In this document: piece by piece, positions 1 to 64,000 of the stretch
How positions within the stretch are numbered: position 1 is the stretch's first letter
How the letters are laid out: each line of letters opens with the position of its first letter
DNA from: Amphiura filiformis
Taxonomy: Eukaryota; Echinodermata; Ophiuroidea; Amphilepidida; Amphiuridae
DNA: 64,000 bases
Assembly (NCBI RefSeq): GCF_039555335.1
Contig: NC_092628.1
Coordinates: forward strand, 67,956,292-68,020,291
Direction of reading: 5' to 3'
Notes under the pieces: generated by a model
Database searches by the model: none
The model's input: the letters and a program-made list of their open reading frames with translations, nothing else
Told to the model about the DNA's origin: nothing
Program-made: the position numbers and the translations under genes

Positions 1-861
1 GCAAAGGTTGTACTCAGGTAAGATATGTATACACCCCAACACACACACACCCCTACACCCACATATTATAGATAACAATATATGATAGAAGCGTTGGCCA
101 GAGTATGTACTAATATACTTGTTGGCAAAGGTTGTGCAAAGGCACATGACCCCTTCCACACACACAAATCACTGACAGTGGTATAGAAGCTTTAGGGCTC
201 ATATTGAAATACCCTACCACGTTTTTACACAGAAAGAAGGCAGGATTCCCCTCGCTAAGTGCACGCCTCAGGAAAGCTTGGTCATAAAACGGATGGATTG
301 TATGCATCAGTGATACACCCTGCCCAGGATTTTAACAAAAGAAGGCTAGCACAGGAAAGCTGCAGGATGGCGCACACCTTCATGTGTAAGGGAATTTCAA
401 TATGAGCCCTTAGCGAGACATATTCTAATATAAAGCAACCAAGGTTTTGTTTGGGCAAGGCATGCAAATACACACATGATATTCGTAATAACCGTCAATC
501 TAGGATTTTGCAATAGGACCTTGTTTAGACACATTTCAATTTATTTGATATTTCATTATTTTCATGGTTAATTTCCTGTTTGTTCAGATCTGTACAATAC
601 TTTTTGAAATAGTTATCTCAGTGCATAAACCTTGGGCATGCATGCACCGTTAGATTTAGCTCTAATGAAATGATGCAGAAATAAATGGATTAAGATGTGC
701 AGTTCATCATTCAGATTTCTGAAATGTTCTTGTATAAACTGTAACTGTAACACCATTTGTTTGAATATCCGAATATACAAGTGGACCAATGAAAACAAAC
801 CTGTGCATCTTTTGTTGATAAGAAATGATGTCATTATTCATCTCTCCCTCTTGTTGTACAG
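1..861 (+). other. FBXL intron sequence (5' edge of window)
   Basis: This non-coding stretch lies upstream of the first visible FBXL exon. It holds a CA-rich microsatellite (about 38-60), one MITE-like inverted repeat (191-413) and no coding exon that I can support. A pyrimidine-rich tract precedes the acceptor AG at 860-861. Confidence 0.6.
191..413. repeat. MITE-like element, TIR CTAAGGGCTCATATTGAAAT, copy 1
   Basis: The left end reads TTAGGGCTCATATTGAAAT and the right end is its reverse complement, ATTTCAATATGAGCCCTTA. A second, inverted copy lies at 33417-33656 with the same internal sequence (ACGTTTTTACACAGAAAGAA, GGCTAGCACAGGAAAGCT). There is no coding capacity, so this looks like a short non-autonomous DNA transposon. 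Confidence 0.75.
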
Positions 862-936
862 CTTACAGATGATGCTCTTCACCATCTAGGAGCATATAGC
901 AAAAACATAACAACTCTCAATCTCCAACAGTGTAAT
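862..936 (+). CDS. FBXL20: FBXL exon: LRR segment LTDDALHHLG
   Basis: The acceptor follows a TTGTTGTACAG tract and the donor is GTAAGT. The exon has 25 codons in phase 0 and encodes LTDDALHHLGAY...LNLQQCN, matching the FBXL2/20 repeat LEDEAL..IG..C...TLNLQ.C. It is internal; upstream exons are outside the window. Confidence 0.85.
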
Positions 937-3900
937 GTAAGTACCTGCTACCATATTTTCTTTATAGATGGACTATTGCTTGTTCTACATGTACTAACTT
1001 AAACTTCATTTAAAGTTAAGGTCACAGTGTCATGTGACCGTATTTTGGCATTATTATTTTAAGGAAAATAAAGACTTTGTAATAAAACGGGGCTTGTACA
1101 TCTTGGAAAAAATCTATCTAAGAATTACTTTATTACACCTGATAATTTAATTAAAGTTGTTGTAGTTAAAATGACAAATATCAATGTACACACTGTTTCA
1201 TTATCACAGAACAATGTACAACCCTGATGGGGGAGTGCAGTGTGATGAAAACAAATAAAACTGAAAGTTATTTTATATATATATATGTTCTTATTCTCTT
1301 TCTTCTACATGTTTTTAACAATATGTAATTCAACGTAATGTGGAAAGCAATGCCTTGACCACTGATATGAATACCTATTTCAAGAATAGTTTGATTAGGC
1401 TTTTACCACAACGCCAAAAAGTAAACCTGCATTACGAGTGTCATAGTTGACCTGTCTGGTCTATTTTTTAAGTGTCAAACAAAGTAAACAAAAGTATAGA
1501 CTTGAATTAATAATTTGTGATGCTTTTTGCAAGATGTCACAAGACCATTCTCAAAATAAAATATATTAATATTAATCTGCGATGTTATAAGGCCCACTGA
1601 TAACAAGCTGATCTAACTATAAATAATTCTGTATTTACTGAGAAGATTGTATTGTGTTTTAATTTGATTTTGTGCAGAATTTGACAGATGAAGGAATGCA
1701 GAAGCTAGCACGTGGTGCAAAACAACTACAGTCCCTGTGCCTGTCTGGCTGTACCCATCTTACAGACCAAACTCTTGTAGCACTTAGTAATTTTGTCATA
1801 AACTAAGGTATGAATACTGGGTTTTGCTTTTAACTTTTGCACAGGGATCTTAAAAAGGGAAGTAAAACATGTCTCCAAACAATAGCAGTTTGGGGAAACA
1901 GATTACAATGACTTCTGACAGTGAGGCGACGAAAAAAAGAAACCCTGTTCTACGGGCGGACGGACCTTTCAAGTAGGGTCGGTCGGCCTTTTTTTTTCTT
2001 TTTTTTTTTTTTTTTTTTTAAACAAAAAATCACCAAAATCTGTAAATAATTTGCAATTTGAGAATATACAAAAAAAAATTTGTTCCTGAAATTTCCGAAA
2101 TTTGGGTTGGCATTCATTTGTACAGGAAAAATTTTTTCCCCAATTTGTTCAACATCTGGGTCAGTCGGGGCGTAGAACATGGTTTTCATTTTTCGTCGCC
2201 TGATGGAGAAATTTATATCACATGCCAATATTATACCAAAAATAATTTCTCTGTGTGTGACACAATGTAATGTATGCAAAATGTATCTCAAAATTGCATT
2301 ATATATCGAGGTGCATCCAGTATATATTGTACACTGAATTGAGGAATTGCCATCTTTTGTCAAATGATTTTACAGAACACTTGAAGTAGCTGGATGTTCA
2401 CAATTTACAGATAATGGTTTTCAAGCATTAGCTAGGGTAAGTTTTTTCTATACAAAATGCTATATTATATGTGTGATGTTTTACAAGAAAATATTATAAA
2501 ATATTTTACCTGAGATGATTTAATAAGTACCGGTACACTTAGTATGGATAACGGATGACACTTGTATGTTCAGGAATAGATAGGACAATATAATCAGCAA
2601 TAATTGTTCCAAAAAGAGAGAATCGTTAGCAGGAAATTGAAAAAATAATTGTCTCAGCATGTGGTCAAAACTGATGGTGATTGCTCATAGCTCTATATGC
2701 AATTTCACCAATGTTTATTGAATTATGCAATATCTTTACCCTATATTTGGCAACTCAAGTTTAGTATCATATTGTATTTTTAATGTATTTTATAGTGTTT
2801 TTTTAAATGTGTTTATAAAATTTATGTACTGTGTAATTTTAGTTCTTTTATTTTGGTGTGTGTATAAGGGACCCCATCCAGTGGGCCTGCGTGCCTGTTC
2901 GGGGTTGCCCTTTTGCACCACACACCGCATTTTGAAAACTTCTAGCAGGAATCACAAACATCAGTTATCAGGCATGTAGGTGGAAATGAAGTAAATTGAT
3001 TGAAGTAATGGGGAGAATATGTCATGTCAGGGATAAAATTGAAGCACCCCAAAAAATGTCTTAAAAGATTATTATCATGGAATATCGTAATCTGCCTATG
3101 TCAATGTCATTGGCAAATTGCAGGATTGTATGAATGAAGAGCTGTATATAGTGTTGACATTGCCCTTCAGTGATGCTAAATAACAACTTGACTTAGTAGC
3201 TATTTGTGCTATATACTGCAGGGGCATATATACGGATATTGAAGGAAAATATTTAGAAAGTGTGTAACATTCTTTTTTCCCCTTCTACATTTGCATTCAT
3301 AGACATGTTCAGAATTGGAAAGAATGGACCTAGAAGAGTGTGTGTTGGTAAGTGTTTACTTGGTGTGATATAAGGTTGGCTTGCTGCTCGTTCTATGTAG
3401 CAGATGAACATTTATTGCATTTAATTGAATTTGTTTAAAATTTGAAAATATAAGTATTCACTCTCTGTAGCAGTTTATCATCTGCCATGCAAAATCCTGA
3501 ATAAAATTTAGATAAAGAAATTTGCAAGGTATTGTTTTTTTCTTCACACTTCATTTGGATTGTATGGTGATTTATATCAATGAAAAAGTTGTCAGTAAAA
3601 TACATTTGCTGACCTTTTCAGCAGCTGTTCACCAATCATATATACCGTGTTGCTCTTACTTGATATAATGTATTGAATACACATGGTGTCCACTGAGTAG
3701 TAGAATAAGTGTTCAAATTGCCAGAAATTGATTGGTTGAAGCTATTTTGATGTTCGTGCATGATCAGTTTTTCATAAAATCCTGAAAAGGTCTGTAAGAG
3801 AGGTTACTGTTTAAGTTTGAAGGTTAGAGCTAGGAGAGAAACACAAATGCATCTTCTTAGTGGTCTGGGCCTAATGTTGTGCTGCTCATTAGTAAGATTT

Positions 3901-6900
3901 CCCTAACGTTCAAAAGTATCATGTTATGGGCACATTCAGAAGCAAATTTTCACGAAAATAACATATTGTAGACCAGCATGACATTACGCTGATCAGTTGT
4001 GGTTTGTGTACTTAAGGGGGTACTACACCCCTGGCCAATTTTGTGCCTATTTTTGCATTTTGCTAAAAAATTATAGCGGATTGGTGACAAGTACGATATG
4101 TATATTATAGGGGCAAGGACTGCAACTACTGCACTGGACATTTTATTTCAGCACAGACAACAGTTGTGGAGTTACAGTCAAAAATGAGGGAAACCAATAT
4201 TTGATCAATAAATCAATAACTACTTGCCTTGAGTTGCTGAATTTTCAGTGCAGTAGTTGTAGTCTTTGCCCCTATAATATACATATCTTACTTGTCACCA
4301 ATGAGCTATAATTTTTGAGAAAAATGCTAAAATAGGCACAAAATTGGCCAGGGGTGTAGTACCCCCTTAATCAAGTTGTTTTATGATATACATAAATTTG
4401 TTTCCTTCAGATTACTGATGCAGCTTTAAGTCATTTGGGTATTGGCTGTCCCAAAATGGAAAAGTTGGTGAGTAAATATAATCATGTCCAAATCCTGTAG
4501 CTACTGATAAGGCCCAAGTCTTTTGGCATGCATGTGTGTTGTTGTCACAAGAAAGTGGGAAATATGAAGCTGATAGATTTTTTTTCTGAGAACTCGCAGA
4601 AAATGATGGACTTATAAGTGACAATTCTGTGTAGACTATGCAAATAATGTGAGTGGATCACAGTATTTTCACCCTAATGAGATGTTAAAGTAAAAAAAAC
4701 CCAGTTCAAATCAACATTTATTTTCATCTCTGGATAACACATAATTCATCAGTAACTTTGGTGGATGCACATGGGTATGAGGACAGGGATATAACCAAGG
4801 GCTGTCCCCCCCCAAAAAAAAGGACACCAAAAAACTCTTCATTTAAACAGATATATCAGGCTATTTCATTTGAAATCCATGCCCCCCCCCCCCATATGGA
4901 AGACATGACCTTAACCTGCCACACAGAGATTGTGAATTTCAAATGGAGTTACCTGAATGGGCGACTCCATTTAAAATCTACACCCCTGTAAAGGATAGGA
5001 GATTAAGGGCACGTCATCCAAAGGTGTATGGATTTCAACTAGAATATCCCTATTTTTTTAATATTTTTACAACATGGCATAACTGGGCATTAATAGCAGA
5101 GACAAAAAAAAATCATTGTGAAGCTGTTGACGAGGAAGCACCCAGAAAGCGATTAACCTCCCTGCTGACAATTTAAGCTATAAAGGTAGCATCCATTCTC
5201 ACATAAATACGCCTTTGTATCAAGTACTTCTCAAGTTGCCTGCTCTCAAGTTGATCAGAAAGTGTTTATTGGTGCTGGCGGTTCATTTAACACCATGTTC
5301 CTTTTTTCACAGAGCTTATCACACTGTGAACTGATCACAGATGAAGGAATACGTCACATCGGTACAAGCGCATGTGCTACAGAACAACTTCAAGTCATTG
5401 AGTTAGACAATTGTCCGCTTATCACGGATGCCTCTTTGGAACATCTAACAGGCTGCCAGAGCTTACAACGTATTGAATTATATGACTGTCAACTAATAAC
5501 AAGAGCTGGCATCAGGAGACTACGGGTAAGTCTATACTACAAGTGGTAATTAATGCTATTACAAGTCTAATTACACGGCCATTAAAAAAATGAATGGGAA
5601 ATTTTTAACAATTTCAATTTTCCTGTTGATAGGAAAATAGTACATTGGATTACAAATCATATTTATATTTAAGAAATAAAGGGTAATGCATTATCCTTTA
5701 CACGCAAATAATGTGTCGAGGCAGTAAAAGCGTAAATAATGGGTGAGGCGGCCGAACCCATTATTTAAACGTTTTACTGCCGAGGACTTTTATTTATGTA
5801 AAGGATAATGCTGCACCTTTATTTCTATTCTATTTTCAGAAAATAGTGCGATTTAAAGATAATTTAAAGAGAAAATATCATTTTTTGTTTATATTTATTT
5901 TAAGTTGTTTACTTCAAGGTGGAGCGCGTACGTGTAAGTGACAGTGTTACGGCGCTTGACCCATTATTGCAGAATAATGGGCTCTCACGTGACGCGTTTC
6001 AACAAATCACAGTGCGCCATTTTGAATAATGGGTCGAGGGGGTAATAGAATTCAATATACAATGTATAGGGTCCACAGCTTATAAGTTCCCTCTAAAACT
6101 TTTCAAAATAAGAATAAAATTTTACGAATTGTAAAAATGTAAAAAGGTATGTATAACCCTATTTGTTTTACACATGTGAACCAATTTATAGCTTCATACA
6201 TCATTGCATTCAGTCACAGTGGTTAATTGTGTAAGAAAAGAGGCTGTTTTAAAAGTTGCACCTGTGTCCATAGCAGTCAGGTTTTCTTAAAAAAACACAT
6301 GAATAGACCTGGTCTGAGAGTTGACTCCTATGGACTCAGATGCAACTTTTAACACTGTTTAAAACAGTCTCTTTTTTTTACATCATGAAGCATTGTGTCT
6401 AAACGCAAAGACGTGTGATGCTATAATTTGGTCCATCTGTTTAAAACACATAAGGCTACCATACCTTTTTACGTGTTTGCATTTCATCAAATATTTATTT
6501 AAAAAAGTATTTAGGGGAAAATTGATAAGTTGTGGACCCTATATTTAATATATATAGTAAACTTTGACTTGTTTTACTATAGCAGGTGTAGCCAAACCTG
6601 AGTAAATACAAGTTTCACTTTAGGTGCTTCAAGTGATGCCACTGATATCTCGGTTCATCTATATATGTGGGACTGTCATGGGGTTGGAGCATTTATATCA
6701 AAAAGGCAACCCTTGGCCAGTTGTGCAATAGCTATTTCCACCATGCTTGGGCAAATTGAAAGCTGCATTGGAGAAGTTACATGTGATGTTGGCAGGGTCT
6801 TAGCTAGAAATTGAGGTTTGCCCGTCATTTGAATAAAATTGCCTGTTCTTATTTGACCTTCAAAACATTTACCAGCCTTCTACAGCCCATTCAAAGAGTT

Positions 6901-7679
6901 CAAATATGTGTTGCTATGACCTTATTTTTGCAAATCTGGTTTACTAAAAAGGTCAGTAGCCTTCTCAATACTAACAATTATAATACAGCATCTGTCATAG
7001 GTATTAATTTTTGCCTGTTCCATGAGCAAACTTCCCGTCTAAGATGACGGGCAGATGGGTGGCTACCTGAGACTCTGGATGTTGGGCAAATTGGAAGCTA
7101 ACATTTACATATAGGGAAAAAAGTGAACTAAAACGTAGGAATTTTGGTAAGGCTATTAATTTGTGTAAATTTTCTTATAATGCACCGTGACCCTGTTTCT
7201 ACCATGGAATTTTCTTATTTTATTTACCTATTTTATTTTGTTATATATATTTTCATTTATTCTCCTCTGCAGGGCCAACTTCCTGATGTCAAAGTTCACG
7301 CATACTTTGCTCCGGTCACACCACCTCCCTCCGTAGGCGGAGGTCGGCCACGTTATTGTCGCTGTTGCACAATCCTATAATGCGTTACCCCAAGTGCCAA
7401 TATTTGCCTTGCTTGTCTCTATGTCTGTCCATATGTCTGTCTGTCCATCATCCAGTTTATTTTTTAATATGATATGGCCTGTATTTCATACCAATTATTG
7501 GGGGGTTACCATTTTTTGTCTTTATTTATTTCATTGCTTTCTTTTTATATGTTACTTATTCTCCTCTGCAGGGCCAACTTCCTGATGTCATTGTTCATGC
7601 ATACTTTGCGCCAGTCACACCACCTCGCATCCCAGGCGGAGGTCGAACACGTTATTGTCGCTGTTGTACAGTGCTGTAA
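862..7679 (+). CDS. FBXL20: FBXL2/FBXL20-like F-box LRR protein, 3' part of gene
   Basis: The exons seen are 862-936, 1678-1807, 2376-2436, 3303-3347, 4411-4467, 5313-5525, then either 7273-7380 or 7572-7679. They encode consecutive cysteine-containing leucine-rich repeats with the family signature (LTDDALHHLG, LEVAGCSQFTDNGF, LERMDLEECV, ITDASLEHL, IELYDCQLITRAG) and a C-terminal tail HAYFAPVTPPPSVGG ending in a CaaX box. This order matches vertebrate FBXL2/FBXL20, in which the F-box binds SKP1, the LRR region picks the substrate, and the prenyl group anchors the SCF ubiquitin ligase to membranes. The F-box and first repeats lie upstream of this window. Vertebrates have two paralogs, so the symbol is approximate. 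One frame break (missing base, 1791-1794) and a duplicated last exon are described separately. The gene converges on CEP70. Confidence 0.9.
1678..1807 (+). CDS. FBXL20: FBXL exon with a one-base frame break
   Basis: The exon runs from acceptor TTTTGTGCAG to donor GTATGA. It reads NLTDEGMQKLARGAKQLQ, then SLCLSGCTHLTDQTLVALSNF. It then hits an in-frame TAA two codons before the donor. Adding one T to the TTTT run at 1791-1794 turns the end into SNFCHKLR, which joins in phase to TLEVAGC in the next exon, exactly as the family requires. The exon is 130 nt here, while the phase of its neighbours requires 131 nt. Confidence 0.85.
1791..1794 (+). other. Likely single-base deletion in a T run within FBXL exon
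   Basis: Read as given, the frame ends at a TAA just before the donor. One more T in this run restores both the LRR sequence and the splice phase. It could be a sequencing error in a homopolymer or a real null allele; the window alone cannot decide. Confidence 0.7.
1924..2201. repeat. MITE-like element, TIR GGCGACGAAAAA
   Basis: The left end reads GGCGACGAAAAAAAGAAACC followed by TGTTCTACG. The right end reads CGTAGAACATGGTTTTCATT followed by TTTCGTCGCC, its imperfect reverse complement. A long T/A tract lies inside. It sits within an FBXL intron, and the reading frames across it are not genes. Confidence 0.7.
2376..2436 (+). CDS. FBXL20: FBXL exon: LRR segment LEVAGCSQFTDNGF
   Basis: The acceptor is GATTTTACAG and the donor GTAAGT. 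The first base completes the arginine codon of the previous exon (once that exon's frame is corrected), followed by TLEVAGCSQFTDNGFQALAR. This matches the vertebrate ILEVARCSQLTDVGF..LAR segment. Confidence 0.88.
3303..3347 (+). CDS. FBXL20: FBXL short exon: TCSELERMDLEECVL
   Basis: This is a 15-codon phase-0 exon between a pyrimidine-rich TTTGCATTCATAG acceptor and a GTAAGT donor. It encodes TCSELERMDLEECVL, corresponding to the NCHELEKMDLEECVQ segment of FBXL2/20. Confidence 0.88.
4012..4370. repeat. TTAA-flanked MITE, TIR GGGGGTACTACACCCCT, copy 1
   Basis: TTAA bounds both ends. The left end reads GGGGGTACTACACCCCTGG followed by CCAATTTT, and the right end is its reverse complement. Related copies lie at 18132-18409 and 47752-48115. 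A TTAA target duplication is typical of piggyBac-class transposition; no transposase is present. Confidence 0.8.
4411..4467 (+). CDS. FBXL20: FBXL exon: ITDAALSHLGIGCPKMEKL
   Basis: This 19-codon phase-0 exon follows a strong acceptor (TTTGTTTCCTTCAG) and precedes a GTGAGT donor. It encodes ITDAALSHLGIGCPKMEKL, matching ITDATLIQLSIHCPRLQVL of FBXL20. Confidence 0.88.
5313..5525 (+). CDS. FBXL20: FBXL exon: last LRRs
   Basis: This 71-codon phase-0 exon begins SLSHCELITDEGIRHIG, continues QVIELDNCPLITDASLEHL and ends IELYDCQLITRAGIRRLR. It is close to identical to FBXL2/20 over this stretch and is the best preserved exon in the window. The acceptor is TTTTTTCACAG and the donor GTAAGT. It can splice in frame to either of the two terminal exons, since both begin GGCCAACTT in phase 0. 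Confidence 0.93.
5672..5826. repeat. Palindromic element in FBXL intron
   Basis: AGAAATAAAGGGTAATGCAT followed by TATCCTTTAC is mirrored by GTAAAGGATAATGCTGCACC followed by TTTATTTCT. The inner parts (GGCAGTAAAAGCGTAAATAA and AAACGTTTTACTGCC) also pair. Further AATAATGGG-type sequence follows to about 6040. No coding content. Confidence 0.65.
6065..6543. repeat. MITE-like element, TIR TATAGGGTCCACAGCTTAT
   Basis: The outer ends TATAGGGTCCACAGCTTATAAG (left) and ATAAGTTGTGGACCCTATA (right) are inverted. Nested inside is a second inverted pair around GAGGCTGTTTTAAAAGTTGC and GCAACTTTTAACACTGTTT. It lies within the last FBXL intron. Confidence 0.7.
7273..7380 (+). CDS. FBXL20: FBXL terminal exon A, CaaX box CTIL
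   Basis: GQLPDVKVHAYFAPVTPP continues as PSVGGGRPRYCRCCTIL and ends at a TAA stop. It matches the FBXL20 tail (LPNIKVHAYFAPVTPPPSVG...CRCCIIL). The last four residues CTIL form a CaaX box; leucine at X is known to favour geranylgeranylation, which targets FBXL2-type ligases to membranes. No AATAAA or ATTAAA lies between this stop and exon B, so transcripts ending with A may share the downstream poly(A) site. Confidence 0.92.
   Translation, partial: GQLPDVKVHAYFAPVTPPPSVGGGRPRYCRCCTIL
7572..7679 (+). CDS. FBXL20: FBXL terminal exon B, CaaX box CTVL
   Basis: This is a second intact copy of the last exon. It begins GQLPDVIVHAYFAPVTPPRI, continues PGGGRTRYCRCCTVL and ends with TAA. It has the same length (108 nt), phase and acceptor tract as exon A. 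It differs at K/I, PSV/RIP, P/T and I/V, while the CRCC motif and a leucine-ending CaaX box are kept. It may be an alternative last exon giving a second isoform; expression is not shown by the sequence. Confidence 0.88.
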   Translation, partial: GQLPDVIVHAYFAPVTPPRIPGGGRTRYCRCCTVL

Positions 7680-9982
7680 TGTGTTACCCCAAGTGCCACT
7701 ATTTGCCTTGCTTTTCTCTCTGTCTATCCTTACGTCTGATGTCTGTCAACCAGTTTATCGTTATTTATTTTGATGTCTTGTATTTCATGACATATAGCAC
7801 CATAATTGTAGAACCCTCAATGACCATATATTCAATGAGCAACAAATGTATTCTTTGCGAGTGCATAACAGAGGTGAAACTACAGTTAAGGATTCGTAAC
7901 GTGCATGTTAACACAAGCAATTTATCTCAAGATCATGTCAAATTCAAATTAGAATAAACTGCTTGAATGCCATGCCACATATTAATGGATCCTTTTGGCT
8001 AGTGGCAGAACAAAAACTTAAGACAACCTGAAAAAAAAATATCATAATGGGAGGTGGTCAGGTCATGTGACATGACAATCAATACCAAATGGCAATCAAG
8101 GAGTAGGAAATGGATGAGAGAAAGATAACTGGAGGATGAAAGGATGACACCATCTGACAGGAGAAGTGCAACAGAAATGGATGCTACTTGAAAATGGCTT
8201 TTTATTGCTATACTAGGGGTTGCCAAGCTGTGGATCACAACACTGCTGAATGGAATGAAGTTGATCATGTTTGTGGTTATCCTTTGTATAAAAGAGTCTG
8301 TAATTAGCCTAATACAGAAATTTTCTATTGAAGAACTATATTTAGCTTTATTTCGTAAGCTGCTTAATTCCTCAATGGAGTCTTCACACTAGTCTAAATT
8401 ATGACTATTTTACACCAAGGATACACCCAAGTTTGGTATGGTCAATAGTAAACCGACTTTCAAGAAGTGGGATTGTGTTACAAAAATGAACACATGTACT
8501 CTATTTTGTTCAACTAGTAATAGGCGAGACACAAATTATATATTGATTTAGAATGACATACAAACCGTTGGGTACAGCACCCATGCAGAGTTCCCATGTG
8601 TATTAGTGACCGGCGAGATCTTTGTAAATTTACTGGAGCATTAGTTGGGACTCTGTTGATGTGTGCATTAGCAAAAACCAAATACTTTTTGTCTATTACC
8701 AGTTGAACAAAGTATAAGGGTGGGTCAATCTTAAAAATCCTGCAATTGCAGGCTTTGAAATAATTTGTCCAAAACATAATTCAAAGCAGTATGTAGTTCT
8801 TCCAAAGAAAATATTTCATTTTCTACAATTCTAGACCACAGAGTGCATGAGAAACTAACTGGATATGCTGTTGGTGCAAATGTTCAGAGAGGATGGGCGA
8901 AAATCCAAGGTACTATCCAGGATGGAGACCCTTGAAATAAAATCAGTAAATGCTACACATCTCTCTATTCATGCATGAGTAATTTTGGCTACTGAAGTAG
9001 ATGTAGTGCATAATTGGCCAATTTTATGTATTCTCTTGGCATAGAAGATGCATGTTCGTGTGGCTTTAGGTAGAGCTTTGAAAGATCCTCATGTAAATGT
9101 GGTAAGGGAGATATTCAAAGAAGATATTCATAGCTCCCATCAGATGGTTGCCTTTAGCATATTGATGTGTACAAGTTCCATTGTGTACAAGAGACCCCTA
9201 CATTGTTATTAGTGGAGCTCTACTCTGTGTGCATACAAGTTCCCTGAAAACTCAGATTTGGGTATATCTTCAAGTAAGCCTAACCAGGGTTAGCCTAGTA
9301 TCAAGATATAGGCCTACAGCTTATGGTATAAAGCTTACAATGCCTCAATGGAGTCTTGACAATAGGCCAATGTCGGGTATGCTTTCATGAAGGATACACC
9401 CATATTGTATACTTTTGTCACACTGATGCAATGGTCGGTTCAGTAGTGTGGAATGCTTTGAATCTCTTCCTGGATTCCTGTGATGCACATGTGAAAAAAA
9501 ACCCTAGATATGGTTTTTACTCTGATCATACCATATGGGAGATGGTATCTAATGTCTAGATATGTACACATAAATCGCCCTTGAATAACTTGATCAAAAT
9601 GTCATCACTAGTTCTATCATAAATAGCCAACACCACATAATGTCCATAAATTACCACAATTCGCTTCCTGTGACATAGGATGGTCCTATACTCTGTACTA
9701 TTTGGATAGGCTTGTTAAACCTTCAACTTTCATCATGATTTGTACAAATGCAACTTATTTATTTTAGTGTATAGTACTTGTCTAATCAATTCCTCTGATG
9801 TCTTGAAATCTTTTGATCTTCTAACACAGTGTGCTAATAGTGTTTTATTTAATTTGGATCTCGTTTCCAATACATTGTCACATTATTTATTTTGCAAGTG
9901 GTAAATAGTTGCTGACAAGTTTTAAAACCAGTTTGGTTTAATACAATGCCCAAAGTTGGTAGGCTTAAATCATGGTTATGTT
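7680..9982. other. FBXL 3' UTR and intergenic DNA
   Basis: The first part is probably 3' UTR. A stretch at about 8020-8275 reads like a heavily decayed tail of a non-LTR retrotransposon in the plus direction (TAEWNEVDH near its end), but stops are frequent and the call is weak. A CAATGGAGTCTT motif occurs near 8375 and again near 9345. No supported gene. Confidence 0.4.
7953..7958 (+). promoter_or_regulatory. Candidate poly(A) signal for FBXL
   Basis: An AATAAA hexamer lies 273 nt past the exon B stop. It is the first canonical signal I find downstream of either terminal exon. Confidence 0.45.
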
Positions 9983-10309
9983 AAGGGATCAGATAGCGAC
10001 GTTTGTACAGTATTTTTTGTGGGACATAAGAGCTTACCAGACACATCAAATAATTTTAATTTTTTGAAATTTGCAATATAATACAAATTTTATGACAAAT
10101 TCTTAACAATTTATATTTTTGACATTTAACAGTCCTCGAAGTAAACTTTATAATCTTAATGATATGTACTTAAAGTTGACCTTTCGTATTGAATTTTTCC
10201 CCCAAAAGACCTAAAATTCTTTCTCTCATTTAGAATGCAATTTGATGTGTCTGGTGTGCTTTTGGGTCCCACCAAAAATACTGTGCAAACATTCCTATCC
10301 GATCCCTCA
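9983..10309. repeat. MITE-like element, TIR AAGGGATCAGATAG, copy 1
   Basis: GGGATCAGATAGCGACGTTT followed by GTACAGTATTTTTTGTGGGA at the left is mirrored by TCCCACCAAAAATACTGTGC followed by AAACATTCCTATCCGATCCC at the right. A sibling lies at 44364-44925. Confidence 0.75.
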
Positions 10310-10313
10310 ATAT

Positions 10314-10408
10314 CAAAGACCCTACATAAAATCTACCATTGTTGTGCATGCATTGTACACATGATCATTAATAGTACACAGTGGTAGATTTTTTGTCTAG
10401 GGTCTTTG
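10314..10408. repeat. Short palindrome abutting the previous element
   Basis: CAAAGACCCTACATAAAATC followed by TACCA pairs with TGGTAGATTTTTTGTCTAGG followed by GTCTTTG across a roughly 45-base spacer. It starts a few bases after the end of the 9983-10309 element. Confidence 0.65.
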
Positions 10409-11404
10409 TTATTGCCCAATAAAATTGAATGTGTATGGGCCGCACAAGTCATCATCTCTTTAAACTGGCAGTAACTATTTAGTCACTTTGCACATGTCAT
10501 TAGCAACAAACATGCAAGTACTATATAGAAAACTTTGTAAAAGCTTAATTTTTTTGTTCATATAGTGCAACGCAACTTGAGAATCTGGTACGCCATTCCT
10601 GTCATACGCCCTCTAATTATTTTGAGAATGGTGCGGAATAAAGTACAGCTTGTGAGTGGCATACCTTATATTGTAAAATCTAGCCTAGAGTGCTTGCACA
10701 ATATGACATGTATGTCAGGCACTGTAGCCAGACAAACCATTGTAATTCTCTTATGTTGTGATTCGTTTGCAGTATTGATTGTTTTAGTGTATATGCCGTA
10801 ATCATTTTATTCTGTATTTATTATAAATAGGCAAACATGGTGGTGGTTTAGGTAACATGTATTAGTAATACATGGCTAAGAGAAGAGGTATTTATTATTC
10901 ATGGTGGTTGTTTAATGACAAACTTGTTTGGATAGAGTGGTCTTTAGGCCAGGCCAGTAATGATAGATGAAAGCCTCTTAAGCTTGAAAGATCTTGCAAA
11001 CAAACATTCTTCTGCATATAATCTCAGCGATGCTATTCTTGAGCTAGTTCATCAGGACTTTTGTATCTGATTAATTAGTTTCTTAAATTGAGTCCAGTCA
11101 AAACTATTTTGGGACATTCAAGAGCTCTAGTTCATACACTCCTATATCAAAGCAGCCAATCAGAAAAGCTGTTAGAAAAGTACGAAACATGCATTGATTG
11201 TGTATATTGTGCACTCCAGCATTACTACGGCGCAGTGTTTCAAGCAGCGATGTTCAAGGTCGCGTAGGATTGATTCATTTTTGGGCGGGTTGATGCATTT
11301 ATATTTGGTTCTGTTTTCCAACATTTTTAGTGATAATTTGTTTTATAAAAAAGTAATAATCACATATTTTTTCCTTCTCGTGTATGAAATAGATTAATAA
11401 ACTT

Positions 11405-11541
11405 GTATTACTTATTGCTCGAGAAATTAGACAAAATAATGCACTTGCGCTGATGTTGATGCGTCTAATGCACGAGCCCCGAGACGCATCAACAGCAGCG
11501 CATGCATTATTTTGTCTAATTTCTCGAGCAATAAGTAATAC
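11405..11541. repeat. Near-perfect palindromic element
   Basis: GTATTACTTATTGCTCGAGA followed by AATTAGACAAAATAATGCA is mirrored by TGCATTATTTTGTCTAATTT followed by CTCGAGCAATAAGTAATAC. The inner segments (TGATGCGTCT and AGACGCATCA) also pair, leaving a very short loop. Confidence 0.75.
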
Positions 11542-14500
11542 GCGTTCATTAACCTTTAATTATTTCATGGGGCAGATGATCCACAAACCACTCGAGTTGC
11601 TGCTGGATGACATGACCTCTCAATTTCTAGAGGGTTCTGTGATTTAATATCATTTTCCAGGATCATAATCGGTTAAATCGTACTGGATTTGATTCATAAT
11701 AAGAGAAACTCTTATTTATTCAGGTGGGCACAGCACATATGCTAAGTTTACTTTCCTTTTTGTGTGACTGACATACCTTTGTGTATATATGCCAGCATGG
11801 GCATTAAAAATATAGTTTACAAAGCATAACCCTACTCCTAATAGCGGAATGGTTGGATTAGGAATATATTATCTTAACCTCAACCTTTTATCATAATCGT
11901 CATGGTTATGATAAATATTACAGGGCCCATGTCAGGAGCATAATACTGTAAAGATATTTACCTAATGGTGCAATTGGGCTCTTTGCCTTACCATAAATCG
12001 CATGTACAAGTAGAAAGCTCCCTCCTCTGAAAATCCCAATAGGAATGAGATTATGAATGGTCCATTCCCTTAATTGCTGGTGGAATTTTTAGGAGAGGGC
12101 ACTTTTTGTTTGTGCTAAAAAGTCCAGTTATTCCAAGGGAGCCCATATGTGTGATATGTTAATAACTCAAATGTATCATTTAAAATTATGGAAAGTGAAG
12201 GTATGCGAGCTTTTAAATTGTTCCCAAGAGGATTTTGACTGAACTTGTTGTGAAGACCTACTTCATGGTAAAAAGCTTGTACTATTTTTTCTGTTATTGC
12301 ATATCAAAAAGTACAAGATCTGACTACTAGTGAAAGGAATGGAATATTTGTGACACATCACATTAAAACATTGCAGTTGCTAGTAGATACCCATGTTTTA
12401 GAAAATAAAAAATAATTAGCACTAAATTTGTCACATGAAATCAATATTCAACATCTAACATCAGTATGAGTTGATAAGCCTTGCAAACAAGCAGTTTTCA
12501 GTTTGCTTAAGAAATCCAAATGTGTATGTTTTCAAAAACAACTGCATTGTTTGATGTTTTGAGTTCCCTGTATTTCATTGACATTTAGACAAGATCTTGA
12601 TTGTATTTTGCTCACATTAATACAACTATGGTCCATATATTATTCCAGGGCTATATCCCAAAGAATTATTATTCCAAAGGTTCTATATTGCAAAGGCTCA
12701 TGATATCTACTGACAAAAATTCAGAATAAGAGGTAGATCTCCAGTGGATGATATCTGTAACAATGACCCAGGCCACATTTTACAATACTCTTCAATAACA
12801 GTGTTTTCCATGTTATCTTATGAACTTTCAAAAGCTATCGATTGGTTCATTTTTGTCTATTTTAAATCCAGAGAAATAAGATTGGGATTGTGGAAAATCT
12901 GACATGTTGTATTGTTACTCATGGGTACTAAAACAGCATTAACGCTGGTATTTTTCAGTTTCATTGTATTGTACAAAACAAAGGCACAGGAATATTTCAA
13001 CATACATGCAATAGCGCAGAATGTGTGGAAGTACAAATAGATTAACCAACAGATGGCCAAATAGCCCTACAAAATTATTCTATATTGTATATTAGTGTGT
13101 AACAATGAAATTTAAGGATGATGCAACATTCATTAGGTGGATGTGCCCTATTTAATGATAGCTTTGGATATTTTTGAATTTATTTTTCACCTGGGTAAGT
13201 CAGGGAAAAAATAAAAATAATTATAAATCCAAAGCTAGCGCTAAATAATAATGTATAGTTCACAATTCAACTCCTGAAGGCACCTGGAGCTCCCTAGGGT
13301 AGCCAGTTTCTAGACACGTCTAAAGTGAAGGCCAAAATGCAATTATAATTGACATTTATACTTCAGAAAGTTTTGCACATGTAGTCCATAGCATGCGTCA
13401 TCTTAATAAAACAGTACATGTAGATTGCAAATGAATGCAACCTTAAAATTGATTCAATTTGAAGTTGCTAGGGCTATGCTGAAACAATCTGAAGGTACTG
13501 TTTTCACTTCCATGAGTACCGTGCAAACTTGGGACAGTTTGAATTGTGTAATTCAATGGTCAAATCAGATTCCTTTGAGTGAATAGTACAGGATAACTAC
13601 TGAATGTTTGTATCTTTTTAGAGCAACCTGACTTTCAATAATTATACCTGTGCTCAATATTCTAATTATGAAGCTTATGGTGGGAAAATAAACCATCTTT
13701 ACAGTCATTGCTTGTAGGCTAACAGTACAATATTACTCATTAAGTTGTCTTTCCTTCCATGAGTGGGCACAAATCTTTGAGATATCTTCAACATGCAGTG
13801 CTCCTGGAGCATAGCTTGTTTGCTAACCTCCAAATAGTGTATTCATGGCATTTATTCCATAAAGCTCCTGGAGCATAACATGTTGAAGGAATCTCAATTT
13901 TGCGAGTGAGCACTGTTCTGTGTGTAACTGAGAGCTCAGAATTTGGTGTATAGATTACAATGAGGAATTGTAAGCGTTATTCTGCGATATTTTGTTAATT
14001 GTCTTACACTAAGGATACACCACACTATTAAACAAAACTATGGCCCCTTGCCTGTTTGTTGTGTGGAGCTTGTAGTATAAGATCAGTCCCTGCCTAATTG
14101 CTATATGGAGCTTGTAGTATAAGGTTGTAGGTCAGTTACCATGATAAAACATAACTGTAAATAGCACTTTTTCCACAAGTCTTGAGTATGAATAAAAACA
14201 ACACCATGTGTAAAATATTGTACAGGATATTATTCTGTAAACCATACATAAAAGATGTATTATGTAAATGTAATTACTATTTATTTGTAACAAGGCATTG
14301 CCTGCCATCATGATATTGTAATTTGCAAAATAATGTTGAGATTTATAAGATACTGTCATGCACATTACCATATTACTCAATGACAGCCAGTTAGTGAACA
14401 CACGGACCATCCTGGTATAAGAACTGTGATCTGCAGAAAGATTAGCATCCTCATACAGTACTCTTTGTTGCCCCAATTTTAGCATATGAAATAAACCAAT

Positions 14501-15420
14501 GCAGAATACACATTATTAACTTGGACTGTAGCTACATTGTTATAGTCACATCAGTTCATGTCAAATGTGATTTCTGAATTGATTTCCAAACCTTTCTCCA
14601 AATTTCTTAAATGAGAAATAGGCTATTATAAGTCTTGCATTCAGCTAAAGGCATATGTTTGTGGAAAATTGTGATGATACAATGTCACTCCCAACAGGTG
14701 CATTACAAATCTGTCAAAACCCATTGTGGCATGATGTTAAGATTGTGTGTGCTCTTGTTGGCAGTGATAGCATTTCTACCTCTCAAATCATAGTCAGTTC
14801 TTTCAGCACAAGTATTAAAAAGGTCAATGGTTCTATTCTAGGATGGTAATAAACAGTGCATATAGAAAACTTCCTACTTTAACACAATATATTTTGATAG
14901 CTGCAGTTCGATTTGTAACTTGTAATCGGAGGATTCAAAATGTTTCAGTTTTTAATTGAAAGAAAATTGGTGCAGTCAGAAAAGGTGGCCTTTCTTTGAG
15001 ACAGTTTACATTGTAAAATGGTGTGATGCCGTGACACATTCATCATCTGAAGTGAGTGTGTCATTCATTGGGTGTTGATGATTGGTTTAAGAAGCAGTAC
15101 TGTGTTGTGTTTTTCAAAGTAGAAATTATGCATGGTGTAGAGCTACACAACCCCAGCTTTATGCATGTTCTCTGAATTCACAAGTTTTTGACCTGCATCA
15201 ATTTTAAGGTAATTGAAATCTCAAAAATTCTGGAGCCCCATTTCACAAGTGAGTTATCACGTTGCAGCTATCATATAACAATGGATTGTAATAAATTGTG
15301 TAAAACGATAGGACAATTCAAGCAAATGTGGACCTTTCCTTTTGTGCAGTGTTAAGATCTTATCTGCTGGCAGTCATAGTAGTTTTATGGTAATTTGCAA
15401 TAACATGTTGATACTTGTTT
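11542..15420. other. Intergenic DNA without a supported gene
   Basis: AT-rich sequence. A small inverted pair TAGCTTTGGAT/ATCCAAAGCTA spans 13161-13237. A short direct repeat, TGGAGCTTGTAGTATAAG, occurs twice near 14065-14125. None of the short reading frames shows a recognisable domain or codon bias. Confidence 0.5.
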
Positions 15421-16290
15421 TTATGCCTCCACCGCGAGGCATACTGTTTTTGCAATGTCCGAGCTTCCGAGCTTCCGTCCGTCCGTCCGTCCGGATGCTG
15501 TATCTCGGGCATGGATGGGCGGATTGACTTCAGATTTTCAGGATAGGTGGGTCATGGTCAAAAACTCTGGATACTTTTTTTTTGGGTGGGGTTCAAGGTC
15601 ATATACTGAGGTCAAATGTCATTTGAGGTCAAATTACAAAAACTGTCGTATGGGCATGAAACTTGGTGGGTACAGTCAACATTTAGAGCCAAATTTTTGG
15701 AAGGTCATTTTGGGGTCATCCGGGGTCACCAAGGGGTCATCTGAGGTCAAATTACTAAAAATTGTCATATGGGCTTGAAACTTGGTGGGTACAGTCAACA
15801 TTTAGAGCAAAATTTCTGGACGGTCATTTCGGGGTCATCCGGGGTCACCAAGGGGTCATCTGAGGTCAAATTACTAAAATTAGTCGTATGGGCTTGAAAC
15901 TTGGTGGGTACAGTCAACATTTAGAGCAAAATTTCTGGAAGGTCATTTTGGGGTCATCCGGGGTCACCAAGGGGTCATCTTAGGTCAAATTAATAAAATT
16001 GGTTGTATGGGCTTGAAACTTGGTGGTTACAGACAACATTTAGAGCCAAATTTTTGGAAGGTCATTTCGGGGTCACCAAGGGGTCATCTGAGGTCAAATT
16101 AATAAAATTGGTCGTATGGGCATGAAACTTGGTGGGTACACTCAACATTTAGAGCCAAATTTTTAGAAGGTCATTTCAGGGTCTTCTGGGGTCACCAAGG
16201 GGTCATTGCAAGGTCATTTTGGGGTCATCCTGGTGGAGGCATCCCATTTGACGCCTTGCGTCGAAAACCGCGACGTTTCTAGTTTAATCT
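15421..16290 (+). repeat. Repetitive element with 119-bp tandem array rich in GGTCA
   Basis: The element is bounded by ATGCCTCCACCGCGAGGCAT at the left and TGGTGGAGGCATCC near 16231. Between them are five to six tandem units. The landmark CGGGGTCACC occurs at 15720, 15840 and 15959, a period of about 119 bp; later units carry small deletions. Each full unit contains CTTGAAACTTGGTGGGTACA and several GGTCA pentamers. A CCGTCCGTCCGTCCGTCC run lies near 15477-15494. Confidence 0.8.
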
Positions 16291-17652
16291 AGTATTATTT
16301 GTCAAGGTTAGTTAGATGGGTATATTTTAAATCAGTATGGGGGTAAGAAGAAGATACTGTGGAAGTGGCAGTTTTAGTGTCGCTTCATGTAATATTTTTT
16401 CACATATTACAAGGTCAAATCTTTTTAATCATTTGACATTGGGGTTTGCTAAATATATCTAGAAATATTAATTTTTTAATGCATGAAAAATGGCAACACC
16501 AAAATTGTCACTTATGGGTTAGATATTTGTGTTCTGCATTCTCACAGGGGTCAGTGTAGTTGTAGTCAACGCCTTGTTCAATTTAGCAAGGTATGACAAT
16601 CACCCATAAAAAGGAAAAATAGTACGTTTCTGTACTTCAGCAAATAGTAAACTGAAGCACTCCGATTAAAATCATACCTACATAAAAGACTGCTGGACCT
16701 CTTAAAATCTTCATTTTGTGATGCACCATGTGTCAGCAGTTATTCCTGCAAAAATACTAACTCAGTTGAGCAAATATCTGCAAGATACAGTACCCACAAA
16801 AGTAGTTACATGCATCTCCAGTTATGGCAGGATGTATTTCTAAAAACTTTCACTTTGGAAGCGGTATCTTGAAAAGTATTTTGACACTTAAAATTTGGAA
16901 TTTTCAGGAACAATAGCTACCATTTGTAGCACGAACACAAGATATGGGACAGCTTTTAAAAACTCATTTTTGTAGAGTCTGCTTTTATTGGGACATCCTG
17001 TACACTGTGAGAATAGGAACATTTTGTGTTCCAATTTCAAGGGATTGTGAAATACCAAAAGAGAACATTGCATTGTTTTATTTATTTAATACACATTTAC
17101 TATCTTTGTTTAAAATTTGTTTTATCACCAACATGACATGGTTTTGGAGCTATTTTCAGTCAAAGTTCTAAATTTGTATCATCTGGGACAGAAATAATAT
17201 ATATTCGCGTACAAAATGTGCAATATTCTTTTTTAGTGTTTCGAATCAAACCTTGTTTCTTTCCAGAAATGATCATAATTTTATACTGTATAGCTGTGTT
17301 TAAAAATGATGATATTGTCAACAAAACCCAAGGTACACTATTACATCTTATTGTAAAAAATGTGAATCACAGCCAAAACTGTTTGAATTGGACCATGTAC
17401 ACTGGCTAGGCTTAAACATGTACTGAAATATGAACATGTGAAAGAGAACGATAACCACACAAGTTGTAATGCGTTTTATTTCAGGTTGTGTTTTATTCAA
17501 AATTATGTGGAGAGGGTACCTCCAGTTAATTATTAGTTTTCCTATATCTTACATATACTATAATACAATTTTTAAAATGTTACTCAATTGCTTCTATACA
17601 TAATATACAATACCCGTTGACTATGCCACTGTTTTTCCATGCTTCTACACAA
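16291..17652. other. Intergenic DNA without a supported gene
   Basis: AT-rich sequence. The short reading frames on both strands have no recognisable motifs, and I see no clear inverted-repeat element in this part. Confidence 0.45.
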
Positions 17653-18058
17653 ACAGCAAAAGAATTTAGGTATCAGTTATGTTCACCCCTGTATATTCTA
17701 AACAAAGACAGATATAATTAGCTGCATCTTTTAGCTCAGATTTTTAAAAGACTTCGGTTGTTGAAATCGGTCAAGAAGTAAAGACATGGTGATCCAAAAT
17801 CCGAAAAAAAGATGCAAATTCAGCAGTTGCAGATTGCTCCATTGGATGCCCTAATGATGTTTGCAAAGTGTTCTTGAACAAGAGGACTAGTGTCATGGTT
17901 TCCATTGATTTGAACATTAAGATGCAGTATTTAAGCAAATGTGATCTTAAATCAGAGCTAAAGGGTACAAGTATGGCTGCTGGTTTAATTTTGACATATT
18001 TGTGTTTATTTAGGATATACAGGGGTGAACACAACTGGTACCTTAATTCTTTTGCTGT
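17653..18058. repeat. MITE-like element, TIR AGCAAAAGAATTTAGGTA, copy 1
   Basis: AGCAAAAGAATTTAGGTATC followed by AGTTATGTTCACCCCTGTAT at the left is mirrored by ATACAGGGGTGAACACAACT followed by GGTACCTTAATTCTTTTGCT at the right. A related copy is at 40063-40555. Confidence 0.75.
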
Positions 18059-18131
18059 CTGTATAGTTAAAATCAAACAAAAACTCACTTCAGTCTTAAT
18101 AGGTATTTCAAGCTAAATGAAAAGAAGCCTT

Positions 18132-18409
18132 TAAGGGGGTACTACACCCCTCAATAAATTTCACTGGAATTTCAGTGACCCAAGACAAGCGGTTCGATAC
18201 TTGTGATAGAAAATGAGGTACCGCTAGGATGTACCTCATTTCCTATCATATTTATTGAACCGCTTGTTTTGATTCACTGAAATTTCAGTGTAGTATTTGG
18301 ATTCCTTGCCCCAATAATATACGTAACTTTTATTACCAGTGTGTTATTAATTTTTGAGAAAAATGCAAAAATAGTCACAAATTTACCACAGGGGTGTAGT
18401 ACCCCTTAA
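18132..18409. repeat. TTAA-flanked MITE, TIR GGGGGTACTACACCCCT, copy 2
   Basis: TTAA flanks both ends. It shares termini with the 4012-4370 copy. With the 47752-48115 copy it also shares an internal inverted segment (ACCGCTAGGATGTACCTCAT). Confidence 0.8.
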
Positions 18410-19581
18410 GACACTAATTCCAAGTTCATCCTGTAGGATCTTAGCTTAAAATATACAGCACCCATCATTTTCATAGAACTGCACAACTTAAATTCGACTG
18501 TAAAATCAAGCAATTCACTGGGTTCCAATAAGAAGTGTAAGAGCTACTTGTTATAATTTAGCATCTGTTGGAAGATATTATCCTGTCCCTTGTACCATGA
18601 TGGGAGGACAGATGGTTGGGTATTAGACACTGACATCCTACCTCATCTGATAACCAGTATGAAATTACAGGGACCGCAGCAATTCTTTATAAAAGAGGCA
18701 ATGTAAGCAATGCAAATCTTGTAGGGTCTTAGCTTAAAATATACAGTGCTCATCATTTTCATAGAACTGCACAATCTATATTCGACTGGTTCCCTCAAGG
18801 TTTGTTTATTACCATTTCTAAAAATGGGTGTAACATAAAAATACAGCATACTTCTAATTACTATGAGGTTACTGCAGGCACAGGCAAACAAGAATCGGTC
18901 TTTACATTGAGTCTGTGTCTTTAAAAGTGTTACGTCAATTAAATGTCATTACGTAAGTTGACAGTTCTTATATACATTGGTCGTGGCTTTTTACATGATG
19001 ATGAGCATCAAGGTGTGTATCGACAAGTGTGCAAGGACTTGAATCTTTGAGTGCTTTTAAAAATAGTTACTAAATTATAACAGTACAATACAGCTGCAAG
19101 AACTCTGAAATGTATTTCTTGTGATACTTCACATGCAAGGATTTCAATGATTCTTATGTCCACATGTTTTGAATGATATGCACCTACTAACATCATCACC
19201 CAATTGAACACGCTTGCAGAGTTGAGCACCCTACAGATGAGGTCGCAGTTGGTTGTTTGGCAGTACATTCTTTGCCCAGCAGTATGAGCGCATTCTATTT
19301 TGTTGAGCACCAAATCAGATATAGGGCAATACGGCTCTTGAAAAGTGAAATGGTCATATGCTGTTCCCTCAAGCATATTGATACACCAGTCCCTTGCTTT
19401 TGCTTATAAACATTGCTGTCACCTCATATTACATATGCATTTGCAACAAGTGAAATGTTTAGCCTACTATAAGGTAATAGATGAATGAGCTGTTTGCATT
19501 GATCACGGCAGACTCATGAGTTGGTGTTGAGTCAATGATATCCATGTCAAATTACATGTATTTGATGTTGGTAAATGTCAT
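18410..19581. other. Sequence downstream of the CEP70 stop
   Basis: The part just below 19582 should hold the CEP70 3' UTR on the minus strand. I do not find a well placed AATAAA close to the stop, so the transcript end is unknown. No coding exon is supported here. Confidence 0.4.
18429..18790 (+). repeat. Direct repeat of about 70 bp, spaced 290 bp
   Basis: TAGGATCTTAGCTTAAAATA followed by TACAGC..CATCATTTTC and ATAGAACTGCACAA at 18431-18500 recurs at 18720-18788 with a few changes. The spacer is non-coding. Confidence 0.65.
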
Positions 19582-19643
19582 CTATGGGTTAAGTAGTTTC
19601 AAAGCTCTTACTGCTGGTACTACTTGAGACATTGAGGAGACAT
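19582..19643 (-). CDS. CEP70: CEP70 last exon with stop TAG
   Basis: After a GTTTTGCAG acceptor it encodes DVSSMSQVVPAVRALKLLNP and stops. This aligns with the human C-terminus DDLDAIVPAVKKLKVLSY. The start phase fits the exon at 21148-21227. Confidence 0.88.
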
Positions 19644-22600
19644 CTGCAAAACAAATGAAAAAGACATAAAAAGTGTGTGTGGGGTGAGAGAGTGTGTTTG
19701 TGTTAAAAGCAGTTCTGTTATTTGCTGCTGTAGTGTGACATCAAAATTGATTGTTACCAGGTCAACTGGTTCAAACTATCTGTGTTGGGAACCACAATCA
19801 AAATGATTACAACACAAAGTCACTGGGTTTGCTAACAGGTGTGCAAACCAAGTGTGAACCAGTAACATATGACATATTCATGATGGCAAAAAGTAAATGT
19901 ATATTGTAAAATTTATGGGAGCTGGTCATATTTATAATAAGTAGACCGCCTAACGTGTCGTACACTATTTTGTGCGGTTTGTATTGCAAGGAGATCACTG
20001 GCTTGTGCAACGTTATTTTGTGTGGTTTGCATAATTCATTGACCTAACACTTTACTCAGAGACTAATTTGCAGTCATTTATAATTTTCTCCAGCCAGGGT
20101 CAACAGGATTGTTACAGTTTTTTGTTGTTTTTTAAAGGAAATTTTATTCTATAATGATAACGACACAATGGCATAATATAAAGGATACTAAATTGATTGA
20201 AAAAATGATACCCCTTGCCCCCCAATTTGACATTGCATGTATAACATTCTATGTTCATCAACTGTTCATGGACCATTTCCAAAAGGCCAACCCAAATATC
20301 TGGAATTTTACCATTTTAATGGACATTTAATCTAATGGTATTAGTTTTATGAGCGTAGATTAGTGGCTAGACATGGGATTGATGGCACCATATCCCACAA
20401 GGCAAATTGATTAAAGTGACTTTCTGGTGCAGGTGGTGATTACATTTGGCAAAATATCATGAAAACTCCCACTGCACGATGGGTAGGTGTATTATATATT
20501 ACAATTTCCCCAACAAATTTGCCTGGCCTAATTGAGTGTATTTAGCTCTCATTTTATTTACTCAGAGTATATTAGTCAAAGACAACAATGTGTGCTCAAT
20601 TGAAAAATCAGGAACAATTATATACAGTGTTTCTAAATCAATGGTATAGTTTTACAGTTTCTCTCTACTAAAAGAAACTTTAACCATTAAAACCAATTAA
20701 CAAACATACATAACATCAAAAGTAAAACATAATCCGATATAATTTTTCTGTTGAACAAACTTTAACAAAAACATCACACAATGATACCAACTCTATTACA
20801 TTTATTCCTGTTTATAATAGCAACTACAAACACAATTTGAGAATGTGGATAGGCCTATAATTTTTCACAATGAAGGAAGGACGGACAGACGGACGGAACT
20901 TCAGACGGAAGCGTTCTTATAATCTTTACTCTATTCCATGGCGTACGACAATTAATGAAGCAGGCATACAATTTGATTCAAATATGCTAAAAAAATCCAA
21001 GTTGGTCTTGTGTGAGTGTTGGAATGTTGGAATGGGCACAGAGGATGATTTTAGTACTTCACAACCAACACACTGGGTGAACTATATAGCCAACTCAATG
21101 TTGTGACTGAACTCAACAGGCAAAGGTAACAAAGTAAAAATGCATACCTAAAACTTGCACCAGTTCCCTGGCCATGGCATCAAATACTGGGTAGAATTTA
21201 TGATAATGTTCTAGTTTGGTAATCAATCTGTAACAGAAAAACAAAAGGTCACCATGCTTTACAAAATGTTAAAAGAACATACATGTCCTGACACACCCAA
21301 CAAACCCATCCCACACCCCCACAATATGCACAAACATAAACACCCCCACTTACTTGCATGCACAAACACACATAAATAAAGTTGCTTACATAAATACATG
21401 TTGTGCACTTTGGCAAGGCTCTTCTTCACCCCTACCTCTCCCCATCCACATGTACAAATGGGTAACAGCTTTATTCAATGTAACAGACTTCAGGTGGAGA
21501 TGGTGTAGCAATCCCCCAGCAGCAGCATTTACGTGGAGGAGCCTGGCCCAATCACTCTGAAAGAGATGGACACCCTGGCCTGTGAACACAGGTTCATCCC
21601 CTTTAGCTTTCATACACACCCCACCCACACATACCTATCCAGTCTTTCTTCTTGCATCAGTTCTGATAAAAGTTGGGCTGTTGTCCCTGAATGAAGCTCA
21701 CATAGTCTGTTGACACCATTTAGTACACTGCTTATTGGGGCATCATCATCTGCAATATTAAAAATAATATATAGTTATTGTAGACAAGAATAATTTCACA
21801 CCTTTGGTGTCCTAGTTGCCAATGAGGGGTGTCAATTTAGGGATCCAAGTTTTCAAACCTTAAATTGTTTCATTAAGATTTGTTTACGGCAAGCAGAACA
21901 TTTTATATGGAACATTTGCTCACTGTGCTTGCTTGGGACATGATGTGTGGATGTATATATTTTTGACCCCTGTAAAACCTAAACTTTCAAGGATGTTAAA
22001 ACTTTTCTGGCCCCTTTCATTTGTTTTTCAAAGGGCAGTGGCGGCCCCCTCCCCCATTGCTACTCCAGTAAAAACCTGAAATAAAATTATGAACATTTCC
22101 ACTTTTTGCTGCAATCTTGCGCAAAATTTGTTGATTTTACCCCTGAAATTCACATACTCCCCAATACCTCCCTCCGTGTCTGTAATGAAACTGGAATTGT
22201 TTAGTAGCAATACGTAATTGACATTTTGAACCCCTTCCTCCATTACTAAACTAATGTCACATAAAACTTACTTAATCTTAGTACACCTTTGAGTGAGCGG
22301 TAGACATTTTGCATTTCAGCCAATCGGATGTACACATCATTCATGCGTGCATAAACACCCTCTTCTGTTGGCACATCAAAGAGGTTACGAAAATGTTCAA
22401 CCATCTTCACATGATCCGGACGAGAAGACTTTGTGTTCTGTAAATAGGTAAGAAATTAAGAAAAAAAAATATCAAGATTATGCCAAAATAAAAACAAGCT
22501 TGTTTCCAGTTGCAGGTCTATAAAGTTCAATGCGCTTTGTGTTATTTTTAAATACAACAAACTGCTACCTGCAATTCGGTATTTCTTTTTATTTGAATAA

Positions 22601-25600
22601 TACAAGAAAAACACATGCAAACAACACCACTGATCCTTTAAACATTTTTATAAAAAAATAAAACATAAAAAATTCAAATGTTTGATTTGCATATAAGAAT
22701 TGTTCCTGGTTGAACTGCTGATTAAAATATTTCTATTTTTCCTTTCCTTTCCTTTTTTCTGGTTTTAATGATATATGTGACACGATCAAGGGAAATGAGT
22801 CTGATGTCGCTAATATTGATTTTGAGATATTGGCAGAGAAAGTGTTATAATTCTTTTGTTTTATATTGTTTTTAGCGATTGATAAATTGACATAACTTAG
22901 CAAAGAAAAGTCGTATTAACATGGGGTTTTCAGTCTCTGAAAGCTCTAAATGTCCTTAAGAAACAAATGTAAAACTCATTTTCGACCAGGGTCGACATGT
23001 GACTCATTCCCCTTGATCATGTCACATATTACAACAGGTAAAAGCAACATGCAAAAAAACGGCCGCCGGAAAGCAATGCGCGCTACTGGAAACAAACTTG
23101 TTTCTTTTTTTTGCCTTAATCAATAATTATAATTTTCTGGCATTCCTGATTTGAAGACTATACATGCGGCCTTTAATATTAAGGGATGCAACATGGCAAA
23201 GTTGTTGTTTTTTTCGTCGCCAAAGGTGGCAAGTTTTTTTAAAAATTTTCATGCATTTATACAGTATACTGTGAGTTAGGTGGGGAAAGTTTCGGGTTTT
23301 TTTAGTGTTGGTGGGGAAAGTTTTTTTTTTTTGCTCATTGTGAATTTTTTTTTCCAAAAACTTCCTACCCCCTGAGAATCTAATGGTGCATCCCTAAATT
23401 GGTAACAGTTTCATGAGTTAGTATCCAAGTTTGGATACTAGCAGGGTACCCCCAAAGGGATGGGGTGAGACACCCCCAAACAAAAAGAGACTGTTGTCAG
23501 CAAAACCATAAGATTGTCTGCAAATTATAAAAATTAAATGTGCAGTTGTTACCAACTCCACTTGGGCTGTTGTTGTTATACAATATTGTTAATGTAAAAG
23601 TAGTCACTATAATGAAGAAAAAAAGTTGAGGAAAAAATTTGATCCTCATCCCCCCTCCCCTATATTCTTGAGCACCCTTGAGATCTACAATTTACAATTT
23701 TATTAGGTGAAAAAATATTTCCGACAGCAAAATATGCTGTGCACTCCCCCAATCTGATTTGTCTAGCAACGCCCCTGCCCAAGCTCAGGGTGTATCTAAG
23801 CGATGGGATTGGCAAATTGCTTGAGGACTAGTGTAGGGTAATTAATTAAACCCCTGGGCCCGGGGGGGGGGGTCACTCCCATTGTGGCCTGTACACCATC
23901 TGCGACAATCAACTTTTGAAAAGCACCCTAAACAAGGATTTAATCCTTGGCTAAAACGATACCCTAAACAGGGATTTTATTCCTTGCATCAAATTTCATA
24001 CTCTAAATTTCATTTCCGCGTATTATAGCCATTGCAATTTTGCTACCCTTTTTTCTGTTTTCTGCGCGTATCGTGCCTTTCCTCGAAAAACCACCCTTTT
24101 TACGCGTTTTCATTATCGCGGATGGTGTACAGGCCACAATGGGACTGACCCCCCCGTTAACGTTAAATAAAGGGGCCATTGGGGTAACAAATTGTAAAAT
24201 TGGGGTCATTGGGTACAAGATTGCCAAAAAGGTGTCATATTGAGTACACACAAATAAGTGCTAAAACTGTGAAAAAGAAACTTGGCTACCTTGGGAACAA
24301 AATACAATTGGAAGCAACTGGATGATTGAATTTGAAAAATCCCATTATTTCTTGAGGAGAACACAAATACTACCTAACTTTGGAAATAAAAAGGGGGTCA
24401 TTGGGTAGCAGGAAATAGAAAAAAAAGGGGGGTCATTGGGTATTAGGTAGGACAATAACACAAAAAGGGGGGTCATTGGGTACACGTCGGTTTGAAATAG
24501 GGGGTATATCCCGAGGCACATGATGCATATCCGTTATGGAAGTGCCCCCCCGGAATTAAACAAACAAAATATACCAAAGTAAACTTAATAAAACAAATCC
24601 CTGAATAAATAACAAAAAACTGGACTATAGTAATCATAACAAAAATAATACATGTAAAATAAAATAAAATAAATTATTGTATTCCTTTATTGTTTGATGT
24701 TTAAATGTATAATTCCAATATCAAAAGTGATTTGATCTCATACCATGTCATGTACATGATAAAAAACATTTGAAGAAGGAAAATAAAGTAGCACCGTAAT
24801 CATGCTTATTTATAATCTTTAACTTAAGCGACACTTTAGTACATTTTGAAGAACTGGGTGGGTTTTGTAGTCTTTGTAGTTTGTATGTTGTAGTGGACCA
24901 CTGGCGATTTCACAACCTTATGTGAGGTATTGATTGGTTTTGCCACATTGACCCTCAATTATAAAAGGAAATGGCAACACCTGTCCTAATTGTTTTCTCA
25001 AGCTGCTGAATTCTGCTACCACTAGAGATGCAGGGTGTCAGGACGTTTCGCCCCACACCAGTACATACCACTACCAGTTCGCCCCAATACACGTACATAC
25101 CGCGACCAGTTCGCCCCAATACACGTACATACCACGACAAGTTCGCCCCAATTGACTCACTGTGTAAACTGTAAAGTGCCGTGAATGCAGTGCATGCGGT
25201 CATATGGCCAATCAATACAACTTCCAATTGTTTGTATTTATATTCATGTATTATGCCGGGGTATTATGGAATAATCAATACGACCTATTCATATAATAAT
25301 AATTAATACGGTATTGTAGTAAAAATTATAGTATTATTATTATTTTCTTATGATAACAATAAAAAATAACTATCATTTGAATTAATAGTACTAGTATTAA
25401 TCATATCTTAATTATTATTATATTATTGAATCACTTTACATTGTGTTGTTTAATTTGTTTATTTACTGCTATGTCTTTGTAAACAAATTTGACGGTGTTC
25501 TATGAATTTTATGCCATTAAAATGTATTTATGTACTATTTTATGAATTTGTCATGTTTTTACAATCCATTGTTCGTAACTAATACAATTTGTATTTTCAG

Positions 25601-28600
25601 TAGACAGTAGGCAGTGCTGTTTTTAAATAAATGTTGAGTATTTGTAACAATTTGGCTGGTGATATATATATAAACGTGTAATGCTATGAATTTGTTTAGA
25701 AACCTTTGTGATTCAGCCACGAGATTCGGTTGAGCTGACTATGTTTATGTTATGAAAACATTTTATTTTTGTTCATGTACTTTTCCATCCATATGGGTTT
25801 TTGTTACTTACCTATTTTATCGAGTATGTTTTTTACGACCCGAGAATTACGGGCCGTGTTTTGAAATGTGACGTAGGCCTATATTGGGAGGCACGCGAAG
25901 CCGAAAAAGTTGGGATTTTGTTTGCAAAACTGATTAAAGCCCAGTAGGCCTATTATACGATTTCGGTCAAATTTTAATTTGGTTATCCTTTGGCAAAATA
26001 TTATTAGTAACGAGCTCCTTTACCCACATCCAAAGACCCGTCCTTCTTTTTTTTCATGCAAAAGGCACATTTTTGCTCCCAAGACCATTTTGTGGGAAAA
26101 GTCCTATATGTTCAGATCTGCAGGCAGCCAAAAGATTTAATGGTGTCTTGCAGCATGCGTTTGAACGTACATACATTATTATATATCATCATGCATGGTA
26201 CTGTATACTTTTAATGTAGGAGTGGGATTTTTGACGCTCTAGGCATATAACGTTTAACAATAACACCCCTCCACACCCTGCCCCGCCCACACGCACCCCC
26301 ACATACTGAAGCTCACCTTCATTCAGCAGTATAATTATAACACACTGACATACTAGAAGAATTGAGCGCGGAAATGGAAAATGTCACTTTTGCGCCCATA
26401 AATCCCCCCCCCCCCCACACCCACCCCCACCCCACACACACACAACGTCATGATCGGTCACCCATATGCTCAAACTTGAAATTTGGCGCAGAAATGGAAA
26501 ATCACTTTGACACTTTGACAAATGTTATTGAAATCTAAAACCAAAGAAAACAACAAGATATTTATTTTAATTTAAGACCAGAGGAAAAAGCTGAACTTCT
26601 GGTATGGAAGAATGGAGTTTCCAACATTAGGCCTACTCCTGATAATGGTGTCTTCCATGCATGCAGCATGTATTATAGACATTATTATATCTTCATGCAT
26701 GGTAATGTATCCGGTAATGTATAGGCTACTTTTCATGCAAGAATGGGATTTCTGACGTTGTAGGCATACTAAACCTTTTAAAAACAACTATGTTATACAC
26801 CCCTCCACCCCAAGTTACACAACGCACACCTTCATGAACAGTATTGAACAGAATAAAAAGAATTGAGCGCGAATTGGAAAATGTTACTTTTATGCGCATA
26901 AATCCGAATGTGTTTTCTTTCCGCTAGAATCCGAAATGGAAAATATTTCCCATTTAATTCTTTTACAACATAATATAGGCTAAAGCCACGATTTCTCCGT
27001 GTTACGAAATTAAAATTCCGTGTTACAAATTGGACGATTTCCGTGATTTTCCGTTTTCCAATAATTATAAAGCACTGAAAATTGAAAACAACATGTTTTT
27101 TAAGTGATTACCCTTTACTGTAGTAGGCCTAGAATTAATGCTAAAATGGGTTGTTTAATGGTTGATTACTGCCAAATAATCACTTTTCTTTGTTTTATTT
27201 TGCAAATCAACACAACAGTTAGACATTTTACACAGTTTTTTACTATTTTGTGGCATTTTCAAATTTCCGTGGGCAAACCCCGAATTCCGTGAATTTTTCC
27301 GTATCACGGAGAAATCGTGGCTTTAATATAGGCCTAATACAATATTTCACACGAGAGATATTCAATTTATTTATTCTCTGAGAACAAACTTTTTCTTCTT
27401 CAATTTTGTTTTTACTTTAAAAATGTAAAAAAAGGGCGATAGCCTATTTAATGTTTAAAAATGTCTACAAAGTTCCAGTGTATTGGAATGCGTCTTTCTT
27501 TAGCCTTTTCATAGATTTGGCGTACTGTAAATACCGCATCTGAGGTGCCTCTGGAAATCCTGAACCAACACTGTTCCTCTCTCAGACTATCACCGTGGTG
27601 TTGAATAGCCATCAAGTGTATTTGAGAGCATGGTGACACATACTACAGAAATTATCTATAAAATTACGGTCTCAAAAGTGGATGGAAGAAAATTCTAATG
27701 TATTTGCTTGAAAATATATAATCTATGGTGTTAAATAGCGTTTGTCCTGTGTTTTTTATCCGTGCCTATGTCTCCACCGTACTGTACAAATGTGTAACGG
27801 CGGCCGACCAAGAAGCAAAAGACACCGGATACAGCAGCGTGCGTACTTTTGACCAATGAAATCCCTCATTATCGTTGGCGTCATTTTGACGAGTGTGTCG
27901 ATTCAAAGTTTTCTGCGATGTTGATACTAAATCGCATCAAACGGTATGATTCGATTTAAAAATGATAAGGGATCTATTCAAATTGACGAGTTTCTATTTA
28001 AAAAAAAATGAATAGACTTGCTATTCAAAAAAATGAATAGGCCGTCATTAGAGTGTGTAGTTGGCTGGGTCCAGTTTGTCGCCCTTTTTGTATACAGGGG
28101 TTATTAGACCTTTACTCCAGTCTTCAGGGATTTTTCCTTCAACCCAGGCGGTGTTGATGATCTTCAACAACATCTGCTGTTGATCTTACCAATACCATAC
28201 TTGCCCATTGCGGGGGTCCAAGCTTTACTGTCAGAGCCTATTTTGGCGTTGAAATCCCCCATCAAGATACGTTTCTCCTTCTTATTGACTTTCTGAATTC
28301 AGGTGATGTTGTAGCCCATCATAAAATTCATCACTCTCTGATTTGTATATAATTGACAGTTATTTCATCATGCCGATAGATTATGCTACTGTGCAGCAGT
28401 GCGCTGCAATGCGCCGGTGCTCCTTTGTTAAAAGGGAAATCCCTGATTGGACAAAGTCAAAGAGCAATCCAATCTTATCATTATTATGTTTTGGGTCCAA
28501 TATTTTCACACATCAAGCACCCAGATTTGGAAGTTATACGAAGTGGTCCTTTGTTACCAAAAATAAATAGATGTTTGAATTGGTGAATTGGCGCAATGGT

Positions 28601-31600
28601 ACCTTCGTTGCATATTTTAGTATGAATTCAATAAAATAAATACCGTAACCACTCGATGAACAATTAAAGGAGTATTTCGTGATCCTAGCATCCTCTTTTT
28701 TTGACATTTTTCAGTACATATCCACGAAAAAAGCTTATTTCCAAAATTTCTGTTGATTCCGATATTGCGTTTCCGAGTTATGCATGATTATGTGTATTAC
28801 ACTGCTCCATAGACAATGCGTTGTAATTTCGTTCTGGTGCACCAGAACGAAATTCAAATTTCACGATATCTTTGCTAAACGAATTAATCTGCAAGAACTA
28901 TTTTGTACATAAACATTATGTAGCCAGAGGTTTCCGGTGGTATAAAAATCTCAACTTTTTTTGAGAAAAGTGGGGGGATGAGGCTGTGGATCACGAAATG
29001 CCCTTTTAAGACAGGTATACTCGACTGACAAATTACATTGATTAACATTTTGAGCAAGTTTGAATGGGGTGAAACTGAGTTCGTCTTACTTTCAGAAAAT
29101 CTAGAAAATTAAATTAGAGGAATTAATTATTTGCGGTCATGGGTATTTCGGGGGCAAAATTGTGATATAAAATTGGATCGATTGAGCCCATTGGTCGAGC
29201 ATGGTACCAAGATTTTCAAACGCCGAGGCGTTTACTCAGAACAGCAATTTTGCGTATTCGGCACTTTGCCGTGTTCATAACGATATAATCATGATATTCC
29301 GGGAATAATTATGTATTAGCGTATGATATAAATCAATAAATATAGGCCGACATTTGTATTAACATCATCGAGTTAAAACATCCCGCCTTAAAATTGTTGG
29401 CATATTGAGAGGATTAGGACACATCGTACAAAGTAAGATGTCCCGTGGTGTTTAAATCAATCATAATTAGTCTGTGATTGACAGTCAAGTTGCAGAAATT
29501 AAGAACAAAATGAATCATGATAACTGTCATTTACAATGTACAATATATCTGAAACATTATAAAATTATGATTATATAATTAAAATAATAGCATTTCAATT
29601 AAAGATATATATATATAATAAGTTATTGTAAAGAGTTGTAACGCGCATATCAAGCTATATGAGGATGAATATATAATTATCTGAATTTAAAAATTGTTAT
29701 ATCTTTGATTATTTTAGAACATCACAGTTTGGAATGACCAGAAAACTTTCCTGACAGTTGTTACTATAATAATATTTGGCAAAGAATAACCAAATTAAAA
29801 TTTGACAGAAATCGTATTAATACTGGGCTTTAACCAGTTTTGCAAACAAAATCATTGCATTTTTTCTTCTTTGTGGCACTACCTCCGGGTCTTAATCAAA
29901 TTGAGAGCATACTAGGCCTACTTGTCAAGCAATCGATCGTACATCAGTGTGTAAGGCACACGGCCGCGGGGACTTGTCAAGCAAGGTACGCCGTCGGTGT
30001 GTTCTGGCACTTTTGCGTGCTTTGGTCACGGTACCATTGATTGAACCAGGATTGAACACATATCACACCCGGCGTTTTCGCGGAAGTGGCAGCAAATATC
30101 CGCCGCTTACACAGCGGTGCAAAAAAAAGCGAGCAAAAGTCAGTGTACAGCCCGGTGCACAGCACGGAACCCACAAAACATCTCAAAGCTGCTGCTGGCG
30201 TTTGTTTTGCTATTTGTACGCAAAATTGCCAAATATATTTTTTTTCAGTCCTTTTAATAGTTTCATTATGTCAAAGAAGATCTTCTCTGATTTAATATGT
30301 TTATAGGATTGCAAGTTTTGAAAGTGTTGAACATCTCAAACTTATTTTAACTGAGTTTGAGTCGGTAAAATAAAAATACACAAAACTCGCAAGAGTAAGA
30401 GTTTTTTGTTGTTTTTATTTTCTTTTATATAATGTTTTGTTTTGCCATATATATTATATAAATTATTACATAGCTATACTGGCGATTTATAAGTAATTTA
30501 CATCATGTTTAACACGCTACGGCAACGTTATACACGGTGAGTCAATTGGGGCGAACTGGTGCGTGGTATGTACGTGTATTAGGGGCGAACTGGTCGTGGT
30601 ATGTAATGTGTATTGGGTGAACTTTTTTGGGGCGAATAGGTTTCGGGGTGAGACGTCTCGCATTCAGATGCAGTACACATTACAACTGTAGCTTTACAGA
30701 TTTGTATGATTATCTTATGAATGTGATGTGTACATTGTTTTGTTTTCAAGTATATAATCATTAAAGGTAAATATGAATTGTAACTAATGTAAGAATTGAT
30801 ATCAATTTTCATTTATCTTGCAAGATGAAAATTGATATTTTATTTTGTAAATTTGTATTCATGAATTTAGGGGTTCATTCATTTCATATATTTTTTATGA
30901 CTAAACGGTTGTTTACGCCCAACAGCCCAAGGGGCCGCTTGCGGCCCGAGGGCATAAACATTAACTGTTTAGTCATGAAAATATATGATTTAATATATGA
31001 ATGAACCCCATACATACCAGCAGTGTAGTGCCGTACTATTATGCTGACTTTCGTATTCGGCGAGGAGGACGATTTCGACCTCCTCGTTTGTTTACAAACA
31101 GAGAGGTAGACAAAGGGGCCTGTCAAACCTGTTCCGCTTGTCCAAATACTCAAGTATCAAAAGGATGGTCCACAATAGAGACTAAATCAGTGATTCACGC
31201 AACATGAATAGGGGATTAAAAAACTGTGAAGTAGCACCATGTGCTTCTATTGTCCAATTTGCCATAAAGATTTCGAATGAAAACAGTTCAGACCCAGTAC
31301 ACGATAATGTCAGAAATTAATCATTTGTTCTGGGTCTGATTATTCGGACTACCAGCAGTGCTAAATTTACCAGAACATTTTGTGATTATTTCATAACAAA
31401 AAATTACAAGTACCGGTAACAACTACAAAATGTAACATTATTAAAATAAAAAACATGAATTTTCCTTCATTTTCCCTACCTGCATGCCCGGCGATCTCAC
31501 ATCAGGGACCGGGCATATATACGTTGTTTATATGCCCGGCTCTCGACCAATCACACCATTCACACGCGCTGTTATATATAGTGCGTAGCCGTATGTATGA

Positions 31601-34600
31601 ACATGATGTGCGATCGCAGGGTAGCAAAATTCATGGTTTTTAATGATGTTATAATCCTTGTTATTTTTTGTTATTATTTTGATGTTCAAAATAAGAATCA
31701 CAAAATGTTCTGGTATGTTTGAACGGGGTTCATTCATATATTTTCATGACTAAAACGGTTGTTTATTATGCCCTTGGGCATAAACACATGATTCATAACC
31801 TCATTAATAAACGCGATGTGTGCGATCCAATTACATTTAGTTATTTGTGAAAATGCGAACGCAAATCGAGGTCATTAATATCTCACAATTGACAGCAAAA
31901 TGCGTAATTGTTCCAATGTCGCACACAATTGACCGGCGTTTGCGTGTTGTTGGCTGCCATATTTGGATTGCGCGGTACCATATTTGCACAGATTGTGATA
32001 CGCACTTTTGTTATTGGTCGTCATGTTTTAGCCTGATCGATTTTGGGAAAGGGAAGATGTCAAAATCATCTTTTATCAACTTTTGAGCACAATTTTGTGT
32101 TATTTTGTAAGGTGAAGTGACGGTTATGAATGAGGTTAATAACTTTGCATCGGTAATATGTCGGGCATTGTGAAAAATCTAAACATTTTGCTTTGGACCT
32201 CGGAATATCCCTCAGTTCCAAAGGCAAAATGTTTATAGATTTTTCACAATGCCCTCCAAATAACCGATGCGCAGTTATTAACCTCTAAATAATAAACACA
32301 TGAAACACATGAATACCGTAACCACCCGGGTATAAGCCCACCTTCAGGTATAAGCCCACCCCCTATTTTTCAAAACATTCTGGGAACAAGGGTGCACTCG
32401 GCTATAAGCCCAGTACTAAAATTTGCTTTTCTCTCACATTTAAAGGGGCATTTCGTGATCCACAGCCTCATCCCCTCACTTTTCCCAAAAAAAGTTCAGA
32501 TTTTTACACCACTGGATACCTCTGGCTACATAATGTTTATGTAGGCCTACCAAATATTTCTTGCAGATTAATTCGTTTAGCAAAAATATCGCCAAATTTG
32601 AATTTCGTTCTGGTGCACCAGAACGAAATTACAACACATTGTCTATGGAGCAGTGTAATACACATAATCATGCATAACTCGCAAACGCAAAATCGGAATC
32701 AACTGAAATTTTGGAAATAAGCTTTTTTCGTTGGATATCTACTGAAAAATGTCATAAAAAGAGGATGCTAGGATCACAAAATCCTCCTTTAAGAACAAAT
32801 AAAAAAAAATATCAGTTGATAATTAACATTCCACACTTAGAATTTTAAGAAATTGACTAAGATGATAGAAATTACTGGTACATTGGGCATATATACAAAT
32901 AGGGATGATTTTTCTTGTTACTAAATTCAAGTACTAGCCCCTTCCCCGGTTATAAGCCCACCCCCATTTTTGAAGTGAAATCTGCCATCTAGGGGGGGAC
33001 TGGGGGTGGGCTTATACCCGAGTGGTTACGGTAATAACAAATCATAAAACACATGAATAATAACAAATCATAAACTAGTTTAGGGACACCTTAAAAATCT
33101 GTTTTGTTTCGCAAAATACAGTAAGCCTCAAAGAAATAATGTCACCAGTTATTAGAACTAAATAGTACTGATTAAGAGCCATTATGCGGACGGGATTGCC
33201 GAAAACGACTTGTGCCCCCTGGCATCCGGCCCGTTACGCCCCTCATGACCCCCGACTCCCGAGCTAAGCCAAGTTTCATATCTTGACCGTGAATCGATAT
33301 TCTATTATATATCAGTAGGCCTACGTCCCGGTACGCTTGTTCATTTTCTGCATGGCTGTTCCTGTTATGAACTTACGCCCCTCTGAAATCAAGCGCATGA
33401 AAAACCCTTGGCTAACTTAGGGCTCTTTTTGAAATTCCCTTACACAGGAAGGTGTGCGCCTTCCTGCAGCTTTCCTGTGCTAGCCTTCTTTTGTTAAAAT
33501 CCTGTGTGATTATAGCACTGCAATTAGCCACTTCACTGATTTAAATTAGGAGCGAGCTTTCCTGACCGAGCTTTCCTAAGGCGCGCGCGTAGCGAGGGGA
33601 ATCCTGCCTTCTTTCTGTGTGAAAACGTGGTAGGGTATTTCAATATGAGCCCTTAGAGGCTTATATTTGTCCCTATTGTTTGATATATACATACATGTAC
33701 AATCATAAAACCTACATACACTACACCATAATAATATCTGGACTTTCTTGTCTACTTTGCCCACAAGGCACTGGAAATAGTAGGAGAATCAATCATCACT
33801 GAGCCTCCATGAAAGTCGGAATACGGAAAACGCACATGCAGCGTGACATCTTTAATTCCTGTACAACCTACATAAATATCTTATTGCATATATTTATAGA
33901 AGATCCCTGGATGATGATGCCATATTTTGTATTTTCACAGACTAAATCCAGTTCAATTTCTCTATTGAGGAGCAAGCTACAACTTTGGTCACAAGATGGC
34001 TGACAGTGAAATTCCATTAAGCCATCTTCACCAGCTAAAATCCGATATCAAGATGTCATCAAGTCAATCACAAGAGGCCAGCTGTAGCTCATCAAAAGGC
34101 ATGGATAATAGTAAGGTTACCATTAACAAAGCTAGCACATCTGAAATTATTATTCATCTTCATACTGACCAGGAACAAGTGAAGGCTAGGCGTAAACACA
34201 TGAGTACAGGGACTGGTGTTACTTGTATCAAGGAGAACAGTCAGTCGTGTCATGTTTGTGTGTACTGTGGGGAAAGTTTTGGAAGGATCAAGAGTTTTAA
34301 TTGCCATAAAAGACCTAATCCACCAGAATTGCTCAGTGATGATTGTGAGGCAGTGCAGTTAAATATAGGTGATGATGCTGGTATGACAAATCCACAGAAA
34401 TGTTGGGACTGTGGCTATGTAGGCGACGGACTGAATGAATTGATGAAGCACAAACAAACAGAACATCCAAATACGGTGAAATTTACTTGCAAATTTTGTG
34501 GACAGGTATTTGCAGAAAGGAAAAAACTTGACCAACATAAAAAGACAGTACATCAGAGTGAAACTCAAGTGGATAAGGGCAGGAAGAAAGTTGTAGTAAG

Positions 34601-37600
34601 TTCAAAAAAGGATGCATCACTCAAGATGAAGAAAAGGAGTTTGAAAGAGAAAATTGATGTGTTAGATTGGCATCGTGCAAATGGTAGTAAACCAAGCTTG
34701 ACTGCAGCAAAATGGGGCTGTAATAGAAAGACAATAGCACACTGGGATAAAAACTATGACTTGTATGCTTCACATTTAAGTGCTATTAATGAGAGGAAAA
34801 GGGGCAAGACATTGGATGATGATGATGATGATGATGATAATGATGATAATAAAGGCACATACCCTCGTGGTCCAACCAAAAGACAATCTTGGACTGTAGA
34901 GGAAAAAGTAGAAATTGTTGACTGGTTCCGCAGTGCTGGAAGAAATACATGTATGACAGTATCTACCTGGGGATGTGACAGAAAGTCATTACGTCAATGG
35001 GATAGCAAATATGAACAATTGAAAAAGTTGAGCGAGACGGATAATAAAATGAAGAATAAGAGGAAGTTACATGGTGGGCATCCTATGCTGAGCCAAGAGC
35101 TAGATAGCGAAGTATTATGTTATTTTAAAACTCAATATGATAAAGGTCACATTATGCCATTTACTGAGATCTCGGTAAAAGCTCAAGAAACTGCCGAACG
35201 CCTGGGGATCGAAGGTTTCAAAGCTTCAAGTGGATGGATAAAACGATGGAAAATTAGGAATGGCATCACTGTGGGAATAAGGAAGAAAAAGGGATTAGAA
35301 GAGGAGCCTGATTATACTGATATTCCATTGACAGTGCCTGGGGTCAGTAGTGATGCCCCAACACAGGTTCCAATGTGGTTGACACCAAGATAACAGCAAT
35401 GATTTATATAGAATGAAGCATCCTTGAGCCAGTAGCATCTACATGTGATACATGTGCGATCAAAGGTGGTGTATCTGTATGACCCAGTCACTTACCGTGG
35501 CATCACATGTTACAGAGTACAGATGCACTGCCTTAAATCATGCTTGTATCACTAACGGACGCTACTGTCTTGAGAAAGCCAAATGGACTACAGTTCTACA
35601 TGTACTACTTGCTTATTTTTAAATTATGTAAGCTGTATAGTGTATAATTACAACTTTAATTCCACCATGTGCACATTCCCTGAAAGATTAATTAAAAAAC
35701 ACCACATTTCTATCATAGTACATAACCCGATTAATTTACCATCATTGGTACAATTAGTGTGTACACATCTGTAGCACCTGACTATAAAATGGTATTTAAA
35801 CAAAGTCTGAATCCAATTTAGTATCTATAAAGAGTATTGGTTACAAATTCATTGATTTGATATGTGAATGACCCAGATTTACAGTGCTAATGCACATCAC
35901 ATGAGCCAGAACAGTTTTTTCAAGTTGAAAGTAACGCCATGTTGGATAGATTTCACAGTGGCAGATTCGAATTGTGCTAACGGTAAACCTAATCCCCTGG
36001 GGCATATACATGTACGCATGCATAGAAGGGAATTTGTTAGTAAGCTTGTGACGCAACCGCGTAAACACATTGATTCGAATCTGCCACTGCGAAATTCAAC
36101 ATGGCGTTACTCTCAACATGAGACGAGACACATTATAAGGCAATGTTATTGATTTATCGTACTGGGTTTTTGGTCATTTCCTAAAAAATTGCAGTGGGCA
36201 AATTATACTGTAAAATAGTTATAAAAACAGAAAATCTGTTCCAACTGACAGCAGGGAACCAAAGGATGGATCCAAAGGGATACAACAGTGTCACACTAAC
36301 AATGAATAAAATTTAAAACTGGGAAAATAATGACACAACATCCAATGGGGGAATAACCCAAAAGGTACAAAGTTAAAAAACCTGACATTTCAAAAAGACA
36401 AATTTTTTATTAGAAAGCAGGTCTCTAAGTTACATTTGTATACCGTTTGTGTTATTCCCCCACTGGATGTTGTGTCATATTTTCCCTGTTTTTAATTGTA
36501 ATTTAATAGCTGTCAAATTTATAACTTGGAGCTTAATAAGAAACATATATTATGCATTATTTTTGGCTCCAGGATTGTGTCATGCAATGCACCCACCAAA
36601 TAACCCATCAATGATGATGAACAGGTGATGAATCATGATGAAGTATCTACCAAAGTTTTTTCATCCATCGCTGAAAGCACTATGTCCACACTATTGCTGG
36701 AGATGTGGCAGAGTCTATGATAGCGTGGACCTTCTTCAACAACACATCAAAAGTCATCAGAAACGCTGGGCAATAAATGCACATTTCAAGTCAAAATACC
36801 TCCACACAGTAAGTTTGAAACAAACACTAGCAAAGGAAGCTGCTAGGATTAAAATCAAAACTGAATCAACGCCAGTTGTTCGACGGACGATAAGAGAAAG
36901 GAGCAAGATAAAGAAAGAGACTCCTTCAAAAGATGAAGAGCGCCATTATTGTCATTGTGGTAAAAGTTACACAAGAAAAGAGCATCTTAAAATCCACAAG
37001 AGAAAGCACACAGGAGATGCCCCTTATAAGTGTGATCTTTGCGATCGGGGGTTCTACTACAGCGGCGACTTGAAAAAACATAGACGTTCTCACACAGGAG
37101 AGAGACCTTATGTGTAAATTTTGCAAACACGGGTTCGCGCAAAGTTCAGCGCTTCGAGATCATGAACGAATGCACACTGGAGAAAAACCTTTTCAATGCG
37201 GTTTGTGCGAGGCAAGATTTACGTCAAGTGGAAATGTGCGCTGGCATATGAAACAGCACCACCCCGAGGAAGGTGATAAACCGCATAAATGTTCAGTGTG
37301 TGAGAAGGCATTTATCAGAAAGAGTCACTTAAAAAATCATGAAAAGACTCACACCAAAGAGAAACCCTGGGTTTGTAAGTATTGCGGTATGGGATTGGGA
37401 AGTAAACCTGCTTTAGCGTATCATGAGAAGTGTCATACACGAAACCCAAGTGAAGAAGAAGGTATGCCTCAGTGCCTAGTATGCTTGAAGAAATTTCGTT
37501 TAAGAAGTGCTCTCAAGGTTCATATGCGAATACATACTGGTGAACGCCCATTTAAATGTGAAGAATGTGGAAAGACGTTCACACAGAGCGCACAACTAAA

Positions 37601-40600
37601 GAAACATGAAACAATTCACTCAGGTAGAAGAGATTTCCAGTGCTCCCAATGTGAAAAGACATTTGCTCGTAAAGATGCTCTGCGAGATCATCAAGTAACG
37701 CATTCTAGTGAGCGTCCTTATGAATGTGAAGTGTGTCATAAGACGTTTGCACGTAGCGATGGAGTACGTATGCACATGCGCACACACACCGGGTAACGTC
37801 CCTACAAGTGCACACTTTGCGACAAAACCTTTTCTCAAAGTAGTCAGTTGACGACGCATCGCAGGACACACACAAAAGAACGCCTATATACGTGTCAAAT
37901 CTGCTTCAAAACGTACCCTTTAAAAGCCACATTACGTGATCACATGCGCACCCATACAGATGAAAGGCCTTTTTCATGTGATTTCCCAGGATGTGATAAA
38001 AGTTTTCGGGTTTCATCGCATCTCAAAGTTCACCTCATGCGTCATATGGGTATCAAAAACCACAAGTGCAGTGAGTGTGGGGCAAGTTTTGCCCGTCCAA
38101 ATGAGTTGACTAAACACTTCAGAATTCACAGTGGAGAAAAACCATATGAATGTCCACACTGTGGCAGAGGTTTTACACAAAGTAGTCAGATGAAACAGCA
38201 TGCAAGATTACACACTGGAAACCTTCCTTATGCTTGCTATGTATGCGACAAGAGATTTAATCAGAAAGGTCAACTAACAAGTCACTTGAAAATGCATGAA
38301 AAACATGAAAAAGCAAGACTAGAAGAGGAGAAAGTGTATCAGAGTGAGGCTGATCCGGAATGGTTGATGAAAAATGGAATGAGCTTATTAGGGCCAAAGT
38401 GTTCTCTGAATGGCAATTCGAAAGTAGATAAAACTGCTATTGGAGGTGATGTTAAACCAACTTTGCCTCAACGTGGTGAACAGTGCTTGATTCCAGCAGC
38501 ATCAGATTTGGGAAATAATATCACAATATCACACAAAATAATAGGTCAAATGTTGCTCAAGCCTTCAGATTTTAGTCAATCATTTAGAGTTAATATATCT
38601 CTTGCAAATGCTGAATCACGTAAGTCAAATCATGGCACAAGTAATACTTTGGAGGAGGTTATTAAACAAGAACCTCAAGACCTGTTGGAAGTTGGTGAAA
38701 GTGAGTTGTCAAAAGCGGTTGCACCTGCTCCAAGTGAGAGTGTTGTTGGTAAAATGGCAGCATCGCCATCAGATTTAGGTTCTCTAATAAAGTCAACACC
38801 AGATAGTTTTCTTGCAATGCGTCAGATCATGATGGCTGCTCAGATGGCACAGGTTAAAAAGTCATGAAATATTCTCAGGAGCATATGGTTTTGAACCAGC
38901 TTACATGTATATTCTCCATAGCATTGTACTCGCATTACATCAGTTTCAGTCATATCATATACAGTGTATCCTTTTATGTTTCGTTCGTCGTTTGCATCAC
39001 ACATGTACAATTGTACATAATGTAGTCTAGTGGATCCACATTGACTACATTATGTACATGTATGTTGAGATTTCACAAAACTTGTCATCACATAGTGACA
39101 ATAAAACTGTGGTATTTGATCTACATAATTATGTGAGAAGTAAAATTTTACTAATGTATGTTAATATTTTGGAAATAACTTCTCGAATGCATACTTCTAA
39201 TACATGTAGACACATGTAATGGCAAGTCTATGTTTTCTTATTGTTTTATTCTTGATAAATTTACAATCAACATCTGTCACTATGTGAATTTTAGTGGCTG
39301 TTCACATTAAGTTAAACTTCTTGTTAAAAATCTTAAATCTGTGAAAGCCATCATTTTAATTTTGGTTATACTTTGTAATGTTTTTGATACGCTATTATCT
39401 TTTAGTTGCCATTCAAGACAATAGATTTGTCATTTTCTACTCTTGAACAATATATAGCACTACTTTTTGGGATTAAAAATATTATTCTGTTTTGCCAAAT
39501 GAAACAAAGCTAAATCATAATCCTTTAGTTATTTTTACCTGGCATTAAAGCATTTTTTGCTAATTTTGGGATAAGAGCCAAAAACAATGCATTTTTAGAG
39601 TGTTTTTTGTAAATGACAATCAAACCCAAAGACTTGCACCCAGACTAATTTCATGTTATGCATTCTAAATTTTGGGAAGACACATTTACTAATATCTTTT
39701 ATAAATTTGACTGAAAATGACTGAAATTATAAGAAATCATGCAAAATTGCATGTTTTTGGCCCATTTCCCCCCAAACTGCAGTGCAAACTTATTAAAATT
39801 AGACTTTTATTGCCAGTTAGAACTAAAGGATTAAGATATAGCTATGTTTCATTTCTCAAAACAGGATATTTTCTTACTTAAAAAAATGAGTGAGTTTTTC
39901 TGGACTTGGGAGTAATCTTCTACAAGTGGGCTGTTGCTTTCACAGGATTTTGTTGTTTGTTTTCAAAAATATTTGTGTTGTGATTATTTTATTTTTCTGT
40001 GTTGAAAAAGAATGAATATTTTTGATATGATATGCTTTAAATTAAAATACTGTACACTACAGTAAGCCAAAAAATTAAGGTACCAGTTATGGTCACCCCC
40101 TGTATAGCCTAAACAAAGACAGATATGTCATAATTGGAACCAGCAGCCAATAGCTGCATCTTTTATCTCAAATTTAAGACCTCATTTGTTGAAATTGTTC
40201 TAGAAATAAAAACATGACGATCAGAAAACCCAAAGAAGATGCCAATTTAAAAGTTGCAGTTTGCTCCATTGCAATTGCCTATTGATTTGTACACAAAGCA
40301 TTCACGAAATGCTTCCATTGATTCGCACGTTATAACTAGCGTCATGCTTTCATTGATTAGAACACAAAAGTGCAACTTTTGATTTAGTTTCTTCAGTAGG
40401 TTTTAGATCACCGTTTCTTTAATTCTAAACCAATTTCAACAAAAATAAGGTCTTACATCAGAGCTAAAGAGTACAGGTATTTAAATTTTGACAAACTTGT
40501 CTTTATTTAGGATATACAGGGATGAACACAACTGGTACCTTAATTCTTTGGCTTATTGTATATAAACTCCTCAACAAAAGTTTGGAAAGTTTATTCAAGC

Positions 40601-43600
40601 ATAGATCTCAGATTATGTTCATATTGTGCTGCATATCAATGGACAGCTAATTTATTCCCCTTAACAGTGACACCACATTTGAAACAATCACCATTTTCAC
40701 GGCTGAGTACAAGTCTTGTGAATGCAGTGGGGTCTCAAACAGAATGTGCCAAATTTACCATTACTCAAACAACCACTACATGTAGTCACTAACCTCAATA
40801 GTGGGTGGAAAAAAACATATGCAGCCACAACAGCCTGGCACCTCCTTCTCATGCTGCTCACCAGCCTGGTCACCAAGCTTCAAAATAACCAGGCACCCAG
40901 GAGCCATTTACCCAGGCCACTGGTCATAACATTTTGGCTCCTGGTCCACACCAAAATCATTTTGATGAGGCTTGCTGGTCACACATTGTTGTGGGATGGC
41001 ATTTTATTCTTCAACCAGGATTCGTTGCAGGTCATTCAATGTGGTTGCATTAATTTGACTACTCTGCCATGCACAGCATGACCAAGCTGGTCCCATACAT
41101 GTAAGTGGTCAATCGGGTTGAGGTCTGGGTTGATGGCAGGTCATTCCATTTTCTCTACTCCCATATTCTGTAGGTAGTCATTGATTACCCTGGATCTGTG
41201 GGGGCTAGCGTTGTTATCTTGGAGGATTGCATTAGGTCACAGACGGCAAAGATATGGGAATGCAGCTTGCTGCACAGCCAGAATAATGTCAATTTGGCAC
41301 ATTCTGTTTGAGACCCCACTACATTCACAACATGTGTACTCAGCCGTGAAAAAGGTGATTGTTTTAAATGTACATGTAGTGTCACTATAAAGAGAAATGA
41401 ATTAGCTGTTCATTGACATGCAACACGATATGAACATATCATAATCACAAACAATCTGAGATATATAGATGTCTGAAAAAACTTTCCAAACTTTTGTTGA
41501 GGAGTTTATAATCAGTATAATGTACGTAATTTCACCCGTAATCCTTTGAACATGTATTTATGGAGGTTTTGAAATGGATATTTTGGATCTAATATTTGTT
41601 TTCACTGAAGTAGAATTTTGTACAGAATATAGATCTACATGTGTAAAAACTTTAGATGCCTTATGTCTTTTTCAAACCTAGTTTACTCTGGCCTTTGTCT
41701 TTATATTGTTTTCAATCCACAATAACCTCAACACCTGAATGTTAACAATTTGATATGTTTTGGAATATCTGCCATATTGGACAGTCATGTCTTGGGACTA
41801 AAATAGTGTACCTCCAGAACTTTTGGAAAATATGCCTTTATACATTTGAGTTTCATGTGCTAAAAATATAATGGTTGCTGGATACATGGAATCAAGGGTA
41901 CACTATTTCCCCCTCAATGGGTGACATTCTATCATGGTGGATTGTACATTCTCTTGTTTATTTCTTTGGTCATACGATACATGTAAGTATATATTTGTAA
42001 TTTGTATCACAGCATGCTTGTAATTTGGATTTGGAATGATGGTAAAGGAATCATATATATGTGAAATATTAATTGGAAAAGAGTATTAAATGAAATATAG
42101 AACAGAAATATCTGGGTCAAATTTGTTCTTTTATTACAACCACGTTGTTGTGCATTATACAATGTACACTTGGACCTGTATAGCCACAAGCACCAGAGAT
42201 GCCATTTTCTAGTTAAAATTGCACTGTATTTTAAATTTTTCATAGGTTTACCCCCTAAATATCACCAACATGTACTTTATAGTGATGATTGTTTTAAAGT
42301 CTAATGAAAGTTTAGTTGATTCCAATTTTCCCATCACCTGTCCGCATCACTTTTTCATTTTGGCCAAAACTTTCATTATTTTCATGAAAAAGTCAGACGA
42401 GATACAGTATACAATCCTGCTGATGAGGTCTTGTCTTAGTTATGTATAGGGGTACTAAAAGATGTAGTCAATAGTAGCCTACATCTTTAAGATTTCTTCA
42501 TCATGTTTAATTGTTCATGGCAATTACAAAATTTGCACATTTCGTTTTATTCAAGTAAAATGAAATGTTTTCTCAATATGTTGATAAAAGTCTGTAAGTA
42601 TTAATCCCTAGACCCTGTTTTGACACGGTCTTATCGACAATGTAGGTAATAATGAAGTCAAATAATGAATATTGAAAAAGAGTTGCCTCATCTCTTGACA
42701 AAAATATGTGATGGGAACGTTAACATCAACTTTCATAAGCCTAGAAGTAAGCCCCAATACAATTTCAAAGGATGTACATGTACAGCATTTTAATGCTGTA
42801 CATGTACATCCTGTTAAGATCACATTCAGAAATTCAAAAACCACATTTTTCGTCTTAATCGACTTTACTAGTTTCAAAACATCAGCAAGCCCACAAATGA
42901 ACATGTCTTTGAATTGAAACTGTCTAAAAGATTTTTTTTTTAATTTAAAATTAAAACAAGATGTAATAAATAGTATTTTGGACATTTTAGCCCAATTCCT
43001 AGCCCTGATCATGATTACTTACCCTCAGGCTGATAAGTTGATCCTGCCAGTGTTCTATTGTGGGGATAACATGCGAATGTGACCTGTGACACCATGACTC
43101 ATGTTGATGTTTGGAGGGTTTTTTCTGGATTGGAAGATGTAGTTCCTGACCTCTGTCTATTACATCCAGGACTTCAGTGGTAAACTGTAAACAACATGGT
43201 CATTGATAAAAGTAAGAAGTAAACAGGTATAGTAACACATTGCATGGTATGTCTAATTGTGATAAAAGATAGACATTAAAAATTTTTTTGTGTCTTTAAC
43301 GAACCCCATCAATCAAACTGTACGGCCTGTGACGGTAACTAATCATGGACCGCAGAGTTTGATTGACAGGGACGTCAGACCCTGGCGTCAGACTTGAAAA
43401 AGTTTTTACATTTCTTTTGAATACAACCTATCACTCTAATCTGCATGCAGTTTGTGTTTCTCACTCATCAGAGTTGTGACTAAAATTGTGACTAAAGGAT
43501 TAAAATAACTAAAATTTAACAAATTACAATTACACTTGCTTATTGGTCCCTTTCAGTGCATTGTTGCACAATGTGCATGTGAAGGTGTGCATATTATACC

Positions 43601-46600
43601 CAGTACCAATGAGTGTGAGGGGGTGTATGTGTGTGTGGAGGAAGTTGACACATGATTGCACTCTGTGCACACCGTTCATTGTCTAAAATCTAAATTAATC
43701 ATGGAAAAACAACTGGGCATCAAGTTGCAATAACAGCGGCTTTTTCTGCTTTGTCTATTCCACACACCACCATGTTACATAATTATTTACTATTTGGATC
43801 ATATGGTAAATGAGCCAATACTTTTCTAATATGAATATTTTTCGCTAGTAAATTTGGTAAATGGCCAGAGTAATACCATATTAACACCTGCAATATCTTT
43901 CCAGACAGTTGTGGAATATTTAATCACAGTATGATTAAACAATAGTTAGTATATTAAGAACAACGTTACAGTGTTGAACCTGAGATGGTGAACTGTGCAT
44001 GTTTTGGAAAAGCTGTTTTTAATTTCAACATTGTTTTGCATTGAAAATGTCCAGTATGGTTACATAATGAATAATATTCACTCCCATAACCCTAACTGGA
44101 CACAAGGTTTTTTTGCTATTGGAAGGAAAAGAAGAAATGAAAAAGGAGAGAAGATGAAGAAAGAAGTCATGTGGTACCCCCGGGATTCGAACCTCGGACC
44201 CCTCGCATGCTAGTGATGCCACACAGCCTGACGCAGGAGATCACCAGCCTGTAGCCACACAGGTGATGCTTGCCTGGCCAGCAATTCCCTGGGTATATAT
44301 GATTTTGGCTGATTGCAGTGGTTTAAATAGTGAGATTTAGTGAGACCTGGTTCAGTTAGGGTTAAGGGATCGGATAGTAATATTTGCACAGTATTTTTTG
44401 TGGGACATGAGAGCACATCAGACACATCGAATTGCATTGTGAATAAAATTTATGCACAGGACTGTTAAATATCAAAAATTAAAAAAAAATTTTTTTTAAA
44501 ATAATTTGTGACCTGCTACCACGAAATCAGCGTAAAGTCGCAAGGTGTTAGTCACTCAATACGCCCTGGCTACTGCATTGGTGTTCACTCACCTGTTAAA
44601 GCCACTAAGTATGTCTGTATGTCCTTTGTGAATGGGGGCACAATGGGCCATTCACGATTCACGAAGGATAATACTAATGGTTTTTACAGGTGGCAGCAAA
44701 CAATGAACATCAACTTAGTCAGACCAAATATCTCGAAAATACCACCTCAACAAAATGAGTATAAAGTCGCAGCGATTTTATGCCGATTTTGTGGTAGCAG
44801 GTCACATTTGCCATAAAATTTATATTATATTGCAAATGAAATCAGAAGGAAAAGAATGCAATGTGTCTGATGTGCTCTCATGTTCCACAAAAATACTGTG
44901 CAAATGTTGCTATCCAATTTTTTGGGTAACTTATTAGAATGAAAACATTAATTTGTTTACCTGCTGCATCTGTTGATAGTGAATTGGATTAACCTTTTTT
45001 TCTTATCGGAGTCTGGCCATGGAGCTGGTGTGTGCTTGCTTCGATGCCTGGCATGTTGTCTAGATGTGGGTATAAGAGCAATAAAGGATTAATAATTGAC
45101 AAGGCTAAAGTAAAATATGTTAGAAATGAAGCTGGTAAATAAAGAGCAAGAAAATAAGTCAACTGCAGAATTACTTTGAATTCAGATGTACATATTTCAA
45201 TATGATCTTTGAAATATGTGCTTGGTCCAACTAGTAGTGATAATGACACATGACAATGATGACACCCAAAAAAATAAACAAGCAAATAAACAAGCAAAAA
45301 ACAACAAAATCAAACAAACAAATCCTCCCTCCAAAAAACCCCAAACAAAATAATAATTAAAGTGAGTACCTTGCATGCCACTTGCGGAGAACTTCAATCT
45401 GTTCTTCAGCTTTGCCGATAATTCTGTCTATTTTTCTCATGTTCCTTGTAGAACTGCAATTTACAAATAATTTCAGAAAATACATATGATCAAAAAACAA
45501 GTTCTATAGCACTTTTTATTTTATGTCTAATCCCTAATTGCAAACCTTATGTGCAGCTGGGGTTTATGCAACTGGTAAATTAAATTATGCAACAGATTGA
45601 GTATAGAAACTAGAAAGTCGTATACATGTTTAGCATATTTAGGAGTGCTCTCAGATAATTTCTCAGCGCTTAGAACAAATATTGTTACATGTCGTTCTAA
45701 AGACATTTGGTGAAAAAAAGAAAAAAAAGGAAGCTAAATAACAAAATGGTGCTAGTTTTAAGTATAGACTAAGAGGGTCCAAAATCATGTTGTCCATGCG
45801 TAATTCAATGGGGTGTGTCTGATTGTGATTACCAAAAGTACTGTATTGTATTAGTCATACATGTATATATATTCAGGCATGAGACTGCACCTTCATTTTA
45901 AAAAAGGTCCTGGATCCCCAGGCGTATTCACCGGCATAATGTATAACACATTGCAAAGTACACATACACACAAATCTACGCAGCTAACATGAAAATGCAC
46001 GAAATGTATTGAACAAGCGAAAGTTGGCAAAGTGGGAAAATTACACAACAAAAATTAGTTTTTAAATTACCACTTTTACCATTATGTAGGGTCAATTTGC
46101 TGTATAAGTAGTGATGTAACAGGATTATTTACCATGGGTTTACACTATTTTTGAATGTATTGCCCTGCACTATATTAGCAGAATACATTCATCACCTGTG
46201 TATGATAGATGACTAAAATACCGCTCTTTTCAAAGACACTAATCTTACAGGTGTGGGCGATCAGTATGATGTGAAATTTCTATGATCCAGGTCTTTATTA
46301 CTGTACGGCATAAGGTGACATCCCGCTATCTCTAAGGTCCGCTATCTCTAAGGTTCGCTATCTCTAAGGTTCGCTATCACTAACGTGTAAAGTCTATGGA
46401 GATCAGAATCCCGCTATCTCTAATAGAGAAAAGGGTTCGCTATACCTAAAAAAAGGTCCGCTACTTCTAAGGTTCGATATCACTAATTTAGAATAAGGTT
46501 CGCTAGTTCTAAGGTTCGATATCACTAATTATAAATAAGGTTTGCTATCACTAATTTAAAATAAGGTTCGCTATCACTAATTTTGAATAAGGTCCGCTTT

Positions 46601-48631
46601 CACTAATTTATTGAAGGTTCGCTATCTCTAAGGTTCGTTATCACTAATTCCAATAAAGGTCCGCTATACCTAAGGTTCGCTATCACTAATTTTGTTTCAG
46701 GTTCGCTATCCCTAATTAATTAAGGATCGCAATCTCAATAAGGTTCGCTATCTCTAAGGTTCGCTATCACTAATTTCGATTAAGGTTCGCTATACCTAAG
46801 GTTCGTTATCACTAATCTTAAATAAGGTCCACTATCACTAATTTTAAATAAGGTCCGCTATCTCTAATTTCAAATAAGGTCCGCTATCTCTAATTTTAAA
46901 TAAGGACCGCTATAGCGAACCTTATTTGAAATTAGAGATAGCGAACCTTATTTAAAATTAGAGATAGCGAACCTTATTTAAAATTAGAGATAGCGAACCT
47001 TATTTGAAGTTAGTGATAGCGAACCTTAGAGATAGCGAACCTTAGAGATAGCGAACCTTATAGATAGCGGACCTTATTTAAAATTAGAGATAGCGAACCT
47101 TAGGGATACCGGGATTGTTAAAATTAGAGATAGCGGACCTTATTTTAAATTAGTGATAGCGAACCTTAGAGAGATAGCGAACCTTCAATAAATTAGTGAT
47201 AGCGGACCTTATTTAAAATTAGAGATAGCGAACCTTATTTAAAATTAGTGATATCGAACCTTAGAAATACCGAACCTTTTTCAAAATTAGTGATATCAAC
47301 CTTAGGTATAGCGAACCTTTTTCGTAATTAGTGATAACGAACCTTAGAGATAGCGAACCTTAGAGATAGCGAACCTTAGAGATAGCGAACCGTAACCCGG
47401 CATAACGCCTAGTGCAGGGCAATACATTCAAAAATAGTGTAACCCATTGCTATGGTAATTAATCCTGTTACATCACTACCTAGTACTTCTACAGTGAATT
47501 GTCTCCTTCATGAGTGACATACAAACAAGATTTTCAACATAGAATTATAAAAAATGAACAAATTATAGAATATTTCCAAGTACCTTACCTAGAAATGGAT
47601 GGTTCCAGTCTTAGTTTCATGAGATCATTCAATAGTGTGGAGCTTAGCTGTTGCAGTTCCTCCAATTCACGCCAATAATCCTGTAATTGCAAGCATTTTG
47701 GTACAAAATAGCGGCATAGATGATTAATAATTTTAAAGCATTCAACTCATTTTAAAGAGGGTACTACACCCCTCGATAAATTTGCACATTTTTGCATTTT
47801 TCTCAAAAACTAATAACACACTGCCGGTAACAAAAGTGATGTATATATTATAGGGGCAAGGAATCCAATTACTACACTGGAATTTCAGTGACCCAAGACA
47901 AGCGGTTCGTTATTTATGATAAGGTACCGCTAGGATGTACCTCATTTCTTATCATGTATACTGAACTGCTTGTCTTGAGTCACTGAAATTTCAGTGTAGT
48001 ATAATTGATTCCTTGCCCCAATAATATACATAACTTTTGTTACCAGTGTGTTATTATTTTTGAGAAAATGCAAAAATTGTCACAAATTTATCACATGGGT
48101 GTAGTACCCCCTTAATCAAGCAGTCCGAATTTTGAGCCATACAAGTTTACATTCCAGCAGTGTGGGCACACCTGACGTTGAAATCACGTTGAAACTTCGA
48201 CGTAAAAACCAGGTTGAATTCAATTTCATGTTGTATTTTCAAATGGACTTCAACCTAATTTCAAACCTCCTTATTTTTTGCATTGAAAGTTGGTTGAAAT
48301 CAGGTTAAAATTTAAATGTTTTTTTAAATTTTTATCAACGGTCGTTGAAATTTCAACCCGATTTCAACTAAACCTCCAGGTTGAAATCATGTTGAAATCA
48401 GCTTAGGTTGAAACTTCAACGTTGGATCAACGTTTATTCAACGTCGAAATCCTAACCTGTGCCCACTGGGATGGTGAACTATTAGTTTAAAAGTCACGAA
48501 ATGTAAGCTTTTAGCTTACATGTTACTCACACAGCTCACTCAGTTCATGATCACTATCTATGAGTATGAGTTCAACTTACTTGATCAAGTTGATGACGTG
48601 CTGACTCTTTATGTTTACGTCTATGTGTCAT
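19582..48631 (-). CDS. CEP70: CEP70, centrosomal protein of 70 kDa (middle and C-terminal part)
   Basis: Nine minus-strand exons were placed: 48581-48631, 47589-47680, 45370-45453, 44961-45059, 43023-43184, 22272-22437, 21635-21749, 21148-21227, 19582-19643. Splice phases agree throughout (one exon needs one added base). Diagnostic stretches are HVIPTIEHWQDQLISL, HFRNLFDVPTEEGVYARMND followed by VYIRLAEM, KLEHYHKFYPVFDAM and VVPAVRALKLL, corresponding to human [33 protein letters not shown] and VPAVKKLKVL. In vertebrates CEP70 binds gamma-tubulin and organises microtubules at the centrosome. The conserved N-terminal coiled coil is not found, and one expected internal segment is missing, so the model is incomplete. 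Confidence 0.88.
19740..19885. repeat. Dispersed repeat copy 1 (ATCAAAATGATTACAACACA)
   Basis: The stretch from AGGTCAACTGGTTCAAACTA through ATCAAAATGATTACAACACA to GTGAACCAGTAACAT recurs with changes at 61100-61255. In the minus direction it contains GTTACTGGTTCA, loosely like a tRNA B box, so a SINE is possible. It lies in the last CEP70 intron. Confidence 0.55.
20011..21147. other. CEP70 intron sequence
   Basis: AT-rich intron between the last two exons. It includes a GGACGGACAGACGGACGG-type simple repeat near 20878-20897. No element ends or coding exon recognised. Confidence 0.5.
21148..21227 (-). CDS. CEP70: CEP70 exon: KLEHYHKFYPVFDAM
   Basis: Acceptor CTGTTACAG, donor GTATGC, 80 nt in phases 2 to 1. 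It encodes RLITKLEHYHKFYPVFDAM followed by ARELVQVL, matching human [24 protein letters not shown]. Confidence 0.9.
21635..21749 (-). CDS. CEP70: CEP70 exon: VLNGVNRLCELHSG
   Basis: Acceptor ATATTGCAG, donor GTATGT, 115 nt. It encodes DDAPISSVLNGVNRLCELHS followed by GTTAQLLSELMQEERLD. It corresponds to the human segment CVLVSTVGKLCRLINEDV. Phases match both neighbours. Confidence 0.88.
22021..22245. repeat. Non-autonomous element fragment with AGTGGCGGC end, copy 1
   Basis: GCAGTGGCGGCCCCCTCCCC at the left and a stretch GCAAAATTTGTTGATTTTAC followed by CCCTGAAATTCAC recur at 59710-59830 (CAGTGGCGGCACCAGG; GTGAATTTCAGGGGGGGTAA). A CAGTGGCG-type end resembles hAT terminal repeats. This copy abuts the CEP70 exon at 22272. 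Confidence 0.5.
22272..22437 (-). CDS. CEP70: CEP70 exon: HFRNLFDVPTEEGVYARMND
   Basis: Acceptor CTATTTACAG, donor GTAAGT, 166 nt. It encodes NTKSSRPDHVKMVEHFRNLF followed by DVPTEEGVYARMNDVYIRLA and EMQNVYRSLKGVLRL. This is the most conserved part of CEP70 (human [20 protein letters not shown], then EVYTRLGEM) and fixes the identity of the gene. Confidence 0.95.
22771..23030. repeat. MITE-like element, TIR ATATATGTGACACGATCAAG
   Basis: ATATATGTGACACGATCAAG followed by GGAAATGAGTC is mirrored by GACTCATTCCCCTTGATCAT followed by GTCACATATT. It lies in the large CEP70 intron. Confidence 0.75.
23180..23397. repeat. MITE-like element, TIR TTAAGGGATGCA
   Basis: TTAAGGGATGCAACATGG at the left faces AATGGTGCATCCCTAAATT at the right. 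The interior contains TTTTTTCGTCGCC, also found in the 1924-2201 element. Confidence 0.6.
23861..24156. repeat. MITE-like element, TIR GGGGGGTCACTCCCATTGTG
   Basis: GGGGGTCACTCCCATTGTGG followed by CCTGTACACCATC is mirrored by GATGGTGTACAGGCCACAAT followed by GGGACTGACCCCCC. The stretch after it (to about 24490) repeats GGGGTCATTGGGTA several times. Confidence 0.7.
26110..26900 (+). repeat. Tandem duplication of about 490 bp unit, diverged
   Basis: AATGGTGTCTTGCAGCATGC, TCATGCATGGTA, TAGGAGTGGGATTTTTGACG and ATTGAGCGCGGAAATGGAAA occur in that order at 26140-26395. They recur, changed, at 26645-26905. The first copy contains a poly-C tract at 26404-26417. Confidence 0.65.
26981..27326. repeat. 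MITE-like element, TIR TAAAGCCACGATTTCTCCGT
   Basis: TAAAGCCACGATTTCTCCGT followed by G is mirrored by CACGGAGAAATCGTGGCTTT followed by A. The interior has short CCGTG motifs (AATTCCGTGTTAC and TTCCGTGAATTTTTCCG). Confidence 0.75.
27448..27640 (-). mobile_element. Non-LTR retrotransposon fragment: reverse transcriptase
   Basis: The minus-strand frame reads LREEQCWFRISRGTSDAVFT followed by VRQIYEKAKERRIPIHWNFV and D. This matches the RT core of Jockey/RTE-type elements (EEQ.GFR.GR.T.D..F..RQ..EK......L...FVD). The frame is short and cut at both ends. Confidence 0.75.
28060..28300 (-). mobile_element. Non-LTR retrotransposon fragment: endonuclease joined to RT start
   Basis: The minus strand reads RILMGDFNAKIGSDSKAWTP followed by AMGKYGIGK, an apurinic-like endonuclease motif. 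After a frame change it reads LLKIINTAWVEGKIPEDWSK followed by GLITPVYKKGDKLDPANY, the start of the RT domain. The element has lost the sequence between the two. It is probably part of the same insertion as 27448-27640, since their order on the minus strand is right. Confidence 0.75.
28664..29009. repeat. TTAA-flanked palindromic MITE (centre TTCTGGTGCACCAGAA), copy 1
   Basis: TTAA lies at both ends. The ends AAAGGAGTATTTCGTGATCC (left) and GGATCACGAAATGCCCTTTT (right) are inverted. The centre is the perfect palindrome AATTTCGTTCTGGTGCACCA followed by GAACGAAATT near 28828-28857. Sibling copies lie at 32440-32792 and 49637-49880. A stray TACCGTAACCACTCG at 28641-28655 comes from the element family at 32313-33034. 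Confidence 0.8.
30870..31010. repeat. Palindromic element, TIR GGGGTTCATTCAT
   Basis: GGGGTTCATTCATTTCATAT and TTATGACTAAACGGTTGTTT are mirrored by AACTGTTTAGTCATGAAAAT and ATATGAATGAACCCC. The inner GCGGCCCGAGGGC facing GCCCAAGGGGCCGC closes the hairpin. A half copy lies at 31726-31792. Confidence 0.7.
32134..32286. repeat. Palindromic element, TIR AGGTTAATAACT
   Basis: GAGGTTAATAACTTTGCATC followed by GGTAATATGTCGGGCATTGT pairs with ACAATGCCCTCCAAATAACC followed by GATGCGCAGTTATTAACCTC. The inner GTGAAAAATCTAAACATTTT and AAAATGTTTATAGATTTTTC also pair. Confidence 0.7.
32313..33034. repeat. Element with TIR TACCGTAACCACCCGGGTAT, hosting a nested MITE
   Basis: TACCGTAACCACCCGGGTAT followed by AAGCCCA at the left is mirrored by TGGGCTTATACCCGAGTGGT followed by TACGGTA at the right. 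Subterminal TATAAGCCCA repeats follow at the left. The interior is interrupted by the TTAA-flanked palindromic MITE at 32440-32792, giving a relative age order. Confidence 0.75.
32440..32792. repeat. TTAA-flanked palindromic MITE, copy 2 (nested)
   Basis: This has the same ends and TTCTGGTGCACCAGAA centre as 28664-29009, in the opposite orientation. TTAA flanks both ends and it is inserted in the 32313-33034 element. Confidence 0.8.
33417..33656. repeat. MITE-like element, TIR CTAAGGGCTCATATTGAAAT, copy 2
   Basis: Inverted relative to the copy at 191-413. The ends read TTAGGGCTCTTTTTGAAATT and GTATTTCAATATGAGCCCTT. Shared interior pieces include GCTTTCCTGTGCTAGCC and GGGGAATCCTGCCTTCTTTC. 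Confidence 0.75.
33996..35393 (+). CDS. C2H2 zinc-finger protein with three transposase-like HTH domains
   Basis: A 465-aa single-exon reading frame; ATG in a good context (CAAGATGGC), with an acceptor ATTTTCACAG at 33931-33940 suggesting a 5' UTR exon upstream. Domains in order: a degenerate finger (C88, C91), C2H2 fingers at 136-157 and 165-186, a Brinker/CENP-B-like helix-turn-helix at about 212-255 (EKIDVLDWHR...AAKWGCNRKTIAHW), an acidic run D274-D284, a second copy of this HTH at about 297-340 (EEKVEIVDWF...VSTWGCDRKSLRQW), and a CENP-B/Tc5-type HTH at about 362-424 (SSGWIKRWKIRNGI). No DDE catalytic domain follows, so this looks like a domesticated pogo-type DNA-binding module fused to fingers. 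It probably binds DNA in the nucleus; its target is unknown. It lies in a CEP70 intron on the opposite strand. Confidence 0.85.
   Translation: MADSEIPLSHLHQLKSDIKMSSSQSQEASCSSSKGMDNSKVTINKASTSEIIIHLHTDQEQVKARRKHMSTGTGVTCIKENSQSCHVCVYCGESFGRIKSFNCHKRPNPPELLSDDCEAVQLNIGDDAGMTNPQKCWDCGYVGDGLNELMKHKQTEHPNTVKFTCKFCGQVFAERKKLDQHKKTVHQSETQVDKGRKKVVVSSKKDASLKMKKRSLKEKIDVLDWHRANGSKPSLTAAKWGCNRKTIAHWDKNYDLYASHLSAINERKRGKTLDDDDDDDDNDDNKGTYPRGPTKRQSWTVEEKVEIVDWFRSAGRNTCMTVSTWGCDRKSLRQWDSKYEQLKKLSETDNKMKNKRKLHGGHPMLSQELDSEVLCYFKTQYDKGHIMPFTEISVKAQETAERLGIEGFKASSGWIKRWKIRNGITVGIRKKKGLEEEPDYTDIPLTVPGVSSDAPTQVPMWLTPR
35691..35696 (+). promoter_or_regulatory. Candidate poly(A) signal (ATTAAA) of the ZNF-HTH gene
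   Basis: ATTAAA about 300 nt after the stop codon; no AATAAA is closer. Confidence 0.3.
35929..36112. repeat. Foldback element with core GTGACGCAACCGCG, copy A
   Basis: The arms AGTAACGCCATGTTGGATAG and CAGTGGCAGATTCGAAT pair with ATTCGAATCTGCCACTG and CAACATGGCGTTACT. The loop carries GGGAATTTGTTAGTAAGCTT followed by GTGACGCAACCGCG at 36029-36061. Elements at 52540-52682 and 58521-58712 carry the same core with other arms. Confidence 0.75.
36317..36491. repeat. MITE-like element, TIR GGGAAAATAATGACACAACA
   Basis: GGGAAAATAATGACACAACA followed by TCCAATGGGGGAATAAC is mirrored by GTTATTCCCCCACTGGATGT followed by TGTGTCATATTTTCCC. It lies about 145 bp upstream of the 17-finger reading frame. 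Confidence 0.75.
36635..38867 (+). CDS. 17-finger C2H2 zinc-finger gene, broken by a frameshift and a nonsense codon
   Basis: Three reading frames (36635-37117, 37110-37796, 37848-38867) make one protein of tandem C2H2 fingers, most joined by TGEKPY-like linkers. Finger 1 is isolated (CWRCGRVYDSVDLLQQHIKS then H), and finger 2 has one residue too few between its cysteines (YCHCGKSY). Fingers 3-17 are regular. A C-terminal tail of about 190 residues without fingers contains IKQEPQD, a SUMO-site-like motif; IKTE near the N-terminus is similar. Two breaks interrupt the frame: a missing dinucleotide at 37109-37117 and TAA for GAA at 37794. The rest is intact, so it is either a very recent pseudogene, a null allele, or a sequence-error product. 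Probable start at 36635, with a good acceptor (TTTTTGGCTCCAG) ending at 36572. Likely a nuclear DNA-binding protein. Confidence 0.8.
37109..37117 (+). other. Two-base deletion in a GT run (frameshift in finger 3/4 linker)
   Basis: TATGTGTAA ends the first frame right after GERPYV. One more GT unit would give PYVCKFCKHGF, supplying the first zinc-binding cysteine of finger 4 and joining the second frame. A one-base insertion would shift to the same frame but lose that cysteine, so a dinucleotide loss is the better reading. Confidence 0.75.
37794..37796 (+). other. In-frame nonsense codon TAA in a TGERPYK linker
   Basis: HTG-stop-RPYKC: the frame is unchanged on both sides, and the expected linker residue is glutamate (GAA). 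A single G-to-T change explains it. The downstream fingers are fully preserved. Confidence 0.8.
39013..39057 (+). other. Hairpin in the 3' UTR of the 17-finger gene
   Basis: GTACATAATGTAGTC at 39013-39027 and GACTACATTATGTAC at 39043-39057 are perfect 15-base arms around a 15-base loop. It lies about 45 bases before the poly(A) signal. Confidence 0.65.
39100..39105 (+). promoter_or_regulatory. Candidate poly(A) signal of the 17-finger gene
   Basis: AATAAA 233 nt past the stop codon, followed by a T/G-rich stretch. Confidence 0.5.
39106..40062. other. CEP70 intron sequence, no gene seen
   Basis: AT-rich DNA with no element ends, repeats or coding exon that I can identify. Confidence 0.45.
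40063..40555. repeat. MITE-like element, TIR TAAGCCAAA..AATTAAGGTACC, copy 2
   Basis: AGCCAAAAAATTAAGGTACC followed by AGTTATGGTCACCCCCTGTA is mirrored by TACAGGGATGAACACAACTG followed by GTACCTTAATTCTTTGGCTT. Sibling of 17653-18058. It directly abuts the Tc1-like element that follows. Confidence 0.75.
40563..41507 (-). mobile_element. Decayed Tc1-like transposon with long inverted repeats
   Basis: The ends AAACTCCTCAACAAAAGTTT followed by GGAAAGTTT and the reverse complement near 41481-41507 begin inverted repeats of about 200 bp with a few gaps; both copies include GTCTCAAACAGAATGTGCCA. The minus strand still shows the Tc1 motif INPDLNPIDHL followed by HVWDQLG, upstream of which lies NNASPHRSRVINDYLQNMG. 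Stops and deletions break the frame, and the element is flanked by TA-containing sequence as expected for Tc1/mariner. Confidence 0.8.
41508..43022. other. CEP70 intron sequence
   Basis: Contains a near-perfect palindrome at 42770-42811 (GGATGTACATGTACAGCATT, a 2-base spacer, then AATGCTGTACATGTACATCC). No further coding exon is supported, though one CEP70 exon is expected somewhere between 22438 and 43022. Confidence 0.5.
43023..43184 (-). CDS. CEP70: CEP70 exon: HVIPTIEHWQDQLISL
   Basis: A 54-codon phase-0 exon after a TTGTTTACAG acceptor, with a GTAAGT donor. It begins FTTEVLDVIDRGQELHLPIQ and ends SHSHVIPTIEHWQDQLISLR, matching human YFQVLCSINSIIHNP and [19 protein letters not shown]. 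Confidence 0.9.
43305..43372. repeat. Short inverted repeat around CAATCAAACT
   Basis: CCCCATCAATCAAACTGTAC followed by GGCC faces GGACCGCAGAGTTTGATTGA followed by CAGGG. Possibly the remnant of a small foldback element. Confidence 0.5.
44172..44263 (-). repeat. tRNA-like SINE head (A box and B box)
   Basis: The minus strand holds a consensus B box, GGTTCGAATCC (44183-44193), followed by CGGGGGTACCACA. Upstream is an A-box-like TGGCTACAGGCTGG (44244-44257). The 5' part does not pair with the acceptor-like 3' end, so it is a tRNA-derived repeat and not a functional tRNA. Confidence 0.5.
44364..44925. repeat. MITE-like element, TIR AAGGGATCGGATAG, copy 2, interrupted
   Basis: Sibling of 9983-10309: it begins AAGGGATCGGATAGTAATAT and ends near AATACTGTGCAAATGTTGCT followed by ATCCAA. 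It is split by another inverted-repeat element at 44508-44806. Confidence 0.75.
44508..44806. repeat. Nested element, TIR TGTGACCTGCTACCAC
   Basis: TGTGACCTGCTACCACGAAA followed by TCAGCGTAAAGTCGCA at the left faces TGCCGATTTTGTGGTAGCAG followed by GTCACA at the right. It sits inside the 44364-44925 element, so it inserted later. Confidence 0.75.
44961..45059 (-). CDS. CEP70: CEP70 exon with a one-base frame break
   Basis: Acceptor ACATCTAG, donor GTAAAC. It reads QHARHRSKHTPAPWPDSDKK in one frame and VNPIHYQQMQQ in the next. One base is missing in the A7 run (T7 on the plus strand, 44995-45001); with A8 the two parts join and the exon becomes 100 nt, which both neighbouring phases require. 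It matches the human region DEPSKYNQQQALIDQ. Confidence 0.82.
44995..45001 (-). other. Likely single-base deletion in an A run within CEP70 exon
   Basis: As read, neither frame stays open across the exon. An eighth A restores one continuous frame and the correct splice phase. Confidence 0.7.
45370..45453 (-). CDS. CEP70: CEP70 exon: coiled-coil segment
   Basis: Acceptor TTGCAG, donor GTACTC, 84 nt. It encodes STRNMRKIDRIIGKAEEQIE followed by VLRKWHA, rich in charged residues with heptad-like spacing. It corresponds to human [20 protein letters not shown]. Phases fit both neighbours. Confidence 0.85.
46109..47478. repeat. Giant foldback element of inverted GGTTCGCTATCTCTAA arrays
   Basis: The outer inverted ends read TAGTGATGTAACAGGATTAT (left) and, reverse-complemented, TAGTGATGTAACAGGATTAA (right), continuing to TGTATTGCCCTGCACTA on both sides. 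From about 46320 the left arm is more than twenty tandem, variable copies of AAGGTTCGCTATCTCTAATT (variants GGTCCGC, TATCACTAA, TATACCTAA). From about 46913 the right arm is the same array reverse-complemented, up to 47390. The centre is AAGGACCGCTATAGCGAACC followed by TT. No coding capacity. It lies in the CEP70 intron between the exons at 45453 and 47589. Confidence 0.9.
47589..47680 (-). CDS. CEP70: CEP70 exon: DYWRELEELQQLSSTLL
   Basis: Acceptor GCAATTACAG, donor GTAAGG, 92 nt. It encodes DYWRELEELQQLSSTLLNDL followed by MKLRLEPSIS, predicted helical. Phases fit neighbours on both sides. Confidence 0.85.
47752..48115. repeat. TTAA-flanked MITE, TIR GGGTACTACACCCCT, copy 3
   Basis: TTAA at both ends. 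The termini are as in 4012-4370, and the interior is closest to 18132-18409 (ACCGCTAGGATGTACCTCAT, AGTGACCCAAGACAAGCGGT). Confidence 0.8.
48158..48471. repeat. Repeat with GTTGAAATC units, ends CAGTGTGGGCAC / GTGCCCACTGGG
   Basis: CAGTGTGGGCACACCTGACG at the left faces TAACCTGTGCCCACTGGG at the right. The interior is built from variants of GGTTGAAATCA in both orientations (ACGTTGAAACTTC, TCAACGTTTATTCAACG). This style of GTTGAAAT repeat is known from other animal genomes. Confidence 0.7.
48581..48631 (-). CDS. CEP70: CEP70 most 5' exon placed; candidate start ATG
   Basis: MTHRRKHKESARHQLDQ runs into a GTAAGT donor and joins in phase 0 to DYWRELEEL. The frame stays open upstream of the ATG for a further 23 codons (ending TDWSFINLIK before the M) until a TGA, so the exon may start earlier with an acceptor instead of an initiator. 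Human CEP70 has about 200 more N-terminal residues, which I cannot find in this window. Confidence 0.6.
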
Positions 48632-49239
48632 CTTGATAAGATTTATAAATGACCAGTCTGTACGTTTAGGGGATCCAACCTTTTTTTCTGTTATTTTTCA
48701 ACCAATTTTGTTCGATTTTATAAACAACGGTTTCGAGATTTCAAGTTGGCCGGTAGTCTTATTTACAGCCCTGGTGACAATTAGCCGGATAGAGAAAGCC
48801 GGTAGTAACAACCGCCACCTATACTTCCTTACTAAAGGGGTGGGTGACGAGGGAGAAATTTGGAGTTGACACATTGAAAAAAAGAATACCGAAGAATAAA
48901 AAGAACAAATAAAAACTAAAAGCGGGAACTAAAGACCAATTGAATAGGCGCAAGGCCTACTTTATAGACTGGTTCTATTTTGGAAATATCATGTTATATC
49001 CGGCAAGTTTGAGTAATGATTTGGCAACCAGCTAATCTGCACTTTTAGGGGAGGGATGGATGTAACAGATTTTGCATTTTTGAGTGTAACTGGCGCTTGA
49101 CAGGTAGCAGGTTATTAAATTTGCATAAATTAGAGAGATTCGGGTCTTATCTTAATATCCAAGCAGGTTTTATATGCCTAAAACAGGTACTTCTGAATAC
49201 AAAATACTTCAGCAGGAGCTAGCAGGCGATTGTCCCCAG

Positions 49240-49915
49240 GGTAAGGGGCAATTGTTACACATCTCTGGGTCAAGAAAACATAATGTAGGGCCCCTATATT
49301 TTGAAAATCGGGGTCAGTTGTAACAATCTAAAATTCAGTGGAGATAAAAATATTGTTTATTTTCAAATTAGGCCTATGGTAGGCCTACTTTGGTAAGGAA
49401 AATGGGCATTTGATGCATTGTGGGATAGAAAATTAACACATTCTGTCTCCTTTTCTCCTCATTTCAGATAAAAATAGGTGTTACAATTGACCCTGTTACA
49501 ACCGTCCCCAACCCAGGTTGCCATCTTTAATGCGAAATTTTGCACACTAATTAGATTACATGTTCAAAACTTTGTTAACAATAGTGATTGACCCATTATT
49601 TTTTCCAAATATATACCATTATTAAAAAAAAAATAGTTAAAAGGGCATTTCGTGAGCCACAGCATCATCCCCCACTTTTCTAAAAAAATTGCGATTTTTA
49701 TATCACTGGAAACCTCTGGCTGCATAATTTTATCCACAAAAAAATTTCTTGCAGATTAATTTTTTTAGCAAAGATATCGTGAAATTTGAATTTCGTTCTG
49801 GTATACCAGAACGAAATTACAACACATTGTCTATGGAGCAGGGTAATACACATAATCTTGCATAACTCGCAAACGCAAAAAGTGCCCCGTGTTACAATTG
49901 TCCCCGGTCTCCCCT
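49240..49915. repeat. Element with TIR GGGGCAATTGTTACAC, containing a truncated palindromic MITE
   Basis: AAGGGGCAATTGTTACAC at the left faces GTGTTACAATTGTCCCC at the right, with GTTACAATTGACC pieces inside. At 49637-49880 it holds copy 3 of the TTAA palindromic MITE (AAAAGGGCATTTCGTGA; centre TTCTGGTATACCAGAA), which lacks its right end. Confidence 0.6.
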
Positions 49916-51596
49916 ACTGGCCCATCGTATAGGGGGCAAAAATTAATTTGATTCCAATAACACTTTCAAACATGTCAAATTATGCGTCTGGCCCCACAGA
50001 TTCCAGTTAATGTAAAGTTTGTGCGTGTAGGACCTATAGATGAGGTACAAAAGGTCGTCAGAGATTGGAGAGCTTGTCGTGTATGAGGACAATGGGGTGG
50101 GGTTCCTTAAAAGTTTAGGCAAATTGTTTTCCTAGCTTTAGATGTTTCGGAAAAAGAATAGTTTGCACTATCTGCAATGTCTAGTTTATATCATGTTACA
50201 CAGGAAAAAGGTTAACGATAGAGGCACAGCTTCAATTTATAGCATCTATCTCATGAACTTTACATAGCAGATAGGCCTAGTTTAAACTATTCTTTTCCTG
50301 AATGAACCTGAACAGTTTGCATCCATTACGAAAATTGGAGCAATTACCCCTGTACAGCCTACAACAGTGAAAGACCTTTAGGGGGCTGTCATTTTCTTCG
50401 GAAGGGGTGGGTGGGTCATGAATATACTGGGGGGGGGGGGCATAAAACCTTTAGACAAAATATAGGGGGGGGGGGATAATTTTTTAACACCCAAAATAGG
50501 GGGGTTATTTAATTATTAATTGGCTGGTGACTAAATTTTTGCGCACGCAGTGTGCATTTTTTAATTTAACAATCAAAATGTGCGCATAATCTTTCGTTAT
50601 AAAATGTAAAATTTTTGGCAGCCAAGTGGTTTCACTTTTTGGTCGCCGTCCGTTATCCATGTATGGAATTCAGTGGGTATAGCAGGTCTCCAAAAGTTTT
50701 GCACCATTTAACCTTTGTCCCCACCCTCTGACCAGGGAATGCCAAGGTATTTTTACTTCCCCTATAGACATCGACGTGACTGCTCTGCATTCCCCCTTTT
50801 TTTTGATAAACACTTCATACCTTTCCATGCATAAAACATAATACATCTCCAGTGACTGCCCTGCCCAGAGAAAAGAGGTTCATGGATGGCTGAGCTGTTG
50901 GATCAGAACAGGATTGCCTTTCCATGGTCAGAGGGAGGGGATGATAAATTAAAGTGATCTACTACAGTAGACTACTATAGACACAGACCAATAGGGTCAA
51001 TTGATTGGTCCGATAGAAAATTTTCAAAACTTTTCATTACTTCATTCATAGTCTTGAATCTTGTGAACGGGGATAAAACATAGATGGCAAAGAGTAAAAT
51101 GTCATTAAATATGGGACAAAAAATTACAAATGCGGATGAAAATTAGGCTCTGTCTCCCCATACTAAAAGTATAAAAGGCTAGCTCCCCTCCTAGCCTCAT
51201 ACTGTCTTCAACACTAACCATATCCACGTGCATATCCACCCATAGAATCCCGTCTATTGAGCATCACTCACTTCATGACATAATATAACACTAGACACAT
51301 TTCATATATGTTGTATATTTTTTATTACCTATAAGTTACAATAACACTAGCAAATTGATCAAGAAAATTGTTATTTTGATGGAAAATAAAATAAATTCAA
51401 GTTTATAGTATACTTATGTTTTTGAACTTATTTTACATACCAAAAAGAATCAATAATACTTATATTTTTTTTACATGTTTACATGTAGTGTTAACATCAG
51501 GTAATGGAGTACATTTTGTACCTTCTTTTACTCATGCATCCACCAGCTCCACTTGACACCTGCACTCCTCTCTCTGAAGTTGAACTGGTGGGTGTA
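49916..51596. other. Intergenic DNA without a supported gene
   Basis: Contains two poly-G tracts (about 50430-50440 and 50465-50475). No coding exon or clear inverted-repeat element was identified. Confidence 0.45.
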
Positions 51597-51829
51597 TAGA
51601 GAATAAACGATAGGAATTTTTATTTTGCCTATCCTCTACCGTGTGATAGACGACAGGCAGGTCCAATATTTTTATCGTAGTGGATACCGGCGACGACAGG
51701 CAGGTCCAATATTTTGAGTAGTGGATGCCGGCGCAGCCGGTATCCACTACGATAAAAATATTGGACCTGCCTGTCGCTCATCATCAGGTAGAGGATAGGC
51801 AAAATAAAAATTCCTATCGCTTATTCTCA
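51597..51829. repeat. Palindromic element with TAGTGGATGCCGGC centre, copy 1
   Basis: AGAATAAACGATAGGAATTT followed by TTATTTTGCCTATCCTCTAC is mirrored by GTAGAGGATAGGCAAAATAA followed by AAATTCCTATCGCTTATTCT. The inner CAGGCAGGTCCAATATTTTT appears three times, twice left and once inverted right. It is related to 56508-56661. Confidence 0.75.
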
Positions 51830-52539
51830 GTCATTCTTAGTCAGTTAAATATTGTTTTAATAACTGTAAACAATTTTGTTAAAGCAAAAACTAAGTTACC
51901 GTCATAAAAACTCCCCTCATTATAAAATGAACGAAACTTGTTTACAACTTCACGTATTCTGTTGCGCGTACTGCTAGCACGTCGCGTATTCCGCACTAGT
52001 CTCACGCATTACAGCGCAATACATACGCCAAGCACCTCTACAAGCGTGTAAGGCATTATCAAGACGCATGATGACGTGGGGTCGCTCTGGCCTGATAAAC
52101 GGCACCAAATCTTGCGATTGTCCAATCAAAAATGTGTCTACGAACTAGACCACTCCCACTGACTAAGAATGAGTATTAAAAGTAGATGAATGTTTAGTGT
52201 CCCAAGGGATTGCAAAATTCACACATAGAAAATAAGTATTTTAGAAATATTCTACACCATCACCTAAAAAATGAAAATGGAAATATAAGTGCAAAGAAAT
52301 TATGCTCGTTTTCATTCAATTGCAATCCCAAACCAGACCTTTTTTGCTCACTATGGCTTTGCTTTTTAAACAATCATAGGATGAGCGATTTGTATTTGTA
52401 CACAAATCTTAGGCCCGACCGGCGGCCACAGGAGGAACTGTTGTATTTCAACTTGAATATCATATCATACACATGCTTTCATAAAGTACCCTACGCGAGT
52501 ATTTCACTCTATGGTCTGTCTCATCTCAAGTTGAGAGCA

Positions 52540-52682
52540 AATCCATGCTGCATTTCGAGCGGCAGATTTGAATTGCGCATACTAACCCAATCACACGGAC
52601 ACACATGTAGAAAGGCAATTTGTCCGTACGCTGGTGACGCAACCGCGTATACATGCCAATTTGAATCACGGTGTTACTCTAA
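52540..52682. repeat. Foldback element with core GTGACGCAACCGCG, copy B
   Basis: The core CAATTTGTCCGTACGCTGGT followed by GACGCAACCGCG lies at 52616-52647. The outer arms (CGGCAGATTTGAATTG; CAATTTGAATCACGG and GTGTTACTCT) resemble copy A but are more decayed. Confidence 0.6.
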
Positions 52683-53640
52683 ACTTAAGAGACATACTAT
52701 AGTGTAAAACCATCCTAATTAAGACCCTGTGTGCTTGTTTTCATACCTTTTAACCCACTTCTAAAATTTCATGAAAAATATCACTACAGATACCCCAGCA
52801 ATGTTGGCAGGTCCTTAATTATGTTAGATGGTTCAGTGTGTAGCTCACCAAAAATTCATGAAATATCAGGTTACCTCCCCTGACAGCTATCCTGAACTTA
52901 CTTGGGAGAGATATGTTTAGCTCTACACATTTTTGAAACGCTAGACCTGCTAAACCAAGTGATTGACAATTTTTTTAAAAATAAGGCACTTAGACCATTG
53001 CAACATTATTTACATGAATCAATAAACATGACAACACATGTAATAGCAGGGCCTGCACTGGATCCAAGTTCATGTCTTTTCTCTCAAGACTTTTTGAGAG
53101 GGATAGGGATGCAATGGACCACTGGAGGTTTTTCTAGCACTAACCCTGCATAAAATATACACTGATTTCCATTTAGTAGAATGCCCCAATACAAGAAAAA
53201 TGCCCAGGGGGCCACTTATATGCTTTTATGTGTTGTCATCATCAAGCAGGCCCTCAAATTTCACACCCTAAACACTGACCTGGAGCATCACCTTTTCAAT
53301 TTGACTAAAATTTCGCTAAAAGCATGAAATAGCTACCCTATTCGTGGTCGGACCGCGACTATGCTTGAAAAAAGTACCCTTTCCTGTGGATCACTGGATT
53401 TCTGCTCGGTGATGACAACACATATGTATTGAGTGCCCCCCTCCCCAGGGAAAAATGTGTTGAAACATAAATGAGAGAAAGAGAGAAAAAAACACCCGTT
53501 TTATAAAAACCTCCAAATACAATGAATGTACACAATATTAGCCATGTATATAATCAGTATATCATTGTTCTTGTTCAATAACTTTTTTCAAATAAAATAA
53601 TTTACCATTTTCAAAACAAACACAAATTAATGTGTTCAAT
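52683..53640. other. Intergenic DNA without a supported gene
   Basis: No repeats or domains recognised. A minus-strand acceptor/donor pair around 52901-52955 was considered as a CEP70 exon and not accepted. Confidence 0.4.
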
Positions 53641-54179
53641 TAGTGCCGTCATCGACATGCCTTATGTTGACATAATGTCGACATCGGCACATATCCCGAC
53701 ATGTCGACATCAAAAAAAAAATTCCTAAAAAAAAATTTTTTATTTTATTTATAATTTTCAAAAAATATTTTTGGCCAGAAAAGCAAGTTATAGGCCCAAA
53801 ATTACTTGTTATTCAAGGTTGGAAACCAGAGAAATACTGCTACTTTTACAAAGTTGAATAAATTACTAAATACTGTATATTTTGATTACCTTTGCTTCTA
53901 TTGAACAGTCAGGGACACATTGAATTAGTATGCATTGCTAGCTGTTCAATAGAAGCAAAGGTAATCAATTAAAATATACAACTGTATCCAACTTTGTAAA
54001 AAAAAAAATTGGCATTTTTGTTTGTTTTGAGTAGCAGTATTTCTCTGGTTTCCAACCTTGAATAACAAGTCATTTTTTATTTTTTTTAGAATTTTTTTTT
54101 ATGTCGACACACTGTCGACGTCGGTATACGAATTATATCGACATGTCGACATTAAAAAACGGTGCCGACGACAGCACTA
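53641..54179. repeat. Element with TIR TAGTGCCGTCATCGACAT, GTCGACAT-rich
   Basis: TAGTGCCGTCATCGACATGC at the left faces GTGCCGACGACAGCACTA at the right, with several TGTCGACAT motifs near both ends. An inner inverted pair GGTTGGAAACCAGAGAAATA/TATTTCTCTGGTTTCCAACC spans 53819-54057, and another (TTCTATTGAACAG/CTGTTCAATAGAA) closes the loop. Confidence 0.75.
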
Positions 54180-54256
54180 TGTTCAATACAATGTGATGAC
54201 ATGAGGACGATGCAAATACATAATCATCTATCATTACTCACTTAATAAACTTATTA

Positions 54257-54701
54257 TAAAAGGCCCATTCAGTGATTTGCTCATCCGGATGGACCATCAT
54301 AAAAAATCATCCAAAATTTAGATTTTGGTAGTTTGTCATTGTCATAGATGTGTTAACATAGCCTGCTGGTAGTCCAGTCGAAAGCTGTGTATTTTTAAAG
54401 ACAAAATAAGACATTTACAAATGAATCTGTAATTTATATGCTGTGCAGTATAATATAAATTACATATGGATCTGTAATTTATACCTATATACTGACAGTA
54501 TATAGCTACATGTATAATGTTTTTGAATGGGGCTTGAACTTCGTCGATACAGCTGTTTTTGTTTTTTTTGCCACATATTTCATTTCAAAAATACCAAATG
54601 ACAATTTGAATGACTTATCCTTCACTTTTTTTAATTAAAAGCAATTTATAAAGAATTATATTTTTTTTACACTTGAGCTGAGATCACTGAATTTGTCTAT
54701 T
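54257..54701. repeat. MITE-like element, TIR GGCCCATTCAGTGATTTGCT, copy 1
   Basis: TAAAAGGCCCATTCAGTGAT at the left; GATCACTGAATTTGTCTATT at the right. A sibling with an insertion is at 61671-62899. Shared interior: TGAATGGGGCTT and CTGACAGTATATAGC-like motifs. Confidence 0.65.
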
Positions 54702-55284
54702 AAGTTTTCTAATTTTATGATTCAATCAACCATATTTTTGGTAAATTACTTTGTACAGAAAATATGAGTTAGTAGTCTTTTTGACTTAATGTGTTGCAGA
54801 AGCGCGCCAATGAGGCATTTGCTGCAGATACCAATTTGTTGCGCTAACATCCACAACAATTATTTTTCATAAATATATAGTTATATTTCTTATTTTAAAT
54901 ATACTTTTCAATAAATCTCAAATTATATATTTTTGGTCAATTTTTACAAATACTTGATTGTGACAAAAGTATATACATACAAAATACTGTTCATATTAAA
55001 GCAAGGCATATGGACTTAAGGAAAGACAGAGATATTGAAGACATAAATAAGGCAGATATTTTAGTCAAACATATTGGCAAAGAAAACTGAATACTTGAAA
55101 TAATTTCAACCTGTTGTTTAGTTTCATATGAATGGTTTCTCCTAAATAATACACTGTAGTTCAATACATTTTTGTATTATATTGTTAAACATTTGCTTAG
55201 TGAAAGTGTACCCCATCTCAAATAGCTCCCAGGTGTCATTTTTTGCTGAACCATGAAATGGTATCAGCCTATAAGTGTGAATGT
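54702..55284. other. Intergenic DNA without a supported gene
   Basis: AT-rich; nothing recognised on either strand. Confidence 0.4.
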
Positions 55285-55340
55285 TACTAGCTTACTTACT
55301 AGCTTACTTACTAGCTTACTTACTAGCTTACTAACTAACC
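55285..55340 (+). repeat. 12-bp tandem repeat (ACTAGCTTACTT)n
   Basis: TTACTAGCTTACTTACTAGC and onward: about four and a half units of ACTAGCTTACTT, then a diverged CTAACTAACC. Confidence 0.85.
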
Positions 55341-55449
55341 ATTTGGTCTGAAATGGACATATCTCTAAATGCCACGAAGGTATGACCCCATGAGTGGTGT
55401 CATATGAAAGAGGAAAACATAAAGAATATAATAAAAATATTTCCAAACG

Positions 55450-55880
55450 TCGGAGGTCATCCAGGGGTCACAGGGGTCAAAAAGGTCATTTTAACTGAAA
55501 ATGCTCCGATTGAGCTTAAATTTAAATGCAATGATCCTTGTGACATTCTAAACATGTTCAAAACATTTAAAAATGTATTTAAGGTCATTAAGGGGTCATA
55601 AAGGGGTCAAAGGTCAAGGTTCTCAAAATGCTCCAATTGAGCTGAAATTTAAATGCAATGATCCTTATGACATTCTAAACATTTAAAAATAGGAATAAGC
55701 ATTTAAGGTCATTAAGGGGTCATAAAGGGGTCAAAGGTCAAGTTTTCCAAAATGCTCCAATTGAGCTGAAATTTAAACGCAATGATCCTTATGACATTCT
55801 AAACATGTTGAAAATATTTTTCATTCATTTAAGGTCATTAAGGGGCAATAAAGGGGTCATAAGTCAAGTTTTCAAAATGC
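55450..55880 (+). repeat. Tandem repeat of about 125 bp, GGGGTCA-rich
   Basis: About three and a half units. AAGGTCATTAAGGGGTCA starts at 55581 and 55705, and a variant (AAGGTCATTAAGGGGCAA) at 55831. Each unit also has AATGCTCCAATTGAGCTGAA and ATGATCCTTATGACATTCTA. It shares GGGGTCA/AGGTCA motifs with the array at 15421-16290 but not the rest of the unit. Confidence 0.8.
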
Positions 55881-56507
55881 CAGCTTCTCACGATCAAGGT
55901 ATATTAAAACGGCAATTAATGAAACAGTCTTATTAAAATTAATACTATCCTGCACAGTATTGCTGCTTGATCAGATCGTCATGAGTCATCCGCCTAACTA
56001 ATATGGTACCTCGCACCCTTGCAAAGCTGCACAGTATTGCTGCTTGATCAGATCGTCACAGTCATCCGCCTAACTTATGGTACCTCGTGCCCTTGCAAAG
56101 GGCACAGTTGCTCTAGTTCATTGTATATTCTTTACTTTTCCTCTTTCATTAACACCACTCGGGCGGTCATACCTTCGTAGCATTTCGAGATTATGTCCAT
56201 TACAGACTCCGGGTGACAGTGGTATAGGCCTACCACAATATACTGCCGAAGCCACATGGTTCAGCTATGGTGCGGTTATCGCTCTAGTTATGTGTACATT
56301 GCAGAAATGGTAAAATGTCTGTGGGGCAGCTATTGCAGATAGGGCCTTCTTGCACCAACGTAATTTAGAAAAAGTGGAGAACATGGATGAAAAGGCAAAC
56401 TTGTCACCCACTGCAGCTTACTTTGAGTCAGTCGGAGTCACCGTAGACAAATTATTTAATTTGTGTACATCGTGGAACATACTCTTTGCGTGGCTGTGTG
56501 TAGTATT
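55881..56507. other. Intergenic DNA with a short direct repeat
   Basis: CACAGTATTGCTGCTTGATC followed by AGATCGTCA..GTCATCCGCC and TAACT..ATGGTACCTCG occurs at 55955-56013 and again at 56031-56088. No gene supported. Confidence 0.5.
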
Positions 56508-57682
56508 TAGAGAATAAAAGATAGTATATTGTCTTTTGCCTATCCAATATCGTGTCATAATGGATGGGCTGGCCAATATTTTTGAGTAGTGGATGCCGGC
56601 ATCCACTACGATAAAAATATTGGCCACCCCATCCATTATGACACGATATTGGATAGGACAGCGTTCAAGCTTTGACTTGCATTTGGCGGACAGAATGGTG
56701 GAAACTTAAAGTGAAAGATATCCTACTTAAAAGAACATTTTCTAGGGTGAAATTTTGTGTAGAAACTGAATCTGACATAAAAAAATGCATAATTATCAAC
56801 TTGAAAATTTTCCCCATAGCACTGTACAGGCATACATGTATTTCTGCCCAAGTCCCCAAATTAGAGCAAAAAATTGGAGCAAAAAAAAATAAGTCCTTCA
56901 AAATGGGGATACTCAGGGCTAAACAAAAAACATGTTGCTCTAGAGGGAGGCATTGGTAAGGGCAACATGTCTTTTGTTTAGCCTCAAACCTCCCAATTTT
57001 GAAGGACTTATTTTTTTTGCAAAATCTGTGACTTTTTTCACGCCCTCAAAATCCTTAGGGGTGGGGGTAGCATTTTGCAAGTGATTTTATTTTCTGTAGA
57101 TCTAGCTTACTTGTTTGTTATAGCACCATTTAGCTAATGAAATACTGAGCAAATAAACACTTAAAGCATCCCTATAGCTCATACCATTGTGGAGATATGG
57201 TGTTTTCAAATTGAAAATGATGCTAATATTGTATATTTTTCTAAATCAATTGTCACCCGAACCCTCAAGTTTCTACCCTGCTACAAAAATAAAGAAATAT
57301 ATGGATCCCATTCAATGCTTTTAATATCACAATTGTACCCTTGTTACACAATTAGAATAGAAAATTAGGCACTATTTGATAGTTTTCATGTTCATATTCT
57401 CACAGGAAATCTGCAAGTCAAAATTTTTGTCACCCCAAAATGGCCATTTTCAGCCAAAATCGGACCAAAAAATGATTTTTTCTCAAAATCTATAAAAGAT
57501 AGGAAGTTTTAAGTGCCAAAATCTGAAACTAGATGACATTTTACCCTTGGAAACATATAAACATTCAAGAATTTTGGTTCTTTTCACCCTTTAATACTTT
57601 TTTCACACGTGTGTCCGCCAAACGTAAGTCAAATCTTGAACGCTGTCATAGGCAAAAGACAAAATCCTATCTTTTATTCTCA
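56508..57682. repeat. Multi-layer nested foldback element
   Basis: Outer layer: AGAGAATAAAAGATAGTATA followed by TTGTCTTTTGCCTAT (56509-56543) faces ATAGGCAAAAGACAAAATCC followed by TATCTTTTATTCTC near 57648-57682. A complete palindrome with TAGTGGATGCCGGCATCCAC at its centre fills 56508-56661. A middle layer (CAGCGTTCAAGCTTTGACTT, GCATTTGGCGGAC) faces GTCCGCCAAACGTAAGTCAA, ATCTTGAACGCTG near 57610-57645. An inner palindrome spans 56889-57012 (AATAAGTCCTTCAAAATGGG; AACATGT pairs). Confidence 0.75.
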
Positions 57683-58520
57683 TTCTTATTCAGTTTTAAT
57701 GTAATTTTTGCGAGAAAAACTGCCTTTTTTCAGAAAAAAATAAAGTTACTTTTGTGAGGACATCCCGTTGTTTTAAATGAACGAAACCATCACGAACATC
57801 TTAAGCCGCCGAATCGCGTTCTTGGTTCTCGCAAGTGTATTACGCGAATGCATTATCGCGCGATCATTGAGGAGCAACAAGAGTGCCGCCGTTGCGTGGC
57901 GGCGCCGCCTGACTAATATCACTATCAACTATTGTGAGATATTATACACCGAAAACCAATCAAATTACGTGAATTCTTTACAAGACGCACCCATTGAATA
58001 AGAATAGCTGTTGTACGCAGATAACCTTGCAGATATGGACGCGTAGAGTAGCATTGTACGCTTGTGTATTATTAGCACGATTAGTTGCGGAGTAACAAGC
58101 ATAGTTGAATGTTCCACGATGTACACAAATTACAGACTTGATAATTTATGCACCCCTAGCATATGCTTCCATTTATGCCCTCATGCATGACAAGCCAATG
58201 GCAGAAGTATTGAGCTATATTGTCCTTTTTATATATGGATACTGTTCCTATAGAATACCATAGGCTTGAAATATAAGGTTAGGCTATATCATACTAATAC
58301 AGTCACAATGGTTTTACAAATAGCTGGGTGATCGAACAGTAGGAATTGTGTAAAGTCACCAAAAATAATTGTTGATTTCCATGATCAGTCATGCCCAAAG
58401 TCACAAATAACTTGTGATCAAGTGCTCTTGCTGCTAAGAGATACTTTGGTTTGTTGCTTTAATGATACATGTAGATTGAGTACTAAACTAGACAACAAAT
58501 GAAAAAACAACCTCAATGCT
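57683..58520. other. Intergenic DNA without a supported gene
   Basis: A more GC-rich patch at about 57800-57930 (GAATCGCGTTCTTGG, GTTGCGTGGCGGCGCCGCC) has a short open frame with no recognised motif. Nothing else seen. Confidence 0.4.
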
Positions 58521-58712
58521 ATAATTTGGTTCATCTCAAGTTCGGTAGTGACGTAGGTGCTTATTTCGCTTGCCGCAGTATCAAATCGCGCGCGTAAAGT
58601 TAAACGCCCTGAGTGTACATGCATGCGCACAGGGGCGATTTGTCAACACGCTTGTGGCGCAACCGCGAAAGAGCATAGACGTCACTACCAATCTTGAGGT
58701 GAACCAAATTAC
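58521..58712. repeat. Foldback element with core GTGGCGCAACCGCG, copy C
   Basis: The arms ATAATTTGGTTCATCTCAAG followed by TTCGGTAGTGACGT pair with ACGTCACTACCAATCTTGAG followed by GTGAACCAAATTA, unlike the arms of copies A and B. The core CGATTTGTCAACACGCTTGT followed by GGCGCAACCGCG (58636-58667) is shared. Confidence 0.75.
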
Positions 58713-59709
58713 AGGTGACCCGCAACTGATTAGTATGATATGACTATTAGAATACAATAATTAAGGAGGCACAGGAATACTGATGAAGTTATGCAAAGTA
58801 ATCCCAAAACTAGACTAATAGTCATAATGGATGTCGCATAGCATAAGAATCAAACATTATTCTTGCAAAACAATTACCGTATCCCAAATTTTATATCTAA
58901 GAATCAAACTTGATTCACACAAAATCTGTGTGAGAATGTATGCCATGATTTCAAGCTGCACATGGGGTTTCCATTGGTTTTTAGCAACATACCCAGAATG
59001 ATTTCAAGCCACAATGTACTGATTTCCATCAAAGTTTAATTTTGTTATTCGTTTCTCAAAAAGCTGAAATAATATTTATAGTACCTGTCAGGAAAGGTTT
59101 GTCCATTTAGCCCAAAATAACAAGCAGACCTGAAACTGCCCTTCAGTGAAAAAAGCTGAAAATGTGAAGAAAAAAAAAAAGAGCTGAAAAACAGTGCGAA
59201 ATTGGGGTATAGCTCAAATGCACTAAATGCTAAATGTTTGAGGTCTGAACAAGGTTAAGTCAAAGAAACCACATTGGCTATTTTGGCTGTTTAGATTTCC
59301 ATGGCAGACTTAATGTCTCAATACAACCACAGATATTGGAATATCTGTGATACAACATTATGTCAAAATTACTGTCGACTGGACAAAAACAACAAATTTG
59401 GCTGATTCCATTAAGGTGTAAGTTAGAACATGTGTAAACATTACAACTATAAACAAACAAAAAATCAGGTTTGAAAAAAATAAACCAATTTCATTATTAT
59501 GAGATCGTTCGCTATGGCTTTAATACATCATTAGGCTACCGGTACATCTAGGATTAACTTTGCAAAACCTCCATATAATTTGTATACCTACTAGTAAAAT
59601 TAAATACAATTATGTACATTGAATCAAATACCCTGTTTACATTATATGAAGTCAATTCAGTTTCAACTGTATTTCATTCATAACATTAATTGAAGTTCAT
59701 TCAATGGTG
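58713..59709. other. Intergenic DNA without a supported gene
   Basis: AT-rich sequence with an A-run near 59169-59179. No repeats or coding exon recognised. Confidence 0.4.
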
Positions 59710-59870
59710 AAAACAGTGGCGGCACCAGGAATTTTTTTCGGGGGGGGGGGCAATGGGGGGGGCAAAGTGAATTTCAGGGGGGGTAAAATCAACAAATTTT
59801 ATGCAAAATTACCACAGAAAGGTGACATTTTTGGTTTTACCGGGGAACAGGGGGGGGCAAGAATTCTGAC
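59710..59870. repeat. Fragment with CAGTGGCGGCACCAGG end, copy 2
   Basis: Left end CAGTGGCGGCACCAGGAATT, then poly-G tracts and GGTAAAATCAACAAATTTTA. The interior matches 22021-22245 in the other orientation. The end resembles hAT-type termini; family not certain. Confidence 0.5.
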
Positions 59871-61099
59871 TGGGGGCATGAAAATAAGTATGTCACAACC
59901 ACCTCTTTTTTCCCAAAGTGGCCCTTGGTTCACAGCCATTTCATGTGAATCTGGAGTCAGACTAATTCAAACTTATCGAATGTAGCACACATCATATAAA
60001 CAGCAGCTGAGAATTATTTCCCATAATATGCACGAGAGTCAATTATCATTTTAAATGGGGGTATACACCTAAAATGTTGAGTTGATTTCTGGAAGAAAAT
60101 TAAACTGGGGCAAACATTCATGGAACAAAATTGGAATCAGTTGTCTCTTTTTTACAAATCAAATCAATTCGCCACATGGTCATTATCAAACATATCTATT
60201 ATCTATCATTTCTAAAAACCTACACCCCTTCATTGGGCCACAGACCCTCTAGAGACTCTAGGGTCTGTGATTGGGCGATACCATTCCACAAAAGTACCTA
60301 TTTAGAATTAGTATTTGTCCCAATTTTTAGAAAAATATTTAGTATCAAGCTAAAACTTTGACATAAAGTACCAGGAATTAAAATTTTATTAAAACTAACA
60401 ATGGGAGGGTGACGATGTTCATTGAATATTTGTGCTTGTGAATATAGAATCCAAACTGACAACATTACTCAAATTTATTAAGGGGAAAGTTAAGTTTTAA
60501 ATGGGCACCGTTTTATTTTATCTTTCATAATTTGAAGGTGTTGAAATCATGAATGCTAATTATGGAGGTTAACAGGTCTTCAGGAGCCACTTTTCTGCCA
60601 AAAAGTATCTACTGGTTCAGGCTGGTGGACAGAATCTAGGAGCTGTTTCATGTTTGCAATGGTTCCTAGCTCCCACTTATTTTCACCATTGAGTTACATG
60701 AATCAACTTCAATCACTTAAATTACATCTATTCACTTTCATCCATAATAGATTATCCATAACACATGAAAATGGTGACATTGGCAAAGTCAAATTTATAC
60801 ATGTACTACTACTATATACTTTTGGTACTGTACTGAAGCCGATAGCAACCCAGTTAAATCAAGATTTCATTTGTGTACAGTACACTACACATTTGAAGCA
60901 AGTCTTTTTAAAACACACACAAACACACCCCCACATGCTGTTATACACAAACAAACCATAAACTGTACCAAGTTAACAATCTACAAAACATTTCAGTACT
61001 TGATTGGTGTTCTTTACAAACCTTTGGTAAGAAATAAAGAAATGATATCCTATGAGTACAGTTCACTGGTATAGTGCACATTAGAATATAACCATTGCT
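59871..61099. other. Intergenic DNA without a supported gene
   Basis: Contains a small hairpin at 60239-60267 (CACAGACCCTCTAGAG...CTCTAGGGTCTGTG) and a CA-rich run at about 60911-60935. No coding exon recognised. Confidence 0.45.
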
Positions 61100-61255
61100 A
61101 GGTCAACTGGCTCATGCTTTCTTTATTACGAACCACTGATCAAAATGATCACAACACAAAGCCGTTGGCATACCATAATTTGGAACAAATTATGGCTTGA
61201 ACCAGGCTTGAACCAGTAACCAACGATTACTAATGTGCACTATGGCAGCGAATAT
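61100..61255. repeat. Dispersed repeat copy 2 (ATCAAAATGATCACAACACA)
   Basis: Matches 19740-19885 in order and orientation: AGGTCAACTGGCTCATGC, ATCAAAATGATCACAACACA and AAG, GAACCAGTAACCAACGA, ATGGCA. The minus strand has GGTTACTGGTTCAAGCC, B-box-like, so it could be a tRNA-derived SINE. Confidence 0.55.
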
Positions 61256-61670
61256 CCTCTTCAGACATACCTACTGAAAAAATTTATATAAAGACATGAA
61301 AATCAATCAACAAGAAAACAAAAGGAGCATGTTTCACACAGACTGATCATTATCAGTATTTACAATTTTACATAACATTGTAATGTCCTTCACACATAAG
61401 CACTTCTCTACTTTTTGCATCAGGTCATCGACCATCTTGTTTTCAAGGGTCTATGATCGGAGTAACACTTTCGCTCTGCAAGACTATTAGTCTGGGAAAC
61501 TTAATTTTCTACTGCAGAGACAGGCCTTATATTTTAAAAGTATGCCTGGACTCAATTGTCTCAATAATCAGCTCCTGGTCCTATAGTTGTTTCTGGTCCG
61601 TAGTGTAAAATAGACACACAAGGAGCCAAATCTGGGCAACAATGGGGTAAAAAATCCTGGGTGCCTGCTT

Positions 61671-62899
61671 AGAGGCCCATTCAGTGATTTGCTAATCCGG
61701 ACGATCATAAAAATCATCAAAATTCAGATTTTGGTACCTTTGTCATTGTCATATGTGCTAAAATAGTCTGCTAGTGGCTCAGCCGAAAGCCATATGTATT
61801 TAAGGTAGTATGAACGGCTAATCAAGCTTGCAGCAAAATAGCCACAATAGCAAATTGGAATTGTGTATTAATTTAAAACTTAAAACAAACTAAAGATAAG
61901 TCTTCACTTCACCTATTTTTAGAGTTTCATAAAAATTTTACCATTTCTTATGTATTTCTTTATTTTTTGAAAATTACCTAATTTTTTCCACATTATAATT
62001 TTTTTTGCCAACATGGAGTGTGCTATGGTTTCCAAACTTTCAGGGATGGTGTATAAGCTTAATATCTAAATTCTCCCGCCAGCTTTTTTGGATAAAGTGT
62101 TTAATTTTTTAGAAAATTAATTTTTAAATTTTAGATTTTAGGGAAATTTAGAAACACCTATAACTTAAAATAGAAACACTTAATTAAAAAAAAGCTGGCG
62201 AGAGAATTTTTTAAATTTGATTACCTTTCATATGACACCTTGTTTGTTGAAATTGGACCTATAGTTAGCTCCAAAAAAATTCTAGAATTTAGGTAATTTA
62301 GTGTTTCTAGAAAAGTCAAGAAAATTGAAAAAAGTACTAACATTACCATTTTATATCTCCTTTGTTAAGGCCAATATCTTGGAAAAAATTGCTGTCCTTT
62401 ATTAAGTAGCATTTTGCAATAAAATAAATTTAAAACCAGATTTATGCAGTGGGTATAAAGAAGAGAAAATCACATTTAAACAAATTACTTGTTTTCAAAA
62501 ATTAAGCTGATTTGAAGAACTTGGCAACATGCCAAAAACATGCCGTGTGTAAAGTCTATGGGGTTTTCCAATCACAAAAAATTACAAAAGTCAAAAACGC
62601 TCTTTTGGAAAAAATTGAAAATTGGCAGGTGAGTTTTTCTCACCAATCTCCACATTCTGTATCATTTTCAAGCAAAGACAAAATGAAGTATTTGCATGTA
62701 ATCTGTAATTCATATACTGTCAGTATATAAAGTAGCTACATGTATTTGAATGGGGCTTCAAGTTTGTCAATACTGCCGTTTTCTTTGGTTTTTGCCAAAT
62801 TTTTCAATTCAAAATACCACAAAGACTAATCCTTCACTTTTAAGCAATTTATAAACAATTTTTTTGACACTTGTGCTGGGATCACTGAATGGGTCTTTA
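61671..62899. repeat. MITE-like element, TIR GGCCCATTCAGTGATTTGCT, copy 2, with insertion
   Basis: Ends GAGGCCCATTCAGTGATTTG and GGATCACTGAATGGGTCTTT. Compared with 54257-54701, about 870 bp starting near 61804 (AGGTAGTATGAACGGC) and ending near 62670 is extra. The insert has its own inverted pair, TTCTCCCGCCAGCTTTTTTG facing AAAAAAAGCTGGCGAGAGAA at about 62079-62210. Confidence 0.65.
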
Positions 62900-63359
62900 A
62901 TATAATTTTTGTGCAGAGATCCAAGATGCAATTAGCAAATGAGTAATTTTTTGCTAATTTTGAGTTATAAACCAAACAAAGTGGTCACATTTTTCATTGT
63001 TTTCAGCGATGTGAAAATAATTTGTCTCCAAACCCACATCTGTGATCAAGCCATCAGACAAGATGGTGAAAACTTAGAATAATATTAGAAATTTTATATT
63101 GGATTTGGCTGACACAGCATCACTTATCCTACAAATGCATCTCTACACAGATAACTGATTTTATGCGATAAAACTACTCATTTTGCTTGTTTGCATCATA
63201 ATTATTGTCTCCTGTCACCAGCTGTTATAGTTTGCGATTAGTAATTTTATTACTCATAGTGCAACAGACGCATTGGCAGTTTGGCACAATGTAAAGCACA
63301 TATTGGTAGAGACCATACTGCTTATTTTGAAAATGTAAATTAACAGCTTATTATTGGTC
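62900..63359. other. Sequence downstream of the MFSD6-like stop
   Basis: Probably includes the 3' UTR of the MFSD6-like gene on the minus strand. No clear poly(A) signal or repeat noted. Confidence 0.4.
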
Positions 63360-63985
63360 TTAAAACGTATCCTTCTTGAGTGCATTTACCAGCCAGTCCT
63401 CTGCATCATCAGATGATTCAAATATATCATCATCGTCATTGTTATTGTCCTCCTCATCCCGTAAAATCTTTGAATAATGTAGTTTTCTCTTCTTGGGCAC
63501 ACACAATGCGACTATAATTAGTACTGCAGACCAAAACAATGCTACAATTGAGAAACAAAGGAACATGGTTTGTCTTCCATGATGATCATATATTACTCCC
63601 GATATCACACTTCCATTGGAGGATCCAATTCCATAGTATAACACCACCATGACGACTTGCATTATCCGCTGCATTCCGGGAGGTGCAGCGTGTTCCGCAT
63701 ACATCATGGCGGACTCCCACATTGCACCTTTACAAAATATGTTTAGAATCTCTATAGGGATAGCTGCCCATGGGTTCCACAGATACGAGAAATACAAGAG
63801 ACGTGCAGAGAGGGCGAGTGACGCTAATCCAAAAACACCCATGTGCCCAACTTTCTTTGTTAGCAGTCCAGAAGCACACAGTGTTGGCATTTCAGCAACA
63901 GCTGAAGCTGCTACAGTAAGCCCCATGACTATCTCAGAACCACCTAGATCTTGAATGGCCCAAAACATAAAGTTCTGAATACTTG
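63360..63985 (-). CDS. MFSD6: MFSD6-like major facilitator transporter, last exon
   Basis: About 207 codons from a TTTTTTGTCAG acceptor (an alternative AG lies 11 bases further in) to TAA. The minus strand has TTG, not ATG, at the apparent frame start, so this is an exon edge and not a translation start. It holds NFMFWAIQDLGGSEIVMGLT, four to five hydrophobic membrane segments, the loop GLLTKKVGHMGVFGLASLAL, and MYAEHAAPPGMQRIMQVVMV. These match the C-terminal half of MFSD6 (W.LEDLGG..., PMFFFSG.LLKKLGH, YASHVAPPGAEATMQG). A cytoplasmic tail with acidic runs (DEEDNNNDDDD) follows. MFSD6 is a multi-pass membrane protein whose substrate is not firmly established. The rest of the gene lies beyond the window. 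Confidence 0.85.
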
Positions 63986-64000
63986 CTGACAAAAAACCTA

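Follow-up and report, generated by a model that had tools for sequence, protein, structure and literature searches.

A 64,000-nt stretch of Amphiura filiformis DNA (contig NC_092628.1, hereafter the window) contains a tandem duplication of a terminal coding exon, in an FBXL2/FBXL20-like animal gene that apparently encodes a membrane-anchored component of a ubiquitin ligase. The duplication is real: two adjacent homologous exons agree in length, phase and splice site. We give an even chance to the reading that they are retained as a two-way 3′ splice choice, with the first exon (copy A) as the main terminus and the second (copy B) as an alternative carrying the same anchor.

The gene and its duplicated terminal exon

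The C-terminal leucine-rich repeats (LRRs) encoded by the gene are collinear with those of FBXL2. Among solved structures, the 160-residue tail running from LRR exon e3 into copy A aligns best with FBXL2 (6o60_C, E 1.5e-89, query residues 2–160), exons e1 and e2 match the same chain (E 2.6e-35), and Pfam LRR_6, LRR_4 and LRR_1 score above cut-off. All features described here lie on the forward strand. Exons e1 (862–936, 75 nt, phase 0, aligned to FBXL2) and e2 (1678–1807, 130 nt, one nucleotide short of frame) have AG/GT borders and are followed by e3 (2376–2436, 61 nt), e4 (3303–3347, 45 nt), e5 (4411–4467, 57 nt) and e6 (5313–5525, 213 nt), the last shared exon, which ends in phase 0 at the donor GTAAGT at 5526. 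The 5′ part of the gene, where an N-terminal F-box is expected, would precede base 1 of the window. Relatives of the last LRR exon were encoded by 5 of 62 candidate stretches in a prokaryote collection, all bacterial, at an uninformative 36–41% identity, and by 0 of 10 candidates in a viral collection.

Copy A (7273–7380), the FBXL2-like copy, encodes GQLPDVKVHAYFAPVTPPPSVGGGRPRYCRCCTIL and a stop; copy B (7572–7679), the derived copy, encodes GQLPDVIVHAYFAPVTPPRIPGGGRTRYCRCCTVL and a stop. They are direct repeats with a spacing of 299, both 108 nt long and in phase 0, with 92/108 coding positions identical and no indels. Their acceptors, 16 nt each at 7257–7272 and 7556–7571, are identical at 16/16 positions. 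An ungapped core of 183 nt is 87% identical, and the gapped alignment (BLAST) reaches upstream to 7215 with 223/277 identities and E 2e-70, values that rule out chance similarity. Haplotype misassembly was also rejected, since 16/108 coding differences, with more in the outer flanks, would far exceed allelic expectation. Searches of the window for a further copy of the duplicated segment returned only short nucleotide matches, none with E below 0.05, and weak protein matches of LRR type. Joined to the donor at 5525|GT, either copy continues in phase 0, ending in RRLRGQLPDVKVHAYFAPVTPPPSVGGGRPRYCRCCTIL or RRLRGQLPDVIVHAYFAPVTPPRIPGGGRTRYCRCCTVL before the stop. Each has an open frame, an AYF loop, CRCC and a leucine-ending CaaX box. 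The preliminary description had proposed a tandem last-exon duplication in an FBXL2/FBXL20-like gene, with acceptor, length, phase, CRCC, stop and a leucine CaaX box kept in both copies, and these proposals are borne out.

The flanks had been described as drifted, which holds in part. The first 59 nt after the stop (7381–7439 for copy A, 7680–7738 for copy B) are identical at 52/59 positions and are as conserved as the coding sequence (7/59 versus 16/108 changed, Fisher P 0.65). The next stretch of 3′UTR is less similar, with 45/56 identities and 11 gap columns (4 at the ends), but it is still clearly homologous (z 7.5). On the upstream side, the 100 nt preceding each acceptor are no more alike than shuffles (z 0.2), although the BLAST alignment extends to 7215.

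Proposed splice choice and the 3′ end

A search for 12 poly(A)-like hexamers across 7273–8100 gave a single match, AATAAA at 7953–7958, located 273 nt past the last base of copy B and presumed to be shared. This agrees with the earlier report of one canonical signal after copy B. Between the start of copy A and the start of copy B (7273–7571), none of the 12 hexamers is found, and no GTRAG donor occurs between the two starts. For these reasons the copies would be alternative 3′ splice sites of one terminal exon, preceding one common 3′ end, rather than last exons with separate ends; in this respect the anatomy departs from the alternative last exons first proposed. Onward joining of copy A to copy B looks unlikely for lack of that donor, and a role for copy A as an internal exon ahead of B was rejected on this ground and for its in-frame stop. 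Selector-type RNA structure was also considered and rejected: folds of four stretches, comprising both copies and their UTRs, were no better than shuffles (z −0.59, 0.14, 0.90 and −0.07). A scan of the window against Rfam gave no family at or above its gathering score.

In the arrangement that we favor, a segment of about 299 bp comprising the acceptor, the last coding exon and the early 3′UTR would have been duplicated head to tail, placing two competing 3′ splice sites before one common poly(A) site. Isoform A would be spliced from the donor at 5525 to 7273, leaving the whole of copy B in the 3′UTR, and isoform B from 5525 to 7572, with copy A lost within the intron. In each product, the LRR domain is predicted to close with an extra β-strand, the AYF loop, a linker rich in proline and glycine and a CaaX box of the geranylgeranylation type. 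Copy A would be the ancestral-like and probably main terminus. Copy B would be a retained alternative in which the loop and anchor are kept and a strand residue (Lys to Ile) and the linker are changed.

Divergence of the two copies and tests of constraint

Work on human FBXL2 (PMC9141697) describes a loop, A398-Y399-F400, that PTAR1 clamps, and a geranylgeranylation that depends on the C-terminal CVIL. FBXL2 is a GGTase-III substrate, with Fbxl20 as its mammalian paralogue (PMC9141697; PMC7729025). The AYF that aligns to this loop falls within the duplicated exon and does not vary between the copies, and the CaaX motifs predict geranylgeranylation of both tails. Copy A keeps 25/35 residues of the FBXL2 tail and copy B 22/35. 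Human FBXL2 polarizes three of the changes (codons 7, 21 and 34), and all three fall on copy B, as might be seen in a relaxed copy. One of them, K7I, which the preliminary description does not mention, replaces Lys with Ile in copy B near the clamped loop, at what by inferred numbering would be Lys395 of FBXL2.

The copies differ by six synonymous and six nonsynonymous codon changes, giving dN 0.129 and dS 0.293 by NG86 and dN 0.171 and dS 0.349 by LWL85. Simulations in which both copies evolved neutrally, run with three transition weights and with either copy as the start, reached so low a nonsynonymous count with P 0.0065–0.014. When the open frame, AYF and the CRCC-to-CaaX end also had to be kept, P fell to 0.0005–0.0017. 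Free drift of both copies is thus unlikely. A different picture is obtained when copy A is constrained and only copy B is neutral, simulated from copy A with a single transition weight (2). The share of trials with no more than six amino-acid changes was 61%, 26%, 8% and 1% when B received 9, 11, 13 and 16 substitutions, respectively, so much of the low nonsynonymous signal could arise with constraint on A alone.

What a neutral copy B would retain depends on the motifs required of it. With the start and transition weight unchanged, a minimum fixed from the literature (AG, open frame, stop, AYF and CaaX) survived with P 0.05–0.18. A stricter combination of HAYFAPVTPP, CRCC through CaaX, open frame and full acceptor, its motifs chosen post hoc, survived with P 0.005–0.0003 at 9–13 substitutions; the value at 16 substitutions, 0.00003, rests on about 1 of 30,000 trials. 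Function of both copies as alternative last exons, as initially put forward, is no more than plausible. The reported concentration of coding changes before CRCC is visible as four of the six amino-acid changes in an 8-codon window, but random placement does the same in 19% of cases (P 0.19). A bias of changes toward non-conserved positions found no support (3/25 versus 3/10, P 0.32).

The chief competitor to a retained splice choice is that copy B is unused or rarely used under relaxed constraint, the first acceptor being taken and B serving in effect as 3′UTR. We rate this as a substantial possibility, short of an even chance. The FBXL2 comparison favors it, as does the neutral survival of the minimal motif set; the dN/dS of copy B would be about 0.9 if synonymous changes are split evenly and about 0.44 if all are placed on B. 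Weighing against relaxation are the identical acceptors, the indel-free 183-nt core, the intact HAYFAPVTPP and CRCC..L motifs and the improbability of the strict combination, with its post hoc motifs, at 9–13 substitutions. The reverse assignment, with copy B as the true terminus and a dead copy A, appeals to the AATAAA that directly follows B. It is very improbable, as copy A is the better conserved against FBXL2 and, within a longer terminal exon, can use that poly(A) site too.

Neither copy would be reached in frame if the locus is a recent pseudogene or a null allele in the assembly. As assembled, the reading frame through the LRR exons is not intact, a break that the preliminary description leaves unmentioned. 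Exon e2 needs one more nucleotide to carry its frame into e3; its own frame stops after ALSNFVIN, while another reads FCHKL and leads into e3. We consider a real deficit unlikely, for the remaining exons are open and match FBXL2 and the nucleotide is missing at or close to a short run of T (AATTTTG). Such runs often attract assembly or sequencing errors, and an assembly error is the probable cause here.

Known parallels and significance

Choices among terminal exons are known from KRAS4A/4B, CDC42 and Drosophila pip, which are parallels to the duplicated exon described here. Splice-acceptor choice reportedly also sets the presence of a C-terminal CaaX in OAS1 p42/p46, where it is said to be determined by allele; there the CaaX occurs in one form only, whereas here it occurs in both predicted forms. 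KRAS exons 4A and 4B are homologous alternative terminal coding exons with a membrane-targeting CaaX tail, but the preprint PMC9882654 traces 4A to NRAS exon 4 inserted in KRAS intron 3, with no local tandem duplication. KRAS is, moreover, a small GTPase, whereas the present gene is LRR/F-box-like, its copies sharing one predicted 3′ end. CDC42 exons 6 and 7 are described as alternative last exons whose C-termini differ in lipid modification (PMC6411841). They have distinct 3′UTRs and yield prenyl versus prenyl plus palmitoyl forms, whereas here both copies have the same CaaX class.

The Drosophila pip terminal exons and PGRP-LC 3′ variable regions resemble the arrangement here in that homologous 3′ regions stand in tandem and one is selected (PMC9013439). 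That account cites pip, with its eight clusters, as a UTR case. The PGRP-LC choice is driven by competing RNA structures, whereas the folds here are no better than shuffles. The nearest likeness in protein is human FBXL2 (6O60 chain C), with its paralogue FBXL20: the gene has FBXL2's LRR tail, AYF loop and CRCC-x-x-L end. A non-exhaustive literature search gave no duplicated last exon for FBXL2 or FBXL20 among the matches listed, and neither CaaX nor prenyl is mentioned in the FBXL20 (SCRAPPER) paper PMC3044740.

A more specific function for the favored splice choice would be a switch between two alternative prenylation modules in a subunit of an SCF ligase. The lipid anchor and the AYF clamp would be kept in both, with K7I in the adjoining strand and the altered linker tuning membrane retention or docking to GGTase-III, and through this the place of action of the ligase. 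We regard this as rather doubtful. Should copy B be unused, it would be an ordinary decaying exon duplicate. Use of copy B would place an E3-ligase subunit beside KRAS and CDC42 among proteins whose lipid-anchored tail is chosen by terminal-exon splicing. Its variable residues would then adjoin a known prenyltransferase docking loop, and the isoform pair would allow the contributions of linker and strand to be told apart from that of the CaaX box.

An FBXL2/FBXL20-like gene with a duplicated terminal exon

The window starts within an FBXL2/FBXL20-like gene, and its LRR and tail exons are the only part visible. Six LRR exons on the forward strand, e1–e6, lie at 862–936, 1678–1807, 2376–2436, 3303–3347, 4411–4467 and 5313–5525, all with AG/GT borders. 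Translated from e3 through copy A of the terminal exon, the protein aligns with human FBXL2 (6o60_C) at residues 2–160 of the query (E 1.5e-89); the e1–e2 protein also matches FBXL2 (E 2.6e-35). Exon e2 is 130 nt long and requires one nucleotide more to keep frame into e3. As assembled, its frame stops at ALSNFVIN*, while a different frame gives FCHKL and continues into e3. The likeliest source of this 1-nt deficit is an error at a T run; it is possibly a real null allele, in which case neither last exon would matter in this haplotype.

The terminal exon, with its prenylation signal, is tandemly duplicated. A 183-nt core is present as two direct copies with a spacing of 299 nt, and gapped comparison of the duplicate gives 223 identical positions out of 277 (E 2e-70). 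From the donor at 5525, the end of e6, the frame runs in phase 0 into either copy A (7273–7380), whose product ends CRCCTIL*, or copy B (7572–7679), whose product ends CRCCTVL*. The 16-nt acceptors of the two copies are identical (16/16), confirming the preliminary description, in which acceptor, phase and a leucine-ending CaaX box (CTIL or CTVL) were kept in both copies. Human FBXL2 is geranylgeranylated by GGTase-III, according to a review that describes the pocket clamped by PTAR1 as an extra C-terminal strand plus the loop A398-Y399-F400 and mentions that the C-terminus showed no density (PMC9141697). By alignment to FBXL2, the loop, linker and CaaX box all fall within the duplicated exon, and loop and anchor class are the same in A and B.

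Divergence and constraint

The copies differ at 16 of 108 coding positions, with six synonymous and six nonsynonymous codon changes (A to B: K7I, P19R, S20I, V21P, P26T and I34V). Estimates of dN and dS are 0.129 and 0.293 by NG86, and 0.171 and 0.349 by LWL85. K7I, absent from the earlier account, would correspond on inferred numbering to FBXL2 Lys395, three residues before the loop. The changes had been described as concentrated before CRCC, a clustering that is not significant (P 0.19); nor do they significantly avoid positions common to A and FBXL2 (3/25 vs 3/10, P 0.32).

The idea of a kept exon between drifted flanks holds past the first 59 nt of the UTR, where 45/56 positions are identical with 11 gap columns (4 terminal; alignment z 7.5), but fails within them. 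These 59 nt 3' of the stop are as similar as the exon (52/59 identical; Fisher test, P 0.65), and the flank contrast is therefore limited to the sequence beyond. They may be constrained or homogenised as well, or core similarity may be partly due to something besides coding constraint. Over the 100 nt upstream of 7257, A and B align no better than shuffles (z 0.2); the BLAST alignment of the duplicate nonetheless reaches 7215. GTGCCAA at 7394–7400 in the copy A UTR (GTGCCAC at 7693–7699 in that of copy B) is the complement of the miR-96 seed, a match that may be chance.

When all 16 substitutions were placed at random, free drift of both copies yielded six or fewer amino-acid changes in 0.65–1.4% of trials, and in 0.05–0.17% with the open frame, AYF and CRCC..CaaX also surviving. 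These low frequencies indicate that the pair did not drift freely, and leave unspecified which copy is constrained. All three sites polarisable with human FBXL2 (codons 7, 21 and 34) agree with copy A, which shares 25/35 residues with the human tail, against 22/35 for copy B. A second set of simulations held A under constraint and let B accumulate 9, 11, 13 or 16 substitutions neutrally; six or fewer amino-acid changes then occurred with P 0.61, 0.26, 0.08 and 0.01, respectively. For a neutral B, the probability of retaining the acceptor AG together with AYF, an open frame, its stop codon and a terminus of the form C-x-[ILVM]-L was 0.18, 0.12, 0.08 and 0.05. Under a stricter, post hoc set (HAYFAPVTPP and CRCC..CaaX intact, acceptor complete, frame open), P fell to 0.005, 0.0014, 0.0003 and 0.00003, with roughly a single trial behind the smallest value. 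Use of copy B is favoured, and its function is plausible.

Choice between the copies

A single canonical poly(A) signal after copy B had been noted, and AATAAA at 7953 is indeed the sole match up to 8100 among 12 poly(A)-like hexamers sought. Because 7273–7571 contains none of these hexamers and no GTRAG donor lies between the copies, copy A would act only as a terminal exon, running through copy B to a shared 3' end, and copy B would be reached only if A's acceptor is skipped. On this evidence, the choice would be one of alternative 3' splice site. Neither folds nor an Rfam search gave any hint of a structural RNA selector.

Alternative terminal exons, homologous and lipid-bearing ones included, are an already known kind, since they are described for KRAS 4A/4B (PMC9882654, a preprint), CDC42 exons 6/7 (PMC6411841) and, in tandem, Drosophila pip (PMC9013439). 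A supplementary-figure legend adds that 3' exons too can take part in homologous exon swaps (PMC4465641).

Repeats and other reading frames

The last intron contains nested inverted repeats at 6055–6553 that look like a MITE-type element; TATAGGGTCCACAGCTTAT / ATAAGTTGTGGACCCTATA lie in the outer arms, and the inner ones are found at 6116/6460 and 6246/6322. A second palindrome-rich block in this intron (5679–6038) repeats AATAATGGGT and its complement. The intron segment at 4015–4370, framed by inverted copies of a GGGGGTACTACACCCCTGGCCAATTTTGTGCC-like stretch recognised by eye, is an apparent further MITE-type element. Tandem arrays occur at 15618–16206 (119-bp unit, ~5 copies) and, on a large scale, at 46323–47391, where TAAGGTTCGCTATC-like units flip to the reverse complement near 46912. 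Reading frames at 36632–38867 (+) are rich in C2H2 zinc-finger-like motifs, and a separate zinc-finger-like frame lies at 33969–35393, the motifs of both being recognised by eye.
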